Source of the DNA: Ruminiclostridium sp.
GTDB lineage: Bacteria; Bacillota; Clostridia; Oscillospirales; Ruminococcaceae
Assembly (NCBI GenBank): GCA_017465545.1
Contig: JAFTVY010000005.1
Location: forward strand, 1-38,322
Reading direction: 5' to 3'
Length of the DNA: 38,322 nt
The position numbers and the translations under genes are program-made. Position 1 is the first letter of the stretch. Every line of letters starts with the position of its first letter. This document shows, one piece after another, positions 1-38,322 of the stretch. The notes beneath the pieces were generated by a model. That model saw only the letters and a list, made by a program, of their open reading frames with translations, made no database searches and was not told where the DNA came from.

Positions 1-821
1 ATAACGTCGCAGCAGCCTGTAACCGTTACGAAGAAATCGCCTATCTTTGCCGCTTCGACCATAGGCATTACCTTAAAGCCGTCCATAACCGCTTCCATAG
101 CTCTGATGGGGTTTACTTCGGTTACGATAACGGATGCACCGAGTCCCTTTGCTCTCATTGCTACACCCTTACCGCACCAGCCGTAGCCTGCTACGACTAC
201 GTTCTTACCTGCAACGATAAGGTTTGTCGTGCGGTTGATACCATCCCATACCGACTGACCTGTGCCGTAGCGGTTATCGAATAAATGCTTGCAGTCTGCA
301 TCGTTTACAAGCATCATAGGGAATTTAAGCTCCTTCGCCTTATCCATTGCGATAAGTCTTATAATACCCGTTGTGGTTTCTTCACAACCGCCTATCACGT
401 TATCTATAAGGTGGGGGTATTCGTTGTGGATAAGATTTACAAGGTCGCCGCCATCATCAATGATGATATTGGGAGCCGCCTCTATTACTGCGCAGGTGTG
501 TCTGTGATAGTCCTCTGCGGTAGCGTCATACCAGGCGAATACGTTAAGACCGCCGTGAACCAGCGCCGCCGCCACGTCATCCTGGGTGGAAAGGGGATTA
601 CTGCCGGTGATATACATTTCTGCACCGCCTGCCGCAAGAACACGGCAAAGATAAGCAGTCTTTGCTTCAAGATGTACAGATAAGGCAATCTTAAGTCCTG
701 CAAAGGGCTTTGTCTTTGAAAATTCCTCTTCAATTCCACGGAGTAAGGGCATATTTGCCTTTACCCAGCTTATTTTGGTTTCGCCGCTTTCCCACAGTTC
801 GGGGTTTCCGATTTCGCTCAT
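1..821 (-). CDS. ahcY: S-adenosylhomocysteinase, N-terminal 273 residues (cut by window edge)
   Basis: Cytosolic enzyme that hydrolyses S-adenosylhomocysteine (SAH) to adenosine and homocysteine with bound NAD. The frame is open from an ATG at 821 to the window edge. The start follows AGAAAGGAA at a normal distance. Visible landmarks are the DDGGD segment near residue 123, GCEETTTG near 146-152, an NDAD segment near 173 and the NAD-binding glycine motif GYGWCGKG at 212-219. Family members are roughly 400-430 residues, so about a third is missing. It begins 17 bases after mtaD, so the two SAH-consuming enzymes are probably co-transcribed. In that setting the true substrate could be S-inosylhomocysteine made by the deaminase; this is inference. 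Family identity is secure. Confidence 0.95.
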   Translation of the reverse strand, partial: MSEIGNPELWESGETKISWVKANMPLLRGIEEEFSKTKPFAGLKIALSVHLEAKTAYLCRVLAAGGAEMYITGSNPLSTQDDVAAALVHGGLNVFAWYDATAEDYHRHTCAVIEAAPNIIIDDGGDLVNLIHNEYPHLIDNVIGGCEETTTGIIRLIAMDKAKELKFPMMLVNDADCKHLFDNRYGTGQSVWDGINRTTNLIVAGKNVVVAGYGWCGKGVAMRAKGLGASVIVTEVNPIRAMEAVMDGFKVMPMVEAAKIGDFFVTVTGCCDV

Positions 822-838
822 AGTTTTAAATTCCTTTC

Positions 839-2122
839 TTAACCGTCTATTCTTTTCATTGTTTCGTTGCAGTGGAAGTAAATTTCCTCTGCGTCAAGAT
901 TCTTTATCTCGTAGTTTTCCATTAACAGCTCACCATCTACCATCAGGCTTTCAACCTCGTAGCCGCTGGCAGAATAGCACATTGCCGCTATGGGATTGTT
1001 AAGAGGCTGCATAGAAGGACAGTTCATATTCATTATCATAATATCCGCCTTTGCACCTTCCCTTAATACACCGGTATCGGAGAGACCTAAAGCCTTTGCA
1101 CCCGTTTCGGTAGCCATTTTAAGAGTCTGCTGGGCGGTAACCGCCTGGGCAGTTCTTGTATTACCCTTATGTGCAAGGGAGATGAAATTCATATCGCTGA
1201 ACATATTGAGAGTGTTGTTGCTGGCGGCACTATCCGTACCTATGCAGAGTCTTACTCCCTTTTCCAGCATATCGGGGATACGGGCAAAGCCGTTGCCGAG
1301 CTTTGCATTGCTTATGGGGTTTGTGGCTACAAAAACTCCTCTTTCGGCAAGTATCTCAATATCCTTATCTGATAACTGTACACAATGTGCCGCTACAGTA
1401 TGGAAGTCGAACATTCCCATATTATCAAGATACTCTACGGGAGAACAGCCGTGCTGTGCATAGCAGTCTTCAATTTCCTTTACCGACTCGGATAAATGGA
1501 TATTGATTCCCATATTATATTCCTTCGCCTTTTCCATAACAAGCTCCAGATACTCTCTGTCGGTAGTATAGATGGCGTGAGGTCCCATCATGAATTTAAG
1601 GCGTTTGTTACTGCCGTACTTTTCCATATCGTAGAGGGTATCCTCAATTCTTCTGATACCGCCCTCATCGTTTCTGCCGTTACCTACAAGACCTCTTGAA
1701 ATTACCGCTTTCAGACCGCTTTCGCTTACCGCTCTCGTTACGTCCTCGCGGCAGATATTCATATCTAAAAATGCGGTAGTACCCGTTCTTATCATTTCAA
1801 GGCAGGCGAGCTTTGTGCCCCAGTACAGATCGTCGGGGGTCAGCTTGTCCTCCATAGGCATAATTCTGCCGAAGAGCCAGTCGTGAAACATAAGATCGTC
1901 AGCGCTGTTTCTGAATACCGACATATAGCTGTGGGTGTGGGCGTTTACAAGACCAGCGGATGCAAGTCTGCCCTCGCCTTCAATTATCTTGTCAGCGGCA
2001 AAATCCTCTGCCTTTCCGATTTTTGTGATGGTGTCATCTGTGATACAGATATCACATTTTTCGGCTTTGAAGCCATCCTCAAAGGGGAGTATGGCGGTGA
2101 TATTTCTGATAAGTGTTTTCAT
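839..2122 (-). CDS. mtaD: 5-methylthioadenosine/S-adenosylhomocysteine deaminase (amidohydrolase)
   Basis: A 427-residue metal-dependent amidohydrolase predicted to deaminate methylthioadenosine, SAH or related adenosines to the inosine forms. The metal-site pattern is complete: HTH at residues 62-64 (NAHTHSYMSVF), H182 in GPHAIYTT, H209 and E212 in NIHLSES, H246 in AAHC and D297 in GTDSAASNN. The start follows AGGAAAGGATAAATT. It lies 13 bases after the DUF2079 gene and 17 bases before ahcY, so SAH removal genes are grouped. Paralogous amidohydrolases such as guanine deaminase and TrzN/AtzB-like enzymes share the fold. The neighbouring ahcY makes the SAH/MTA assignment the most likely. Confidence 0.88.
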   Translation of the reverse strand: MKTLIRNITAILPFEDGFKAEKCDICITDDTITKIGKAEDFAADKIIEGEGRLASAGLVNAHTHSYMSVFRNSADDLMFHDWLFGRIMPMEDKLTPDDLYWGTKLACLEMIRTGTTAFLDMNICREDVTRAVSESGLKAVISRGLVGNGRNDEGGIRRIEDTLYDMEKYGSNKRLKFMMGPHAIYTTDREYLELVMEKAKEYNMGINIHLSESVKEIEDCYAQHGCSPVEYLDNMGMFDFHTVAAHCVQLSDKDIEILAERGVFVATNPISNAKLGNGFARIPDMLEKGVRLCIGTDSAASNNTLNMFSDMNFISLAHKGNTRTAQAVTAQQTLKMATETGAKALGLSDTGVLREGAKADIMIMNMNCPSMQPLNNPIAAMCYSASGYEVESLMVDGELLMENYEIKNLDAEEIYFHCNETMKRIDG

Positions 2123-2135
2123 AATTTATCCTTTC

Positions 2136-3971
2136 CTATGATTCAAAAGCTTTTACAAGCTTTGTTATTCTGAAGCTCACCTTTTCGTCGATATATGCTT
2201 CCTTGTAGCCTCTGTCTATGAAGAATTTATAGTTTTCGTCATAATGAGTCAGGGACTTGTCAAGAAGTATAATATCCGAAAGCGGAGTATTTTTATCGGT
2301 GGCAAGAGTGTGGGCAGGGGGAGCGTACAGCTCCTTCTGTTTGTATAAAGCGGGAACAAAGAAGGTGTCCGCTGTGATGCTTTCCTCTGTCACGGGCAGA
2401 TTTTCAAGATAGCTTATGACTGCAGTATGCTTCGGATCGTTCATATGCCTTATTCCTATCAGCATACCCGACATTGTGGATAAGGTCATCATAAGTGCCG
2501 CAACAACGGAAAAGGCGGTAACGCATTTTCTCTGTTCATATTTTATATCACGGAGATTCATAGTAAACAGCCATATCAGTATTGCACCCGTTCCGAAGGA
2601 ATACTGGAAGTATATCGAATACTGATAGGAATAATCAGGCATAAGGTTAATCAGTATAAAGGGTATCAGCAGAATGTATCTGTGGAATTTTTTCGTTACC
2701 ACCGGCATAAAGGCAAGTGGCGCCAGCATCTGTATGACGTAGATAGCCTTGTCGCCGGTAAAGAGCTTTGACAGAGTGTAGACGGGATTGAGTATAACCG
2801 ACGCTATTACGGTTATAAGTCCGCCGTTATCATTATAGATATATTCGCTGTACCGCCAGGTCATAATGCCAAGTCCCTGACTTTCAAGATAAGCACAGCA
2901 GATGGCAAAGTAAATAACCGATAAGAGAAGTACCAATGCACCGGTTTTTCTCATTTTGCCGCTTCTGTCGGAGAATATGAGGTAAAGCCCGATCACCGCC
3001 ACGTAAACCGCCGCATCCTCCTTTACCGAAAGAGTGAGGATAGTGAATATGACAGTCAGCGGTATGCTTTCCTTTTCTATCGCATAGAAAAGCCACATCA
3101 GAAAGGGGACAAGCAGACAGTTTTCGTGTATGTCATAGTTGCATCCGCCGATGAAGGCAGGGTACAGCGTAAAGGTAACGCACACGAGTGCGGTCTTGAA
3201 TTTCGTAAAGCCGTATTTTCTGCAGATGAGCATCAGCGGAATAACGGCTGATACTATTGCAAGTCCCTGCAGAAGCTGTAGGGTTACGGGATGGGGGAAT
3301 ATCATATAGAAGGGGAGCAGTACAAAGTATGCAGGGGAAACGTGTACCGAGAAATGCGACAGCAGGTAGTTTCTTTCTACCGTTGTGACTGCGCCCTGCC
3401 CGTCCTTCATATTTTCGAACATCTGGGTAAATATGCCGAAGTCAAAACAAGGTGCGCTCAGAGTATAGTATCTTGCTACCGTTGACATTACGGTAAACAA
3501 CAGCATCACCATACAGCCTGATATGATCAGCACAACTGACGTACCTGAAATAGCTTTGCCCGCCTTTAATCTGTACCGCCCGATGGTCTGCCATATCACA
3601 AGAGCAAGAACAGGTGCAAGAGCTATAAATATGCCGATACCCCGTCCGACCTCGAGAAAGTAAGCAAAGCTCAGATAACAGCAGGAGATTGCCGTCATAG
3701 CAAAAAGCATAAATGCGTCGGTGTTGTATTTTTTGATAACGGGAATAAACTTAAGGATAGTAAGCACAAGATAGCCTATCGCAAAGGTACCGATGAATAT
3801 TGCGATATTTATCCCCTTGGGATATTCCTTTGCGAAGATGCCACCCCTGTTCATATACTGAAAAAGGCAGGCGAAAAGATACCCTGCAATTATCCTCATA
3901 AGATAAAGAGAGCCTTTATTTTCGGTTTTTATTCTGTTTTTTATATCTCTTAAAAAAACTTTTATATCCAT
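2136..3971 (-). CDS. DUF2079 multi-pass membrane protein
   Basis: A 611-residue integral membrane protein with about a dozen hydrophobic segments across residues 22-530 and a short soluble C-terminal tail. It carries segments I associate with the DUF2079 family: FDFGIFTQ near 176-183, the SHFSVHVSPAYF stretch near 205-216, YDIHEN near 279-284 and VKEDAAVYVA near 316-325. The family resembles GT-C-type glycosyltransferases in its polytopic layout, but its reaction is not established. Substrate and role are therefore unknown. It is the first gene of the unit reading on into mtaD (13-base gap), with its own promoter just upstream. There is no obvious functional link to SAH metabolism; co-transcription may be incidental. 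Confidence 0.8.
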   Translation of the reverse strand: MDIKVFLRDIKNRIKTENKGSLYLMRIIAGYLFACLFQYMNRGGIFAKEYPKGINIAIFIGTFAIGYLVLTILKFIPVIKKYNTDAFMLFAMTAISCCYLSFAYFLEVGRGIGIFIALAPVLALVIWQTIGRYRLKAGKAISGTSVVLIISGCMVMLLFTVMSTVARYYTLSAPCFDFGIFTQMFENMKDGQGAVTTVERNYLLSHFSVHVSPAYFVLLPFYMIFPHPVTLQLLQGLAIVSAVIPLMLICRKYGFTKFKTALVCVTFTLYPAFIGGCNYDIHENCLLVPFLMWLFYAIEKESIPLTVIFTILTLSVKEDAAVYVAVIGLYLIFSDRSGKMRKTGALVLLLSVIYFAICCAYLESQGLGIMTWRYSEYIYNDNGGLITVIASVILNPVYTLSKLFTGDKAIYVIQMLAPLAFMPVVTKKFHRYILLIPFILINLMPDYSYQYSIYFQYSFGTGAILIWLFTMNLRDIKYEQRKCVTAFSVVAALMMTLSTMSGMLIGIRHMNDPKHTAVISYLENLPVTEESITADTFFVPALYKQKELYAPPAHTLATDKNTPLSDIILLDKSLTHYDENYKFFIDRGYKEAYIDEKVSFRITKLVKAFES

Positions 3972-3991
3972 ATCAAAAAACCTCTTTTTCT

Positions 3992-4020
3992 ATTGTAGCA
4001 TAAGTGCGGGAAAAATGCAA
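3992..4020 (-). promoter_or_regulatory. Sigma-A-type promoter for the DUF2079-mtaD-ahcY unit
   Basis: On the minus strand TTGCAT (4015-4020) and TACAAT (3992-3997) are separated by 17 bases. The ATG of the DUF2079 gene is 21 bases below the -10 box, with GAGG between. The promoter abuts the terminator of the upstream beta-helix gene. Confidence 0.7.
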
Positions 4021-4021
4021 C

Positions 4022-4053
4022 AAAAAACGCTCTGTAGTTACTGTACAGAGCGT
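4022..4053 (-). terminator. Rho-independent terminator of the beta-helix exoprotein gene
   Basis: A perfect 10-bp stem (4027-4036 with 4044-4053, ACGCTCTGTA and its complement) has a 7-base loop. On the minus strand it is followed by a run of T. It starts 8 bases after the stop codon of the 1607-residue protein gene. Confidence 0.85.
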
Positions 4054-4060
4054 CTTTTAA

Positions 4061-7000
4061 CTATTGTTTTCTTTTTATGATAAATATTATAAGGGTTACG
4101 ATGCCCGCAACAAAGAGCAGAGAAAGTGCTACCGCAACTATTATCGTATTTGAAAGAGGGAAGGATTCGTTTTCTGCAGAGGAAGTATCCGTATTTACGC
4201 TTTCGCTGTCAGAGGAATTATCCGTTTTATTTTCATCCTGACCTGATTCCGTATTTCCGTCGCTTTCCGAATTGTTGTTGCCGCCTTCAGGTACGGAAGA
4301 AGGCGTATCAGCTTCGCTCTGTGTCATATTGCCTGATTCGTTGCTGCTATCAGAAGAAGCGGAGCTGTTATCAGGTGCAGGTGTGCCGTCGGGCTTCGGT
4401 GTGTTGTTCTGATTGTCCTTTGTAGTGGTGGACGGCTTTTCCGAGGGCTTTGACGGAAGGGCAGGAGCCGGCACGGTTGTGATGGGTGGTATCACGGGAT
4501 TGTTGGGACTAAGGGGATTATCGTCATCTATAGGATTATCATCTGTCGGCAATCTGTCGGTAGCCGGAGGATTTGTCTGAGCGGGGACGTTATCTCTGTA
4601 TTCCTCATAATGACATCTTTCACAATGGCAGAGTACTTTGTTTCCCTGCTCGGTATAGCTGAAATCGTGTCCTAACGGTGATAGCTCGGTATAGGATATC
4701 TGCACCTTACATCTGCTGCAGATGTAGGAATCGTAACCGCCGTTAAGACAGTCAGGCTTTACTCTGATATATTCGCTGAAGGTGTGAGGACAGTATTCGT
4801 TATCATCGCTTCCTGCGTCAAAGCCGCTTTCTGAATTTCTGTCGAAATCCTTATCTATACCATATGATATGCTTTCTGTCCATACGTCTGTAAAATAGGT
4901 TATGCCGGGGAGAGTGTCTATATCCTTTATTGAGAAGGTGCCGAGTGATACCTTTCTTTCGCTGACCTTTCCTCCGTTTACCTTGTAGGCGTCGCTGAAA
5001 TCAAGTATTGCGGTTATGTCTACGGTATCACTTCCGTAGTTGTAGGTGCATTCTACCTTCATAGCGATAACGGGAGCGTTTACACCTGATTTGTCGTAAG
5101 CCTCTATACTGCAGATGCTGTTTGAAAGCTCGGTATCCGTGCCATCAGTATAAATATTACCGTTTACGTTATTGCCGGGCTTACCCGCACCGAGGGAGGA
5201 AATATCCGTGCTTGTTGCTTTGGTCATTTTGCCCCACTCAATCGGCAATACGCCGCCTGTGTTCTTATTTACTCCGTACTGCTTTCCGTTAAGAGCCTTT
5301 TCCATTTTAAAGGTGTAGGTACGCAGAGCATAATTATTCTGTAAGCCGACCTTTACTCCGTAATAATATCTGTCGTCTTCGCCGTAAATGATAACGGGAG
5401 TATCTCCTACGGGGTTGTTGCTCAAAGGAACGGTCATATCCGCCTCAAAATACGTATATTTGTTTTTATGAGAGGTGTCTGCAAAGGTAAAAATCGGTGG
5501 CAGAGTCTTTATACCCTTGTTTGCATTAGGCTCGCTGTTCAGATAGCAGGACTCTGATAACAGTACCCTTACCTTATCGCTATCAGGATTCTTGCCTGCT
5601 TCGATAAGAGATACCTGCGGTGCTTTTATACTTGTGTTAAAGGGAGAAACAAAGGGTGTTCTCTTAAGATAGGATGCTGTAATACCACCTGATTCCTTTG
5701 TCTTGTTTCCGTTTTTATCCGTGATTACAAGACTGTCAGAAGCGGCAAAATCAAAATCGTATATCGTAAGGCCTTTTCTGTCGCCTGACATATCGTCAAG
5801 CTCATATTTTAAATCGAATACAAGTCCGCCGGGATATACGGGAGTCAGAGTCTGGCTGCTATCCGATTCGGGGTAGTAGTAAAGGGAGGGTGTGCTTCCG
5901 CCCCAGAGCCATATAAGAGTACCGGGGATGATATTTTCGTGGCAGGTGTTGGGGTTATAGCTATACGTCTGATTTTCTGTAACCTGCCAGCCTCCCTTTG
6001 CCATAGAGGAAAGGTCAAGCTGATTGTTCTTACAGTTTTCCTTTATAAGTGTATCCGAGCATATTACCTGCACCATTTCGGGAGTAGTTTCCTTATGTCC
6101 TGAAAGGTTGGCGGCTATTCTTGCATCGGAAATTGACGTTACCGTCTTGCCATCCTTATTATAAAGAGTAGTTCTTCCGTCAAAGCAGAAATAGGTTGTG
6201 TACCTTGTTTCAGCATCGCTGAATACGTTACCCACAATCTTCACGCCGTCGCTTATATGCATCTGGGTGATATTGCCCGCCTTTATTTCGGCAGACCATT
6301 TGTCCCTTTGAATATTGTCAGGGCCTGCAAGATGATTTGTTATACTTGTCGTTGCACAATGGGTAAGGTTGTTACCGATAAATATATCGTTCCTGCCGAA
6401 CTGGAAATTCCACACGTAGTCAAACACGTTGCCCGTGTATATGGAGTTGCCGTCACCCTTCAGCTTAAAGCCGTTGGTCAGCTGCATAAATTCTATCCAG
6501 TTGCCTCTGAAGGAGGATTTCACAATATCGGTATCTGTAAGATAATAAGCATAGCTGTAGCCTACGCCGTAGTCGCAAAGACTGCCTGTGCCATAGCTGT
6601 AACGCATTGTGGAATTATTTAATATACAACGCTTCATTATTCCGTAGGGGTTATACTGATTGTAGCCCTCTTCGATAACCGAATTGTCAAAGGTACATTC
6701 TTCAAAAGCCGCTTCCATATATCCAAAACGATAGTTTGATATATGCATTTTATCAAAGCGCACCTGATAGAAAACCGTTCCTGCCTTGTCGGTATCCTTT
6801 GCATATCCCACGTTATCGGGATATACTCGCATATTAAGAAAATAACCGCTTACCTTCCCTGCGTCATTGCAATCCTGAACAAAGCCGCCCGTCTTTTTAA
6901 GAGCAGAATTACCCACCGCAAGTGAGAACCCTCCGCCTACCAGCACTTCATTCTGGGTATTCTTACCGCCGTTGCATACCACTCTGTAGGTACTTCCGCC

Positions 7001-8884
7001 TCTTAACAGTATCGGAGTTGTTATAGTGAAGGTACCTTCTACAACGAGGATATCTCCCGTTTTTGCAATCGTATCAAAGGCCTTCTGTATAGCGGGACTA
7101 TCTCCACCGCCATCATCGGCAGTAGCGCCAAAATCGGTAAGGTATACTACCTTTCTGCCGTTTTTTAAATCGTTATAATACTGTGTGGCTACGTTTTTGT
7201 CAAGATAATTCTCATCTGCGCCAACGTTTCCGAGCTTTCCGTAGCCGAGAGTTTCATTTGAAGCGGGGTTATAAAAGCAGGACAGATCTATTTTTATATT
7301 GGCATATGGATCGTAATAAATGCAGGCATCCTTTGAGGATTTTTTCGAGAGATAGTATTTAGTATGCCATTGACTGCTCATGCCGTTGTTTTTGGGGTTT
7401 ATATTGTCGCTTATGATGTCATCCTTTTTATAGCTTGATATTTTATAGGAATTATCCATAATCTGAACGCCGGGGATGATGGTGGATCTGGATTCGTTTT
7501 TGAAAAAGCCAAAGCGGAAAAGATCGGTATCGGTCATATCCGTTTCTTCAAATCGACAACCCGTGATGGTAGTGCCCTTGACGAGATTAATTATGCAGGA
7601 GCGTCCGTCTGCAGTCATTTTATTGTATTCATTTTCTCTGTTATCATAGAGATTCGTATGTATTACGTAGGCGTCGGAGCCCTTGTAGGATTTGCTGTAT
7701 TCCTTATATCCCAATGACTCGAACATAGCGGCAATCGCCTTATAGGAGCAGTTTTTGAAAAGACATCCCGATACGGCGTTGACAGACGTGCCGGGAGAAT
7801 AAAAATGGATGGAATACACGTTTTCGTAGGTGTTATTCGAGTAGGTGACGCCATAGGTATCCGAAACGCCTTTTCCGTAGAAAAAGCTCTTTACGTAGTT
7901 ATTGCTGAAGGTGGTAAGATTGGGACCTATACCCGTTGTGAATAGAGGCAGATCCATATGGCCGTCTTTTTCGATAACACCGCCGTAGAAATAGTTATCA
8001 TGTATAAAGCAGTCGATAAAGTGCGTGCCGTCTAAAGCCACAAGACAAGGTCCGAAGGTGTTGTCCTGAACGTGTGTGCACATATGTCCCTTTACCTGCT
8101 TTAACGGAGCGGCAAAGCCTGAAATGGTACAGTTTTTGAGTCTGAACCAGGATATATTCATACCCTCAAAGCAGTAATAATTCTGAACAGGCTTTATATA
8201 AGGATTAAGGGTACTCGAATGTATGGTAGCGGCAGAGGACGATATATTGAAGGAGGAATGAGAAGCCTTTGCCACAAAGGTTATATCCGTAATGCTTCCG
8301 CCCTGATAGTAGGTCTGATTGGTGGCGGCTTTGAAAAGTGCGGTATCATTGCTTTCGCACACGAAAACAGTCTTTCCGTATACGCCGTTAAGGTGGAACT
8401 CTCCCCATACCTTGATAGTGCCGCCGAAATAATATACGCCCTCTTCTATGCGTATTTCGTATCCATCCCTGCCCGAAGCTACGTTGTTAGCTTCCTCGTT
8501 TATGGCATAGGTCAGCATTTCGGTATAGTCGTAACCCTTCGCCGTACTCCCGGGAAATTTCAGCTGCCCTGAACTGTCCTTCAGCGTTTCGTAATAAGAG
8601 GGGAAAAGGTGATATTTTGTATTTCTGTAGCTGTCGTTGTTGGTATCGTTTTCCGCTTTTGCACCAACCTCGCCTATAACACCGTAATGAACGGCGTTAT
8701 CGTTGGGATCGTAATTTATGGAATAAGTCCCTGTGTCGCTTACCGCAAGATCCTGAGAATTTACACCTGCCGTACCACCGGGATATACAATAGCGTTCTG
8801 CGGCAGCATAACGCTTCCCGTAAGAACGGAAAGTGAAACTGATACAGAAAGCGCAAGAGAAAGAAATTTCGTTGCTCTTTTCAC
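4061..8884 (-). CDS. Secreted right-handed beta-helix protein with membrane anchor (1607 aa)
   Basis: I place the start at the GTG at 8884, which follows GGAGGT by seven bases. An in-frame ATG at 8920 touches the -10 box and would not be transcribed. Residues 1-30 are a signal peptide (VKRATKFLSLALS...). Two stretches, roughly 130-520 and 590-890, are rich in Asn-bounded short strands (for example SDITDITF-, NNYV- and GNNL-type rungs) typical of pectate-lyase-like parallel beta-helices. A beta-sandwich-like stretch follows. Around 1360-1430 lie Cys/His pairs (CSRC, CERC, GHDF) resembling the repeats of the protein at 35.5-38.3 kb. A Ser/Thr/Pro/Asn/Asp-rich linker (about 1435-1575) leads to one C-terminal membrane helix and KRKQ. 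It is probably displayed on the surface, binding or cleaving a polysaccharide; no catalytic residues could be assigned. Confidence 0.75.
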   Translation of the reverse strand: MKRATKFLSLALSVSVSLSVLTGSVMLPQNAIVYPGGTAGVNSQDLAVSDTGTYSINYDPNDNAVHYGVIGEVGAKAENDTNNDSYRNTKYHLFPSYYETLKDSSGQLKFPGSTAKGYDYTEMLTYAINEEANNVASGRDGYEIRIEEGVYYFGGTIKVWGEFHLNGVYGKTVFVCESNDTALFKAATNQTYYQGGSITDITFVAKASHSSFNISSSAATIHSSTLNPYIKPVQNYYCFEGMNISWFRLKNCTISGFAAPLKQVKGHMCTHVQDNTFGPCLVALDGTHFIDCFIHDNYFYGGVIEKDGHMDLPLFTTGIGPNLTTFSNNYVKSFFYGKGVSDTYGVTYSNNTYENVYSIHFYSPGTSVNAVSGCLFKNCSYKAIAAMFESLGYKEYSKSYKGSDAYVIHTNLYDNRENEYNKMTADGRSCIINLVKGTTITGCRFEETDMTDTDLFRFGFFKNESRSTIIPGVQIMDNSYKISSYKKDDIISDNINPKNNGMSSQWHTKYYLSKKSSKDACIYYDPYANIKIDLSCFYNPASNETLGYGKLGNVGADENYLDKNVATQYYNDLKNGRKVVYLTDFGATADDGGGDSPAIQKAFDTIAKTGDILVVEGTFTITTPILLRGGSTYRVVCNGGKNTQNEVLVGGGFSLAVGNSALKKTGGFVQDCNDAGKVSGYFLNMRVYPDNVGYAKDTDKAGTVFYQVRFDKMHISNYRFGYMEAAFEECTFDNSVIEEGYNQYNPYGIMKRCILNNSTMRYSYGTGSLCDYGVGYSYAYYLTDTDIVKSSFRGNWIEFMQLTNGFKLKGDGNSIYTGNVFDYVWNFQFGRNDIFIGNNLTHCATTSITNHLAGPDNIQRDKWSAEIKAGNITQMHISDGVKIVGNVFSDAETRYTTYFCFDGRTTLYNKDGKTVTSISDARIAANLSGHKETTPEMVQVICSDTLIKENCKNNQLDLSSMAKGGWQVTENQTYSYNPNTCHENIIPGTLIWLWGGSTPSLYYYPESDSSQTLTPVYPGGLVFDLKYELDDMSGDRKGLTIYDFDFAASDSLVITDKNGNKTKESGGITASYLKRTPFVSPFNTSIKAPQVSLIEAGKNPDSDKVRVLLSESCYLNSEPNANKGIKTLPPIFTFADTSHKNKYTYFEADMTVPLSNNPVGDTPVIIYGEDDRYYYGVKVGLQNNYALRTYTFKMEKALNGKQYGVNKNTGGVLPIEWGKMTKATSTDISSLGAGKPGNNVNGNIYTDGTDTELSNSICSIEAYDKSGVNAPVIAMKVECTYNYGSDTVDITAILDFSDAYKVNGGKVSERKVSLGTFSIKDIDTLPGITYFTDVWTESISYGIDKDFDRNSESGFDAGSDDNEYCPHTFSEYIRVKPDCLNGGYDSYICSRCKVQISYTELSPLGHDFSYTEQGNKVLCHCERCHYEEYRDNVPAQTNPPATDRLPTDDNPIDDDNPLSPNNPVIPPITTVPAPALPSKPSEKPSTTTKDNQNNTPKPDGTPAPDNSSASSDSSNESGNMTQSEADTPSSVPEGGNNNSESDGNTESGQDENKTDNSSDSESVNTDTSSAENESFPLSNTIIVAVALSLLFVAGIVTLIIFIIKRKQ

Positions 8885-8911
8885 AAATAATACCTCCGAC
8901 AATTTTTCTCT

Positions 8912-8940
8912 ATTATACAACAGCTATGTAATAATTTCAA
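8912..8940 (-). promoter_or_regulatory. Promoter of the beta-helix exoprotein gene
   Basis: On the minus strand TTGAAA (8935-8940) and TATAAT (8912-8917) are 17 bases apart. They sit just upstream of the GGAGGT site and the GTG start at 8884. Confidence 0.78.
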
Positions 8941-8972
8941 TAGATTTTTGGTAATAAATTAAGTTTTTCACT

Positions 8973-9001
8973 AAAAAAGACTCCGTCAATAAGGCGGAGT
9001 C
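8973..9001 (-). terminator. Terminator after the lipoprotein/unknown gene pair
   Basis: A 7-bp stem GACTCCG/CGGAGTC (8979-8985 with 8995-9001), extendable by a G-T and a C-G pair, is followed on the minus strand by six T. It lies 11 bases beyond the stop codon of the gene ending at 9012. Confidence 0.8.
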
Positions 9002-9011
9002 ATAGTTATTT

Positions 9012-9575
9012 CTACTCAATCGGACAAGGCGGAAGATATTTGGAAAACACCCTCACGTACCTTGAATTTACAGTTACGCTTGTAATCTGTGAAAAGGGAA
9101 TTATAGTATTGTCATAAAGCCAGTTGCCGTCGGCGTCAAATTCACGCAGAAGCAGAAAATCACCGTGAATTTCGGCAATTCTGCCTATAGCGAACTGACA
9201 TTCTTCGGGAACGTCGGATTCCTTTTCGATGATTATATTTTCATCAATCGCTTTAAGAGAAGTGAATACGCTGTGCCAGTCGGAGATATCTATCTCAGGC
9301 ACGTGAAGGTTATCGAGCAGTCCCTCTGCAATATCTATCTCAAGGCATTTGTCATCCTTTATTTTTACGTTTACAACGTCCTCTATTCTTCTTACGGTAC
9401 AACCGTCGATGGAAAAATCGTCCTCGTTAGCGGCAAGGAAAAGCTCCTGCGTGACCGCTAAGGGGAAATAATAAAAATAATTCGGATCATAGTCAAAGAA
9501 TACACGGCATATTTTCGGATCGTCTATTGCCGATGCAAGAACTATTCTGATTTCATCTGCGGTCAGGAGTCTCAC
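9012..9575 (-). CDS. Hypothetical protein, 187 aa
   Basis: I do not recognise this family. The 187-residue acidic protein has no signal peptide or membrane segment, so it is probably cytosolic. It alternates short beta-strands with acidic turns. The C-terminal third (about 125-183) reads like a small beta-barrel: GRIAEIHGDFLLLREF, then IIPFSQITSVTVNSRY. The start is GTG, five bases after the lipoprotein stop, with only a weak AAAGAG directly upstream. Translation probably depends on coupling to the preceding gene. The pairing with a lipoprotein suggests a shared role, but none can be named. Confidence 0.6.
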   Translation of the reverse strand: MRLLTADEIRIVLASAIDDPKICRVFFDYDPNYFYYFPLAVTQELFLAANEDDFSIDGCTVRRIEDVVNVKIKDDKCLEIDIAEGLLDNLHVPEIDISDWHSVFTSLKAIDENIIIEKESDVPEECQFAIGRIAEIHGDFLLLREFDADGNWLYDNTIIPFSQITSVTVNSRYVRVFSKYLPPCPIE

Positions 9576-9580
9576 CTCTT

Positions 9581-10285
9581 TCAGCTTTCAAGTATTACTT
9601 CGGGCTTTTCTATCTTTGCAACGTCATTCATATTGGTAATTTCAAGAACGTAGTTTATGTTCGTAACAATGCTCTGCGTATCATCCTGAGAGGCTTTGCC
9701 TATCTGTTCCATTTTTGTGAGATAGCCTTCTTTATCAAGGGTATATATTACCTTGAAGGAGATAAGATTTCCCACAAGTCCCAGCTGATTTTTCATAGAG
9801 CTGTTAAGTGCCTTGTGATCGTAGGTCATTTCGATTATTTTACCGTTTGCGCTATCCTTTACTTCTGAGGCGGTTATGCTTTCGCCCTTTAAGAATATCA
9901 TTCCTTCGTCAACCATTGACATCTTTGCCATTCTGGTATAGAAGTGATAGTTTTCGTCACCCTCGGTGAGAGTCTTCCATTCCGCCTTATCAAAATAGCA
10001 GTATTCGTAGCCGTTGTGATATTCGTAATAGTTTACCTCTCCGTCTGTACCGAAATAGCTGTAGGCGAGTCTATCCTGAACGTCATACGCAAAATTCATC
10101 TCCTGAGTGACTGTACCCTTTTCCGCATCTGTCACGGTAAGACTTGCGGAGTTCAGCGAGGCGTAGAGCTTTCTTGCGTTTACAACGTCGTCATAGCCTT
10201 CTATATGCGAATAGCTTTTCTGACAAGCGGTACAGCATATAACCATAACCACGGATAAAGCTACAGCGAAAAATCTTTTAATCAT
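9581..10285 (-). CDS. Predicted lipoprotein, 234 aa
   Basis: The N-terminus has a basic start (MIKRFF), a hydrophobic run and Cys at about residue 21 (CCTACQ), consistent with a lipobox and lipidation. The rest is a soluble alpha/beta domain with repeated Tyr-rich strands (YYEYHNGYEYCYF). The overall style is that of extracytoplasmic lipoproteins related to LolA/LppX-like or DUF-type folds, but I cannot assign a family. The start ATG follows AAGGAAAGG. It is five bases upstream of the 187-residue gene and shares its terminator. No convincing promoter was found in the short space after the HPr terminator, so partial read-through from the HPr gene is possible. Confidence 0.65.
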   Translation of the reverse strand: MIKRFFAVALSVVMVICCTACQKSYSHIEGYDDVVNARKLYASLNSASLTVTDAEKGTVTQEMNFAYDVQDRLAYSYFGTDGEVNYYEYHNGYEYCYFDKAEWKTLTEGDENYHFYTRMAKMSMVDEGMIFLKGESITASEVKDSANGKIIEMTYDHKALNSSMKNQLGLVGNLISFKVIYTLDKEGYLTKMEQIGKASQDDTQSIVTNINYVLEITNMNDVAKIEKPEVILES

Positions 10286-10320
10286 ATGCGCCTTTCCTTA
10301 CTTTAAATAAAGCAAATCAA

Positions 10321-10351
10321 AAAATAAAGCCACTGAGGTAATCAGTGGCTT
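10321..10351 (-). terminator. Terminator of the HPr gene
   Basis: A perfect 10-bp stem AAGCCACTGA/TCAGTGGCTT (10327-10336 with 10342-10351) with a 5-base loop is followed on the minus strand by a T-rich tract. It sits 21 bases after the HPr stop. Confidence 0.85.
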
Positions 10352-10371
10352 CAGCTTGAAAACGAAATTAA

Positions 10372-10635
10372 TTATTCTGCAAAACCGCTTTCTACGAGCT
10401 TTACAAGTCCTTCAACAGCAAGCTGTTCGTCGGAACCGTCAGCAATGATTCTGATTGTTGTACCACCAACGATACCAAGTGAAAGGATACCTAAAAGGCT
10501 CTTTGCGTTTACTCTGCGCTCTTCCTTTTCAACCCAGATAGAAGACTTGTATTCGTTAGCCTTCTGGATGAAGAATGTTGCAGGTCTTGCGTGTAAACCA
10601 ACCTGATTCTTTACGCTTACTTCTTTAACGTACAT
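10372..10635 (-). CDS. ptsH: HPr family phosphocarrier protein
   Basis: An 87-residue protein of exactly HPr size. H15 in GLHARPAT is the site phosphorylated by enzyme I. S46 in NAKSLLGILSLG is the HPr kinase/phosphorylase site used for carbon catabolite control in Firmicutes. Both sites intact means it could serve transport as well as CcpA signalling. It stands alone here, with no ptsI or EII gene beside it, and has its own promoter, a GGAGGT site and a terminator. A Crh-like regulatory paralogue is less likely because His15 is present. The symbol is family-level. Confidence 0.92.
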   Translation of the reverse strand: MYVKEVSVKNQVGLHARPATFFIQKANEYKSSIWVEKEERRVNAKSLLGILSLGIVGGTTIRIIADGSDEQLAVEGLVKLVESGFAE

Positions 10636-10712
10636 AATTAACTACCTCCGTCGATTCGTTTTTTACTTTCCGATAGACTAAAAGCACGGATGCTTCGCGC
10701 CTGTTAGTTATT

Positions 10713-10741
10713 AGTATAGCCTTTTTTCTGTTTTTCGTCAA
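10713..10741 (-). promoter_or_regulatory. Promoter of the HPr gene
   Basis: On the minus strand TTGACG (10736-10741) and TATACT (10713-10718) are 17 bases apart. The leader is about 70 bases and contains a small AAGCA/TGCTT hairpin. The ATG at 10635 is preceded by GGAGGT. The rest of the 233-base gap to trmD shows only AT-rich sequence with no clear terminator for trmD. Confidence 0.75.
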
Positions 10742-10868
10742 CTGTCTTTTATCATTTCGTCAATTTTTCTATTGCTATTTTTGTATTTTGCTCAATAGTC
10801 ATTACATAATGCTTGGATTTTTATATATGTTGCACAAATTATTTTCAACAATGTATCAAAGATATACA

Positions 10869-11957
10869 TTAGTTTTCAACATCCGACATGGTTTTATCGG
10901 TCATTTCAAAGCCTGCCATAAGCTCATTCTCCCATAGCTTATTGCCGATAAAATCGGAAAAAACCACCTCGTAAGGGATTTCGTGGGCAATAAGGATATC
11001 TATAAGTGCCGAGTACGTACGCAGAATATCCTGTGCGTTTTCTGTTTTAAGATAAACTACCGTATTTTTAGGGCAATCTGCACAAAAAGGATTCTGTATA
11101 TTCTCCTTAAACCATATTTCTGCCCTTTTCCATTGCTTTATTTCTCTGTTTGTAAGCACTCTTTTTCTTGCAAGATAACCCATCAGAGTAAGCAGTTCAG
11201 GCTTTCTGCCGTTCTTGTCAGGCTCTGCTCCCTGAACTCTCACGTATTTCGCATAGGGCTTGTTACCGCTGAAGCTGTCAAAAAGCAGTTCGGGACGCTT
11301 TCTTTTAGTCACTTCAAAGGACATCTCTTCCTGCCATTTTAAGATATTTTCGTGGTGTCCCGTGAGAAGCACTTCGGGTACTCTTCTGCCTCTCCATTCT
11401 TCAGGTCTTGAATACTGGGGATGCTCAAGCATTCCGTTATAGTGGCTTTCTATAGAATAGGCGTCGGAATTTGGCAATACCCCATCCTGCATTCTGGCTA
11501 TAGCATCGACAAGAGTAAGAGCTGGTAATTCTCCGCCCGTCAGTACGTAGTCACCAACGGAGATCTCCTCCACCTGAAGCTCGTCTAAAACTCTCTGGTC
11601 AACGCCCTCATAATGTCCGCAGAGTATTATGATATTATCAAGCGCGGAAAGCTCCCTGACCTTGCTCTGGGTAAGGGTTTTGCCCTGGGGTGACATATAT
11701 ATAATTTTAGCGTTTTTATCCGTTTTATTCCTTATATCGCAGATACAGTCGTAAATCGGCTGTGCCTGCATAACCATACCCGTACCGCCACCGTAGGGCT
11801 TATCGTCCACACGGTTGTGCTTGTTGTCGGTATATCTGCGGATATCGTGGCACTCTATTTCTATAAAGCCTGCCTCTCTGCCTCTGCCGACTATACTTGC
11901 GGACAGCACCGATTCGCACATATCGGGGAAAAGGGTAGCTATATCGATTCTTATCAT
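10869..11957 (-). CDS. trmD: tRNA (guanine-37-N1)-methyltransferase with extra C-terminal domain
   Basis: Transfers a methyl group from SAM to G37 of tRNA, preventing frameshifts. The SPOUT knot motifs are present: YMSPQGK at 87-93, CGHYEGVDQR at 113-122 and SVGDYVLTGGE at 133-143. EHPQYSRPEEW at 178-188 and VPEVLLTGHH at 193-202 follow. Canonical TrmD is about 230-250 residues. This protein has 362, and the extra residues from about 240 form a separate unit with a Cys pair (CADC near 292) that I cannot assign. The ATG overlaps the rimM stop by four bases (ATGA), indicating translational coupling. The gph-rimM-trmD order agrees with the usual rimM-trmD pairing. Confidence 0.95.
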   Translation of the reverse strand: MIRIDIATLFPDMCESVLSASIVGRGREAGFIEIECHDIRRYTDNKHNRVDDKPYGGGTGMVMQAQPIYDCICDIRNKTDKNAKIIYMSPQGKTLTQSKVRELSALDNIIILCGHYEGVDQRVLDELQVEEISVGDYVLTGGELPALTLVDAIARMQDGVLPNSDAYSIESHYNGMLEHPQYSRPEEWRGRRVPEVLLTGHHENILKWQEEMSFEVTKRKRPELLFDSFSGNKPYAKYVRVQGAEPDKNGRKPELLTLMGYLARKRVLTNREIKQWKRAEIWFKENIQNPFCADCPKNTVVYLKTENAQDILRTYSALIDILIAHEIPYEVVFSDFIGNKLWENELMAGFEMTDKTMSDVEN

Positions 11958-12484
11958 TCGCCCTTTATCTCCTCTTCGTCCTCAAAAAGTCCGTCAAGGG
12001 GTCTTATAATCATTTCTCCGCCGTCAATATCCACCTTTAAAAGTACTTCAGGAATAGCGGGGAACATAAGCTGACCGCCCTTTTCAGTCTTGATGGAATA
12101 TACGTCTGCCGCACCGTTCTGATATACGTCGTCTATTTTGCCGTAGATTTTGCCTGAATCTGCATCCTTTACGGTAAGTCCGATAAGATCCTGAATAAAA
12201 TATACGTCCTCGGGTAATTCGGCGTCGTCACGGTTCATATAAAGCATCTTGCCGACAAGCGTCTTTGCCTGCTCGACCGTATCTATGCCCTTTAATTTAA
12301 GTATGGCGAGAGTCTTATGGGGGCGGGCGTTGGTTACCTCGAATTCCTGCTTTTCCTTACCTAAAAAGAGTCTGTCAAAGCTGCATATTACCTCTGCGCT
12401 GTCGCAGTAATACTGCACTCTGAATTCTCCTTTAAGTCCCTGCGTAGCTACTATTTTTCCTATTTCAAGATACTGTTTTCTCAT
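11954..12484 (-). CDS. rimM: 16S rRNA processing protein RimM
   Basis: Ribosome maturation factor acting on the head of the 30S subunit. The 176-residue length is normal. The N-terminal RimM barrel begins with IGKIVATQGLKGEFRVQYY (about residues 7-25). The C-terminal PRC-barrel contains LIGLTVKD and ends in DGLFEDEEE. The start follows GAGAGGT. It lies 12 bases after gph and overlaps trmD by four bases. Confidence 0.95.
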   Translation of the reverse strand: MRKQYLEIGKIVATQGLKGEFRVQYYCDSAEVICSFDRLFLGKEKQEFEVTNARPHKTLAILKLKGIDTVEQAKTLVGKMLYMNRDDAELPEDVYFIQDLIGLTVKDADSGKIYGKIDDVYQNGAADVYSIKTEKGGQLMFPAIPEVLLKVDIDGGEMIIRPLDGLFEDEEEIKGE

Positions 12485-12496
12485 ATATACCTCTCA

Positions 12497-13144
12497 TCAG
12501 TTTATGTAATTCAATATATCAAGCGGTTTTTGTGCAATATGCTCTGCGCCGTTTTCTATAAGCTCGTCCTTTTTGCGAAAGCCCCACAATACCCCAAGCG
12601 GAGTAAAGCCGGCATTTTTTGCCGTCTGCATATCAACACCGCTGTCTCCGATATAAAGCACCTCGGATGGCGTTACGCCAAGGCTTTGCATAACCGATAA
12701 AGCACCGGAAGGATCGGGCTTTGCCTTTATACTGCTGTCAAGCCCTCTTATACAGCCAAAGACGTCCTTGCCGAAATATTCTTCTACTACCTTTACTGCT
12801 ATATCGTGCGCCTTATTTGTGATGACGCCAAGCTTCAGTCCCTTTTCAGAAAGAGTACCGAGAAGCTCCTTTATATCATCGTAGGGCGCAGTCTTGTCCT
12901 TGCTGTGAAGAGCATAATATTCGCTGAACATGGAAAGAGCCTTGCTGTGAAGCTCCTGCCTATCAGCAGGCAGACATCTTTCTATCAGCTTTGGTATGCC
13001 GTTGCCGACAAAGTATTTGTAGCTTTCATAATCGTGAGTGGGTAAAGACAGCTCCGATAATACGTGGTTTGCGCTGTCCGCAAGGTCTGAAAGTGTGTTT
13101 AAAAGTGTTCCGTCAAGGTCGAAAATAACTGCTTTGTATTTCAT
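12497..13144 (-). CDS. gph: HAD-family phosphatase, phosphoglycolate phosphatase-like
   Basis: A 215-residue HAD hydrolase. Motif I is DLDGT with catalytic D9 and D11. Motif II Thr lies in GVITNK, the motif III Lys in KAKPDP, and motif IV is YIGDSGVDMQTA. The cap inserted after motif I is the small helical type of phosphoglycolate/pyrophosphatase-like members (Gph/PpaX). Its likely role is dephosphorylating 2-phosphoglycolate or a related small metabolite, but HAD substrate choice cannot be read from sequence. It is first in the unit with rimM and trmD. Its promoter lies so close that the transcript leader is only about nine bases, with GGTGA at its 5' end. Confidence 0.85.
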   Translation of the reverse strand: MKYKAVIFDLDGTLLNTLSDLADSANHVLSELSLPTHDYESYKYFVGNGIPKLIERCLPADRQELHSKALSMFSEYYALHSKDKTAPYDDIKELLGTLSEKGLKLGVITNKAHDIAVKVVEEYFGKDVFGCIRGLDSSIKAKPDPSGALSVMQSLGVTPSEVLYIGDSGVDMQTAKNAGFTPLGVLWGFRKKDELIENGAEHIAQKPLDILNYIN

Positions 13145-13159
13145 AAAATCACCAATATT

Positions 13160-13188
13160 ATTATATAGTCAAATTTCTTTTCTGTCAA
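13160..13188 (-). promoter_or_regulatory. Consensus sigma-A promoter for gph-rimM-trmD
   Basis: On the minus strand a perfect TTGACA (13183-13188) and a perfect TATAAT (13160-13165) have 17-base spacing. The start codon is at 13144, so initiation about 7 bases below the -10 box leaves a leader of roughly nine bases. Confidence 0.85.
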
Positions 13189-13237
13189 CATAAAGAAATA
13201 AACGGCAATTTATTTTGTTCAAATTTGACAAAATCTA

Positions 13238-13265
13238 TTGATTTATTAAAAATTTATGGTAAAAT
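13238..13265 (+). promoter_or_regulatory. Promoter of the arabinofuranosidase gene
   Basis: TTGATT (13238-13243), a 16-base spacer and an extended -10 TGGTAAAAT (TAAAAT at 13260-13265). A TTGACA at 13225-13230 has no good partner at 17 bases. The ATG at 13304 follows AAAGGAAA. The space is shared with the divergent gph promoter. Confidence 0.55.
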
Positions 13266-13303
13266 AATTAGTATAAAAGTAAGTACCGAAAGGAAATAAT
13301 CTT

Positions 13304-14776
13304 ATGGCAACTTTATTTGTAAACGTAAACGATAAAAAGGGCAGAATAAACCCTGAAATATACGGACATTTTTCCGAGCATTTAGGCAGATGCATCTATA
13401 ACGGAATTTATGTTGGTGAGGATAGCTCCATTCCAAATACCAAGGGTATCAGAAACGATATTATCGAGGCGTTTAAAAATATAAAAATGCCGGTACTTCG
13501 TTGGCCCGGCGGATGCTTTGCCGACGAATATCACTGGAAGGACGGCATTGGTCCCAAGGCAGACAGAAAAAAGATGATAAATACCCATTGGGGCGGCGTT
13601 ACCGAGGATAACAGCTTCGGCACACACGAATTCTTCGATATGTGCGAGCTTATCGGCTGTGAGCCTTACCTTGCAGGAAATTTAGGTTCAGGTACTGTAG
13701 AAGAGCTTTCCCAGTGGATAGAATATATAACCTCCGACGATATTTCTCCCATGGCTGACCTTCGCCGTAAGAACGGCAGAGAAAAGGCGTGGAAGTTAAA
13801 GTATCTTGGTATCGGTAACGAAAACTGGGGATGCGGCGGCAATATGGAGCCTTCCTATTATTCCGACCTTTACCGCAGATACCAGACCTACTGCAGAAAC
13901 TACAGCGGCAACGAGCTTTATAAAATTGCCTGCGGCCCTAATGCGGAGGATTACAACTGGACAAGAGTCCTTACAGATAAGGTGAAGCCCTGGCATACAA
14001 GAGCGATAAGCCTGCACTATTACACAGTTCCGTCAGGTGACTGGAACGATAAGGGAAGCGCTACCGACTTTACCGACAGCGAATATTACAAGACTCTTGA
14101 AAAGACAATGTACATGGAAACCCTCATCACAAAGCATCTTGAAGTTATGTCGATGAACGATCCCGAGCATAAGATAGGTCTTATCGTTGACGAATGGGGC
14201 ACCTGGTACAACGTAGAAGAGGGAACAAATCCCGGCTTCTTATATCAGCAGAATACAATGCGTGACGCTGTTTTAGCGGCAAAGAATCTCGATATATTCA
14301 ACAGCCATTGCGACAGAGTGGTTATGGCAAACCTTGCTCAGGCGGTAAACGTTCTTCAGGCGCTGATACTTACCGAGGGCGAGCAGATGATCCTCACTCC
14401 CACCTATCACGTATTCGACCTTTACAAGCGTCATCAGGGAAGTGAGCTTTGCTACAGCCATATCGACAGCGGTAAGGTTGAAGGCTTCAACCTTGACGAG
14501 CTTTCAAAGAGCGTATCGGTAAATGAAAAGGGCGAAATGGTGATAACTATTTCCAACTGCTCACTTGACAAGGCACAGGATATAGAAGCAATAATTCCTC
14601 AGTTTGCCTTTGAAAAAATTTCTGCAAGAATTTTAAAGCAGGACGTAAGAGCATATAATACCTTTGATAATCCCGAAAACGTAAAGATTGAAGATTACAG
14701 CGGCGTTACGAAGACATCCGACGGAATAAGCTTCAATATTCCTCCCTGCAGTATTATGGAAATCGTACTTTCATGA
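13304..14776 (+). CDS. abfA: Alpha-L-arabinofuranosidase, GH51
   Basis: A 490-residue family GH51 retaining glycosidase that removes terminal alpha-L-arabinofuranosyl groups from arabinan or arabinoxylan oligosaccharides. The acid/base is E173 in [10 protein letters not shown] and the nucleophile is E297 in [10 protein letters not shown]. The family signature [14 protein letters not shown] is at 65-78. There is no signal peptide, so it acts in the cytosol on imported oligosaccharides. The length is normal, with a C-terminal beta-sandwich. It overlaps the DUF6171 gene by four bases. No transporter or regulator for arabinose is nearby in the window. Confidence 0.95.
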
Positions 14777-15021
14777 ACGTAATCTGCAAAAGATGTCTTT
14801 TAAAGGAAATGAGCGAGGCGTCCTATCAGAATATAGCCGAGCTTATTTCACTCATCCCCGCTGATAAAAAAGCAGAGGATAGTCTTTATAAAAACAGACT
14901 TGAAATCTGCAAAGGCTGTGACTGTCTTACAAACGGTATGTGCAGTAAATGTGGTTGCTTTGTGGAGCTGAGGGCGGCTTACAGCCATAACCGATGCCCG
15001 CATGAAAATAAATTATGGTAA
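14773..15021 (+). CDS. Small cysteine-rich protein, DUF6171-like
   Basis: An 82-residue protein with nine cysteines: a CxxC near the N-terminus (ICKRC), then CKGCDC, MCSKCGC and a terminal RCPH. The C-terminal two thirds match what I recall of DUF6171, a short Firmicutes family of probable metal-binding proteins. The ATG overlaps the arabinofuranosidase stop (ATGA), so it is translationally coupled to it. Function is unknown; zinc or iron-sulfur binding is inferred from the Cys pattern. Confidence 0.75.
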
Positions 15022-15052
15022 ATTATTAAATTTAAGAAAGGTCTGAAAAGCT

Positions 15053-15487
15053 ATGGCAAATATGAAAAAACTCCGCCGCGATTATGGAGACAATATTCTC
15101 TGGACTGGTAAGAAGTGCTTTATGGGACTCCCTCTGTCCTTTACCCGTTACGTCATCACAGATGAGGTGCTTTACACAAGAATCGGCTTCTTCAATATCA
15201 AGGAAGATGAAGTAGAGCTTTACAAGGTAGTTGATAAAACTATGAAATTTACTTTAGGTCAAAGAATATTCGGTTGCGGTACTATTTCCGTTACCGCAAG
15301 AGACTGCGACACACCGGACAAGCATCTTATCTCTATCAAGAAGCCCAGAGAAGTAAAGAAGATACTTGACGAGGCTGTAAAGATTCAGCGTGACAAGTAT
15401 ATGGTAAGAGGCAGAGATATGATGGGCGCAGGTATTCACGATCACAGCGAAGCGGACGAAGCGCTTGACGATATGATCGAATATTAA
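15053..15487 (+). CDS. Bacterial PH-domain protein
   Basis: A 144-residue cytosolic protein. Residues about 15-110 follow the bacterial pleckstrin-homology pattern: ILWTGKKCFMGLPLSFTRYVITDEVLYTRIGFFNIKEDEV with a TRY..T opening and a closing KKPREVKKILDEAVK helix. It lacks the membrane helices found in YdbS-type proteins. The C-terminal tail is Met/His/Asp-rich (GAGIHDHSEADEALDDM). AAGAAAGG precedes the ATG. It lies nine bases upstream of the GtrA gene. Role unknown. Confidence 0.75.
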   Translation: MANMKKLRRDYGDNILWTGKKCFMGLPLSFTRYVITDEVLYTRIGFFNIKEDEVELYKVVDKTMKFTLGQRIFGCGTISVTARDCDTPDKHLISIKKPREVKKILDEAVKIQRDKYMVRGRDMMGAGIHDHSEADEALDDMIEY

Positions 15488-15496
15488 TGGTGAGCT

Positions 15497-16027
15497 GTGG
15501 AACAGATTAAAGAGATAATAAAACTCGGCATAAATCCGAAAAACTGGGGTATGCTTTTCAGAAAGTACCGTGAGATAATTATGTATATTATCTTCGGTGC
15601 GCTGACTACCTTTGTATCTATCGGAACCTATTTTGTTGTAAGAATGATATTCCCCGATGAGCAGAGCGCCCCTGAATTCCTTAAATGGACCTATCGGCTT
15701 ACCTTCGGAGAGGGAGATTCTTCAACTATACTCCCGAATATAATTTCCTGGATAGTATCGGTAACCTTTGCCTTTGTGACAAACAGAATATTTGTATTTA
15801 AAAGCAAGGTTAAAGGCGTAGGGAAAATTCTTCTTCAGGCAGGCAGCTTTTATGCCGCAAGACTATTCACGTTGTTTGTGGATTTAGCGATAATGTATCT
15901 GCTTGTAAATCTGCCGGGTATAGAAAACGGCATTTACGAGCTTTGCATCAAGGTGCTTTCAAATATCGTGGTACTGGTGCTGAACTACGTTTTCAGCAAG
16001 CTGTTTATATTCAAGAAAGGGGCGTAG
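15497..16027 (+). CDS. GtrA-family membrane protein
   Basis: A 176-residue protein with four predicted membrane helices (about 29-49, 74-96, 107-133 and 148-172) and the GtrA feature FGALTTFVSIGTYF. GtrA-like proteins are thought to help move lipid-linked sugars across the membrane for cell-surface glycosylation. Translation starts at a GTG preceded by GGTGAG, nine bases after the PH-domain gene. The last codons and the TAG stop lie inside the first copy of a duplicated palindromic element (16008-16089), with TAG forming the loop of a GGGGCG/CGCCCC hairpin. Confidence 0.85.
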   Translation: MEQIKEIIKLGINPKNWGMLFRKYREIIMYIIFGALTTFVSIGTYFVVRMIFPDEQSAPEFLKWTYRLTFGEGDSSTILPNIISWIVSVTFAFVTNRIFVFKSKVKGVGKILLQAGSFYAARLFTLFVDLAIMYLLVNLPGIENGIYELCIKVLSNIVVLVLNYVFSKLFIFKKGA

Positions 16028-16089
16028 CGCCCCTGCAGATTCCTGCCTTTTAAAAGCTTATTTTTAGATAAAGAAAGCAAAACGGCAGG
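16008..16089 (+). repeat. Palindromic element, copy 1 (overlaps the end of the GtrA gene)
   Basis: Contains hairpin GGGGCG-TAG-CGCCCC (16019-16033). A longer arm pair CCTGCC (16042-16047) and GGCAGG (16084-16089) encloses an AT-rich centre with TTTTAAAAGCTTA. The same order recurs 104 bases downstream. The left end includes TATTCAAGAAAG, which encodes the last residues of the GtrA protein. Confidence 0.8.
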
Positions 16090-16105
16090 GGATAAGGATA
16101 GTCTG

Positions 16106-16194
16106 TATTCAAGAAAGATAAAGGGGCGTAGCGCCCCTGCAAGTCCCTGCCTTTTAAAAGCTTATTTTAAAATTAAAGAATGCGAAACGGCAGG
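16106..16194 (+). repeat. Palindromic element, copy 2
   Basis: Repeats copy 1 in full: TATTCAAGAAAG (16106-16117), GGGGCG-TAG-CGCCCC (16123-16137), CCTGCC (16146-16151), TTTTAAAAGCTTA and GGCAGG (16189-16194). Differences are a 4-base insertion (ATAA or GATA) before the first hairpin and scattered substitutions in the AT-rich centre. It looks like a small REP/MITE-type element duplicated in tandem together with the end of the GtrA gene. Confidence 0.8.
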
Positions 16195-16223
16195 ACAATA
16201 CATTTATATTGAATCAGTAGAAT

Positions 16224-16259
16224 TTATACCATAACCATGAGAAACGGTTATGGTATAAT
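16224..16259 (+). promoter_or_regulatory. Extended -10 promoter embedded in a perfect 13-bp palindrome
   Basis: TTATACCATAACC (16224-16236) and its exact complement (16246-16258) are separated by nine bases. The right arm contains TGGTATAAT, an extended -10 box (TATAAT at 16254-16259). A good -35 at 17 bases is absent. The gene start at 16291 is 31 bases downstream with GGAGG. The overlap suggests an operator for a dimeric regulator, or an alternative hairpin in read-through RNA; this is inference. Confidence 0.5.
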
Positions 16260-16290
16260 TATTATCATTCCTTTAGCTACGGAGGCAGAT

Positions 16291-19164
16291 ATGGAGATAA
16301 AGAACATCAGAATTATCATCTGCACGTCGGATGATAGTGAAATGATAAAGGACGGACGTCAGATAAAGGCTCTTGCAAACGAGCTTAATAATATAAGTAA
16401 TAATGCCTTCATCATCGTGGAAAACGTAAGGGCGTCGCAGGTGGGAGAATATCTTGCTAAGCTTTATGAAAGTGAGCTTGTATTCGTGCTTTTCTACGAT
16501 AGTGTAAGTAAGGAGCAAAGAGAATATTTCGACAGAGCCGTAAGCCTTTATAAAGAAAAATCAGATCCCGTGGTGGTACCCTATATAAAGTACGTGGATG
16601 ATATAGACAACGTGACGGAGGAAATATCAGCTCTGCAGGAATATATAGGCGATGAGCTTCACCTTTACTATAAAAGCTACGGCAGTAGCGAGGCGCTGAA
16701 GCTTGCTGTAATGCTCCAGCTTTGTCAATCGGGGTACGTAGGTCTTGACGTCAGCATAAAGGACGGAAAAATAAGCTACGGCACCGATGAAGAAATAGAT
16801 ACCGCAAATATACCTATGTTTGCCAATAACGACAACTTAAGCTCTCTTAAATCCACCCTTGCAAAGCTTGACAAGACCCTTACCGGATATTTTGAAAATC
16901 CCACACCCGAAAAGCAGGAAAAATATAAATCCGTACTTGCAAAGCGTTCTGCCCTTATGAGACAGATAGTGCAGGCTGAAAAGGATCTCCTTGAAAAAAT
17001 GAAGGAGTTTGTAAGCAGTACCTCGGGAGGAGAACTCGATACAGATCAGATGATGGCGTACCGCTTTATGGAAAACGGTGACGTGGAGCTGGCTTTAGAG
17101 CTTCTTGACAGTACGGCTATATGCGAGGATTTAAAAAACTGCGAAAAGGCAATAGAGACTGCAAAGGAAAATATGCAGAGGGATATAGGTAAGCTCTGCC
17201 AGAGAATAGACGCTCTTGATATGATGGCTTTAACGCCTGAAATAATGAAGGAAAAGCAGGCTCTTTTTGAGGAGATAAGAGGTTATATATTAAAATATCC
17301 TGAGCTTAATCCAATTCCCTTATACAGATACGCCATATTCTTAAAACAGCATAACAATACGGCTTATGCCTATAAGCTTGCAGAAGAATTTTACGGCAGG
17401 GCAAGGGATAAGGCTTCTGTCGGTGCGGCTCTTAATATGATGCTTGAGCTTTCGGTAAGAATGGGGCTGTATGAAAAGGCTATTGAATACGGAAATATAA
17501 TTCTCTCGGATAATGTCTCCCACCCGTCGGAGGTTGCCGCCGCAAGCTATCATCTTGCAAGAGTATATCACGATATGAAGGAGTATGAAACAGCCGAAAG
17601 GCTGTATATACGTTCTGTCGAAACGGAGAGCGAGCTGGCAAAGGTAAGCCCCTACAGCAATGATAAGCTATCCGCTATATATCAGAGCCTGGCGGCTTTG
17701 TACAAGGATATGTGCACAGAAGCTATCGGTATGGATAAGAAAAAATATATAGATAAGGCTTTGCTGTACTGCGAAAAATCGGTATCAGCGGCAAGAAGGA
17801 TGGTGCAGTATAACGATGCTTACTGCTTTAAAGTGGGACTTGCCGAAAGCCTTCAGGCTATGGGAACATTACTTGCAAGCCTTGGCTACAGAGAAGAGGC
17901 AACAGAGTGCTTTGCAGAAAGCGAGGATATACTGAAGATTCTTGTCAGCGACGATCCTGAGGCTTACGAATCGAAGCTTGCTTCTCTTTACAGAAGTATC
18001 GCCACTTTATTTGCTAGTATTTATTATGGCACAAGGCGGAATGGTGACGTGTATTTAAGTACAAGCAGTAAGTATTACGAAAAAGCTATCGGAATATATC
18101 AGAGATATATCATCAGCGGAGAGACAAGGTTCGCAGGTGAGCTTGCAGATATATACGAGAAACTTGGAGAGCTTTATTACAGCAATAAAAATCCTGAAAG
18201 GGCTGTAGCTTATTTTGACAGACAGACGGCGATAGTGGATTCTGTAAAATACGATGACGAAAAGAATTACCATATGCTTTCCGCACTTTATGAAAGAAAC
18301 GGAAGGGTATATGCAACGCTTAAAAACGAGGATAAGTCGATGGGCTGTCATATAAAGTCCGTTAACTATTGTATAAAGCTTGTACAAAAGGAGCCTACCT
18401 ATCTCGGACAGCTTGTCGCATGCCTTTCGTCAATGCTTGACAGTATATTAAGAATCGGTGGAACGGATGCCGCCTATAACGTAATCAACGAATACGTCGG
18501 GGAATACTGTACTCTTGCCCGTCAGGGCAGGCATATCTATGAGGAGAGGATAGCACATCTCTTTTCTGCATTCGGCAATACCGCAAGCGATAGGGGAGAG
18601 CTTCACGATGCCATCGGCTACTATATGAAGGCAATCGAATTCTACGAAAAGGTTGCAGACGATGGCAATACCCTGTGTATTGAAAGACTTGCAGAGCTGA
18701 GTGCCGCAGTAGCAATGCTTCTTTGCAGTAAGGCAGGTGACAAGGAAAACGGCATACTCTACCTCGGAAAAGCCTTCGGCTATTACGGAAAGCTTACCGA
18801 AACGGATTTTCATAAATATGCGGATGACTTTATTAAGGTAACGAGAACTGCCGCAGTTATAAGCCTTGAGCTTTCGGAGGAAGCGGAGGCATACGATTAT
18901 TTTATGGAATGTATCAGAGCCTGCAAGGGAAGACTGCAGGAAAATCCCAAAAGTAATCTGTGGATATTTACAGACTGTCAGTACAACGTTGCAAGGCTAC
19001 TGCTTTCAAGTAATAAGCAAGCCGCAGGGCATCATATAAAAATAGCGTATGAATTCTGCAAGGAACTTAAAGAAACCGACGAAGAACGCTATAATGACCT
19101 GATGCCGAAAATATTACGCCTATATGATATAATCATCCCTGATACAGAAACGAGGCCGCTATGA
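16291..19164 (+). CDS. Large TPR protein with DUF4062/TIR-like N-terminal domain
   Basis: I choose the ATG at 16291 because GGAGG precedes it. An upstream in-frame ATG at 16237 lies inside the palindrome, above the -10 box. The 957-residue protein has no signal peptide. Residues about 1-150 form an alpha/beta domain starting IKNIRIIICTSDD, with LYESELVFVLFYD at about 57-69, resembling DUF4062/TIR-like effector-fold domains. A coiled stretch (about 200-320) follows. From about 325 to 930 there are repeated helical pairs of TPR type (for example AAASYHLARVYHDMKEYETAERLYIRSVE and ELADIYEKLGELYYSNKNPERAVAYFDRQ). Its stop overlaps the start of the next gene by four bases. Such a head plus a TPR solenoid fits a sensor scaffold in a conflict or signalling system, but no function is proven. 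Confidence 0.65.
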   Translation: MEIKNIRIIICTSDDSEMIKDGRQIKALANELNNISNNAFIIVENVRASQVGEYLAKLYESELVFVLFYDSVSKEQREYFDRAVSLYKEKSDPVVVPYIKYVDDIDNVTEEISALQEYIGDELHLYYKSYGSSEALKLAVMLQLCQSGYVGLDVSIKDGKISYGTDEEIDTANIPMFANNDNLSSLKSTLAKLDKTLTGYFENPTPEKQEKYKSVLAKRSALMRQIVQAEKDLLEKMKEFVSSTSGGELDTDQMMAYRFMENGDVELALELLDSTAICEDLKNCEKAIETAKENMQRDIGKLCQRIDALDMMALTPEIMKEKQALFEEIRGYILKYPELNPIPLYRYAIFLKQHNNTAYAYKLAEEFYGRARDKASVGAALNMMLELSVRMGLYEKAIEYGNIILSDNVSHPSEVAAASYHLARVYHDMKEYETAERLYIRSVETESELAKVSPYSNDKLSAIYQSLAALYKDMCTEAIGMDKKKYIDKALLYCEKSVSAARRMVQYNDAYCFKVGLAESLQAMGTLLASLGYREEATECFAESEDILKILVSDDPEAYESKLASLYRSIATLFASIYYGTRRNGDVYLSTSSKYYEKAIGIYQRYIISGETRFAGELADIYEKLGELYYSNKNPERAVAYFDRQTAIVDSVKYDDEKNYHMLSALYERNGRVYATLKNEDKSMGCHIKSVNYCIKLVQKEPTYLGQLVACLSSMLDSILRIGGTDAAYNVINEYVGEYCTLARQGRHIYEERIAHLFSAFGNTASDRGELHDAIGYYMKAIEFYEKVADDGNTLCIERLAELSAAVAMLLCSKAGDKENGILYLGKAFGYYGKLTETDFHKYADDFIKVTRTAAVISLELSEEAEAYDYFMECIRACKGRLQENPKSNLWIFTDCQYNVARLLLSSNKQAAGHHIKIAYEFCKELKETDEERYNDLMPKILRLYDIIIPDTETRPL

Positions 19165-19628
19165 ACAAGGAAAAAATAATTTCAACCTTTATCGCTTCTT
19201 CCATAGTCGAATTCAGGGAGGAAAGGGATTTTCTCCGCTCGGAGCTTTCGGATATAAATCTTGAATATCTTGACAGCCCCTTGCAGTTCAGATTCTTCTT
19301 CTGCGAGGAGGAGGGCGGTGCGGTAAGCCTTGAAGGTAGCCAGAATATCATAAACGAAAAGATAAAAGCCTGCGACCTTTTTGTGGTTCTTTTCGGGCAG
19401 AAGCTGGGTAACGTCACCTGCGAGGAGGTTATACTTGCCGTAGAGGAAAGGCAGAAAAAAGGCACACCGGATATTCTTATCTGCTTTAAAGGTAAGCCTT
19501 CCGGGGCGGTTTATGAATGGTTTTCAGATAATCAGCCTGAGCTTTTGGAAAACAGCGTAAGCTTTTCCGATGAGGAGGAGCTTTGCAGGGTTATTCACAA
19601 CAAGCTGAACGGCAGGTACAAGGTATAA
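19161..19628 (+). CDS. DUF4062-like protein, 155 aa
   Basis: The protein opens with ISTFIASSIVEFREERDFLRSEL (about residues 6-28), close to the DUF4062 pattern in which a strand is followed by a conserved E-x2-RD helix. It continues with FRFFFCEEEGG, a KIKACDLFVVLFGQKLG strand-turn (about 67-83) and EEVILAVEERQ. This is the order of a TIR-like Rossmannoid fold. No NADase glutamate can be assigned with confidence. It overlaps the TPR gene by four bases (ATGA), so the two are made together and probably form a complex. A bidirectional terminator ends the unit. Confidence 0.7.
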   Translation: MNKEKIISTFIASSIVEFREERDFLRSELSDINLEYLDSPLQFRFFFCEEEGGAVSLEGSQNIINEKIKACDLFVVLFGQKLGNVTCEEVILAVEERQKKGTPDILICFKGKPSGAVYEWFSDNQPELLENSVSFSDEEELCRVIHNKLNGRYKV

Positions 19629-19632
19629 AATT

Positions 19633-19659
19633 ACTCCCTTCGGGTTATCCGAAGGGAGT
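19633..19659. terminator. Bidirectional terminator between convergent genes
   Basis: A perfect 11-bp stem ACTCCCTTCGG/CCGAAGGGAGT (19633-19643 with 19649-19659) with a 5-base loop has T-rich sequence on both strands. It separates the DUF4062-like gene from the isomerase/ligase fusion gene. Confidence 0.85.
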
Positions 19660-19666
19660 TTATTTA

Positions 19667-22195
19667 TTATGCAGTTACAATGCTGTCAGCCTTGTGTAAT
19701 TTCAGCTTTTCTACAGCCTGTTCTCTCATCTTGTACTTTAATATCTTACCTGCCGCATTCATGGGGAAGCCGTCAACGAAGTCAACGTATCTGGGTACCT
19801 TGTGCTTTGCCATATGGGAGCGTACAAAATCCTTGATTTCTTCCTCTGTAGCGGTTTCGCCTTCCTTTAAAACGATGCACGCCATGATTTCTTCGCCGTA
19901 GCTTTCATCGGGAACGCCGATAACCTGAACGTCCTTTATCTTGGGATTTGTATATAAGAATTCTTCAATTTCCTTGGGGTAGATGTTCTCACCGCCACGG
20001 ATGATCATATCCTTGATACGGCCTGTAATCTTGAAGTAGCCGTCCTTTGTACGTCTTGCCAGGTCGCCTGAATGTAACCAGCCGTCAGCGTCGATTGCCG
20101 CCGCAGTAGCCTCAGGCATCTTGTAGTAGCCCTTCATGATGTTGTAGCCTCTTGCACAGAATTCGCCGTCTGTTTCGTCGGGTAATTCTTCGCCCGTTTC
20201 GGGATCGACAATCTTACATTCAACGCCGAAGATAGGACCGCCTACCGTATTTACTCTCGCTTCGATAGAATCGGAGGTCTTGCTCATTGTGGTTGCAGGG
20301 CTTGCCTCTGTCTGACCGTAGGTGATGCAGATTTCAGGCATATGCATCTTTTCGATAACCTCTTCCATAACCTTGATAGGGCAGGGAGAACCAGCCATAA
20401 TACCCGTTCTCATATGTGAGAAATCGGTCTTGTCGAAGTTTTCGTTTTCCAGCATTGCAATGAACATTGTAGGAACACCGTGGAAGGCTGTGATCTTTTC
20501 CTGATTGATGCAGTGCAGACCCTTTCTGGGAGAGAAGGCTGTGATAGGGCTCATGGTAACGCCGTGGGTTACTGATGCTGTCATAGCCAGTACCATACCG
20601 AAGCAATGGAACATAGGTACCTGAATCATCATCTTGTCTGCTGTGGATAAGTCCATACAGTCACCGATAGCCTTACCGTTGTTTACTACGTTGTAGTGGG
20701 TCAGCATAACGCCCTTGGGGAAGCCTGTCGTACCTGAAGTGTACTGCATGTTGCACACGTCGTGCTTGTCGATGGCACGGCGCATATTTTCAACCTCGCT
20801 TAAGGGTACTGTTTCGGATAACGCCATAGCCTCGTCCCAGGTAAAGCAACCGGGCTGCTTTGAATCTGTAGTAATGATGCTCTTCAGTCTGGGGAGTCTT
20901 GCGCTGTTTAACTTACCGGGTTCGCATTCCTTCAGTTCGGGACACAGCTCGTTCATAATAGCCACGTAGTCGCTGTCCTTGTAGCCGTCTACCATTACAA
21001 GTATATCCGTATCGGACTGGCGGAGCAGGTATTCTGCTTCATGTACCTTGTACGCTGTATTTACAGTTACCAGTACCGCACCGATCTTTGTAGCCGCCCA
21101 GAAGGTAATGTACCAGGCAGGTACGTTTGTAGCCCAGATAGCTACGTGACTGCCCTTCTTTGCGCCCATTGCGATAAGAGCACGGGCAAAGGTGTCAACG
21201 TCGTTTCTGAATTCGGGGTAGGTTCTTGTATAGTCAAGCTCTGTATATCTGAAAGCATACTGATCGGGGAATTCTTCACAAACTCTGTCCAGAACGTCAG
21301 GGAAGGTGTAGTCGATAATTCTTTCCTTGGGCCAGATGTACTTACCTGTGCCTCTGTTATCGGTCTGTAAGGGGTGCTTGTGCTTTTTCTTTCTGTAGGG
21401 AGCCATGAAGTTCATGTACTGGGGGAATACGATACCTGCGTCGCACAGATTGTTTGACCAGCGCTTTACCCATTCTAAGGATACGTAACCCTCGTAGCCG
21501 GTAGCCTTAAGAGAATCCAGCATATCCTGAAGAGGCATATCGCCTTCGCCCATCAGCTTATACTGTAACTTTCCGTCAACCATCACGCTGTCCTTTACGT
21601 GGCAGTATCTTATATAAGTGCCGAGGTTTGCAATGGTATCAGCGGCGCTTTCACCGCAGTAGCGGTAGGGGTGGTGCATATCCCATAATGCCGCAACCTC
21701 ACTTCTGCCTACCTTGTCGAGTAATGCACGCAGACGCTTTGTGTCCGCATATACGCCGTTGGTCTCAACCAGCAGGGTAACGCTGCACTTTTCCTTTGCA
21801 ATATCAGCAAGCTTTGTCAGAACGGACGCTACGTAATCGTCATCCACTTCGTCAACGGGCATAGGCTCCTTGTCGCCGAGGATTCTGATGTAGGGTGTGC
21901 CTAACTTTTCCGCAAGCTCTATATAGCTTGTAATTTCGCTTATTGTCTCTGCTTCTCTTTCCTTGTCCTTTAAGGCACAGCCTGAGGAGAGACAGGGAAT
22001 CTCAATATCGATGTCCTTAAGCTTCTTGATGGTAGCGGGCAGGTGCTTTTCTGTAAATGGCTTTGCCTTTACTGCAAAGATGTCCTGACCGAGACCACGG
22101 ATCTCGATTCCGTCGTAGCCTAAGTCCTTTGCCATTGAGTAGATGTCTGTCCAGTCGAAATCAGGACAAGCGAGTGTTGAAAAACTGATTTTCAT
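19667..22195 (-). CDS. Fusion: sugar-phosphate isomerase/epimerase-like TIM barrel + AMP-forming acyl-CoA ligase
   Basis: One 842-residue open frame joins two enzymes. Residues 1 to about 265 are a xylose-isomerase-like TIM barrel (hydroxypyruvate isomerase/AP-endonuclease-2 superfamily). Metal-ligand candidates are E144 (LLVETNG), D172 (LWDMHH), H199 (CHVKD) and E241 (SLEWVKR). After a basic linker (YRKKKHKH, 267-274) comes a complete AMP-dependent acyl-CoA synthetase: YTSGTTGFPKG at 485-495, GQTEASP, GWLHSGD, a GRIKDMIIRGGENIYPKEIE hinge and the C-terminal lysine context AAGKILKYKMRE. The ligase half most resembles medium-chain/FadD-type enzymes. How the halves cooperate is unknown. The gene sits alone behind a T-box leader, implying control by charging of a tRNA. 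AAAGGAAG precedes the ATG. Confidence 0.88.
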   Translation of the reverse strand: MKISFSTLACPDFDWTDIYSMAKDLGYDGIEIRGLGQDIFAVKAKPFTEKHLPATIKKLKDIDIEIPCLSSGCALKDKEREAETISEITSYIELAEKLGTPYIRILGDKEPMPVDEVDDDYVASVLTKLADIAKEKCSVTLLVETNGVYADTKRLRALLDKVGRSEVAALWDMHHPYRYCGESAADTIANLGTYIRYCHVKDSVMVDGKLQYKLMGEGDMPLQDMLDSLKATGYEGYVSLEWVKRWSNNLCDAGIVFPQYMNFMAPYRKKKHKHPLQTDNRGTGKYIWPKERIIDYTFPDVLDRVCEEFPDQYAFRYTELDYTRTYPEFRNDVDTFARALIAMGAKKGSHVAIWATNVPAWYITFWAATKIGAVLVTVNTAYKVHEAEYLLRQSDTDILVMVDGYKDSDYVAIMNELCPELKECEPGKLNSARLPRLKSIITTDSKQPGCFTWDEAMALSETVPLSEVENMRRAIDKHDVCNMQYTSGTTGFPKGVMLTHYNVVNNGKAIGDCMDLSTADKMMIQVPMFHCFGMVLAMTASVTHGVTMSPITAFSPRKGLHCINQEKITAFHGVPTMFIAMLENENFDKTDFSHMRTGIMAGSPCPIKVMEEVIEKMHMPEICITYGQTEASPATTMSKTSDSIEARVNTVGGPIFGVECKIVDPETGEELPDETDGEFCARGYNIMKGYYKMPEATAAAIDADGWLHSGDLARRTKDGYFKITGRIKDMIIRGGENIYPKEIEEFLYTNPKIKDVQVIGVPDESYGEEIMACIVLKEGETATEEEIKDFVRSHMAKHKVPRYVDFVDGFPMNAAGKILKYKMREQAVEKLKLHKADSIVTA

Positions 22196-22265
22196 TTTCT
22201 TTTCTTCCTTTCTTCAGTCGGGAGTCAGATATTCTGATATATGAGATAAGGTGGTTAAGGGCAAA

Positions 22266-22550
22266 TAAAAAACCCGTCCCAAAGATAATTCTTTGAGACG
22301 GGTGAATATACTTGTTACCCGCGGTACCACTCAAATTGCATTCTCATGCCACTCAGACTCCATTAAGTCTTATGCAGTTACGTTGCAGTTACGGAAAACA
22401 CTACTCATTTTTTACCGTTTATCTATAACAGTAATCCGTTTTCGCATTTTCAGCTCAGAAGGGAGAGGCTATTAAGCTACCGATACTGACTCACACCAAC
22501 CGTCAGCTCTCTGAAATCTTTTCACTGTTGCCGTCTTCGTCACAGCCATT
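22266..22550 (-). promoter_or_regulatory. T-box riboswitch leader
   Basis: On the minus strand the leader begins near 22550. It shows GACGAAG (K-turn side), CAGAGAGCTGAC with the GGTTGGTG distal loop closed by GTCAG, a long middle section, and the T-box core GAGTGGTACCGCG (within 22318-22332). A strong terminator follows: a 12-bp stem CCCGTCTCAAAG/CTTTGGGACGGG with one G-U pair and then six T (22266-22303). TGGT in the core should pair with ACCA of a tRNA having A at the discriminator. The specifier is not certain. If GAAG/CTTC is the helix above the K-turn, the codon is CUC (Leu), but the usual GAA motif before it is missing. Downstream lies only the isomerase/ligase fusion. Confidence 0.88.
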
Positions 22551-22556
22551 GAATGT

Positions 22557-22585
22557 ATGATATCATAATTTTTTTCAGTTGTCAA
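22557..22585 (-). promoter_or_regulatory. Promoter of the T-box leader
   Basis: On the minus strand TTGACA (22580-22585) and TATCAT (22557-22562) with 17-base spacing place the start near 22550, just before the T-box stem I. The 50 bases between it and the end of the gene at 22637 hold A/T-runs but no clear terminator. Confidence 0.8.
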
Positions 22586-22636
22586 TAACTTTTTGAAAAA
22601 TTTTTTTAAAAATCCGTGAGTTATTGTTTCGTGGCG

Positions 22637-24592
22637 TTACGGTCTTGTGATATAGGTCATAAGCTTTATCTTCATATAGTCGCAGTCAGAACGTTTTGAA
22701 AGCTCGTTTGCAGGCTTTAAAAGATTATTGTAGAGTGCCGGTACGAATTTGTGTACCGAAGATACGCCGAGCTTCTTGTTATATTCCTCGTAGACCTTGT
22801 AATCCTCTTCAGAAGGACAACTGAAGCCTGAATAAAGGGTGTAATAGCGCCAGCGTTCGTGAAGCAGATCGACAAGGGCGGATAATTCTTCCTGGTTTTC
22901 ACTGCGGAAATAATAATCGTCGTCAGCAGACGTGAAAATGCAGGAGGGGTTTTCGATATACCTCAGCATTGCCTCTTTATCGGGATGTTTAGAGCCGTGT
23001 ATCAGGTATCTTAAGCAGATAGCTTCTTCATTGGTGCTGTCTATATCATACTTGCTGGCATACTTTTCTGCCTGCTCGCTGAACTTTACAGTAAGCTCTG
23101 TAAAGCTCTTTTCGTGGTCGCTACTGTCAGAATGGCAGTTTATTGCATACAGTTTTCTTGAAATCAGGTCAATATCATTTGTGCTTAAATTACTGTGATC
23201 GTATACGGTTTCTATACTGCCGAAGGGTATAAGTCTTTCATCATCGCTGTCAGAGAAGATGAAATCCGATTTCTTGCCATCTCTGATTTTTACGATAATC
23301 GGAGGTATCAATCTGAAAAGCTCCTCGTTACTGTCAGGCATAGCGTTATTATGTATTATTTTTCTAAGTAAATAACGTTTTAAGAATTTTGCGGTTCTTA
23401 TATTGGTTTCGTCGTTATTTGTAGCTATCACACAATAGTCGAAATGCTTTCTGTCAAGGATTTCAGAAAGTTCGTGACTTTCTGCGTTGCAGGATATTAT
23501 TTCGAGTAAGCCCTCATTTTCAAGAGTTCTGATAAAATCGGGACTTTCCATAAGGCGTCTGTCACGGATAGCCTCTCCGTCGCTATCGATTGCGGTAACG
23601 CAGAGCTTTACCGCCTTGCCGTATTTATTAAGGAAGTGACAGCTTCCGAATACGTTGCCTATAAACTGATATCCGAATTTACCCATACCGATAACGGCAA
23701 TATTGACCACCTCAGCGGTATCGCTTACGAAGTTATAAATAGGATAATTCCTCAGTATAGACTGAACGGAGCTTTTGTAGGTGTCAAAGATGTAGACGTT
23801 CACTTCATCGCTACCGGAATATTTATATATCAGCGATTTATACCTTTTTTCAGATACGGAGTCGGTATCGAAGATGTTAAGAGTGAGCTTCGGGGTGTAG
23901 CTACCGCTTGTGTACTTTTCTGTAAAGCTTATTATTTCTCCTGTTCTTATGACGCCGTCAAAGCAGAAATCCCATATTTCTATATGCTTTACTATTCTGT
24001 CGCTGAATCTTATATCAGCCAGCTTATCAGTAGTTACAATAGCGGGAATCGTCGCACCCTTCAGTAAATCTGCATTTCCGTTTAAGAATACGAAAAATAA
24101 TGCGTTTCTTTCTCTGCCGCTGGGGGTACTGTTATACTTTGTGGTTGCCGTTATAAGTGTTTCGGGAGTGAGCTCGGTGAAGATAAAGATATGTTCCTTC
24201 TTTATCCTCTTCTTTGTGAACAGACTATTGATTTTATTGAGAGTGGATATCAGCACACCACCTGCTGATAAGGGAGCTATAAACCAGAGGAAATACAGCC
24301 ATTCGCAGTAGATATTATCAAAAATATTCAGCTTTGTGAAGTTATCTACGAAATCTGTATTTGCTTCGCCGCCCATTGCTTTTATTGATGAACCGATAGC
24401 GTGCAGTATATCCGAAGCGTTGTGCTTGTCCGTATCTGCAAGACCGATAGTTAATATCAGCATCTGCAAAAAGCAGGAAAGCGCTATCGTAAATACAATG
24501 GTATCAAGTTTTCCTTTTCTCTTTACAAGTCTCGTTACTGAGATTATTGTAGCTATCAGCAAAGCGACAGCCAATATAAAGCATATAATCAT
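22637..24592 (-). CDS. Membrane protein with TrkA-N-like Rossmann domains and possible RyR-like C-terminus
   Basis: A 651-residue protein. Three hydrophobic segments (about 2-20, 30-53 and 97-117) anchor the N-terminus. Residues 134-290 look like a first Rossmannoid domain (HIFIFTELTPETL). Residues 295-480 are a second with a clear dinucleotide loop GMGKFG at 302-307, like TrkA-N/RCK gating domains. Around 566-640 the pattern LLHERWRYYTLYSGF...KFVPALYNNLLKPANEL resembles a bacterial RyR-like domain, though weakly. RCK-type domains bind nucleotides and gate ion channels. With only three membrane segments this may be a ligand-gated channel subunit or a membrane effector. It is the third gene of a unit whose first gene is a TIR protein (41 bases after the middle gene). 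CGGAGT precedes the ATG. Confidence 0.62.
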   Translation of the reverse strand: MIICFILAVALLIATIISVTRLVKRKGKLDTIVFTIALSCFLQMLILTIGLADTDKHNASDILHAIGSSIKAMGGEANTDFVDNFTKLNIFDNIYCEWLYFLWFIAPLSAGGVLISTLNKINSLFTKKRIKKEHIFIFTELTPETLITATTKYNSTPSGRERNALFFVFLNGNADLLKGATIPAIVTTDKLADIRFSDRIVKHIEIWDFCFDGVIRTGEIISFTEKYTSGSYTPKLTLNIFDTDSVSEKRYKSLIYKYSGSDEVNVYIFDTYKSSVQSILRNYPIYNFVSDTAEVVNIAVIGMGKFGYQFIGNVFGSCHFLNKYGKAVKLCVTAIDSDGEAIRDRRLMESPDFIRTLENEGLLEIISCNAESHELSEILDRKHFDYCVIATNNDETNIRTAKFLKRYLLRKIIHNNAMPDSNEELFRLIPPIIVKIRDGKKSDFIFSDSDDERLIPFGSIETVYDHSNLSTNDIDLISRKLYAINCHSDSSDHEKSFTELTVKFSEQAEKYASKYDIDSTNEEAICLRYLIHGSKHPDKEAMLRYIENPSCIFTSADDDYYFRSENQEELSALVDLLHERWRYYTLYSGFSCPSEEDYKVYEEYNKKLGVSSVHKFVPALYNNLLKPANELSKRSDCDYMKIKLMTYITRP

Positions 24593-24633
24593 TGTTTTGT
24601 TTTACTCCGTTTTGTATAATGTAAGAAGTGCCT

Positions 24634-25218
24634 TCAGTCAGGCTTTACGATATCGTGGAATATTTTCTGTACCTCGGCAGAAAAATCTCTGTAGCCGTCG
24701 GGAACGGAATTGTATCCGCTCATTTCCACAGTTGTGCCGTCGGAAAGCTTCATATAAAAGGTGTAACTGTCGCCGCCGTCAAGCATACCCTTCGGGGTAG
24801 GACTTTTAAAGCTGCCGTTAAAGGTGATGGCTCCGTACTTTTCTGCAAGCTCCTTTATTTCAGTCGGAGCGGAATTGTCAGAAAGTCTTACCGATTTAGC
24901 TATTTCGCACTCCTTTACGATATCCGCAAATTCGGAATATCTTTCCTCGGTAGTCTGTCTGCCTTCCTTATCCATTGTCATTTCATAGCTGTCGGGACTG
25001 TTTGACGATATCTTCATAAAAGTACCCTTATCAGTCTTTTTCAGTATGTAATGACTGCCCATAGCCATACCGCAGTAATGCATATAGAGGATTTCTATTT
25101 CTGTATTTTCAGGGAAGGGAACAGGCGTTATTTCAGGAACTTTCAGGACAGGCGGCTCTTTCCCTTTGTTGCGGTTTTTAAATGCTTTTTTTCTCTTGAA
25201 CAGGTTTAAAATAAACAT
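24634..25218 (-). CDS. Hypothetical protein, 194 aa, middle gene of the TIR unit
   Basis: I start it at the ATG at 25218, which follows AGAAAGGAAAGCT; a TTG seven codons upstream lacks a ribosome site. I do not recognise a family. The N-terminus is strongly basic (LFKRKKAFKNRNKGK), with no signal peptide or membrane helix. A beta-rich domain follows with strands such as ILYMHYCGMAMGSHYILKKT, GAITFNGSFKSP and YTFYMKLSDGTTVEMSGYN, then a C-terminal helix. It lies 51 bases after the TIR gene and 41 before the membrane Rossmann gene, all one direction, so it is likely part of the same system. The basic N-terminus may associate with membrane or nucleic acid; that is inference. Confidence 0.6.
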   Translation of the reverse strand: MFILNLFKRKKAFKNRNKGKEPPVLKVPEITPVPFPENTEIEILYMHYCGMAMGSHYILKKTDKGTFMKISSNSPDSYEMTMDKEGRQTTEERYSEFADIVKECEIAKSVRLSDNSAPTEIKELAEKYGAITFNGSFKSPTPKGMLDGGDSYTFYMKLSDGTTVEMSGYNSVPDGYRDFSAEVQKIFHDIVKPD

Positions 25219-25269
25219 AGCTTTCCTTTCTGTATGCAAGGAATCGTCAGTATTTTAATATCGGCAGTA

Positions 25270-26709
25270 TCATTCCGCAATTTTATTTATTACGTCGGTG
25301 GTAAGTCTTATCTTCATCGCAGGGCGTATGCCGAAGCCTTCAACGCCTACGGGGTAGCTTATTACCTTGTTTTCAGCGTAGCTGTTGCAGACAAGATAAC
25401 CCTCGTAGCCGGCGGCACCGCCGTTGTCACGTAACCACCAGTAATGATCCTCTACGCCCAAATCAAGTGAATAAGCGCCGTAAATCGTTGATTTGTTCTG
25501 TTCTACCGCCTTTTCGGTAGGCTTTGCGGCAATGCTTACGTCTGCCGTCTGCAGAAGCTCCAGCTCGTCCTTTGAGAGCAGGAATACAAGATCGTCGGTG
25601 GTAACGTCCATAGCTCCGTTATTCGTCTTTATGGGAGTGGGGACTATAGCCGTCTTTTCCTCTCTGGTAAAGCCGTTCAGAAAGCCCGCTTCCTTATCGT
25701 AGCCGTTTACCGTTTCGGGCATAGCGGCGCTTGTGGGAGGCTGATCGTTATACTGAACGTTCTCTCTGTCGGAATTGAGCCAGGTGCGGATGTTGGACAG
25801 ATGCCACTGATTACTGCCTCTGAGCTTTTTCTGTGTCATCATGGGAAGCGTGCTTATATCCTCGTTCCAGTAGTCGTCGTTTCCGATATAGTTGTATTTT
25901 CCGCTTTCTGCCGCATCGTAGCACTTCATAGTGAGAATGTTATCGGAGACTACAAAGGCAATATTGCCTTCAACTGTCAGTATGCGCCATTTTATCGGCT
26001 CATCGTTATAGGTACCGAAGGTTATGGTATCGCCCGGCTTTACCTCTTCAAGTCCGCCTACCTCTCCGGGAGGAAGGATTGTAACGCTTTCGTCCTTTGT
26101 AGTACCGTCGGTGCTTTCTGTTACAGCGGAGCTGTTTGTCGTACTTTCCTGAGAGGAAGATACACTACCATTGCTGCCATTGCCGTTTATCAGCACGATA
26201 AGCAGTATGATAAGAGCAATTATACCGATAACTGCCGCAATACAGATTGCAACGGGGAAGGGCTTTTTGCTCTTTGCGGCTGAGTCTGTTTTTGCTTCGG
26301 AGCTTGTATCCACCTTCTTTTCCTTTATCTGAAGTCCGTTAACGCCTTCAAGCAGCTTGCCGAAACCGGTGTCTGTATCGGTGTTAAGCCACTGGTGTGA
26401 CATAAGGAAGTATTCCATTGATTTTGTCAGGGCAACTTCCTCCGTTTTATAGACTATTATAGGCAGATCAAGACTTACCGCTCTTTCAATTTCTCTTAAA
26501 ACGTGGGGTGATTCGTTGGACTTTTGCGAAAGCACCAAAATAAGCGCATCACTGCCGTCTATCCCGTTCATGATCTCTTCGGCGTAGGGAAAGCCTGAAC
26601 GTATATCACGGGGTGCAAAAAAACAGCTGTGTCCGTTCTTTTCCAGATAGCTGCATATATTTTCCGAAATATCTGCATTTGCAGACGAATGGGAAATAAA
26701 TATCCTCAT
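25270..26709 (-). CDS. TIR domain - membrane helix - DUF6273 protein
   Basis: A 479-residue protein. Residues 1 to about 125 are a TIR domain: RIFISHSSANAD at 2-13, CFFAPRDI at 29-36 and GSDALILVLSQKSNESPHVLREIERA, where E73 is the candidate NADase glutamate. Residues about 152-174 are a single membrane helix. A Ser/Thr-rich linker (about 178-215) follows. Residues about 225-479 match the DUF6273 pattern (GDTITFGTYNDEPIKWRIL..., then NIRTWLNSD and GFTREEKTAIV). With no signal peptide the TIR end should be cytosolic and DUF6273 outside: a receptor-like layout. It is first of three minus-strand genes with its own promoter; GGAGAGAGG precedes the ATG. The TIR assignment is strong and the topology inferred. 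Confidence 0.85.
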   Translation of the reverse strand: MRIFISHSSANADISENICSYLEKNGHSCFFAPRDIRSGFPYAEEIMNGIDGSDALILVLSQKSNESPHVLREIERAVSLDLPIIVYKTEEVALTKSMEYFLMSHQWLNTDTDTGFGKLLEGVNGLQIKEKKVDTSSEAKTDSAAKSKKPFPVAICIAAVIGIIALIILLIVLINGNGSNGSVSSSQESTTNSSAVTESTDGTTKDESVTILPPGEVGGLEEVKPGDTITFGTYNDEPIKWRILTVEGNIAFVVSDNILTMKCYDAAESGKYNYIGNDDYWNEDISTLPMMTQKKLRGSNQWHLSNIRTWLNSDRENVQYNDQPPTSAAMPETVNGYDKEAGFLNGFTREEKTAIVPTPIKTNNGAMDVTTDDLVFLLSKDELELLQTADVSIAAKPTEKAVEQNKSTIYGAYSLDLGVEDHYWWLRDNGGAAGYEGYLVCNSYAENKVISYPVGVEGFGIRPAMKIRLTTDVINKIAE

Positions 26710-26748
26710 TTTTCCTCTCTCCTTGCCATATTTTTCTCAGATAAACTG

Positions 26749-26777
26749 ATTGTAGCACAAAAAAGCGGATTTTTCAA
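26749..26777 (-). promoter_or_regulatory. Promoter of the TIR unit
   Basis: On the minus strand TTGAAA (26772-26777) and TACAAT (26749-26754) are 17 bases apart, about 40 bases above the TIR start codon. It is divergent from the MBOAT promoter 47 bases away. Confidence 0.72.
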
Positions 26778-26824
26778 GTAAAAGAGACAAATTTCAGCTT
26801 TTGTTATTTCTTAATCGTTTTTGA

Positions 26825-26853
26825 TTGACATAAATCACAGAATATTGTATAAT
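26825..26853 (+). promoter_or_regulatory. Consensus promoter of the MBOAT-DHHW unit
   Basis: A perfect TTGACA (26825-26830) and TATAAT (26848-26853) with a 17-base spacer. The leader to the ATG at 26939 is about 80 bases and holds no obvious terminator. GAAAGGAAAAG precedes the start. Confidence 0.85.
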
Positions 26854-26938
26854 TAAACATATATGTGTTCAAGGTCACGTTATAGAAAATCAGACACTTT
26901 TTAAATATAGACGAATCCCTGAAGAAAGGAAAAGAAAA

Positions 26939-28342
26939 ATGATTTTTGTAGATTTATTCTTCCTATACGTATTTATGGCGGCGTGCTTTATCGCCTATTT
27001 TGTAAGCAGGAAAACCGTTTACCGCAACTGGGTACTGATAGTCTTTTCGCTCATCTTCTATGCCTGGGGCGAGCCGGTATGGGTATTTCTTCTGCTTGGA
27101 AGCGTCGGTATAAACTTCGGTGCCGGACTGCTTATAGAAAAATGGCGTGATACCAAAAAAGCCACTATAGCGATGGCGGTGGCGGTTATCTTTGATATAT
27201 GCGTTTTACTGTTCTTCAAGTACACGGGCTTCTTTGTGGAAAACTTCAATGCAATAAGTCCCGTTGATCTTCCTGTGCCGAAAATAGTAATGCCTATCGG
27301 TATCAGCTTCTTCACCTTCCAGATACTGTCCTACGTAATAGACTGCTACTGGGGTACTATCAAGGTTCAGAGAAGCTTCCCCAAGCTTCTTATGTACATC
27401 TCTATGTTCCCTCAGCTTGTGGCAGGTCCTATTGTACGTTACAGCGTTATTGAAAAGGAGATCGACGACAGAAAGATAACTATGTCCGATATCAGCGACG
27501 GTATTACAAGAATCTGCGTCGGACTTGGCAAAAAGGTTATTCTTGCAAATAATTTAAGCGTTATCGTTGACAGCTTCTTCAAGAACGGCAATCTCGGTGA
27601 GCTGTCGGTACTTGGTACCTGGTACACGGTTATAGTCTATGCTATGCAGGTATACTTCGATTTCTCAGGCTACTCCGATATTGCCATAGGTATAGGCAGA
27701 ATATTCGGTTTCCACTTTGACGAAAACTTCAATTATCCCTTTATCAGTAAGAATATAACGGAATTCTGGCAGAGATGGCACATCTCTCTCGGTACCTTCT
27801 TCCGTGACTACGTGCTGTATCTTCCTATCTTCGGTAAGAGAAGAAAGTACCTCAACTTATTCCTCGTATGGTTCTGCACGGGCTTCTGGCACGGAGCAAG
27901 CTGGAACTATATAATCTGGGGACTTTACTTCGGCGTGTTCATTCTTATAGAAAGAATGATAGGCGCAAAGAGACTGAAGAAGATTCCTCTTGTGATAACA
28001 CATATCTACAGCAAGCTTGTAATAATCGTCGGCTTCGGTATCTTCTACTTTGTTGACTTCGGCAAGCTTACAACCTTCCTCGGAAATCTTATAGGTCTTA
28101 ACGGCAACTCTCTTACAGATAAGATCTCCTTACAGAGCATGACGGCAAATCTCTGGCTGTTCATTGCCTGCATCATATTCTGTCTGCCCGTAATTCCTTT
28201 TATCAAAAAGAAAATGGAAGAAGCAAAGCTTGCGGTACTTTTCGGTGCGGGACAGACGGTATTCAACGTGGCGGCATTCGTTATGAGCAGTATATTACTT
28301 GTAAACGCCACCAACAACCCCTTCATTTATTGGCAGTTCTGA
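26939..28342 (+). CDS. MBOAT-family membrane O-acyltransferase (AlgI/DltB-like)
   Basis: A 467-residue polytopic protein with about ten to twelve membrane segments. Family motifs are FFTFQILSYVIDCYWG at 124-139, FPQLVAGPIVRY at 157-168, YFDFSGYSDIAIG at 239-251, and RWHISLGTFFRDYVLYLP (279-296), followed by WFCTGFWHGASWNYIIWG (311-328) with the catalytic His at 318. It probably passes an acetyl group across the membrane to a surface polysaccharide or other cell-wall polymer, as AlgI and PatA do. The downstream DHHW protein, 16 bases away, would be the extracytoplasmic partner. A teichoic-acid D-alanyl role (DltB) is unlikely because no dltA, dltC or dltD is nearby. Confidence 0.9.
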   Translation: MIFVDLFFLYVFMAACFIAYFVSRKTVYRNWVLIVFSLIFYAWGEPVWVFLLLGSVGINFGAGLLIEKWRDTKKATIAMAVAVIFDICVLLFFKYTGFFVENFNAISPVDLPVPKIVMPIGISFFTFQILSYVIDCYWGTIKVQRSFPKLLMYISMFPQLVAGPIVRYSVIEKEIDDRKITMSDISDGITRICVGLGKKVILANNLSVIVDSFFKNGNLGELSVLGTWYTVIVYAMQVYFDFSGYSDIAIGIGRIFGFHFDENFNYPFISKNITEFWQRWHISLGTFFRDYVLYLPIFGKRRKYLNLFLVWFCTGFWHGASWNYIIWGLYFGVFILIERMIGAKRLKKIPLVITHIYSKLVIIVGFGIFYFVDFGKLTTFLGNLIGLNGNSLTDKISLQSMTANLWLFIACIIFCLPVIPFIKKKMEEAKLAVLFGAGQTVFNVAAFVMSSILLVNATNNPFIYWQF

Positions 28343-28358
28343 GGAAAGGAGAGCAATC

Positions 28359-29978
28359 ATGGCTGAAAATAATAAAAACAAAAGCGCAGAGCTTGAAGAG
28401 ATAGAAAAGATATACAGGGAAAAGCAGAAGGAAAATCAGTCCGAAAAGAAGGAAAAGACCATAAAGGTTTCTGCTTCAGGCGGTGATGCTCCCTGCGGCA
28501 GAAGAGAGGATGGAAAAAAGAAGAAGGGAAAGCCTTCGGTAAAAAATCCTCAGCCGGATAAGGATTCTCCTGAGCAGAAGCTTATACAGAAAATAAATAT
28601 CGGTGTGTGCGGCAGTATCTTCGCAATACTTGTGGTATGCCTTCTTGTACTGCCCAGACCTACTATATCCGAGTCGGAAAAAAGACCTCTTGCAAAATTT
28701 CCCCAGTTCAGCTGGGGAGATTACTGGAGCGGTAAATTTACAGAGGATATAAGCAATTTCTTCAACGATACGGTACCTATGAGAGACGATCTGAAGCAGT
28801 TCGGTGCCTCCTTCCGCAGTCTGTTTGGCTTCTCCCTTGACGGTGTTACTATCGTCGGAGACGTAAATAAGGTAGAAAGCGGTGCAAGTCAGACCGAGGT
28901 CACAACCCAGTCTACAAAGCCTATCGTGATAGTTACTCCGCCACCTGCTACAAGTGACGAGAGTGCGCCCGCTCCCGAAAGCTCCGATAGTACGGATAAC
29001 AGCTCATCAGGTGAAACAAGCGCTCCTGCACCCGAAGAAACAAAGCCGGTAGGCAGCTTTATGACTCCCACCGATCCGAATGCCGAGGTGCTTTACAGAG
29101 AAGGTAATCAGATAGTATACAACAGTCTGGGTACCCTTTATGCAGGCGTGTTATATAACGGTAACAGAGATTATTCAAGAGAATATGCGGCGGCAATGAA
29201 TTCGCTGGCGGCACAGCTGCCTCACATGAATATCTACAGCATGACTGCTCTTACACAGAATACCTTCTTCACTCCCGTGGAGCTGAACGAGGTCACCTAT
29301 TCCGAGCAGGCGGACGCCACCTTCCTGAAAAATCAGCTGGATAAGAGTATAAAGGTAATAGACACCCTTAACGTTCTTGCACCCCATGCGGGCGAAAGTA
29401 TATTCTTCCTTCGTGACTGCCATTGGCAGCAGCTTGGCGCATATTACGCCGCAGAGGAGCTGGCAAGACTTGCCGAAGTCCCCTTTGCACCTCTTGACAG
29501 CTACAGAAAGGAAGAAGAGGACTGCCTTGGTTCCGTTTATCTGAACACCCAGTACGACGGGCTGATGTATGAGGGAGAGATATTCACCTACTACGTACCC
29601 CAGAACGATTATTACGTGGATTATTACGACGCGGATATGGAATTTCAGTTTGACTATCCGCTGATGCCCGAAAGCGACTACAGAGCAAGCTCCTTCTACA
29701 GCCTGTTTATGGTTGCCGACAGCTATATCAAGCATATCAGAACAGACGTGGATAACGACAGAATACTCGTTGTGCTGAAGGATGATTATCCCAGTGCAAT
29801 GATACCCTGCCTTACCTCGTCCTTTGAGGAGATTTACGTAATTGACGTAAGATACTGCAACTTCAACGTTATCAACTTCTGCATTGAAAAGGGAGCTACC
29901 GACGTATTTGTCGGTATGACCACAGAAAGCGCTCTGTCCGACGTGGGAGCGTATCTTCCCTATATAATGAGTATATAA
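28359..29978 (+). CDS. DHHW/AlgX-like extracytoplasmic partner of the MBOAT protein
   Basis: A 539-residue protein with a charged, Lys-rich cytosolic N-terminus (1-76), one membrane helix at about 80-99, then an extracytoplasmic SGNH-like domain. ISESEKRPLAKFPQFSWGDYWSGKFTEDISNFFNDTVPMRD (103-143) is the usual opening of DHHW-family proteins. The name-giving motif is present as DCHW at 353-356, with Cys replacing the first His. A Ser/Thr/Pro-rich insert (about 176-232) interrupts the domain. Such proteins usually pair with MBOAT enzymes to O-acetylate extracellular polymers. GAGGAAAGGAGAG precedes the ATG. The unit ends in a strong bidirectional terminator. Confidence 0.82.
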   Translation: MAENNKNKSAELEEIEKIYREKQKENQSEKKEKTIKVSASGGDAPCGRREDGKKKKGKPSVKNPQPDKDSPEQKLIQKINIGVCGSIFAILVVCLLVLPRPTISESEKRPLAKFPQFSWGDYWSGKFTEDISNFFNDTVPMRDDLKQFGASFRSLFGFSLDGVTIVGDVNKVESGASQTEVTTQSTKPIVIVTPPPATSDESAPAPESSDSTDNSSSGETSAPAPEETKPVGSFMTPTDPNAEVLYREGNQIVYNSLGTLYAGVLYNGNRDYSREYAAAMNSLAAQLPHMNIYSMTALTQNTFFTPVELNEVTYSEQADATFLKNQLDKSIKVIDTLNVLAPHAGESIFFLRDCHWQQLGAYYAAEELARLAEVPFAPLDSYRKEEEDCLGSVYLNTQYDGLMYEGEIFTYYVPQNDYYVDYYDADMEFQFDYPLMPESDYRASSFYSLFMVADSYIKHIRTDVDNDRILVVLKDDYPSAMIPCLTSSFEEIYVIDVRYCNFNVINFCIEKGATDVFVGMTTESALSDVGAYLPYIMSI

Positions 29979-29984
29979 AAACTG

Positions 29985-30008
29985 ACGGAGAGCCGAAAGG
30001 CTCTCCGT
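29985..30008. terminator. Bidirectional terminator between the DHHW gene and dpaB
   Basis: A perfect 10-bp stem ACGGAGAGCC/GGCTCTCCGT (29985-29994 with 29999-30008) with a GAAA loop. T follows on the plus strand, and T-rich sequence on the minus strand. Confidence 0.88.
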
Positions 30009-30011
30009 TTT

Positions 30012-30596
30012 CTATATCAGCACCGGCTGGAGCTGTCTGCCGTCCAGCGCCATCTCTATGGCGGCGGGGATAAGCGAAAAATCAGCAACCATAGAGCTTT
30101 GCTTTTTCACGTAATCGTCCTGCCCGAAGGGAACGAAAAAGTAATTCTTATAATTCATAAGCGACGCTATATTCTTATATGCACCTGCAAGTGCGTCGTT
30201 GGTGGCAGGTGCGATAACTACGGGCTTTCCCGCTCTCAAATGGCTTTTAACGGCAAGGCATACGGGAGTATCTATAATGCTCATAGCAAGCTTTGCCATA
30301 GTATTTCCCGTGCAGGGGGCCACCAGCATTATATCGGTCATATCGGCAGGACCTATTGGCTCGGCGTCAGCTATGGTACAGATTATTTTCTTTTTGGTTA
30401 TTTCTTCTATCCTTGCCCTGAATTCCTCCGCCTTTCCGAAGCGGGTATCGGTGGTAAAAGCGTTGTAGGACATAACGGGAATTATCTCACAGCCTCTTTC
30501 CTTAAGATTTTCCATTATGGAAAGAGCCTTTTCAAAGGTGCAGAAGGAACCGGTTATTGCAAAGCCTACCCTCAGCTTGTCAAAGTATTCTCTCAT
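30012..30596 (-). CDS. dpaB: Dipicolinate synthase subunit B
   Basis: A 194-residue flavoprotein-type subunit (spoVFB). With DpaA it makes dipicolinic acid from dihydroxytetrahydrodipicolinate in the mother cell during sporulation. Family features are VGFAITGSFCTFEKAL at 9-24, DIMLVAPCTGNTMAKLA near 88-104 and the closing KPVVIAPATNDALAG. The start lies one base after the dpaA stop (TGA-T-ATG), so the two are coupled. It is direct evidence for endospore formation. Confidence 0.93.
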   Translation of the reverse strand: MREYFDKLRVGFAITGSFCTFEKALSIMENLKERGCEIIPVMSYNAFTTDTRFGKAEEFRARIEEITKKKIICTIADAEPIGPADMTDIMLVAPCTGNTMAKLAMSIIDTPVCLAVKSHLRAGKPVVIAPATNDALAGAYKNIASLMNYKNYFFVPFGQDDYVKKQSSMVADFSLIPAAIEMALDGRQLQPVLI

Positions 30597-30597
30597 A

Positions 30598-31437
30598 TCA
30601 TATTACCCCTGTATATTCGTCAAGTATTCCGATGATTGATTCTGCTATTATTTCTCCTGCAGTTTCGGGAGCGGTTCTTGATGGAAGACCACTACCGTTC
30701 ACGAAGGTTATGCCGTACCTTGCAAGAAGTCCGCTGTCTGCACCCGGTACCGACGCAAGCTCTATATACACCGCCTTTCTGCTGATTTCAGCTACCGCCT
30801 TTTCGTCAAAGACGGGATGTGGCACGGTATTGTATATAAGCAACTGGTTGCCGGCTATTGCAGAAAGCCGTGAAAAATCCACGGCACGGCATCCGTTTAT
30901 TTCAGCCAGCACTCTTTTTTCTTCTCTTCTTGCGGCAACGGTGACGACTGCTCCCATTGATACAAGATACCTTGCAAGAAGGGAGGCTATCCTACCGTAG
31001 CCGGTAATAAGTATATTCATACCTCTGATAGTCTTATCCGTCGAATTTATGCCGAGCGCCAGCGCACCTTCGGCGGAAGGGACTGCGTTCTTTAAAATTA
31101 CGGTCTCGTTTTTATAATAATCCCTGCAGGCTATATTCCTTTCTTCGCATATATCGTACAGCACGGGCGGTATCATACCGCCGAGTATTATACCGTTTTC
31201 GGCTACGACCGTAGTAAGCAGTTCAAAGGGTATCTTTTCAACCGACAGCGGAATATTTACGTTCTTTTTATCGGTACTGCAGGGAATTCCGAGTATCACG
31301 GCGTTGTATCGCTTTGTAGTGCCGCTGAATATCCGTCGGCAATTGTCTGCGCACAGCTCTGTTCTGTGATTTTTATTCAGTCGGTCAGCAACGTACTGCA
31401 GTCTTTTGTCACCGCCGAGTATAAGTATATCAGCCAT
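30598..31437 (-). CDS. dpaA: Dipicolinate synthase subunit A
   Basis: A 279-residue NAD(P)-binding subunit (spoVFA). The N-terminal part begins ILILGGDKRLQYVADRL. The Rossmann loop is ITGYGRIASLLARYL at 144-158, followed by AARREEKR; the C-terminus has VNGSGLPSRTAPETAGEI. The length is slightly below that of the Bacillus protein. The ATG of MADILIL has AAGGA only one base upstream. A better ribosome site (AAAGGAG, 31452-31458) instead serves an ATG at 31447 that encodes a five-residue out-of-frame peptide ending inside the dpaA start. A sigma-K-like promoter lies upstream. Confidence 0.92.
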   Translation of the reverse strand: MADILILGGDKRLQYVADRLNKNHRTELCADNCRRIFSGTTKRYNAVILGIPCSTDKKNVNIPLSVEKIPFELLTTVVAENGIILGGMIPPVLYDICEERNIACRDYYKNETVILKNAVPSAEGALALGINSTDKTIRGMNILITGYGRIASLLARYLVSMGAVVTVAARREEKRVLAEINGCRAVDFSRLSAIAGNQLLIYNTVPHPVFDEKAVAEISRKAVYIELASVPGADSGLLARYGITFVNGSGLPSRTAPETAGEIIAESIIGILDEYTGVI

Positions 31438-31468
31438 ATCCTTGCATTTTGCTCCTTTGCTTTTTTTC

Positions 31469-31496
31469 TACTATATGATTTTCATATATTTTTTGT
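31469..31496 (-). promoter_or_regulatory. Sigma-K-like (mother-cell) promoter of dpaA-dpaB
   Basis: On the minus strand AC (31495-31496, in ATCACAA), a 17-base spacer and CATATAGTA (31469-31477) match the sigma-K pattern of AC at -35 and CATAnnnTA at -10. In Bacillus subtilis the spoVF operon is under sigma-K. There is no competing sigma-A box in the gap on this strand. Confidence 0.6.
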
Positions 31497-31525
31497 GATA
31501 AACTTCAAAAATTTGCCGTAAAGCC

Positions 31526-31554
31526 TTGTATTTTTATTTAAAATGTGATATTAT
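31526..31554 (+). promoter_or_regulatory. Promoter of the H1-like/SCP2-galU-cheW unit
   Basis: TTGTAT (31526-31531), a 17-base spacer and TATTAT (31549-31554) with an upstream TG (extended -10). The ATG at 31632 follows AGAAAGGA. Confidence 0.6.
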
Positions 31555-31631
31555 ATACTATGTGAAGTTATATTTTCCGTAAAATCTGTGTAACAGATAT
31601 AATTTTATGTGAAGTCAGAAAGGATAATACC

Positions 31632-32165
31632 ATGGCTGCAAAAAAGACAACAAAAACAGAAGCAATCGTTACTGCACCCGAGAAGGAAGTAAAGGCTGAG
31701 GCAGTAAAGAAGCCTGCTGAAAAGAAGACTACAACAAAGGCTGCTGCAAAGAAGCCTGCCGCAAAGAAGACAGCGGCAAAGAAAACTGCTGAAAAGAAGA
31801 CAGCGGCAAAGAAACCCGCTACAAAGAAGAACGTCAAGAAACAGCCTGACATCGTTGCACTTGCCGATATGTTAAGAAAGGCGGTAGCAGGTAAGGACGT
31901 TTCTGCGATAAACGAAAAGATTGCAGTACAGATAAAGGTTTACGGCGAATACGAAAACTATATGTATATCCTTATCGACAACGGCACAGTATCTGTAGAG
32001 CCCTACGGCTACCTTGACAACGATATTCATATCGATATGCCCATTGAAGACGTTCTTAGCGTTATCAAGGGTAAGTATGATTTCAAGGCAAAGGCGCTCA
32101 CAGGCGACTTCTACGCTTTAGGCAGTCTTACAAAGATGCTCAAGGTGAAGGAAGCATTATTTTAA
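31632..32165 (+). CDS. Histone-H1-like basic tail fused to an SCP2-like domain
   Basis: A 177-residue protein in two parts. Residues 1 to about 71 are a Lys/Ala/Thr/Pro tail of AAKK-type repeats (AAKKPAAKKTAAKKTAEKKT), like bacterial histone H1-like proteins, which bind DNA through such tails. Residues about 73-177 form a folded domain (ADMLRKAVAG..., IQIKVYGEYENYMYILIDNGTVS, HIDMPIEDVLSVIKGKYDFKAKALTGDFYALGSLTKMLKV). The closing G-K-x(6,8)-L-TG-D/K-...G pattern resembles SCP2 sterol-carrier domains, which bind lipids. It is first in a plus-strand unit with galU 31 bases behind it. Function unknown. Low-complexity tails can also arise in non-DNA-binding proteins. Confidence 0.65.
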   Translation: MAAKKTTKTEAIVTAPEKEVKAEAVKKPAEKKTTTKAAAKKPAAKKTAAKKTAEKKTAAKKPATKKNVKKQPDIVALADMLRKAVAGKDVSAINEKIAVQIKVYGEYENYMYILIDNGTVSVEPYGYLDNDIHIDMPIEDVLSVIKGKYDFKAKALTGDFYALGSLTKMLKVKEALF

Positions 32166-32196
32166 TCAGAAATAAAAAGAAAAGGAAACAAGACAA

Positions 32197-33066
32197 ATGG
32201 CAAAGGTAACAAAAGCAGTTATTCTTGCGGCAGGCTACGGCACCCGTGTTCTCCCTGCAAGCAAGGCTATCCCCAAGGAGATGCTCAACATCGTTGACAA
32301 GCCTGCAATTCAGTACAGCGTTGAAGAAGCGCTGAAGTCAGGCATCACAGATATACTCATCGTTTTATCAAGAGGTAAGCAGGACATCGAGGATCACTTC
32401 GACCGCAAGCCTGACCTCGAATTACAGCTCAAGAACAGCGGCAAGGAAGAAGCATATCAGGTTGTATGCGAGATTGCCGAAATGGGTAAGAGAATTACCT
32501 ACATCCGTCAGCAGACACAGAACGGCACAGGTGGTGCGGTTATGTATGCAAAGCAGTTTGTAGGTGACGATCCCTTCGTTGTAATCTACGGCGACGACGT
32601 TATTATCGGCGAGGATCCCTGCACAGCACAGTGCTGTCGTGCTTATGAAAAGTACGGCAAGGCAGTAGTATGCATGAAGGAAGTACCCTTCGAGCTCGTA
32701 CTGAAATACTGCACACTTGACGTAAAGCATGCTGAGGGCAACGATTATTATATTTCAAATATGATAGAAAAGCCGAAGCCTGAAGAGGTTATCTCAAACT
32801 ACGCTATTCTCGGCAGATGCGTTCTGCCTGCAAAGATATTTGATATTCTTGAGACACTTCCCACAGGTGCAGGCGGCGAATATCAGCTCACCGACGCTAT
32901 GAAGCAGCTTGCCGTTACAGAGGGAATGATAGGCGTTGACTTTACGGGTACACGTTACGATATGGGCAACAAGCTTGGTATTATGAAGGCTTGTGTAGAA
33001 GTAGCCTTAAAGCATCCCGAAATAGGCGAAGGCTTCAAAGAATATTTAAAGACACTTGAAATCTAA
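32197..33066 (+). CDS. galU: UTP-glucose-1-phosphate uridylyltransferase
   Basis: A 289-residue enzyme making UDP-glucose from UTP and glucose-1-phosphate for surface polysaccharide and glycolipid synthesis. The nucleotide-binding signature AAGYGTRVLPASKAIPKEML is at 11-30. Further motifs are QTQNGTGGAVMYAK near 106-119, FVVIYGDDV near 127-135 and the sugar-site stretch ending in YDMGNKLG near 262-269. Length normal. AAAAGGAAAC precedes the ATG. It lies between the SCP2-like gene and the CheW gene. Confidence 0.95.
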   Translation: MAKVTKAVILAAGYGTRVLPASKAIPKEMLNIVDKPAIQYSVEEALKSGITDILIVLSRGKQDIEDHFDRKPDLELQLKNSGKEEAYQVVCEIAEMGKRITYIRQQTQNGTGGAVMYAKQFVGDDPFVVIYGDDVIIGEDPCTAQCCRAYEKYGKAVVCMKEVPFELVLKYCTLDVKHAEGNDYYISNMIEKPKPEEVISNYAILGRCVLPAKIFDILETLPTGAGGEYQLTDAMKQLAVTEGMIGVDFTGTRYDMGNKLGIMKACVEVALKHPEIGEGFKEYLKTLEI

Positions 33067-33108
33067 TTATTTATATAATCAAAAGGGTACACTCAGGAGG
33101 GTTAAACA

Positions 33109-34593
33109 ATGGAAGAGATAAAGAAATCTGTAAACGGTGATATGCCGTGGATTATATTCAATCTTTGCCAGAATAAATTTGCAGTATGCAGTGATATGAT
33201 TTCGGGTATGACCGAACTGCCCTCCGAAATAGTCCCTGTTCCCACAGCCAACAAGGCGCTTATGGGCGTAGGCGTTATCAGAGGACAGATAGTACCGCTG
33301 ATAAACCTCCGTGAGTTTTTCGGTATGCGTTCACTTGATGATGAATACGAGGAATTCAAGGAGATGCTGGAACAGCGCAAGCAGGAACATATACAATGGG
33401 CAGAGGAGCTCAAGCGTTGCCTTGAAACGGGAGACAAGTTCGAGCTTTCTACCGATCCCCATCAGTGTCAGTTCGGTAAGTGGATAGATGCCTACAGCAG
33501 TAACAGAAACGATCTTAACGCTCACGTGGCACATATTTCAAAGCCTCACAGCAAGCTACATAAAATAGCGGAGGAAATATTCAGCGAGGGTATTTCCGAA
33601 GCAGATAAGGAAGAACTGCTCTACGAAGCCGACATTTTCTATCTGCCCAAGATACTGAGTCTTATCGAAGAAGCCAAGGAGCTTTTCAAGAGTAATTTCA
33701 GAGGAATCGTTCTCCTTGTTCAGCCTACTGAAAACGATAAGATAATGGGACTTGTCTGCGATGAGGTTTATTCTGTAGAAGAAGCGGATATTGTTTTCCA
33801 GGGCGCTACCCTCCGCAGAATATATTCATCTCCCTACATCTGCGGTATTGCTCATACCGAGAGAGTAGAAGGCGAAATAGTTATGCTTGACGCCAAGAAG
33901 ATGATGAAGCTTTATCCTGATATTGAGTTTGAAATCCCTGAAAAGAAGGAAGAAGAACTCGAAGCGGCTAAGGAATCCATCAAGGAGGCAATTGCAGAGG
34001 TATTCGTTCAGAATGATGATTCTGCTAAGGCTGAAGAAGTCAAGACTGAGGTTGCCGAAGCAGTAGCTGAAGCTGAGGAAGTCAAGACTGAGGTTGCTGA
34101 AGTGGTAGCAGAAGCTGAAGAAGTCAAGACTGAGGTTGCCGAAGCAGTAGCAGAGGCTGAAGAAGTCAAGACTGAAATTGCCGAAGCGGTAGCAGAAGCC
34201 GAGGAAGTCAAGACTGAGGTTGCCGAAGCAGTAGCAGAAGCCGAAGAAGTCAAGACTGAGGTTGCCGAAGTAGTAGCAGAAGCCGAAGAAGTCAAGACTG
34301 AGGTTGCCGAAGTAGTAGCAGAGGCTGAAGAAGTCAAGGCTGAGGTTGCCGAAGCAATAGCAGAAGCTGAGGAAGTCAAGACCGAGGTTGCCGAAGCAGT
34401 AGCTGAAGCTGAAGAAGTCAAGACTGAGGTCGCCGAAGCAGTAGCTGAAGCCGAAGAAGTCAAGACTGAGGTTGCCGAAGCGGTAGCAGAAGAAGTCAAG
34501 GCAGAAGCACCTGCCAAGGAAGTAAAGGCGGCTGACAAGCTCAAAGCGACCAGAAATCAGAAAAACGCTAAAAGAGGCAAAAAGAAGAAATAA
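33109..34593 (+). CDS. CheW domain split by a zinc-binding CZB domain, with repetitive acidic tail
   Basis: A 494-residue protein. Residues about 13-75 form the first half of a CheW domain (PWIIFNLCQNKFAV..., then VIRGQIVPLINLREFFG). Residues about 80-185 are a CZB (chemoreceptor zinc-binding) domain with H94 and W97, C120 in HQCQFGKW, and H147/H151 in HSKLH, giving a 3-His/1-Cys site. The CheW domain resumes at about 195-275 (GIVLLVQPTENDKIMGLVCDEVYSVEE..., then GEIVMLDAKKMM). Residues 308-461 are eleven copies of a 14-residue repeat, then a Lys/Arg-rich end. CheW proteins link receptors to the kinase CheA; none is in the window. A zinc or redox-tuned scaffold is inferred. AGGAGGG precedes the ATG; the unit ends in an 18-bp terminator. 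Confidence 0.85.
   Translation: MEEIKKSVNGDMPWIIFNLCQNKFAVCSDMISGMTELPSEIVPVPTANKALMGVGVIRGQIVPLINLREFFGMRSLDDEYEEFKEMLEQRKQEHIQWAEELKRCLETGDKFELSTDPHQCQFGKWIDAYSSNRNDLNAHVAHISKPHSKLHKIAEEIFSEGISEADKEELLYEADIFYLPKILSLIEEAKELFKSNFRGIVLLVQPTENDKIMGLVCDEVYSVEEADIVFQGATLRRIYSSPYICGIAHTERVEGEIVMLDAKKMMKLYPDIEFEIPEKKEEELEAAKESIKEAIAEVFVQNDDSAKAEEVKTEVAEAVAEAEEVKTEVAEVVAEAEEVKTEVAEAVAEAEEVKTEIAEAVAEAEEVKTEVAEAVAEAEEVKTEVAEVVAEAEEVKTEVAEVVAEAEEVKAEVAEAIAEAEEVKTEVAEAVAEAEEVKTEVAEAVAEAEEVKTEVAEAVAEEVKAEAPAKEVKAADKLKATRNQKNAKRGKKKK
34030..34491 (+). repeat. Eleven tandem 42-bp repeats inside the CheW gene
   Basis: Each unit encodes AEEVKTEVAEAVAE with small changes: V/I at position 8, A/V at 11, V/I at 12 and one T-to-A at 6. 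The codon-level variation (gaa/gag, gct/gcc, gca/gcg) shows the units are diverged copies of an in-frame duplication. The heptad-like spacing of A, V and E predicts an extended acidic helix or coiled coil. Confidence 0.95.
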
Positions 34594-34602
34594 TCGATTC
34601 TT

Positions 34603-34644
34603 AAGGCACTGTAAAAAAACGAAAGTTTTTTTACAGTGCCTTTT
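34603..34644 (+). terminator. Terminator of the galU-cheW unit
   Basis: A perfect 18-bp stem (34603-34620 with 34625-34642), half of it A/T-rich, with a GAAA loop and following T. It begins nine bases after the CheW stop. Confidence 0.88.
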
Positions 34645-34921
34645 GGGGGATAAGAAAAAAAGATGCAGAACGAACAAACTGAGCAAAAACAAGGCATCCG
34701 CCGTGTTTTTGGTTACCCGACGGCGTACAAAGGTACGCCGAGTGGCGAAGTTTGTTTGTAGCATAAAAAACGAAAAATCTTGATTTTTTGTTTTTTATAG
34801 AAATATTATGAGCTTTTTCAACTCTTTCGTTTTGCAAAAACCTTGATTTATATAGGTTTATGCGGTCTGCGCTTTTTTTACATCCCCTTATTGTAGCATT
34901 TTTACAGAAGGAAGTATCAGA
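34645..34921. other. Gene-free, hairpin-rich intergenic stretch
   Basis: No protein gene is credible here. It holds a GTAC-centred hairpin (CGGCGTAC 34721-34728 with GTACGCCG 34733-34740). A competing pair is CGCCGT (34699-34704) with ACGGCG (34720-34725). An outer arm AACAAACT (34673-34680) pairs with AGTTTGTT (34749-34756). A 17-bp A/T hairpin with one G-T pair spans 34763-34798. The right end before the thioesterase start is A/T-rich with AGAAGGAAG as ribosome site. It could be an unrecognised structured RNA or a small decayed element. Confidence 0.5.
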
Positions 34922-35332
34922 ATGTCAGAAGAAAGAATACCCACAATAGAAGAGGTAAGAGAATTTTTTAAAAAGGACCGCTACGCCACCGAAAACGGAG
35001 CGGTAATCGACGAGATAGGCGATAATTACGCCGTATGCTCCATAGAGTTATGCGAAATACATCTCAATGCGATGGGCTCGCTTATGGGCGCAGTACCCTT
35101 TACCTTATCGGATTTTGCTTTTGCCGTAGCGGCAAACTGGAAAAAGCCTCAGGCGGTTTCTATAACCTCCTCCATATCCTTTATAGGTACTCCGAAGGGT
35201 AAAAGAATCATCGCTACTGCAAACTGTGTAAAGGATGGCAGAAGCACCTGCACCTATCTTGTTACGGTAAAGGATGAACTGGATAATCTTATAACCCAGA
35301 CTACGATAACAGGTTATAAATTAAGCAGATAG
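34922..35332 (+). CDS. Hotdog-fold thioesterase, PaaI-like
   Basis: A 136-residue protein with the PaaI/YdiI-type hotdog pattern: the LNAMGSLMGAVPFTLSDFAFAVAAN helix region (about 48-72), then AVSITSSISFIGTPKGKRIIATANCVKDGRSTCTYLVTVKD. Members hydrolyse acyl-CoA thioesters, often clearing stalled aromatic or short acyl-CoAs. In place of the usual HGG motif the sequence reads NAMGSLMGA, as in several Firmicutes homologues. The substrate is unknown. It stands alone. Confidence 0.82.
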   Translation: MSEERIPTIEEVREFFKKDRYATENGAVIDEIGDNYAVCSIELCEIHLNAMGSLMGAVPFTLSDFAFAVAANWKKPQAVSITSSISFIGTPKGKRIIATANCVKDGRSTCTYLVTVKDELDNLITQTTITGYKLSR

Positions 35333-35496
35333 AGACGCATGAATTGCTCTGTTAATAGGTTTGTTTTATGTATAAAGGCAGGGCGTCGGGGCTGATAACC
35401 GGTAGTAGCAGGCGTTACTCTATGCCTTGTTTTCAGCAGAATAAAGACACTTTATACGCCGGATGAATCCGAGCGTAAGGATATGAAGTAAAATAT
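35333..35496. other. Short intergenic stretch with long-range complementarity
   Basis: No credible gene. GTATAAAG (35370-35377) and CTTTATAC (35450-35457) can close a loop of about 72 bases. Inside it GGCA (35377-35380) can meet TGCC (35423-35426). Nothing was matched to a known RNA family. Confidence 0.35.
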
Positions 35497-35531
35497 AAGA
35501 CCGATGAAGCGTAAAGCCTCATCGGTCTTTT
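35497..35531. terminator. Bidirectional terminator between thioesterase and repeat-protein genes
   Basis: A perfect 11-bp stem AAGACCGATGA/TCATCGGTCTT (35497-35507 with 35519-35529) with an 11-base loop has T-rich sequence on the plus strand and an A/T tract on the other side. Confidence 0.8.
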
Positions 35532-35543
35532 GTGTTATAGGTT

Positions 35544-38322
35544 TTATTTCTTCTTTGATTTAGGTCTTGCAAAGAATACAATCATAGAAGCAGGGATAAG
35601 AGCCGTAAGTCCCGAAGCGAAGGGTACGCCGGTGGGAGGGTTATCCGAGGTTTCGCCAAGTGTAGGATCTATCATAAAGCAGGAGGAGCATCTGCCCTCT
35701 ACAAAATCGTGGGGAAGCTTTTCTATAGCTCTTGTATGCTTTTCACCGCATACCTCACAAATCATTTCTTCTGTGCCTTCCTCGGTACAGGTTGCTTCCT
35801 TTACGGTTTCCCATATGCCGTGGCAGTCTTCGGTGATTTCTGCACCGCATACGGAGCAGGTGAGCTTGTGCTGTCCGTTACCGATATTTACGGCGTTATC
35901 AAATTTATGTTCCTCAGACTTAACGTAGCCGCAGTCTTCACACTTCTGCTCGTGTGTATTATTGTCGGTTTCAGTCCACTTACCGAAGGTGTGTTCAGCC
36001 GCATCTCTGTGTCCGCATTCGATACAATTTCTCTTGTGCTCATCCGCTTCACCGGTGGATTCCCATTCGCCGTAAACGTGATCTGATACTATAGTGCGTC
36101 CGCACCAGAGACATTCCGCTTCATGATTGCCGGATTCGTGATTATCGAAGAACGTGCTGTAGAGATGTTCGTCCGCTACAAGAAGTCCGCAGACTGTGCA
36201 TGTCATTTCACATTTGCCCGTTTCTTCGTTGTCTACTGCATCACCGAAAGTGTGCACGTCCGCCTGTGTATGTCCGCAGACTTCACAGATTCTGTCATGC
36301 TGGTCGGTTTCAGGATTTGCGATCCATTCGCCGTATACGTGATCTTCCTCTTCTATATAGCCACAATTCATGCATTCTTTTTCATGCATATACGTGTAAT
36401 GGTTATCTGTCCACTCACCGAAAATATGTTCTGCTTCTTCTGTATATCCGCAGGTATTACATTTTCTTTCGCATTTGCCTGATTCGGGATTATGTTCCCA
36501 CTCGCTGAAAACGTGTTCTGAATCCTCTATATGTCCGCAGTTTCTGCAGATCCTTTCGTGCTTATCTGTGTCGGGATTATTTGCCCACTCATCGAAATTG
36601 TGCTCATTTTCCTGCACACGACCGCAGTCTTCGCATTCTCTTTCGCACTTACCTGTTTCGGCGTTATCTGTCCAATCGCCATAGTTATGACTGCGATATT
36701 CAGTATAACCACAAATCAGGCACTCGTGTTTATGATTGTTTGTATTAGCAATCTCTTCCCAGGCACCATATATATGAGCTTCCATCTCGTAGTAAGAACC
36801 ACAATCCGTACAAAATCTTATATGGTTAGACGTATCGTATTCTGAATACTCTTCCATATTGTGCTCTGCTTCTTCTAAGCGACCACAACCTTCACATTCT
36901 CTTTCGTGCTTACCTGTTTCGGCGTTATCCCTCCACTCACTGTAGGTGTGGTCTCCTAACAAAAAGAAGGCGCAATCTTCACATCTTCTGATATGCTGCA
37001 GGTCGTCGTATTCTTCGCATTCGCTCATGGAGTGAGGCTCTGCTACGAGAAGTCCGCAATCTAAACAGTATGCTCTGTGGGTGTTTGACTCTATGTGCGG
37101 TGTCCAGTCGTTGAGGTTGTGATCGCCGGTTTCCGTATGACCGCAGTTTTCACATTCTCTTTTGTGCTGTCCTGATTCCGGGATATCCTCCCAGTCACCG
37201 AAATCGTGTTCAGCTTCTTCTACGTGTCCGCAGGTCTCACACTCTCTTTCGCATTTGCCTGACTGGTGATTATCTGTCCATTCGCCGAAATCGTGATCTG
37301 ATTCTTCTACGTGTCCGCAGGTCTCACACTCTCTTTCGTGCTTGCCTGACTGGTGATTATCTGTCCATTCTCCGAAAATGTGATCTGCTTCTTCTACGTA
37401 TCCGCAGGTCTCACATTCTCTTTCACACTTGCCCGACTGGTGATTGTCGGTCCATTCACCGAAAACGTGTTCTGCGTCTTCTGTGTGACCGCAATCTGTA
37501 CATTCTCTTTTGTGCTTACCTGTATTTTCTTCTTCTGTCCATTCGCTGAAGTTATGTTCTGCTTCATCTATATATCCACAGTCTTCACATATTCTTATGT
37601 GCGTATCTGTATTGTAACAATCACTCCACTCACCGAAGTTGTGACCTGAATTTTCAAGATAGTGACAAACACTGCACTCTCTGCCGTGAGTGTTTCCGTC
37701 ATTCGACTCCCAGTCACCCATACTATGACCATCGGTTTTAGTGTAGTAACAATCCTCGCAGATTTGTTCATGCGTTGTTTCACCTGTAGAGTACCAGTCA
37801 CCGAAATTGTGATCTTCAATTACGTTTTCGTTACAGAAATCACAGACGCCCGTATGTGTGCCATCACCGTTATCCTGATGATTTGACAGGCTGGGATGTG
37901 TCTCGTAAACTGTTATAGAATATAATGTTTCGTTGCCGAAGGAGTCTGTTGCTTTGATTCCGTAAGCCGAGGTATTGCCTACAATTGTATATACGCCGTT
38001 TGCATCGGGCTGGGCAACTTCTCTATTTATCGTAACGCTTACGTCACTATCGTCCGTTACGGTAAAGGTTATAGTTCCGCAGTAATTTGAGCCATCTGTA
38101 ATGCCGCTTATAACAGGTGCTTTTACATCCTTTGTAGTAACGTTTATAACCGTATCACCGCTTATAACAACGTCAAAAATATCTGTCACGTTTACAGCCA
38201 AACCGCCGTTTATTGATGCTGTTATGCTGTCGATTTCCCAACCTTCGTCAGCGGTTAAGGTGATACCCTCGGGTAACTTTTCACCGCCTGCAACCCAGAA
38301 GGATTTCTGATTTGCGGTATCA
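35544..38322 (-). CDS. Surface protein with 23 tandem Cys/His (zinc-type) repeats, N-terminus cut by window edge
   Basis: The frame is open from the window edge (40 more codons upstream of the TTG at 38201, no stop), so the start lies outside. The visible 925 residues begin with a beta-sandwich-like region (VKAPVISGITDGSNYCGTITFTVTDDSDVSVTI), like bacterial Ig/cadherin-type modules. Then come 23 units of 28-29 residues with the pattern H-x-[FYLM]...[H/C]-x3-C-x2-C-G. A final Cys-rich piece (CEVC, CSSC) is followed by NPPTG, a hydrophobic segment and PKSKKK, a sorting-signal layout. It is likely attached to the wall by a sortase. Metal binding is inferred from the repeated four-ligand pattern. 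Function unknown. Confidence 0.85.
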   Translation of the reverse strand, partial: DTANQKSFWVAGGEKLPEGITLTADEGWEIDSITASINGGLAVNVTDIFDVVISGDTVINVTTKDVKAPVISGITDGSNYCGTITFTVTDDSDVSVTINREVAQPDANGVYTIVGNTSAYGIKATDSFGNETLYSITVYETHPSLSNHQDNGDGTHTGVCDFCNENVIEDHNFGDWYSTGETTHEQICEDCYYTKTDGHSMGDWESNDGNTHGRECSVCHYLENSGHNFGEWSDCYNTDTHIRICEDCGYIDEAEHNFSEWTEEENTGKHKRECTDCGHTEDAEHVFGEWTDNHQSGKCERECETCGYVEEADHIFGEWTDNHQSGKHERECETCGHVEESDHDFGEWTDNHQSGKCERECETCGHVEEAEHDFGDWEDIPESGQHKRECENCGHTETGDHNLNDWTPHIESNTHRAYCLDCGLLVAEPHSMSECEEYDDLQHIRRCEDCAFFLLGDHTYSEWRDNAETGKHERECEGCGRLEEAEHNMEEYSEYDTSNHIRFCTDCGSYYEMEAHIYGAWEEIANTNNHKHECLICGYTEYRSHNYGDWTDNAETGKCERECEDCGRVQENEHNFDEWANNPDTDKHERICRNCGHIEDSEHVFSEWEHNPESGKCERKCNTCGYTEEAEHIFGEWTDNHYTYMHEKECMNCGYIEEEDHVYGEWIANPETDQHDRICEVCGHTQADVHTFGDAVDNEETGKCEMTCTVCGLLVADEHLYSTFFDNHESGNHEAECLWCGRTIVSDHVYGEWESTGEADEHKRNCIECGHRDAAEHTFGKWTETDNNTHEQKCEDCGYVKSEEHKFDNAVNIGNGQHKLTCSVCGAEITEDCHGIWETVKEATCTEEGTEEMICEVCGEKHTRAIEKLPHDFVEGRCSSCFMIDPTLGETSDNPPTGVPFASGLTALIPASMIVFFARPKSKKK
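35826..37811 (-). repeat. 23 tandem ~87-bp coding repeats
   Basis: 662 residues divide exactly into 23 units: 18 of 29 and 5 of 28 residues. Units 5 to 7, counted from the N-terminal side, are almost identical (HxFGEWTDNHQSGK), indicating recent duplication; others have diverged more. In five units (5, 7, 14, 16, 19) the second putative ligand is Cys, and in the other 18 it is His. Confidence 0.92.

Follow-up and report, generated by a model that had tools for sequence, protein, structure and literature searches.

In the stretch of DNA analysed here (38,322 nucleotides in all, from a gut bacterium; hereafter the window), a gene for a receptor-like TIR protein (gene A) and a gene for a membrane protein with a ryanodine receptor (RyR)-like tail (gene C) form the core of a compact three-gene unit, and the pairing of TIR genes with C is well supported. 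The model that we favour, with a probability of roughly 0.5, is that the receptor–TIR protein A makes a signal, C answers it at the membrane and the product of the intervening gene B is an accessory.

All features described below lie on the minus strand. Genes A (25270..26709, 479 residues), B (24634..25218, 194 residues) and C (22637..24592, 651 residues) follow one another with gaps of 51 bases (A–B) and 41 bases (B–C) in the ORF analysis, in agreement with the original prediction of three same-strand genes separated by 41–51 bases. The single promoter proposed for them stands less firmly. A consensus scan did find a promoter-like site upstream of A (26749..26777; TTGAAA-17-TACAAT, with TG preceding the second hexamer) that matches 10 of 12 consensus bases about 40 bases ahead of the ATG, but the call is weak by itself because 21 sites of this kind occur in the region and 9.4 in shuffled sequence. 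Domain and system searches of the Pfam and PADLOC type recognised no defence genes in the immediate flanks of the unit. The gene 3′ of C is an AMP ligase gene, and among 30 AMP ligase loci C lies upstream in the four C-bearing genomes only; the neighbours at these loci are too variable for a clean insertion or an empty site to be demonstrated.

Conservation of the genes in other genomes had been set beforehand as a refutation test, and for A and C it was observed: C is found in four of the 71 genus genomes, with A accompanying it in all four. The order A-B-C is adjacent in just three of the 71 (the window genome and two further species), while in a third further species, G021, A and C are kept 5.3 kb apart. 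At greater distance, three other lineages hold C homologues, 15–19% identical, that are no more than 300 bases away from a TIR gene; the TIRs and the gene orders differ between them. In 396 genomes of the family, a TIR is located no more than 5 kb from 18 of the 37 RyR-domain matches, whereas 0.34 would be expected at random, and the proximity of RyR genes to TIR genes in this bacterial family far exceeds what chance placement would give. The RyR genes without a TIR within two genes number 20 of 37 and include a stand-alone RyR of the window genome itself. Of 25 C-like loci, the 15 more distant ones showed no TIR within the stretches examined, and neither did L017, L049 and L073; searches of plasmids and phages brought up nothing related to C at E 1e-5. 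The narrow distribution of the A-B-C order in the genus, the loss of B in G021 and the nearest C-less relatives of A, which adjoin a DHH phosphoesterase gene instead, would all suit two genes that are neighbours through inheritance only and have separate tasks. We regard this as very unlikely, since adjacency of TIR and C arose in other lineages with other TIRs and orders, and since the excess of RyR genes near TIR genes runs against it. That the TIR of A and C form a functional pair is, in our view, highly probable.

Gene B did not hold the place that had been assigned to it. It starts at an ATG preceded by an AAGGA-type site, and its product, described as a basic protein in the original prediction, is basic at its start only (27 K+R versus 29 D+E). 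No family was assigned to it by Pfam, NCBIfam or PADLOC, and no structural relative of it was convincing. It is missing in G021 and was not seen at the distant TIR–C loci; its place as an integral member of the unit is not supported, and we read it as a clade-specific accessory.

The architecture of A, a TIR linked through one membrane helix to DUF6273, was confirmed. Residues 3–119 match TIR_2 (PF13676) at 63.2 bits (cut-off 28; TIR domain at 26353..26703), hydropathy places the single helix at residues 155–173 (26191..26247), and residues 293–467 match DUF6273 (PF19789) at 59.6 bits (cut-off 23.5; 25309..25833). This outside domain, which published models describe as C-type-lectin-like, also gave a structure match to 9qa6. 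A search of the window for a hypermutation repeat of the ectodomain DNA showed no second copy there. The catalytic role of a glutamate is established background for TIR domains. The candidate proposed in A, E73 (26491–26493), is shared by A with all three of its orthologues, and its alignment column carries Glu in 13 of 14 TIRs and Asp in that of locus L074. An ADP-ribose-type signal from the TIR of A is likely.

Protein C was expected to be a three-helix membrane protein with a GMGKFG loop and RCK-like character, and each of these features was recovered. Hydropathy gives helices at residues 1–19, 32–50 and 99–117 (membrane part, 24242..24592). The first RCK-like part (residues 126–290; 23723..24217) matches, as a family profile, the RCK of the K+ channel at locus L184 with 34.1 bits (E 2.2e-9). 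The second (residues 294–480; 23153..23713) contains GMGKFG at residues 302–307 and a TrkA_N match (PF02254) at residues 350–425 of 27.8 bits (cut-off 23.8). No K+ selectivity filter is present in C; among the loci compared, the filter pattern is confined to L184 and to L152, a duplicate of that locus. The true K+-channel member is found only in L184, a relative, whose operon encodes a C homologue, a K+-channel–RCK–RyR protein and a TIR. The family profile aligns helix 2, the loop and helix 3 of C with the L184 K+ pore, yet most of the score is due to the first RCK part; when the membrane part alone is compared, by an N-terminal profile, it gives 5.9 bits, which is not significant, and for this reason we claim no pore for C. 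Neither RCK channels nor CASTOR/POLLUX appear among the 22 PDB matches of the C-family profile up to E 10.

The RyR-like tail of C (residues 563–651; 22640..22906), which carries H578, R580, W581, G589, H614 and D638, is recognised by family only. The original prediction of a possible RyR-like end thus holds by homology through relatives, but not by a direct match, as the Pfam model PF02026 (RyR) does not match the tail of C itself. The same model matches four of 18 C-family members at E 0.01 or better. In profile comparison with RyR, the tail of the window clade alone reached a probability of 0.2 (reversed control, 0.1), and the tails of five relatives reached 90.5. Against the PDB, the C-family profile finds the bacterial RyR structures 3nrt (E 0.0031) and 6uhi (E 1.5e-7, from two copies of one stretch). 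The most constant part of the tail consists of the RyR pocket residues: in the 18 family rows, W581 and H614 are kept in all, and H578 and D638 in 17 each. Via its relatives, the tail of C therefore appears to be distantly related to the adenine-ligand-binding part of ryanodine receptors.

These constant residues also bear on whether the TIR of A is an enzyme at all. TrkA-N domains are known to bind nucleotides such as NAD(H), ATP and ADP, and one may imagine a TIR that acts as a scaffold, with A and C meeting physically and the RCK-like parts responding to these ordinary nucleotides. Many gut TIRs assayed are reported without NADase activity (PMC9092222), which would agree with such a scaffold; even so, we think it quite unlikely given the retention of the E73 glutamate in A, its orthologues and nearly all aligned TIRs, and the constancy of the RyR pocket in C.

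A parallel for the tail is the phage protein RyDEP, which is reported to bind cADPR through H-W-H-D residues; binding was seen for six of eight phage relatives, but cleavage for the first enzyme alone (PMC13232231). Judged by motif and spacing, H578, W581, H614 and D638 of C may be equivalent to the RyDEP residues that bind or cleave cADPRs. The fit of the RyDEP catalytic pair to H578 and D638, together with binding by most of the phage relatives and cleavage by the first enzyme, could mean that C is an off-switch, its tail binding or cleaving the TIR product and its membrane part merely anchoring it beside the receptor. A DHH phosphoesterase, a possible turnover enzyme, recurs beside TIR genes, which adds to this case. 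Nevertheless, a soluble RyR domain would be enough for turnover, and the RCK-like parts and the true K+ channel in L184 indicate a membrane output, so that we hold an off-switch to be unlikely.

In the favoured model, in which C is the membrane responder, the outside lectin-like DUF6273 of A would bind a ligand (a phage, neighbour or host glycoprotein) and thereby cluster the inside TIR domains, which would turn NAD+ into a messenger derived from ADP-ribose, for example an isomer of cADPR. The RyR-like tail of C would bind this messenger, the RCK-like parts would relay the binding, and the three-helix part would open or cluster, with a change in ion flow or in the integrity of the membrane. 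All of these steps are predicted, from catalysis by the TIR and the identity of the messenger to its recognition by C and the effect on the membrane. The reading of a nucleotide signal by the tail of C is probable, and ion flow or membrane permeability is put forward tentatively as its output. More speculatively still, the window unit could be one form of a bacterial TIR-to-RyR axis, in which RyR domains on RCK-gated membrane proteins, true ion channels among them, directly sense cADPR-type messengers made by TIR receptors; the recognition of TIR products would then be the ancestral function of the RyR domain.

In animals, a direct action of cADPR on ryanodine receptors is a matter of long-standing dispute. 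If A and C work together, they would be a bacterial counterpart of this disputed link. Bacterial units in which a possible cADPR-type enzyme, the TIR, adjoins membrane proteins with RyR domains, including one genuine K+ channel, would allow the question to be tested on purified components. The possibility of such direct action has been raised anew (PMC13232231). Units of this kind would also give TIR immune systems a membrane responder of new build. A full-text literature search gave no paper on this TIR–C pairing among the matches listed, although a survey of nucleotide systems published in NAR in 2015 may mention RyR.

Several known systems share parts of this design. RCK-gated channels (K+ channels, CASTOR/POLLUX) carry two RCK-like parts after their membrane helices, an order that C repeats with a first RCK-like part matching that of the L184 channel, although C differs in lacking the K+ filter and in a membrane part with no significant similarity to that channel. 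Thoeris with a TM-macro ThsA likewise combines a TIR protein with a membrane protein bearing a nucleotide-binding domain, and there an ADP-ribose-type signal is reported to cluster the membrane part (PMC11204291). However, where that ThsA has a macro domain, C has its RCK-like parts and RyR-like tail, and A adds a helix and an outside domain. Searches of B and C with Pfam, NCBIfam and PADLOC found no ThsA effector of the SIR2-SLOG or TM-macro type, A matches ThsB models weakly (best E 6.5e-4), and the unit is not classed as Thoeris, there being no ThsA-type effector beside the TIR. RyDEP and the RyR R12 domain (PF02026) share the H-W-H-D ligand residues with the tail of C, whereas RyDEP is described as a phage counter-defence protein without a membrane part (PMC13232231) and the Pfam model misses the tail. 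Finally, DUF6273 is reported in other outside or phage-surface proteins, namely the phage binding proteins called tentaclins, where models give it a C-type-lectin-like fold (PMC10743442), and a gut IgA protease (PMC12402451), whereas in A the same domain is joined through a membrane helix to a TIR.

The three genes of the unit exist as the original prediction described and lie on the minus strand of the window, which is contig 94 of a 2.6 Mb source genome of 112 contigs. Gene A (25270-26709) encodes a receptor-like protein with a TIR_2 domain (63.2 bits), one helix and DUF6273 (59.6 bits); gene B (24634-25218), 51 bases further on, encodes a 194-residue protein with no match reaching the cut-off in Pfam, NCBIfam or PADLOC; and gene C (22637-24592), after another 41 bases, encodes a membrane protein with three helices, a GMGKFG motif and TrkA_N (27.8 bits). 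The unit is taken to end at C, because a promoter-like site at 22585 and a T-box leader, both 3' of C, serve the next gene. The leader (22291-22552, minus strand; 83.2 bits, E 1.2e-18) does not reach the gathering score of 93, and the gene behind it, for a fused sugar-isomerase-like/AMP-ligase (19667-22195), is an unusual place for a T-box.

DUF6273 is described as C-type-lectin-like from predicted models, and phage hypermutated proteins carrying it are thought to be receptor-binding (PMC10743442). It is also reported as the first part of a wall-anchored gut IgA protease (PMC12402451), and for A there is a match to an IgA protease chain of known structure (9qa6, E 1.9e-10). TIR_2 has nine matches in the window genome, where at least two other TIR proteins combine, by eye, a helix with a large further part. 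Products reported for some gut TIRs are ADPR or variants of cADPR; many of those tested gave none (PMC9092222).

Among the 71 genus genomes, C is present in four, namely the window's own, G024 (98%), G033 (92%) and G021 (66%), and B is clear in three (the window's own, G024 at 93% and G033 at 82%), with three further partial matches at E about 5e-4. Within one named collection, the MAGs with the closest C carry the labels Ruminiclostridium sp. (goat colon, water deer colon) and Oscillospiraceae bacterium. Some match to A occurs in 24 of the 71 genomes, full-length relatives (61-77%) being limited to the three other C-bearing ones; the next relatives, in G018, G020, G036 and G038 (about 42-53%, in pieces), occur without C. 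The order A-B-C is complete in G024 and G033, where conservation is highest in C; in G021 the TIR of A (70.5%) ranks above C (66%), and in all three relatives the part of A beyond its TIR shows the lowest conservation (74, 66 and 60%). G021 has C in its usual place and, 5,329 bases upstream of it beyond four other ORFs, A in the same orientation. Integral membership of B in the unit was not borne out, since G021 lacks B though it keeps A and C; B is accessory.

One further C homologue (G289, about 20% identity) came from searching 396 family genomes with a single sequence. Profile searches gave matches in 29 of 391 genomes at class level, in four of the 16 genomes of one small family and four of the nine of another, and in 3 of 398 at phylum level. 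The class search had 28 matching genomes besides the window's; loci were taken from 15 of them, the 13 left out having weak partial matches, and six came from the small families, including one without a C-like protein (L078); two genomes of the phylum search are not among the loci compared. The neighbourhood set comprises the 25 loci whose C-like protein has at least 300 aa (the window, L014-L017, L047-L061 and L073-L077). A same-strand TIR lies within 1 kb of C in six of them: the window, L014 (G024), L015 (G033), L047, L048 and L074. In L016 (G021) it lies at 5.3 kb, and no TIR was found within the stretch in the remaining 18, some stretches (e.g. L058) being short. All six are among the ten top scorers, the scoring profile having been built from eight of those ten, and TIR was seen in none of the 15 lower-scoring loci within the stretches compared. 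Also in the top ten, L017 and L049 showed no TIR, and L073 reads C, RyR, contig end. The order is C then TIR with a 4-base overlap in L047 (C identity 15%), C-RyR-TIR in L048 (18%) and TIR then C with an 8-base overlap in L074 (19%), and these three TIRs bear differing attached parts. Gene neighbourhoods in other lineages strengthen the central proposal of the original prediction, that C may answer a signal made by the TIR.

The RyR model PF02026 gave 37 matches, 35 above the cut-off, in 30 of the 396 family genomes, and TIR_2, searched separately in those 30, gave 65. In gene order, a TIR lies at most two genes from RyR in 17 of the 37. By distance, 18 (15 genomes) have a TIR within 5 kb against 0.34 expected under random placement, and 13 within 3 kb against 0.21, with sizes rounded and relatedness ignored. 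The association is weaker for the 14 top-scoring RyR matches (3/14, versus 15/23 in the rest), and no TIR lies near L160, the stand-alone RyR of the window genome itself. In another genus species without C (G039; L125:759-2606), the end of a canonical RyR gene lies one base ahead of a TIR-helix-MORN gene. Three plasmids extend the comparison beyond the family. On a Priestia plasmid (L225), RyR directly follows a gene annotated as a nucleotide cyclase, with a TIR 1.4 kb past it on the opposite strand and an annotated Pycsar effector nearby; from this locus, the signals read by RyR domains may extend beyond those of TIRs. The stretch around a Methylobacterium plasmid RyR gene contains a SIR2 gene and no annotated TIR. 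An Arcobacter plasmid (L223) carries consecutive TrkA_N, RyR and DUF4062-TPR genes, and the stretch around them also has recombinases and a type I restriction gene.

DUF4062 proteins adjoin C-like or RyR genes in L076, L171 (by eye) and that Arcobacter plasmid. The window has a 975-aa TPR protein and a 155-aa DUF4062 protein with a 4-base overlap (16237-19628, plus strand), a pair missing from the corresponding place in G033, which may be part of the same theme. A DHH-DHHA1 phosphoesterase of about 500 aa also recurs near TIR and RyR genes (L118-L121, L169, L188, L103, L122, L180, L186, L100 and L185), in the orders TIR-DHH-RyR (L169) and TIR-DHH-RyR-tailed protein (L188); a TIR lies within 4.5 kb in 11 of 12 distinct DHH loci, a biased sample, the loci having been chosen for TIR, RyR or C. 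The closest relatives of A that occur without C, found in four genomes, directly adjoin this enzyme, which might remove or remodel the signal.

The RyR-like end proposed for C stood up through its family profile and not as a direct Pfam match, of which C has none. The window-clade tail alone compared with stand-alone RyR proteins gave a probability of 0.2 (reversed control, 0.1), and PF02026 reached E 0.01 or better in 4 of 18 family members. The 18-row profile led to bacterial RyR structures (3nrt, E 0.0031) and to the RyR1 chimera 6uhi at 1.5e-7, a value that comes from two copies of the stretch shown by 3nrt (singly, 0.008 and 0.016). Against stand-alone RyR, the tails of five members linked to TIR or RyR gave a probability of 90.5 (E 1.6e-7) and those of four TIR-less members 90.7. 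On these sequence comparisons, the RyR homology of the tail is transitive, through the family, rather than direct. R580, W581 and H614 occur in all 18 rows and H578, G589 and D638 in 17, four rows being near copies of each other. The phage counter-defence protein RyDEP is reported in a preprint to bind or cleave 2'cADPR and 3'cADPR through H75, W78, H100 and D117 (PMC13232231); from motif and spacing, we infer that H578, W581, H614 and D638 would be their equivalents, the D638 column lying in a gappy part of the alignment.

In the L184 operon (3222-10023), a 617-aa C homologue, a 520-aa channel protein and a 1,112-aa TIR protein follow one another with gaps of 25 and 21 bases. The channel protein combines Ion_trans_2 (50.1 bits) and TTVGYGD with an RCK-like part and with RyR (28.9 bits, against a cut-off of 27.4), and among the loci compared the K+ filter is limited to it; this operon is the clearest candidate for a TIR-gated ion channel. 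C has an RCK layout: its first RCK-like part and the corresponding part of the L184 channel are homologous (34.1 bits, E 2.2e-9 in a set of 1,689 ORFs), and TrkA_N falls in the second. By the positive-inside rule, the loop between helices 2 and 3 of C would face outward, where a pore loop sits. The membrane part of C alone gave no significant score against the L184 channel (5.9 bits), C has no K+ filter, and the PDB matches of the C-family profile include no RCK channel. Ion flow through C is unproven; it is possible that C passes another ion, or that it clusters in the membrane as described for TM-macro ThsA (PMC11204291).

No ThsA domain was found in the window unit, so that it differs from Thoeris and by definition is not one; it would, though, work in the manner of a system that carries a TIR signal to a membrane effector.
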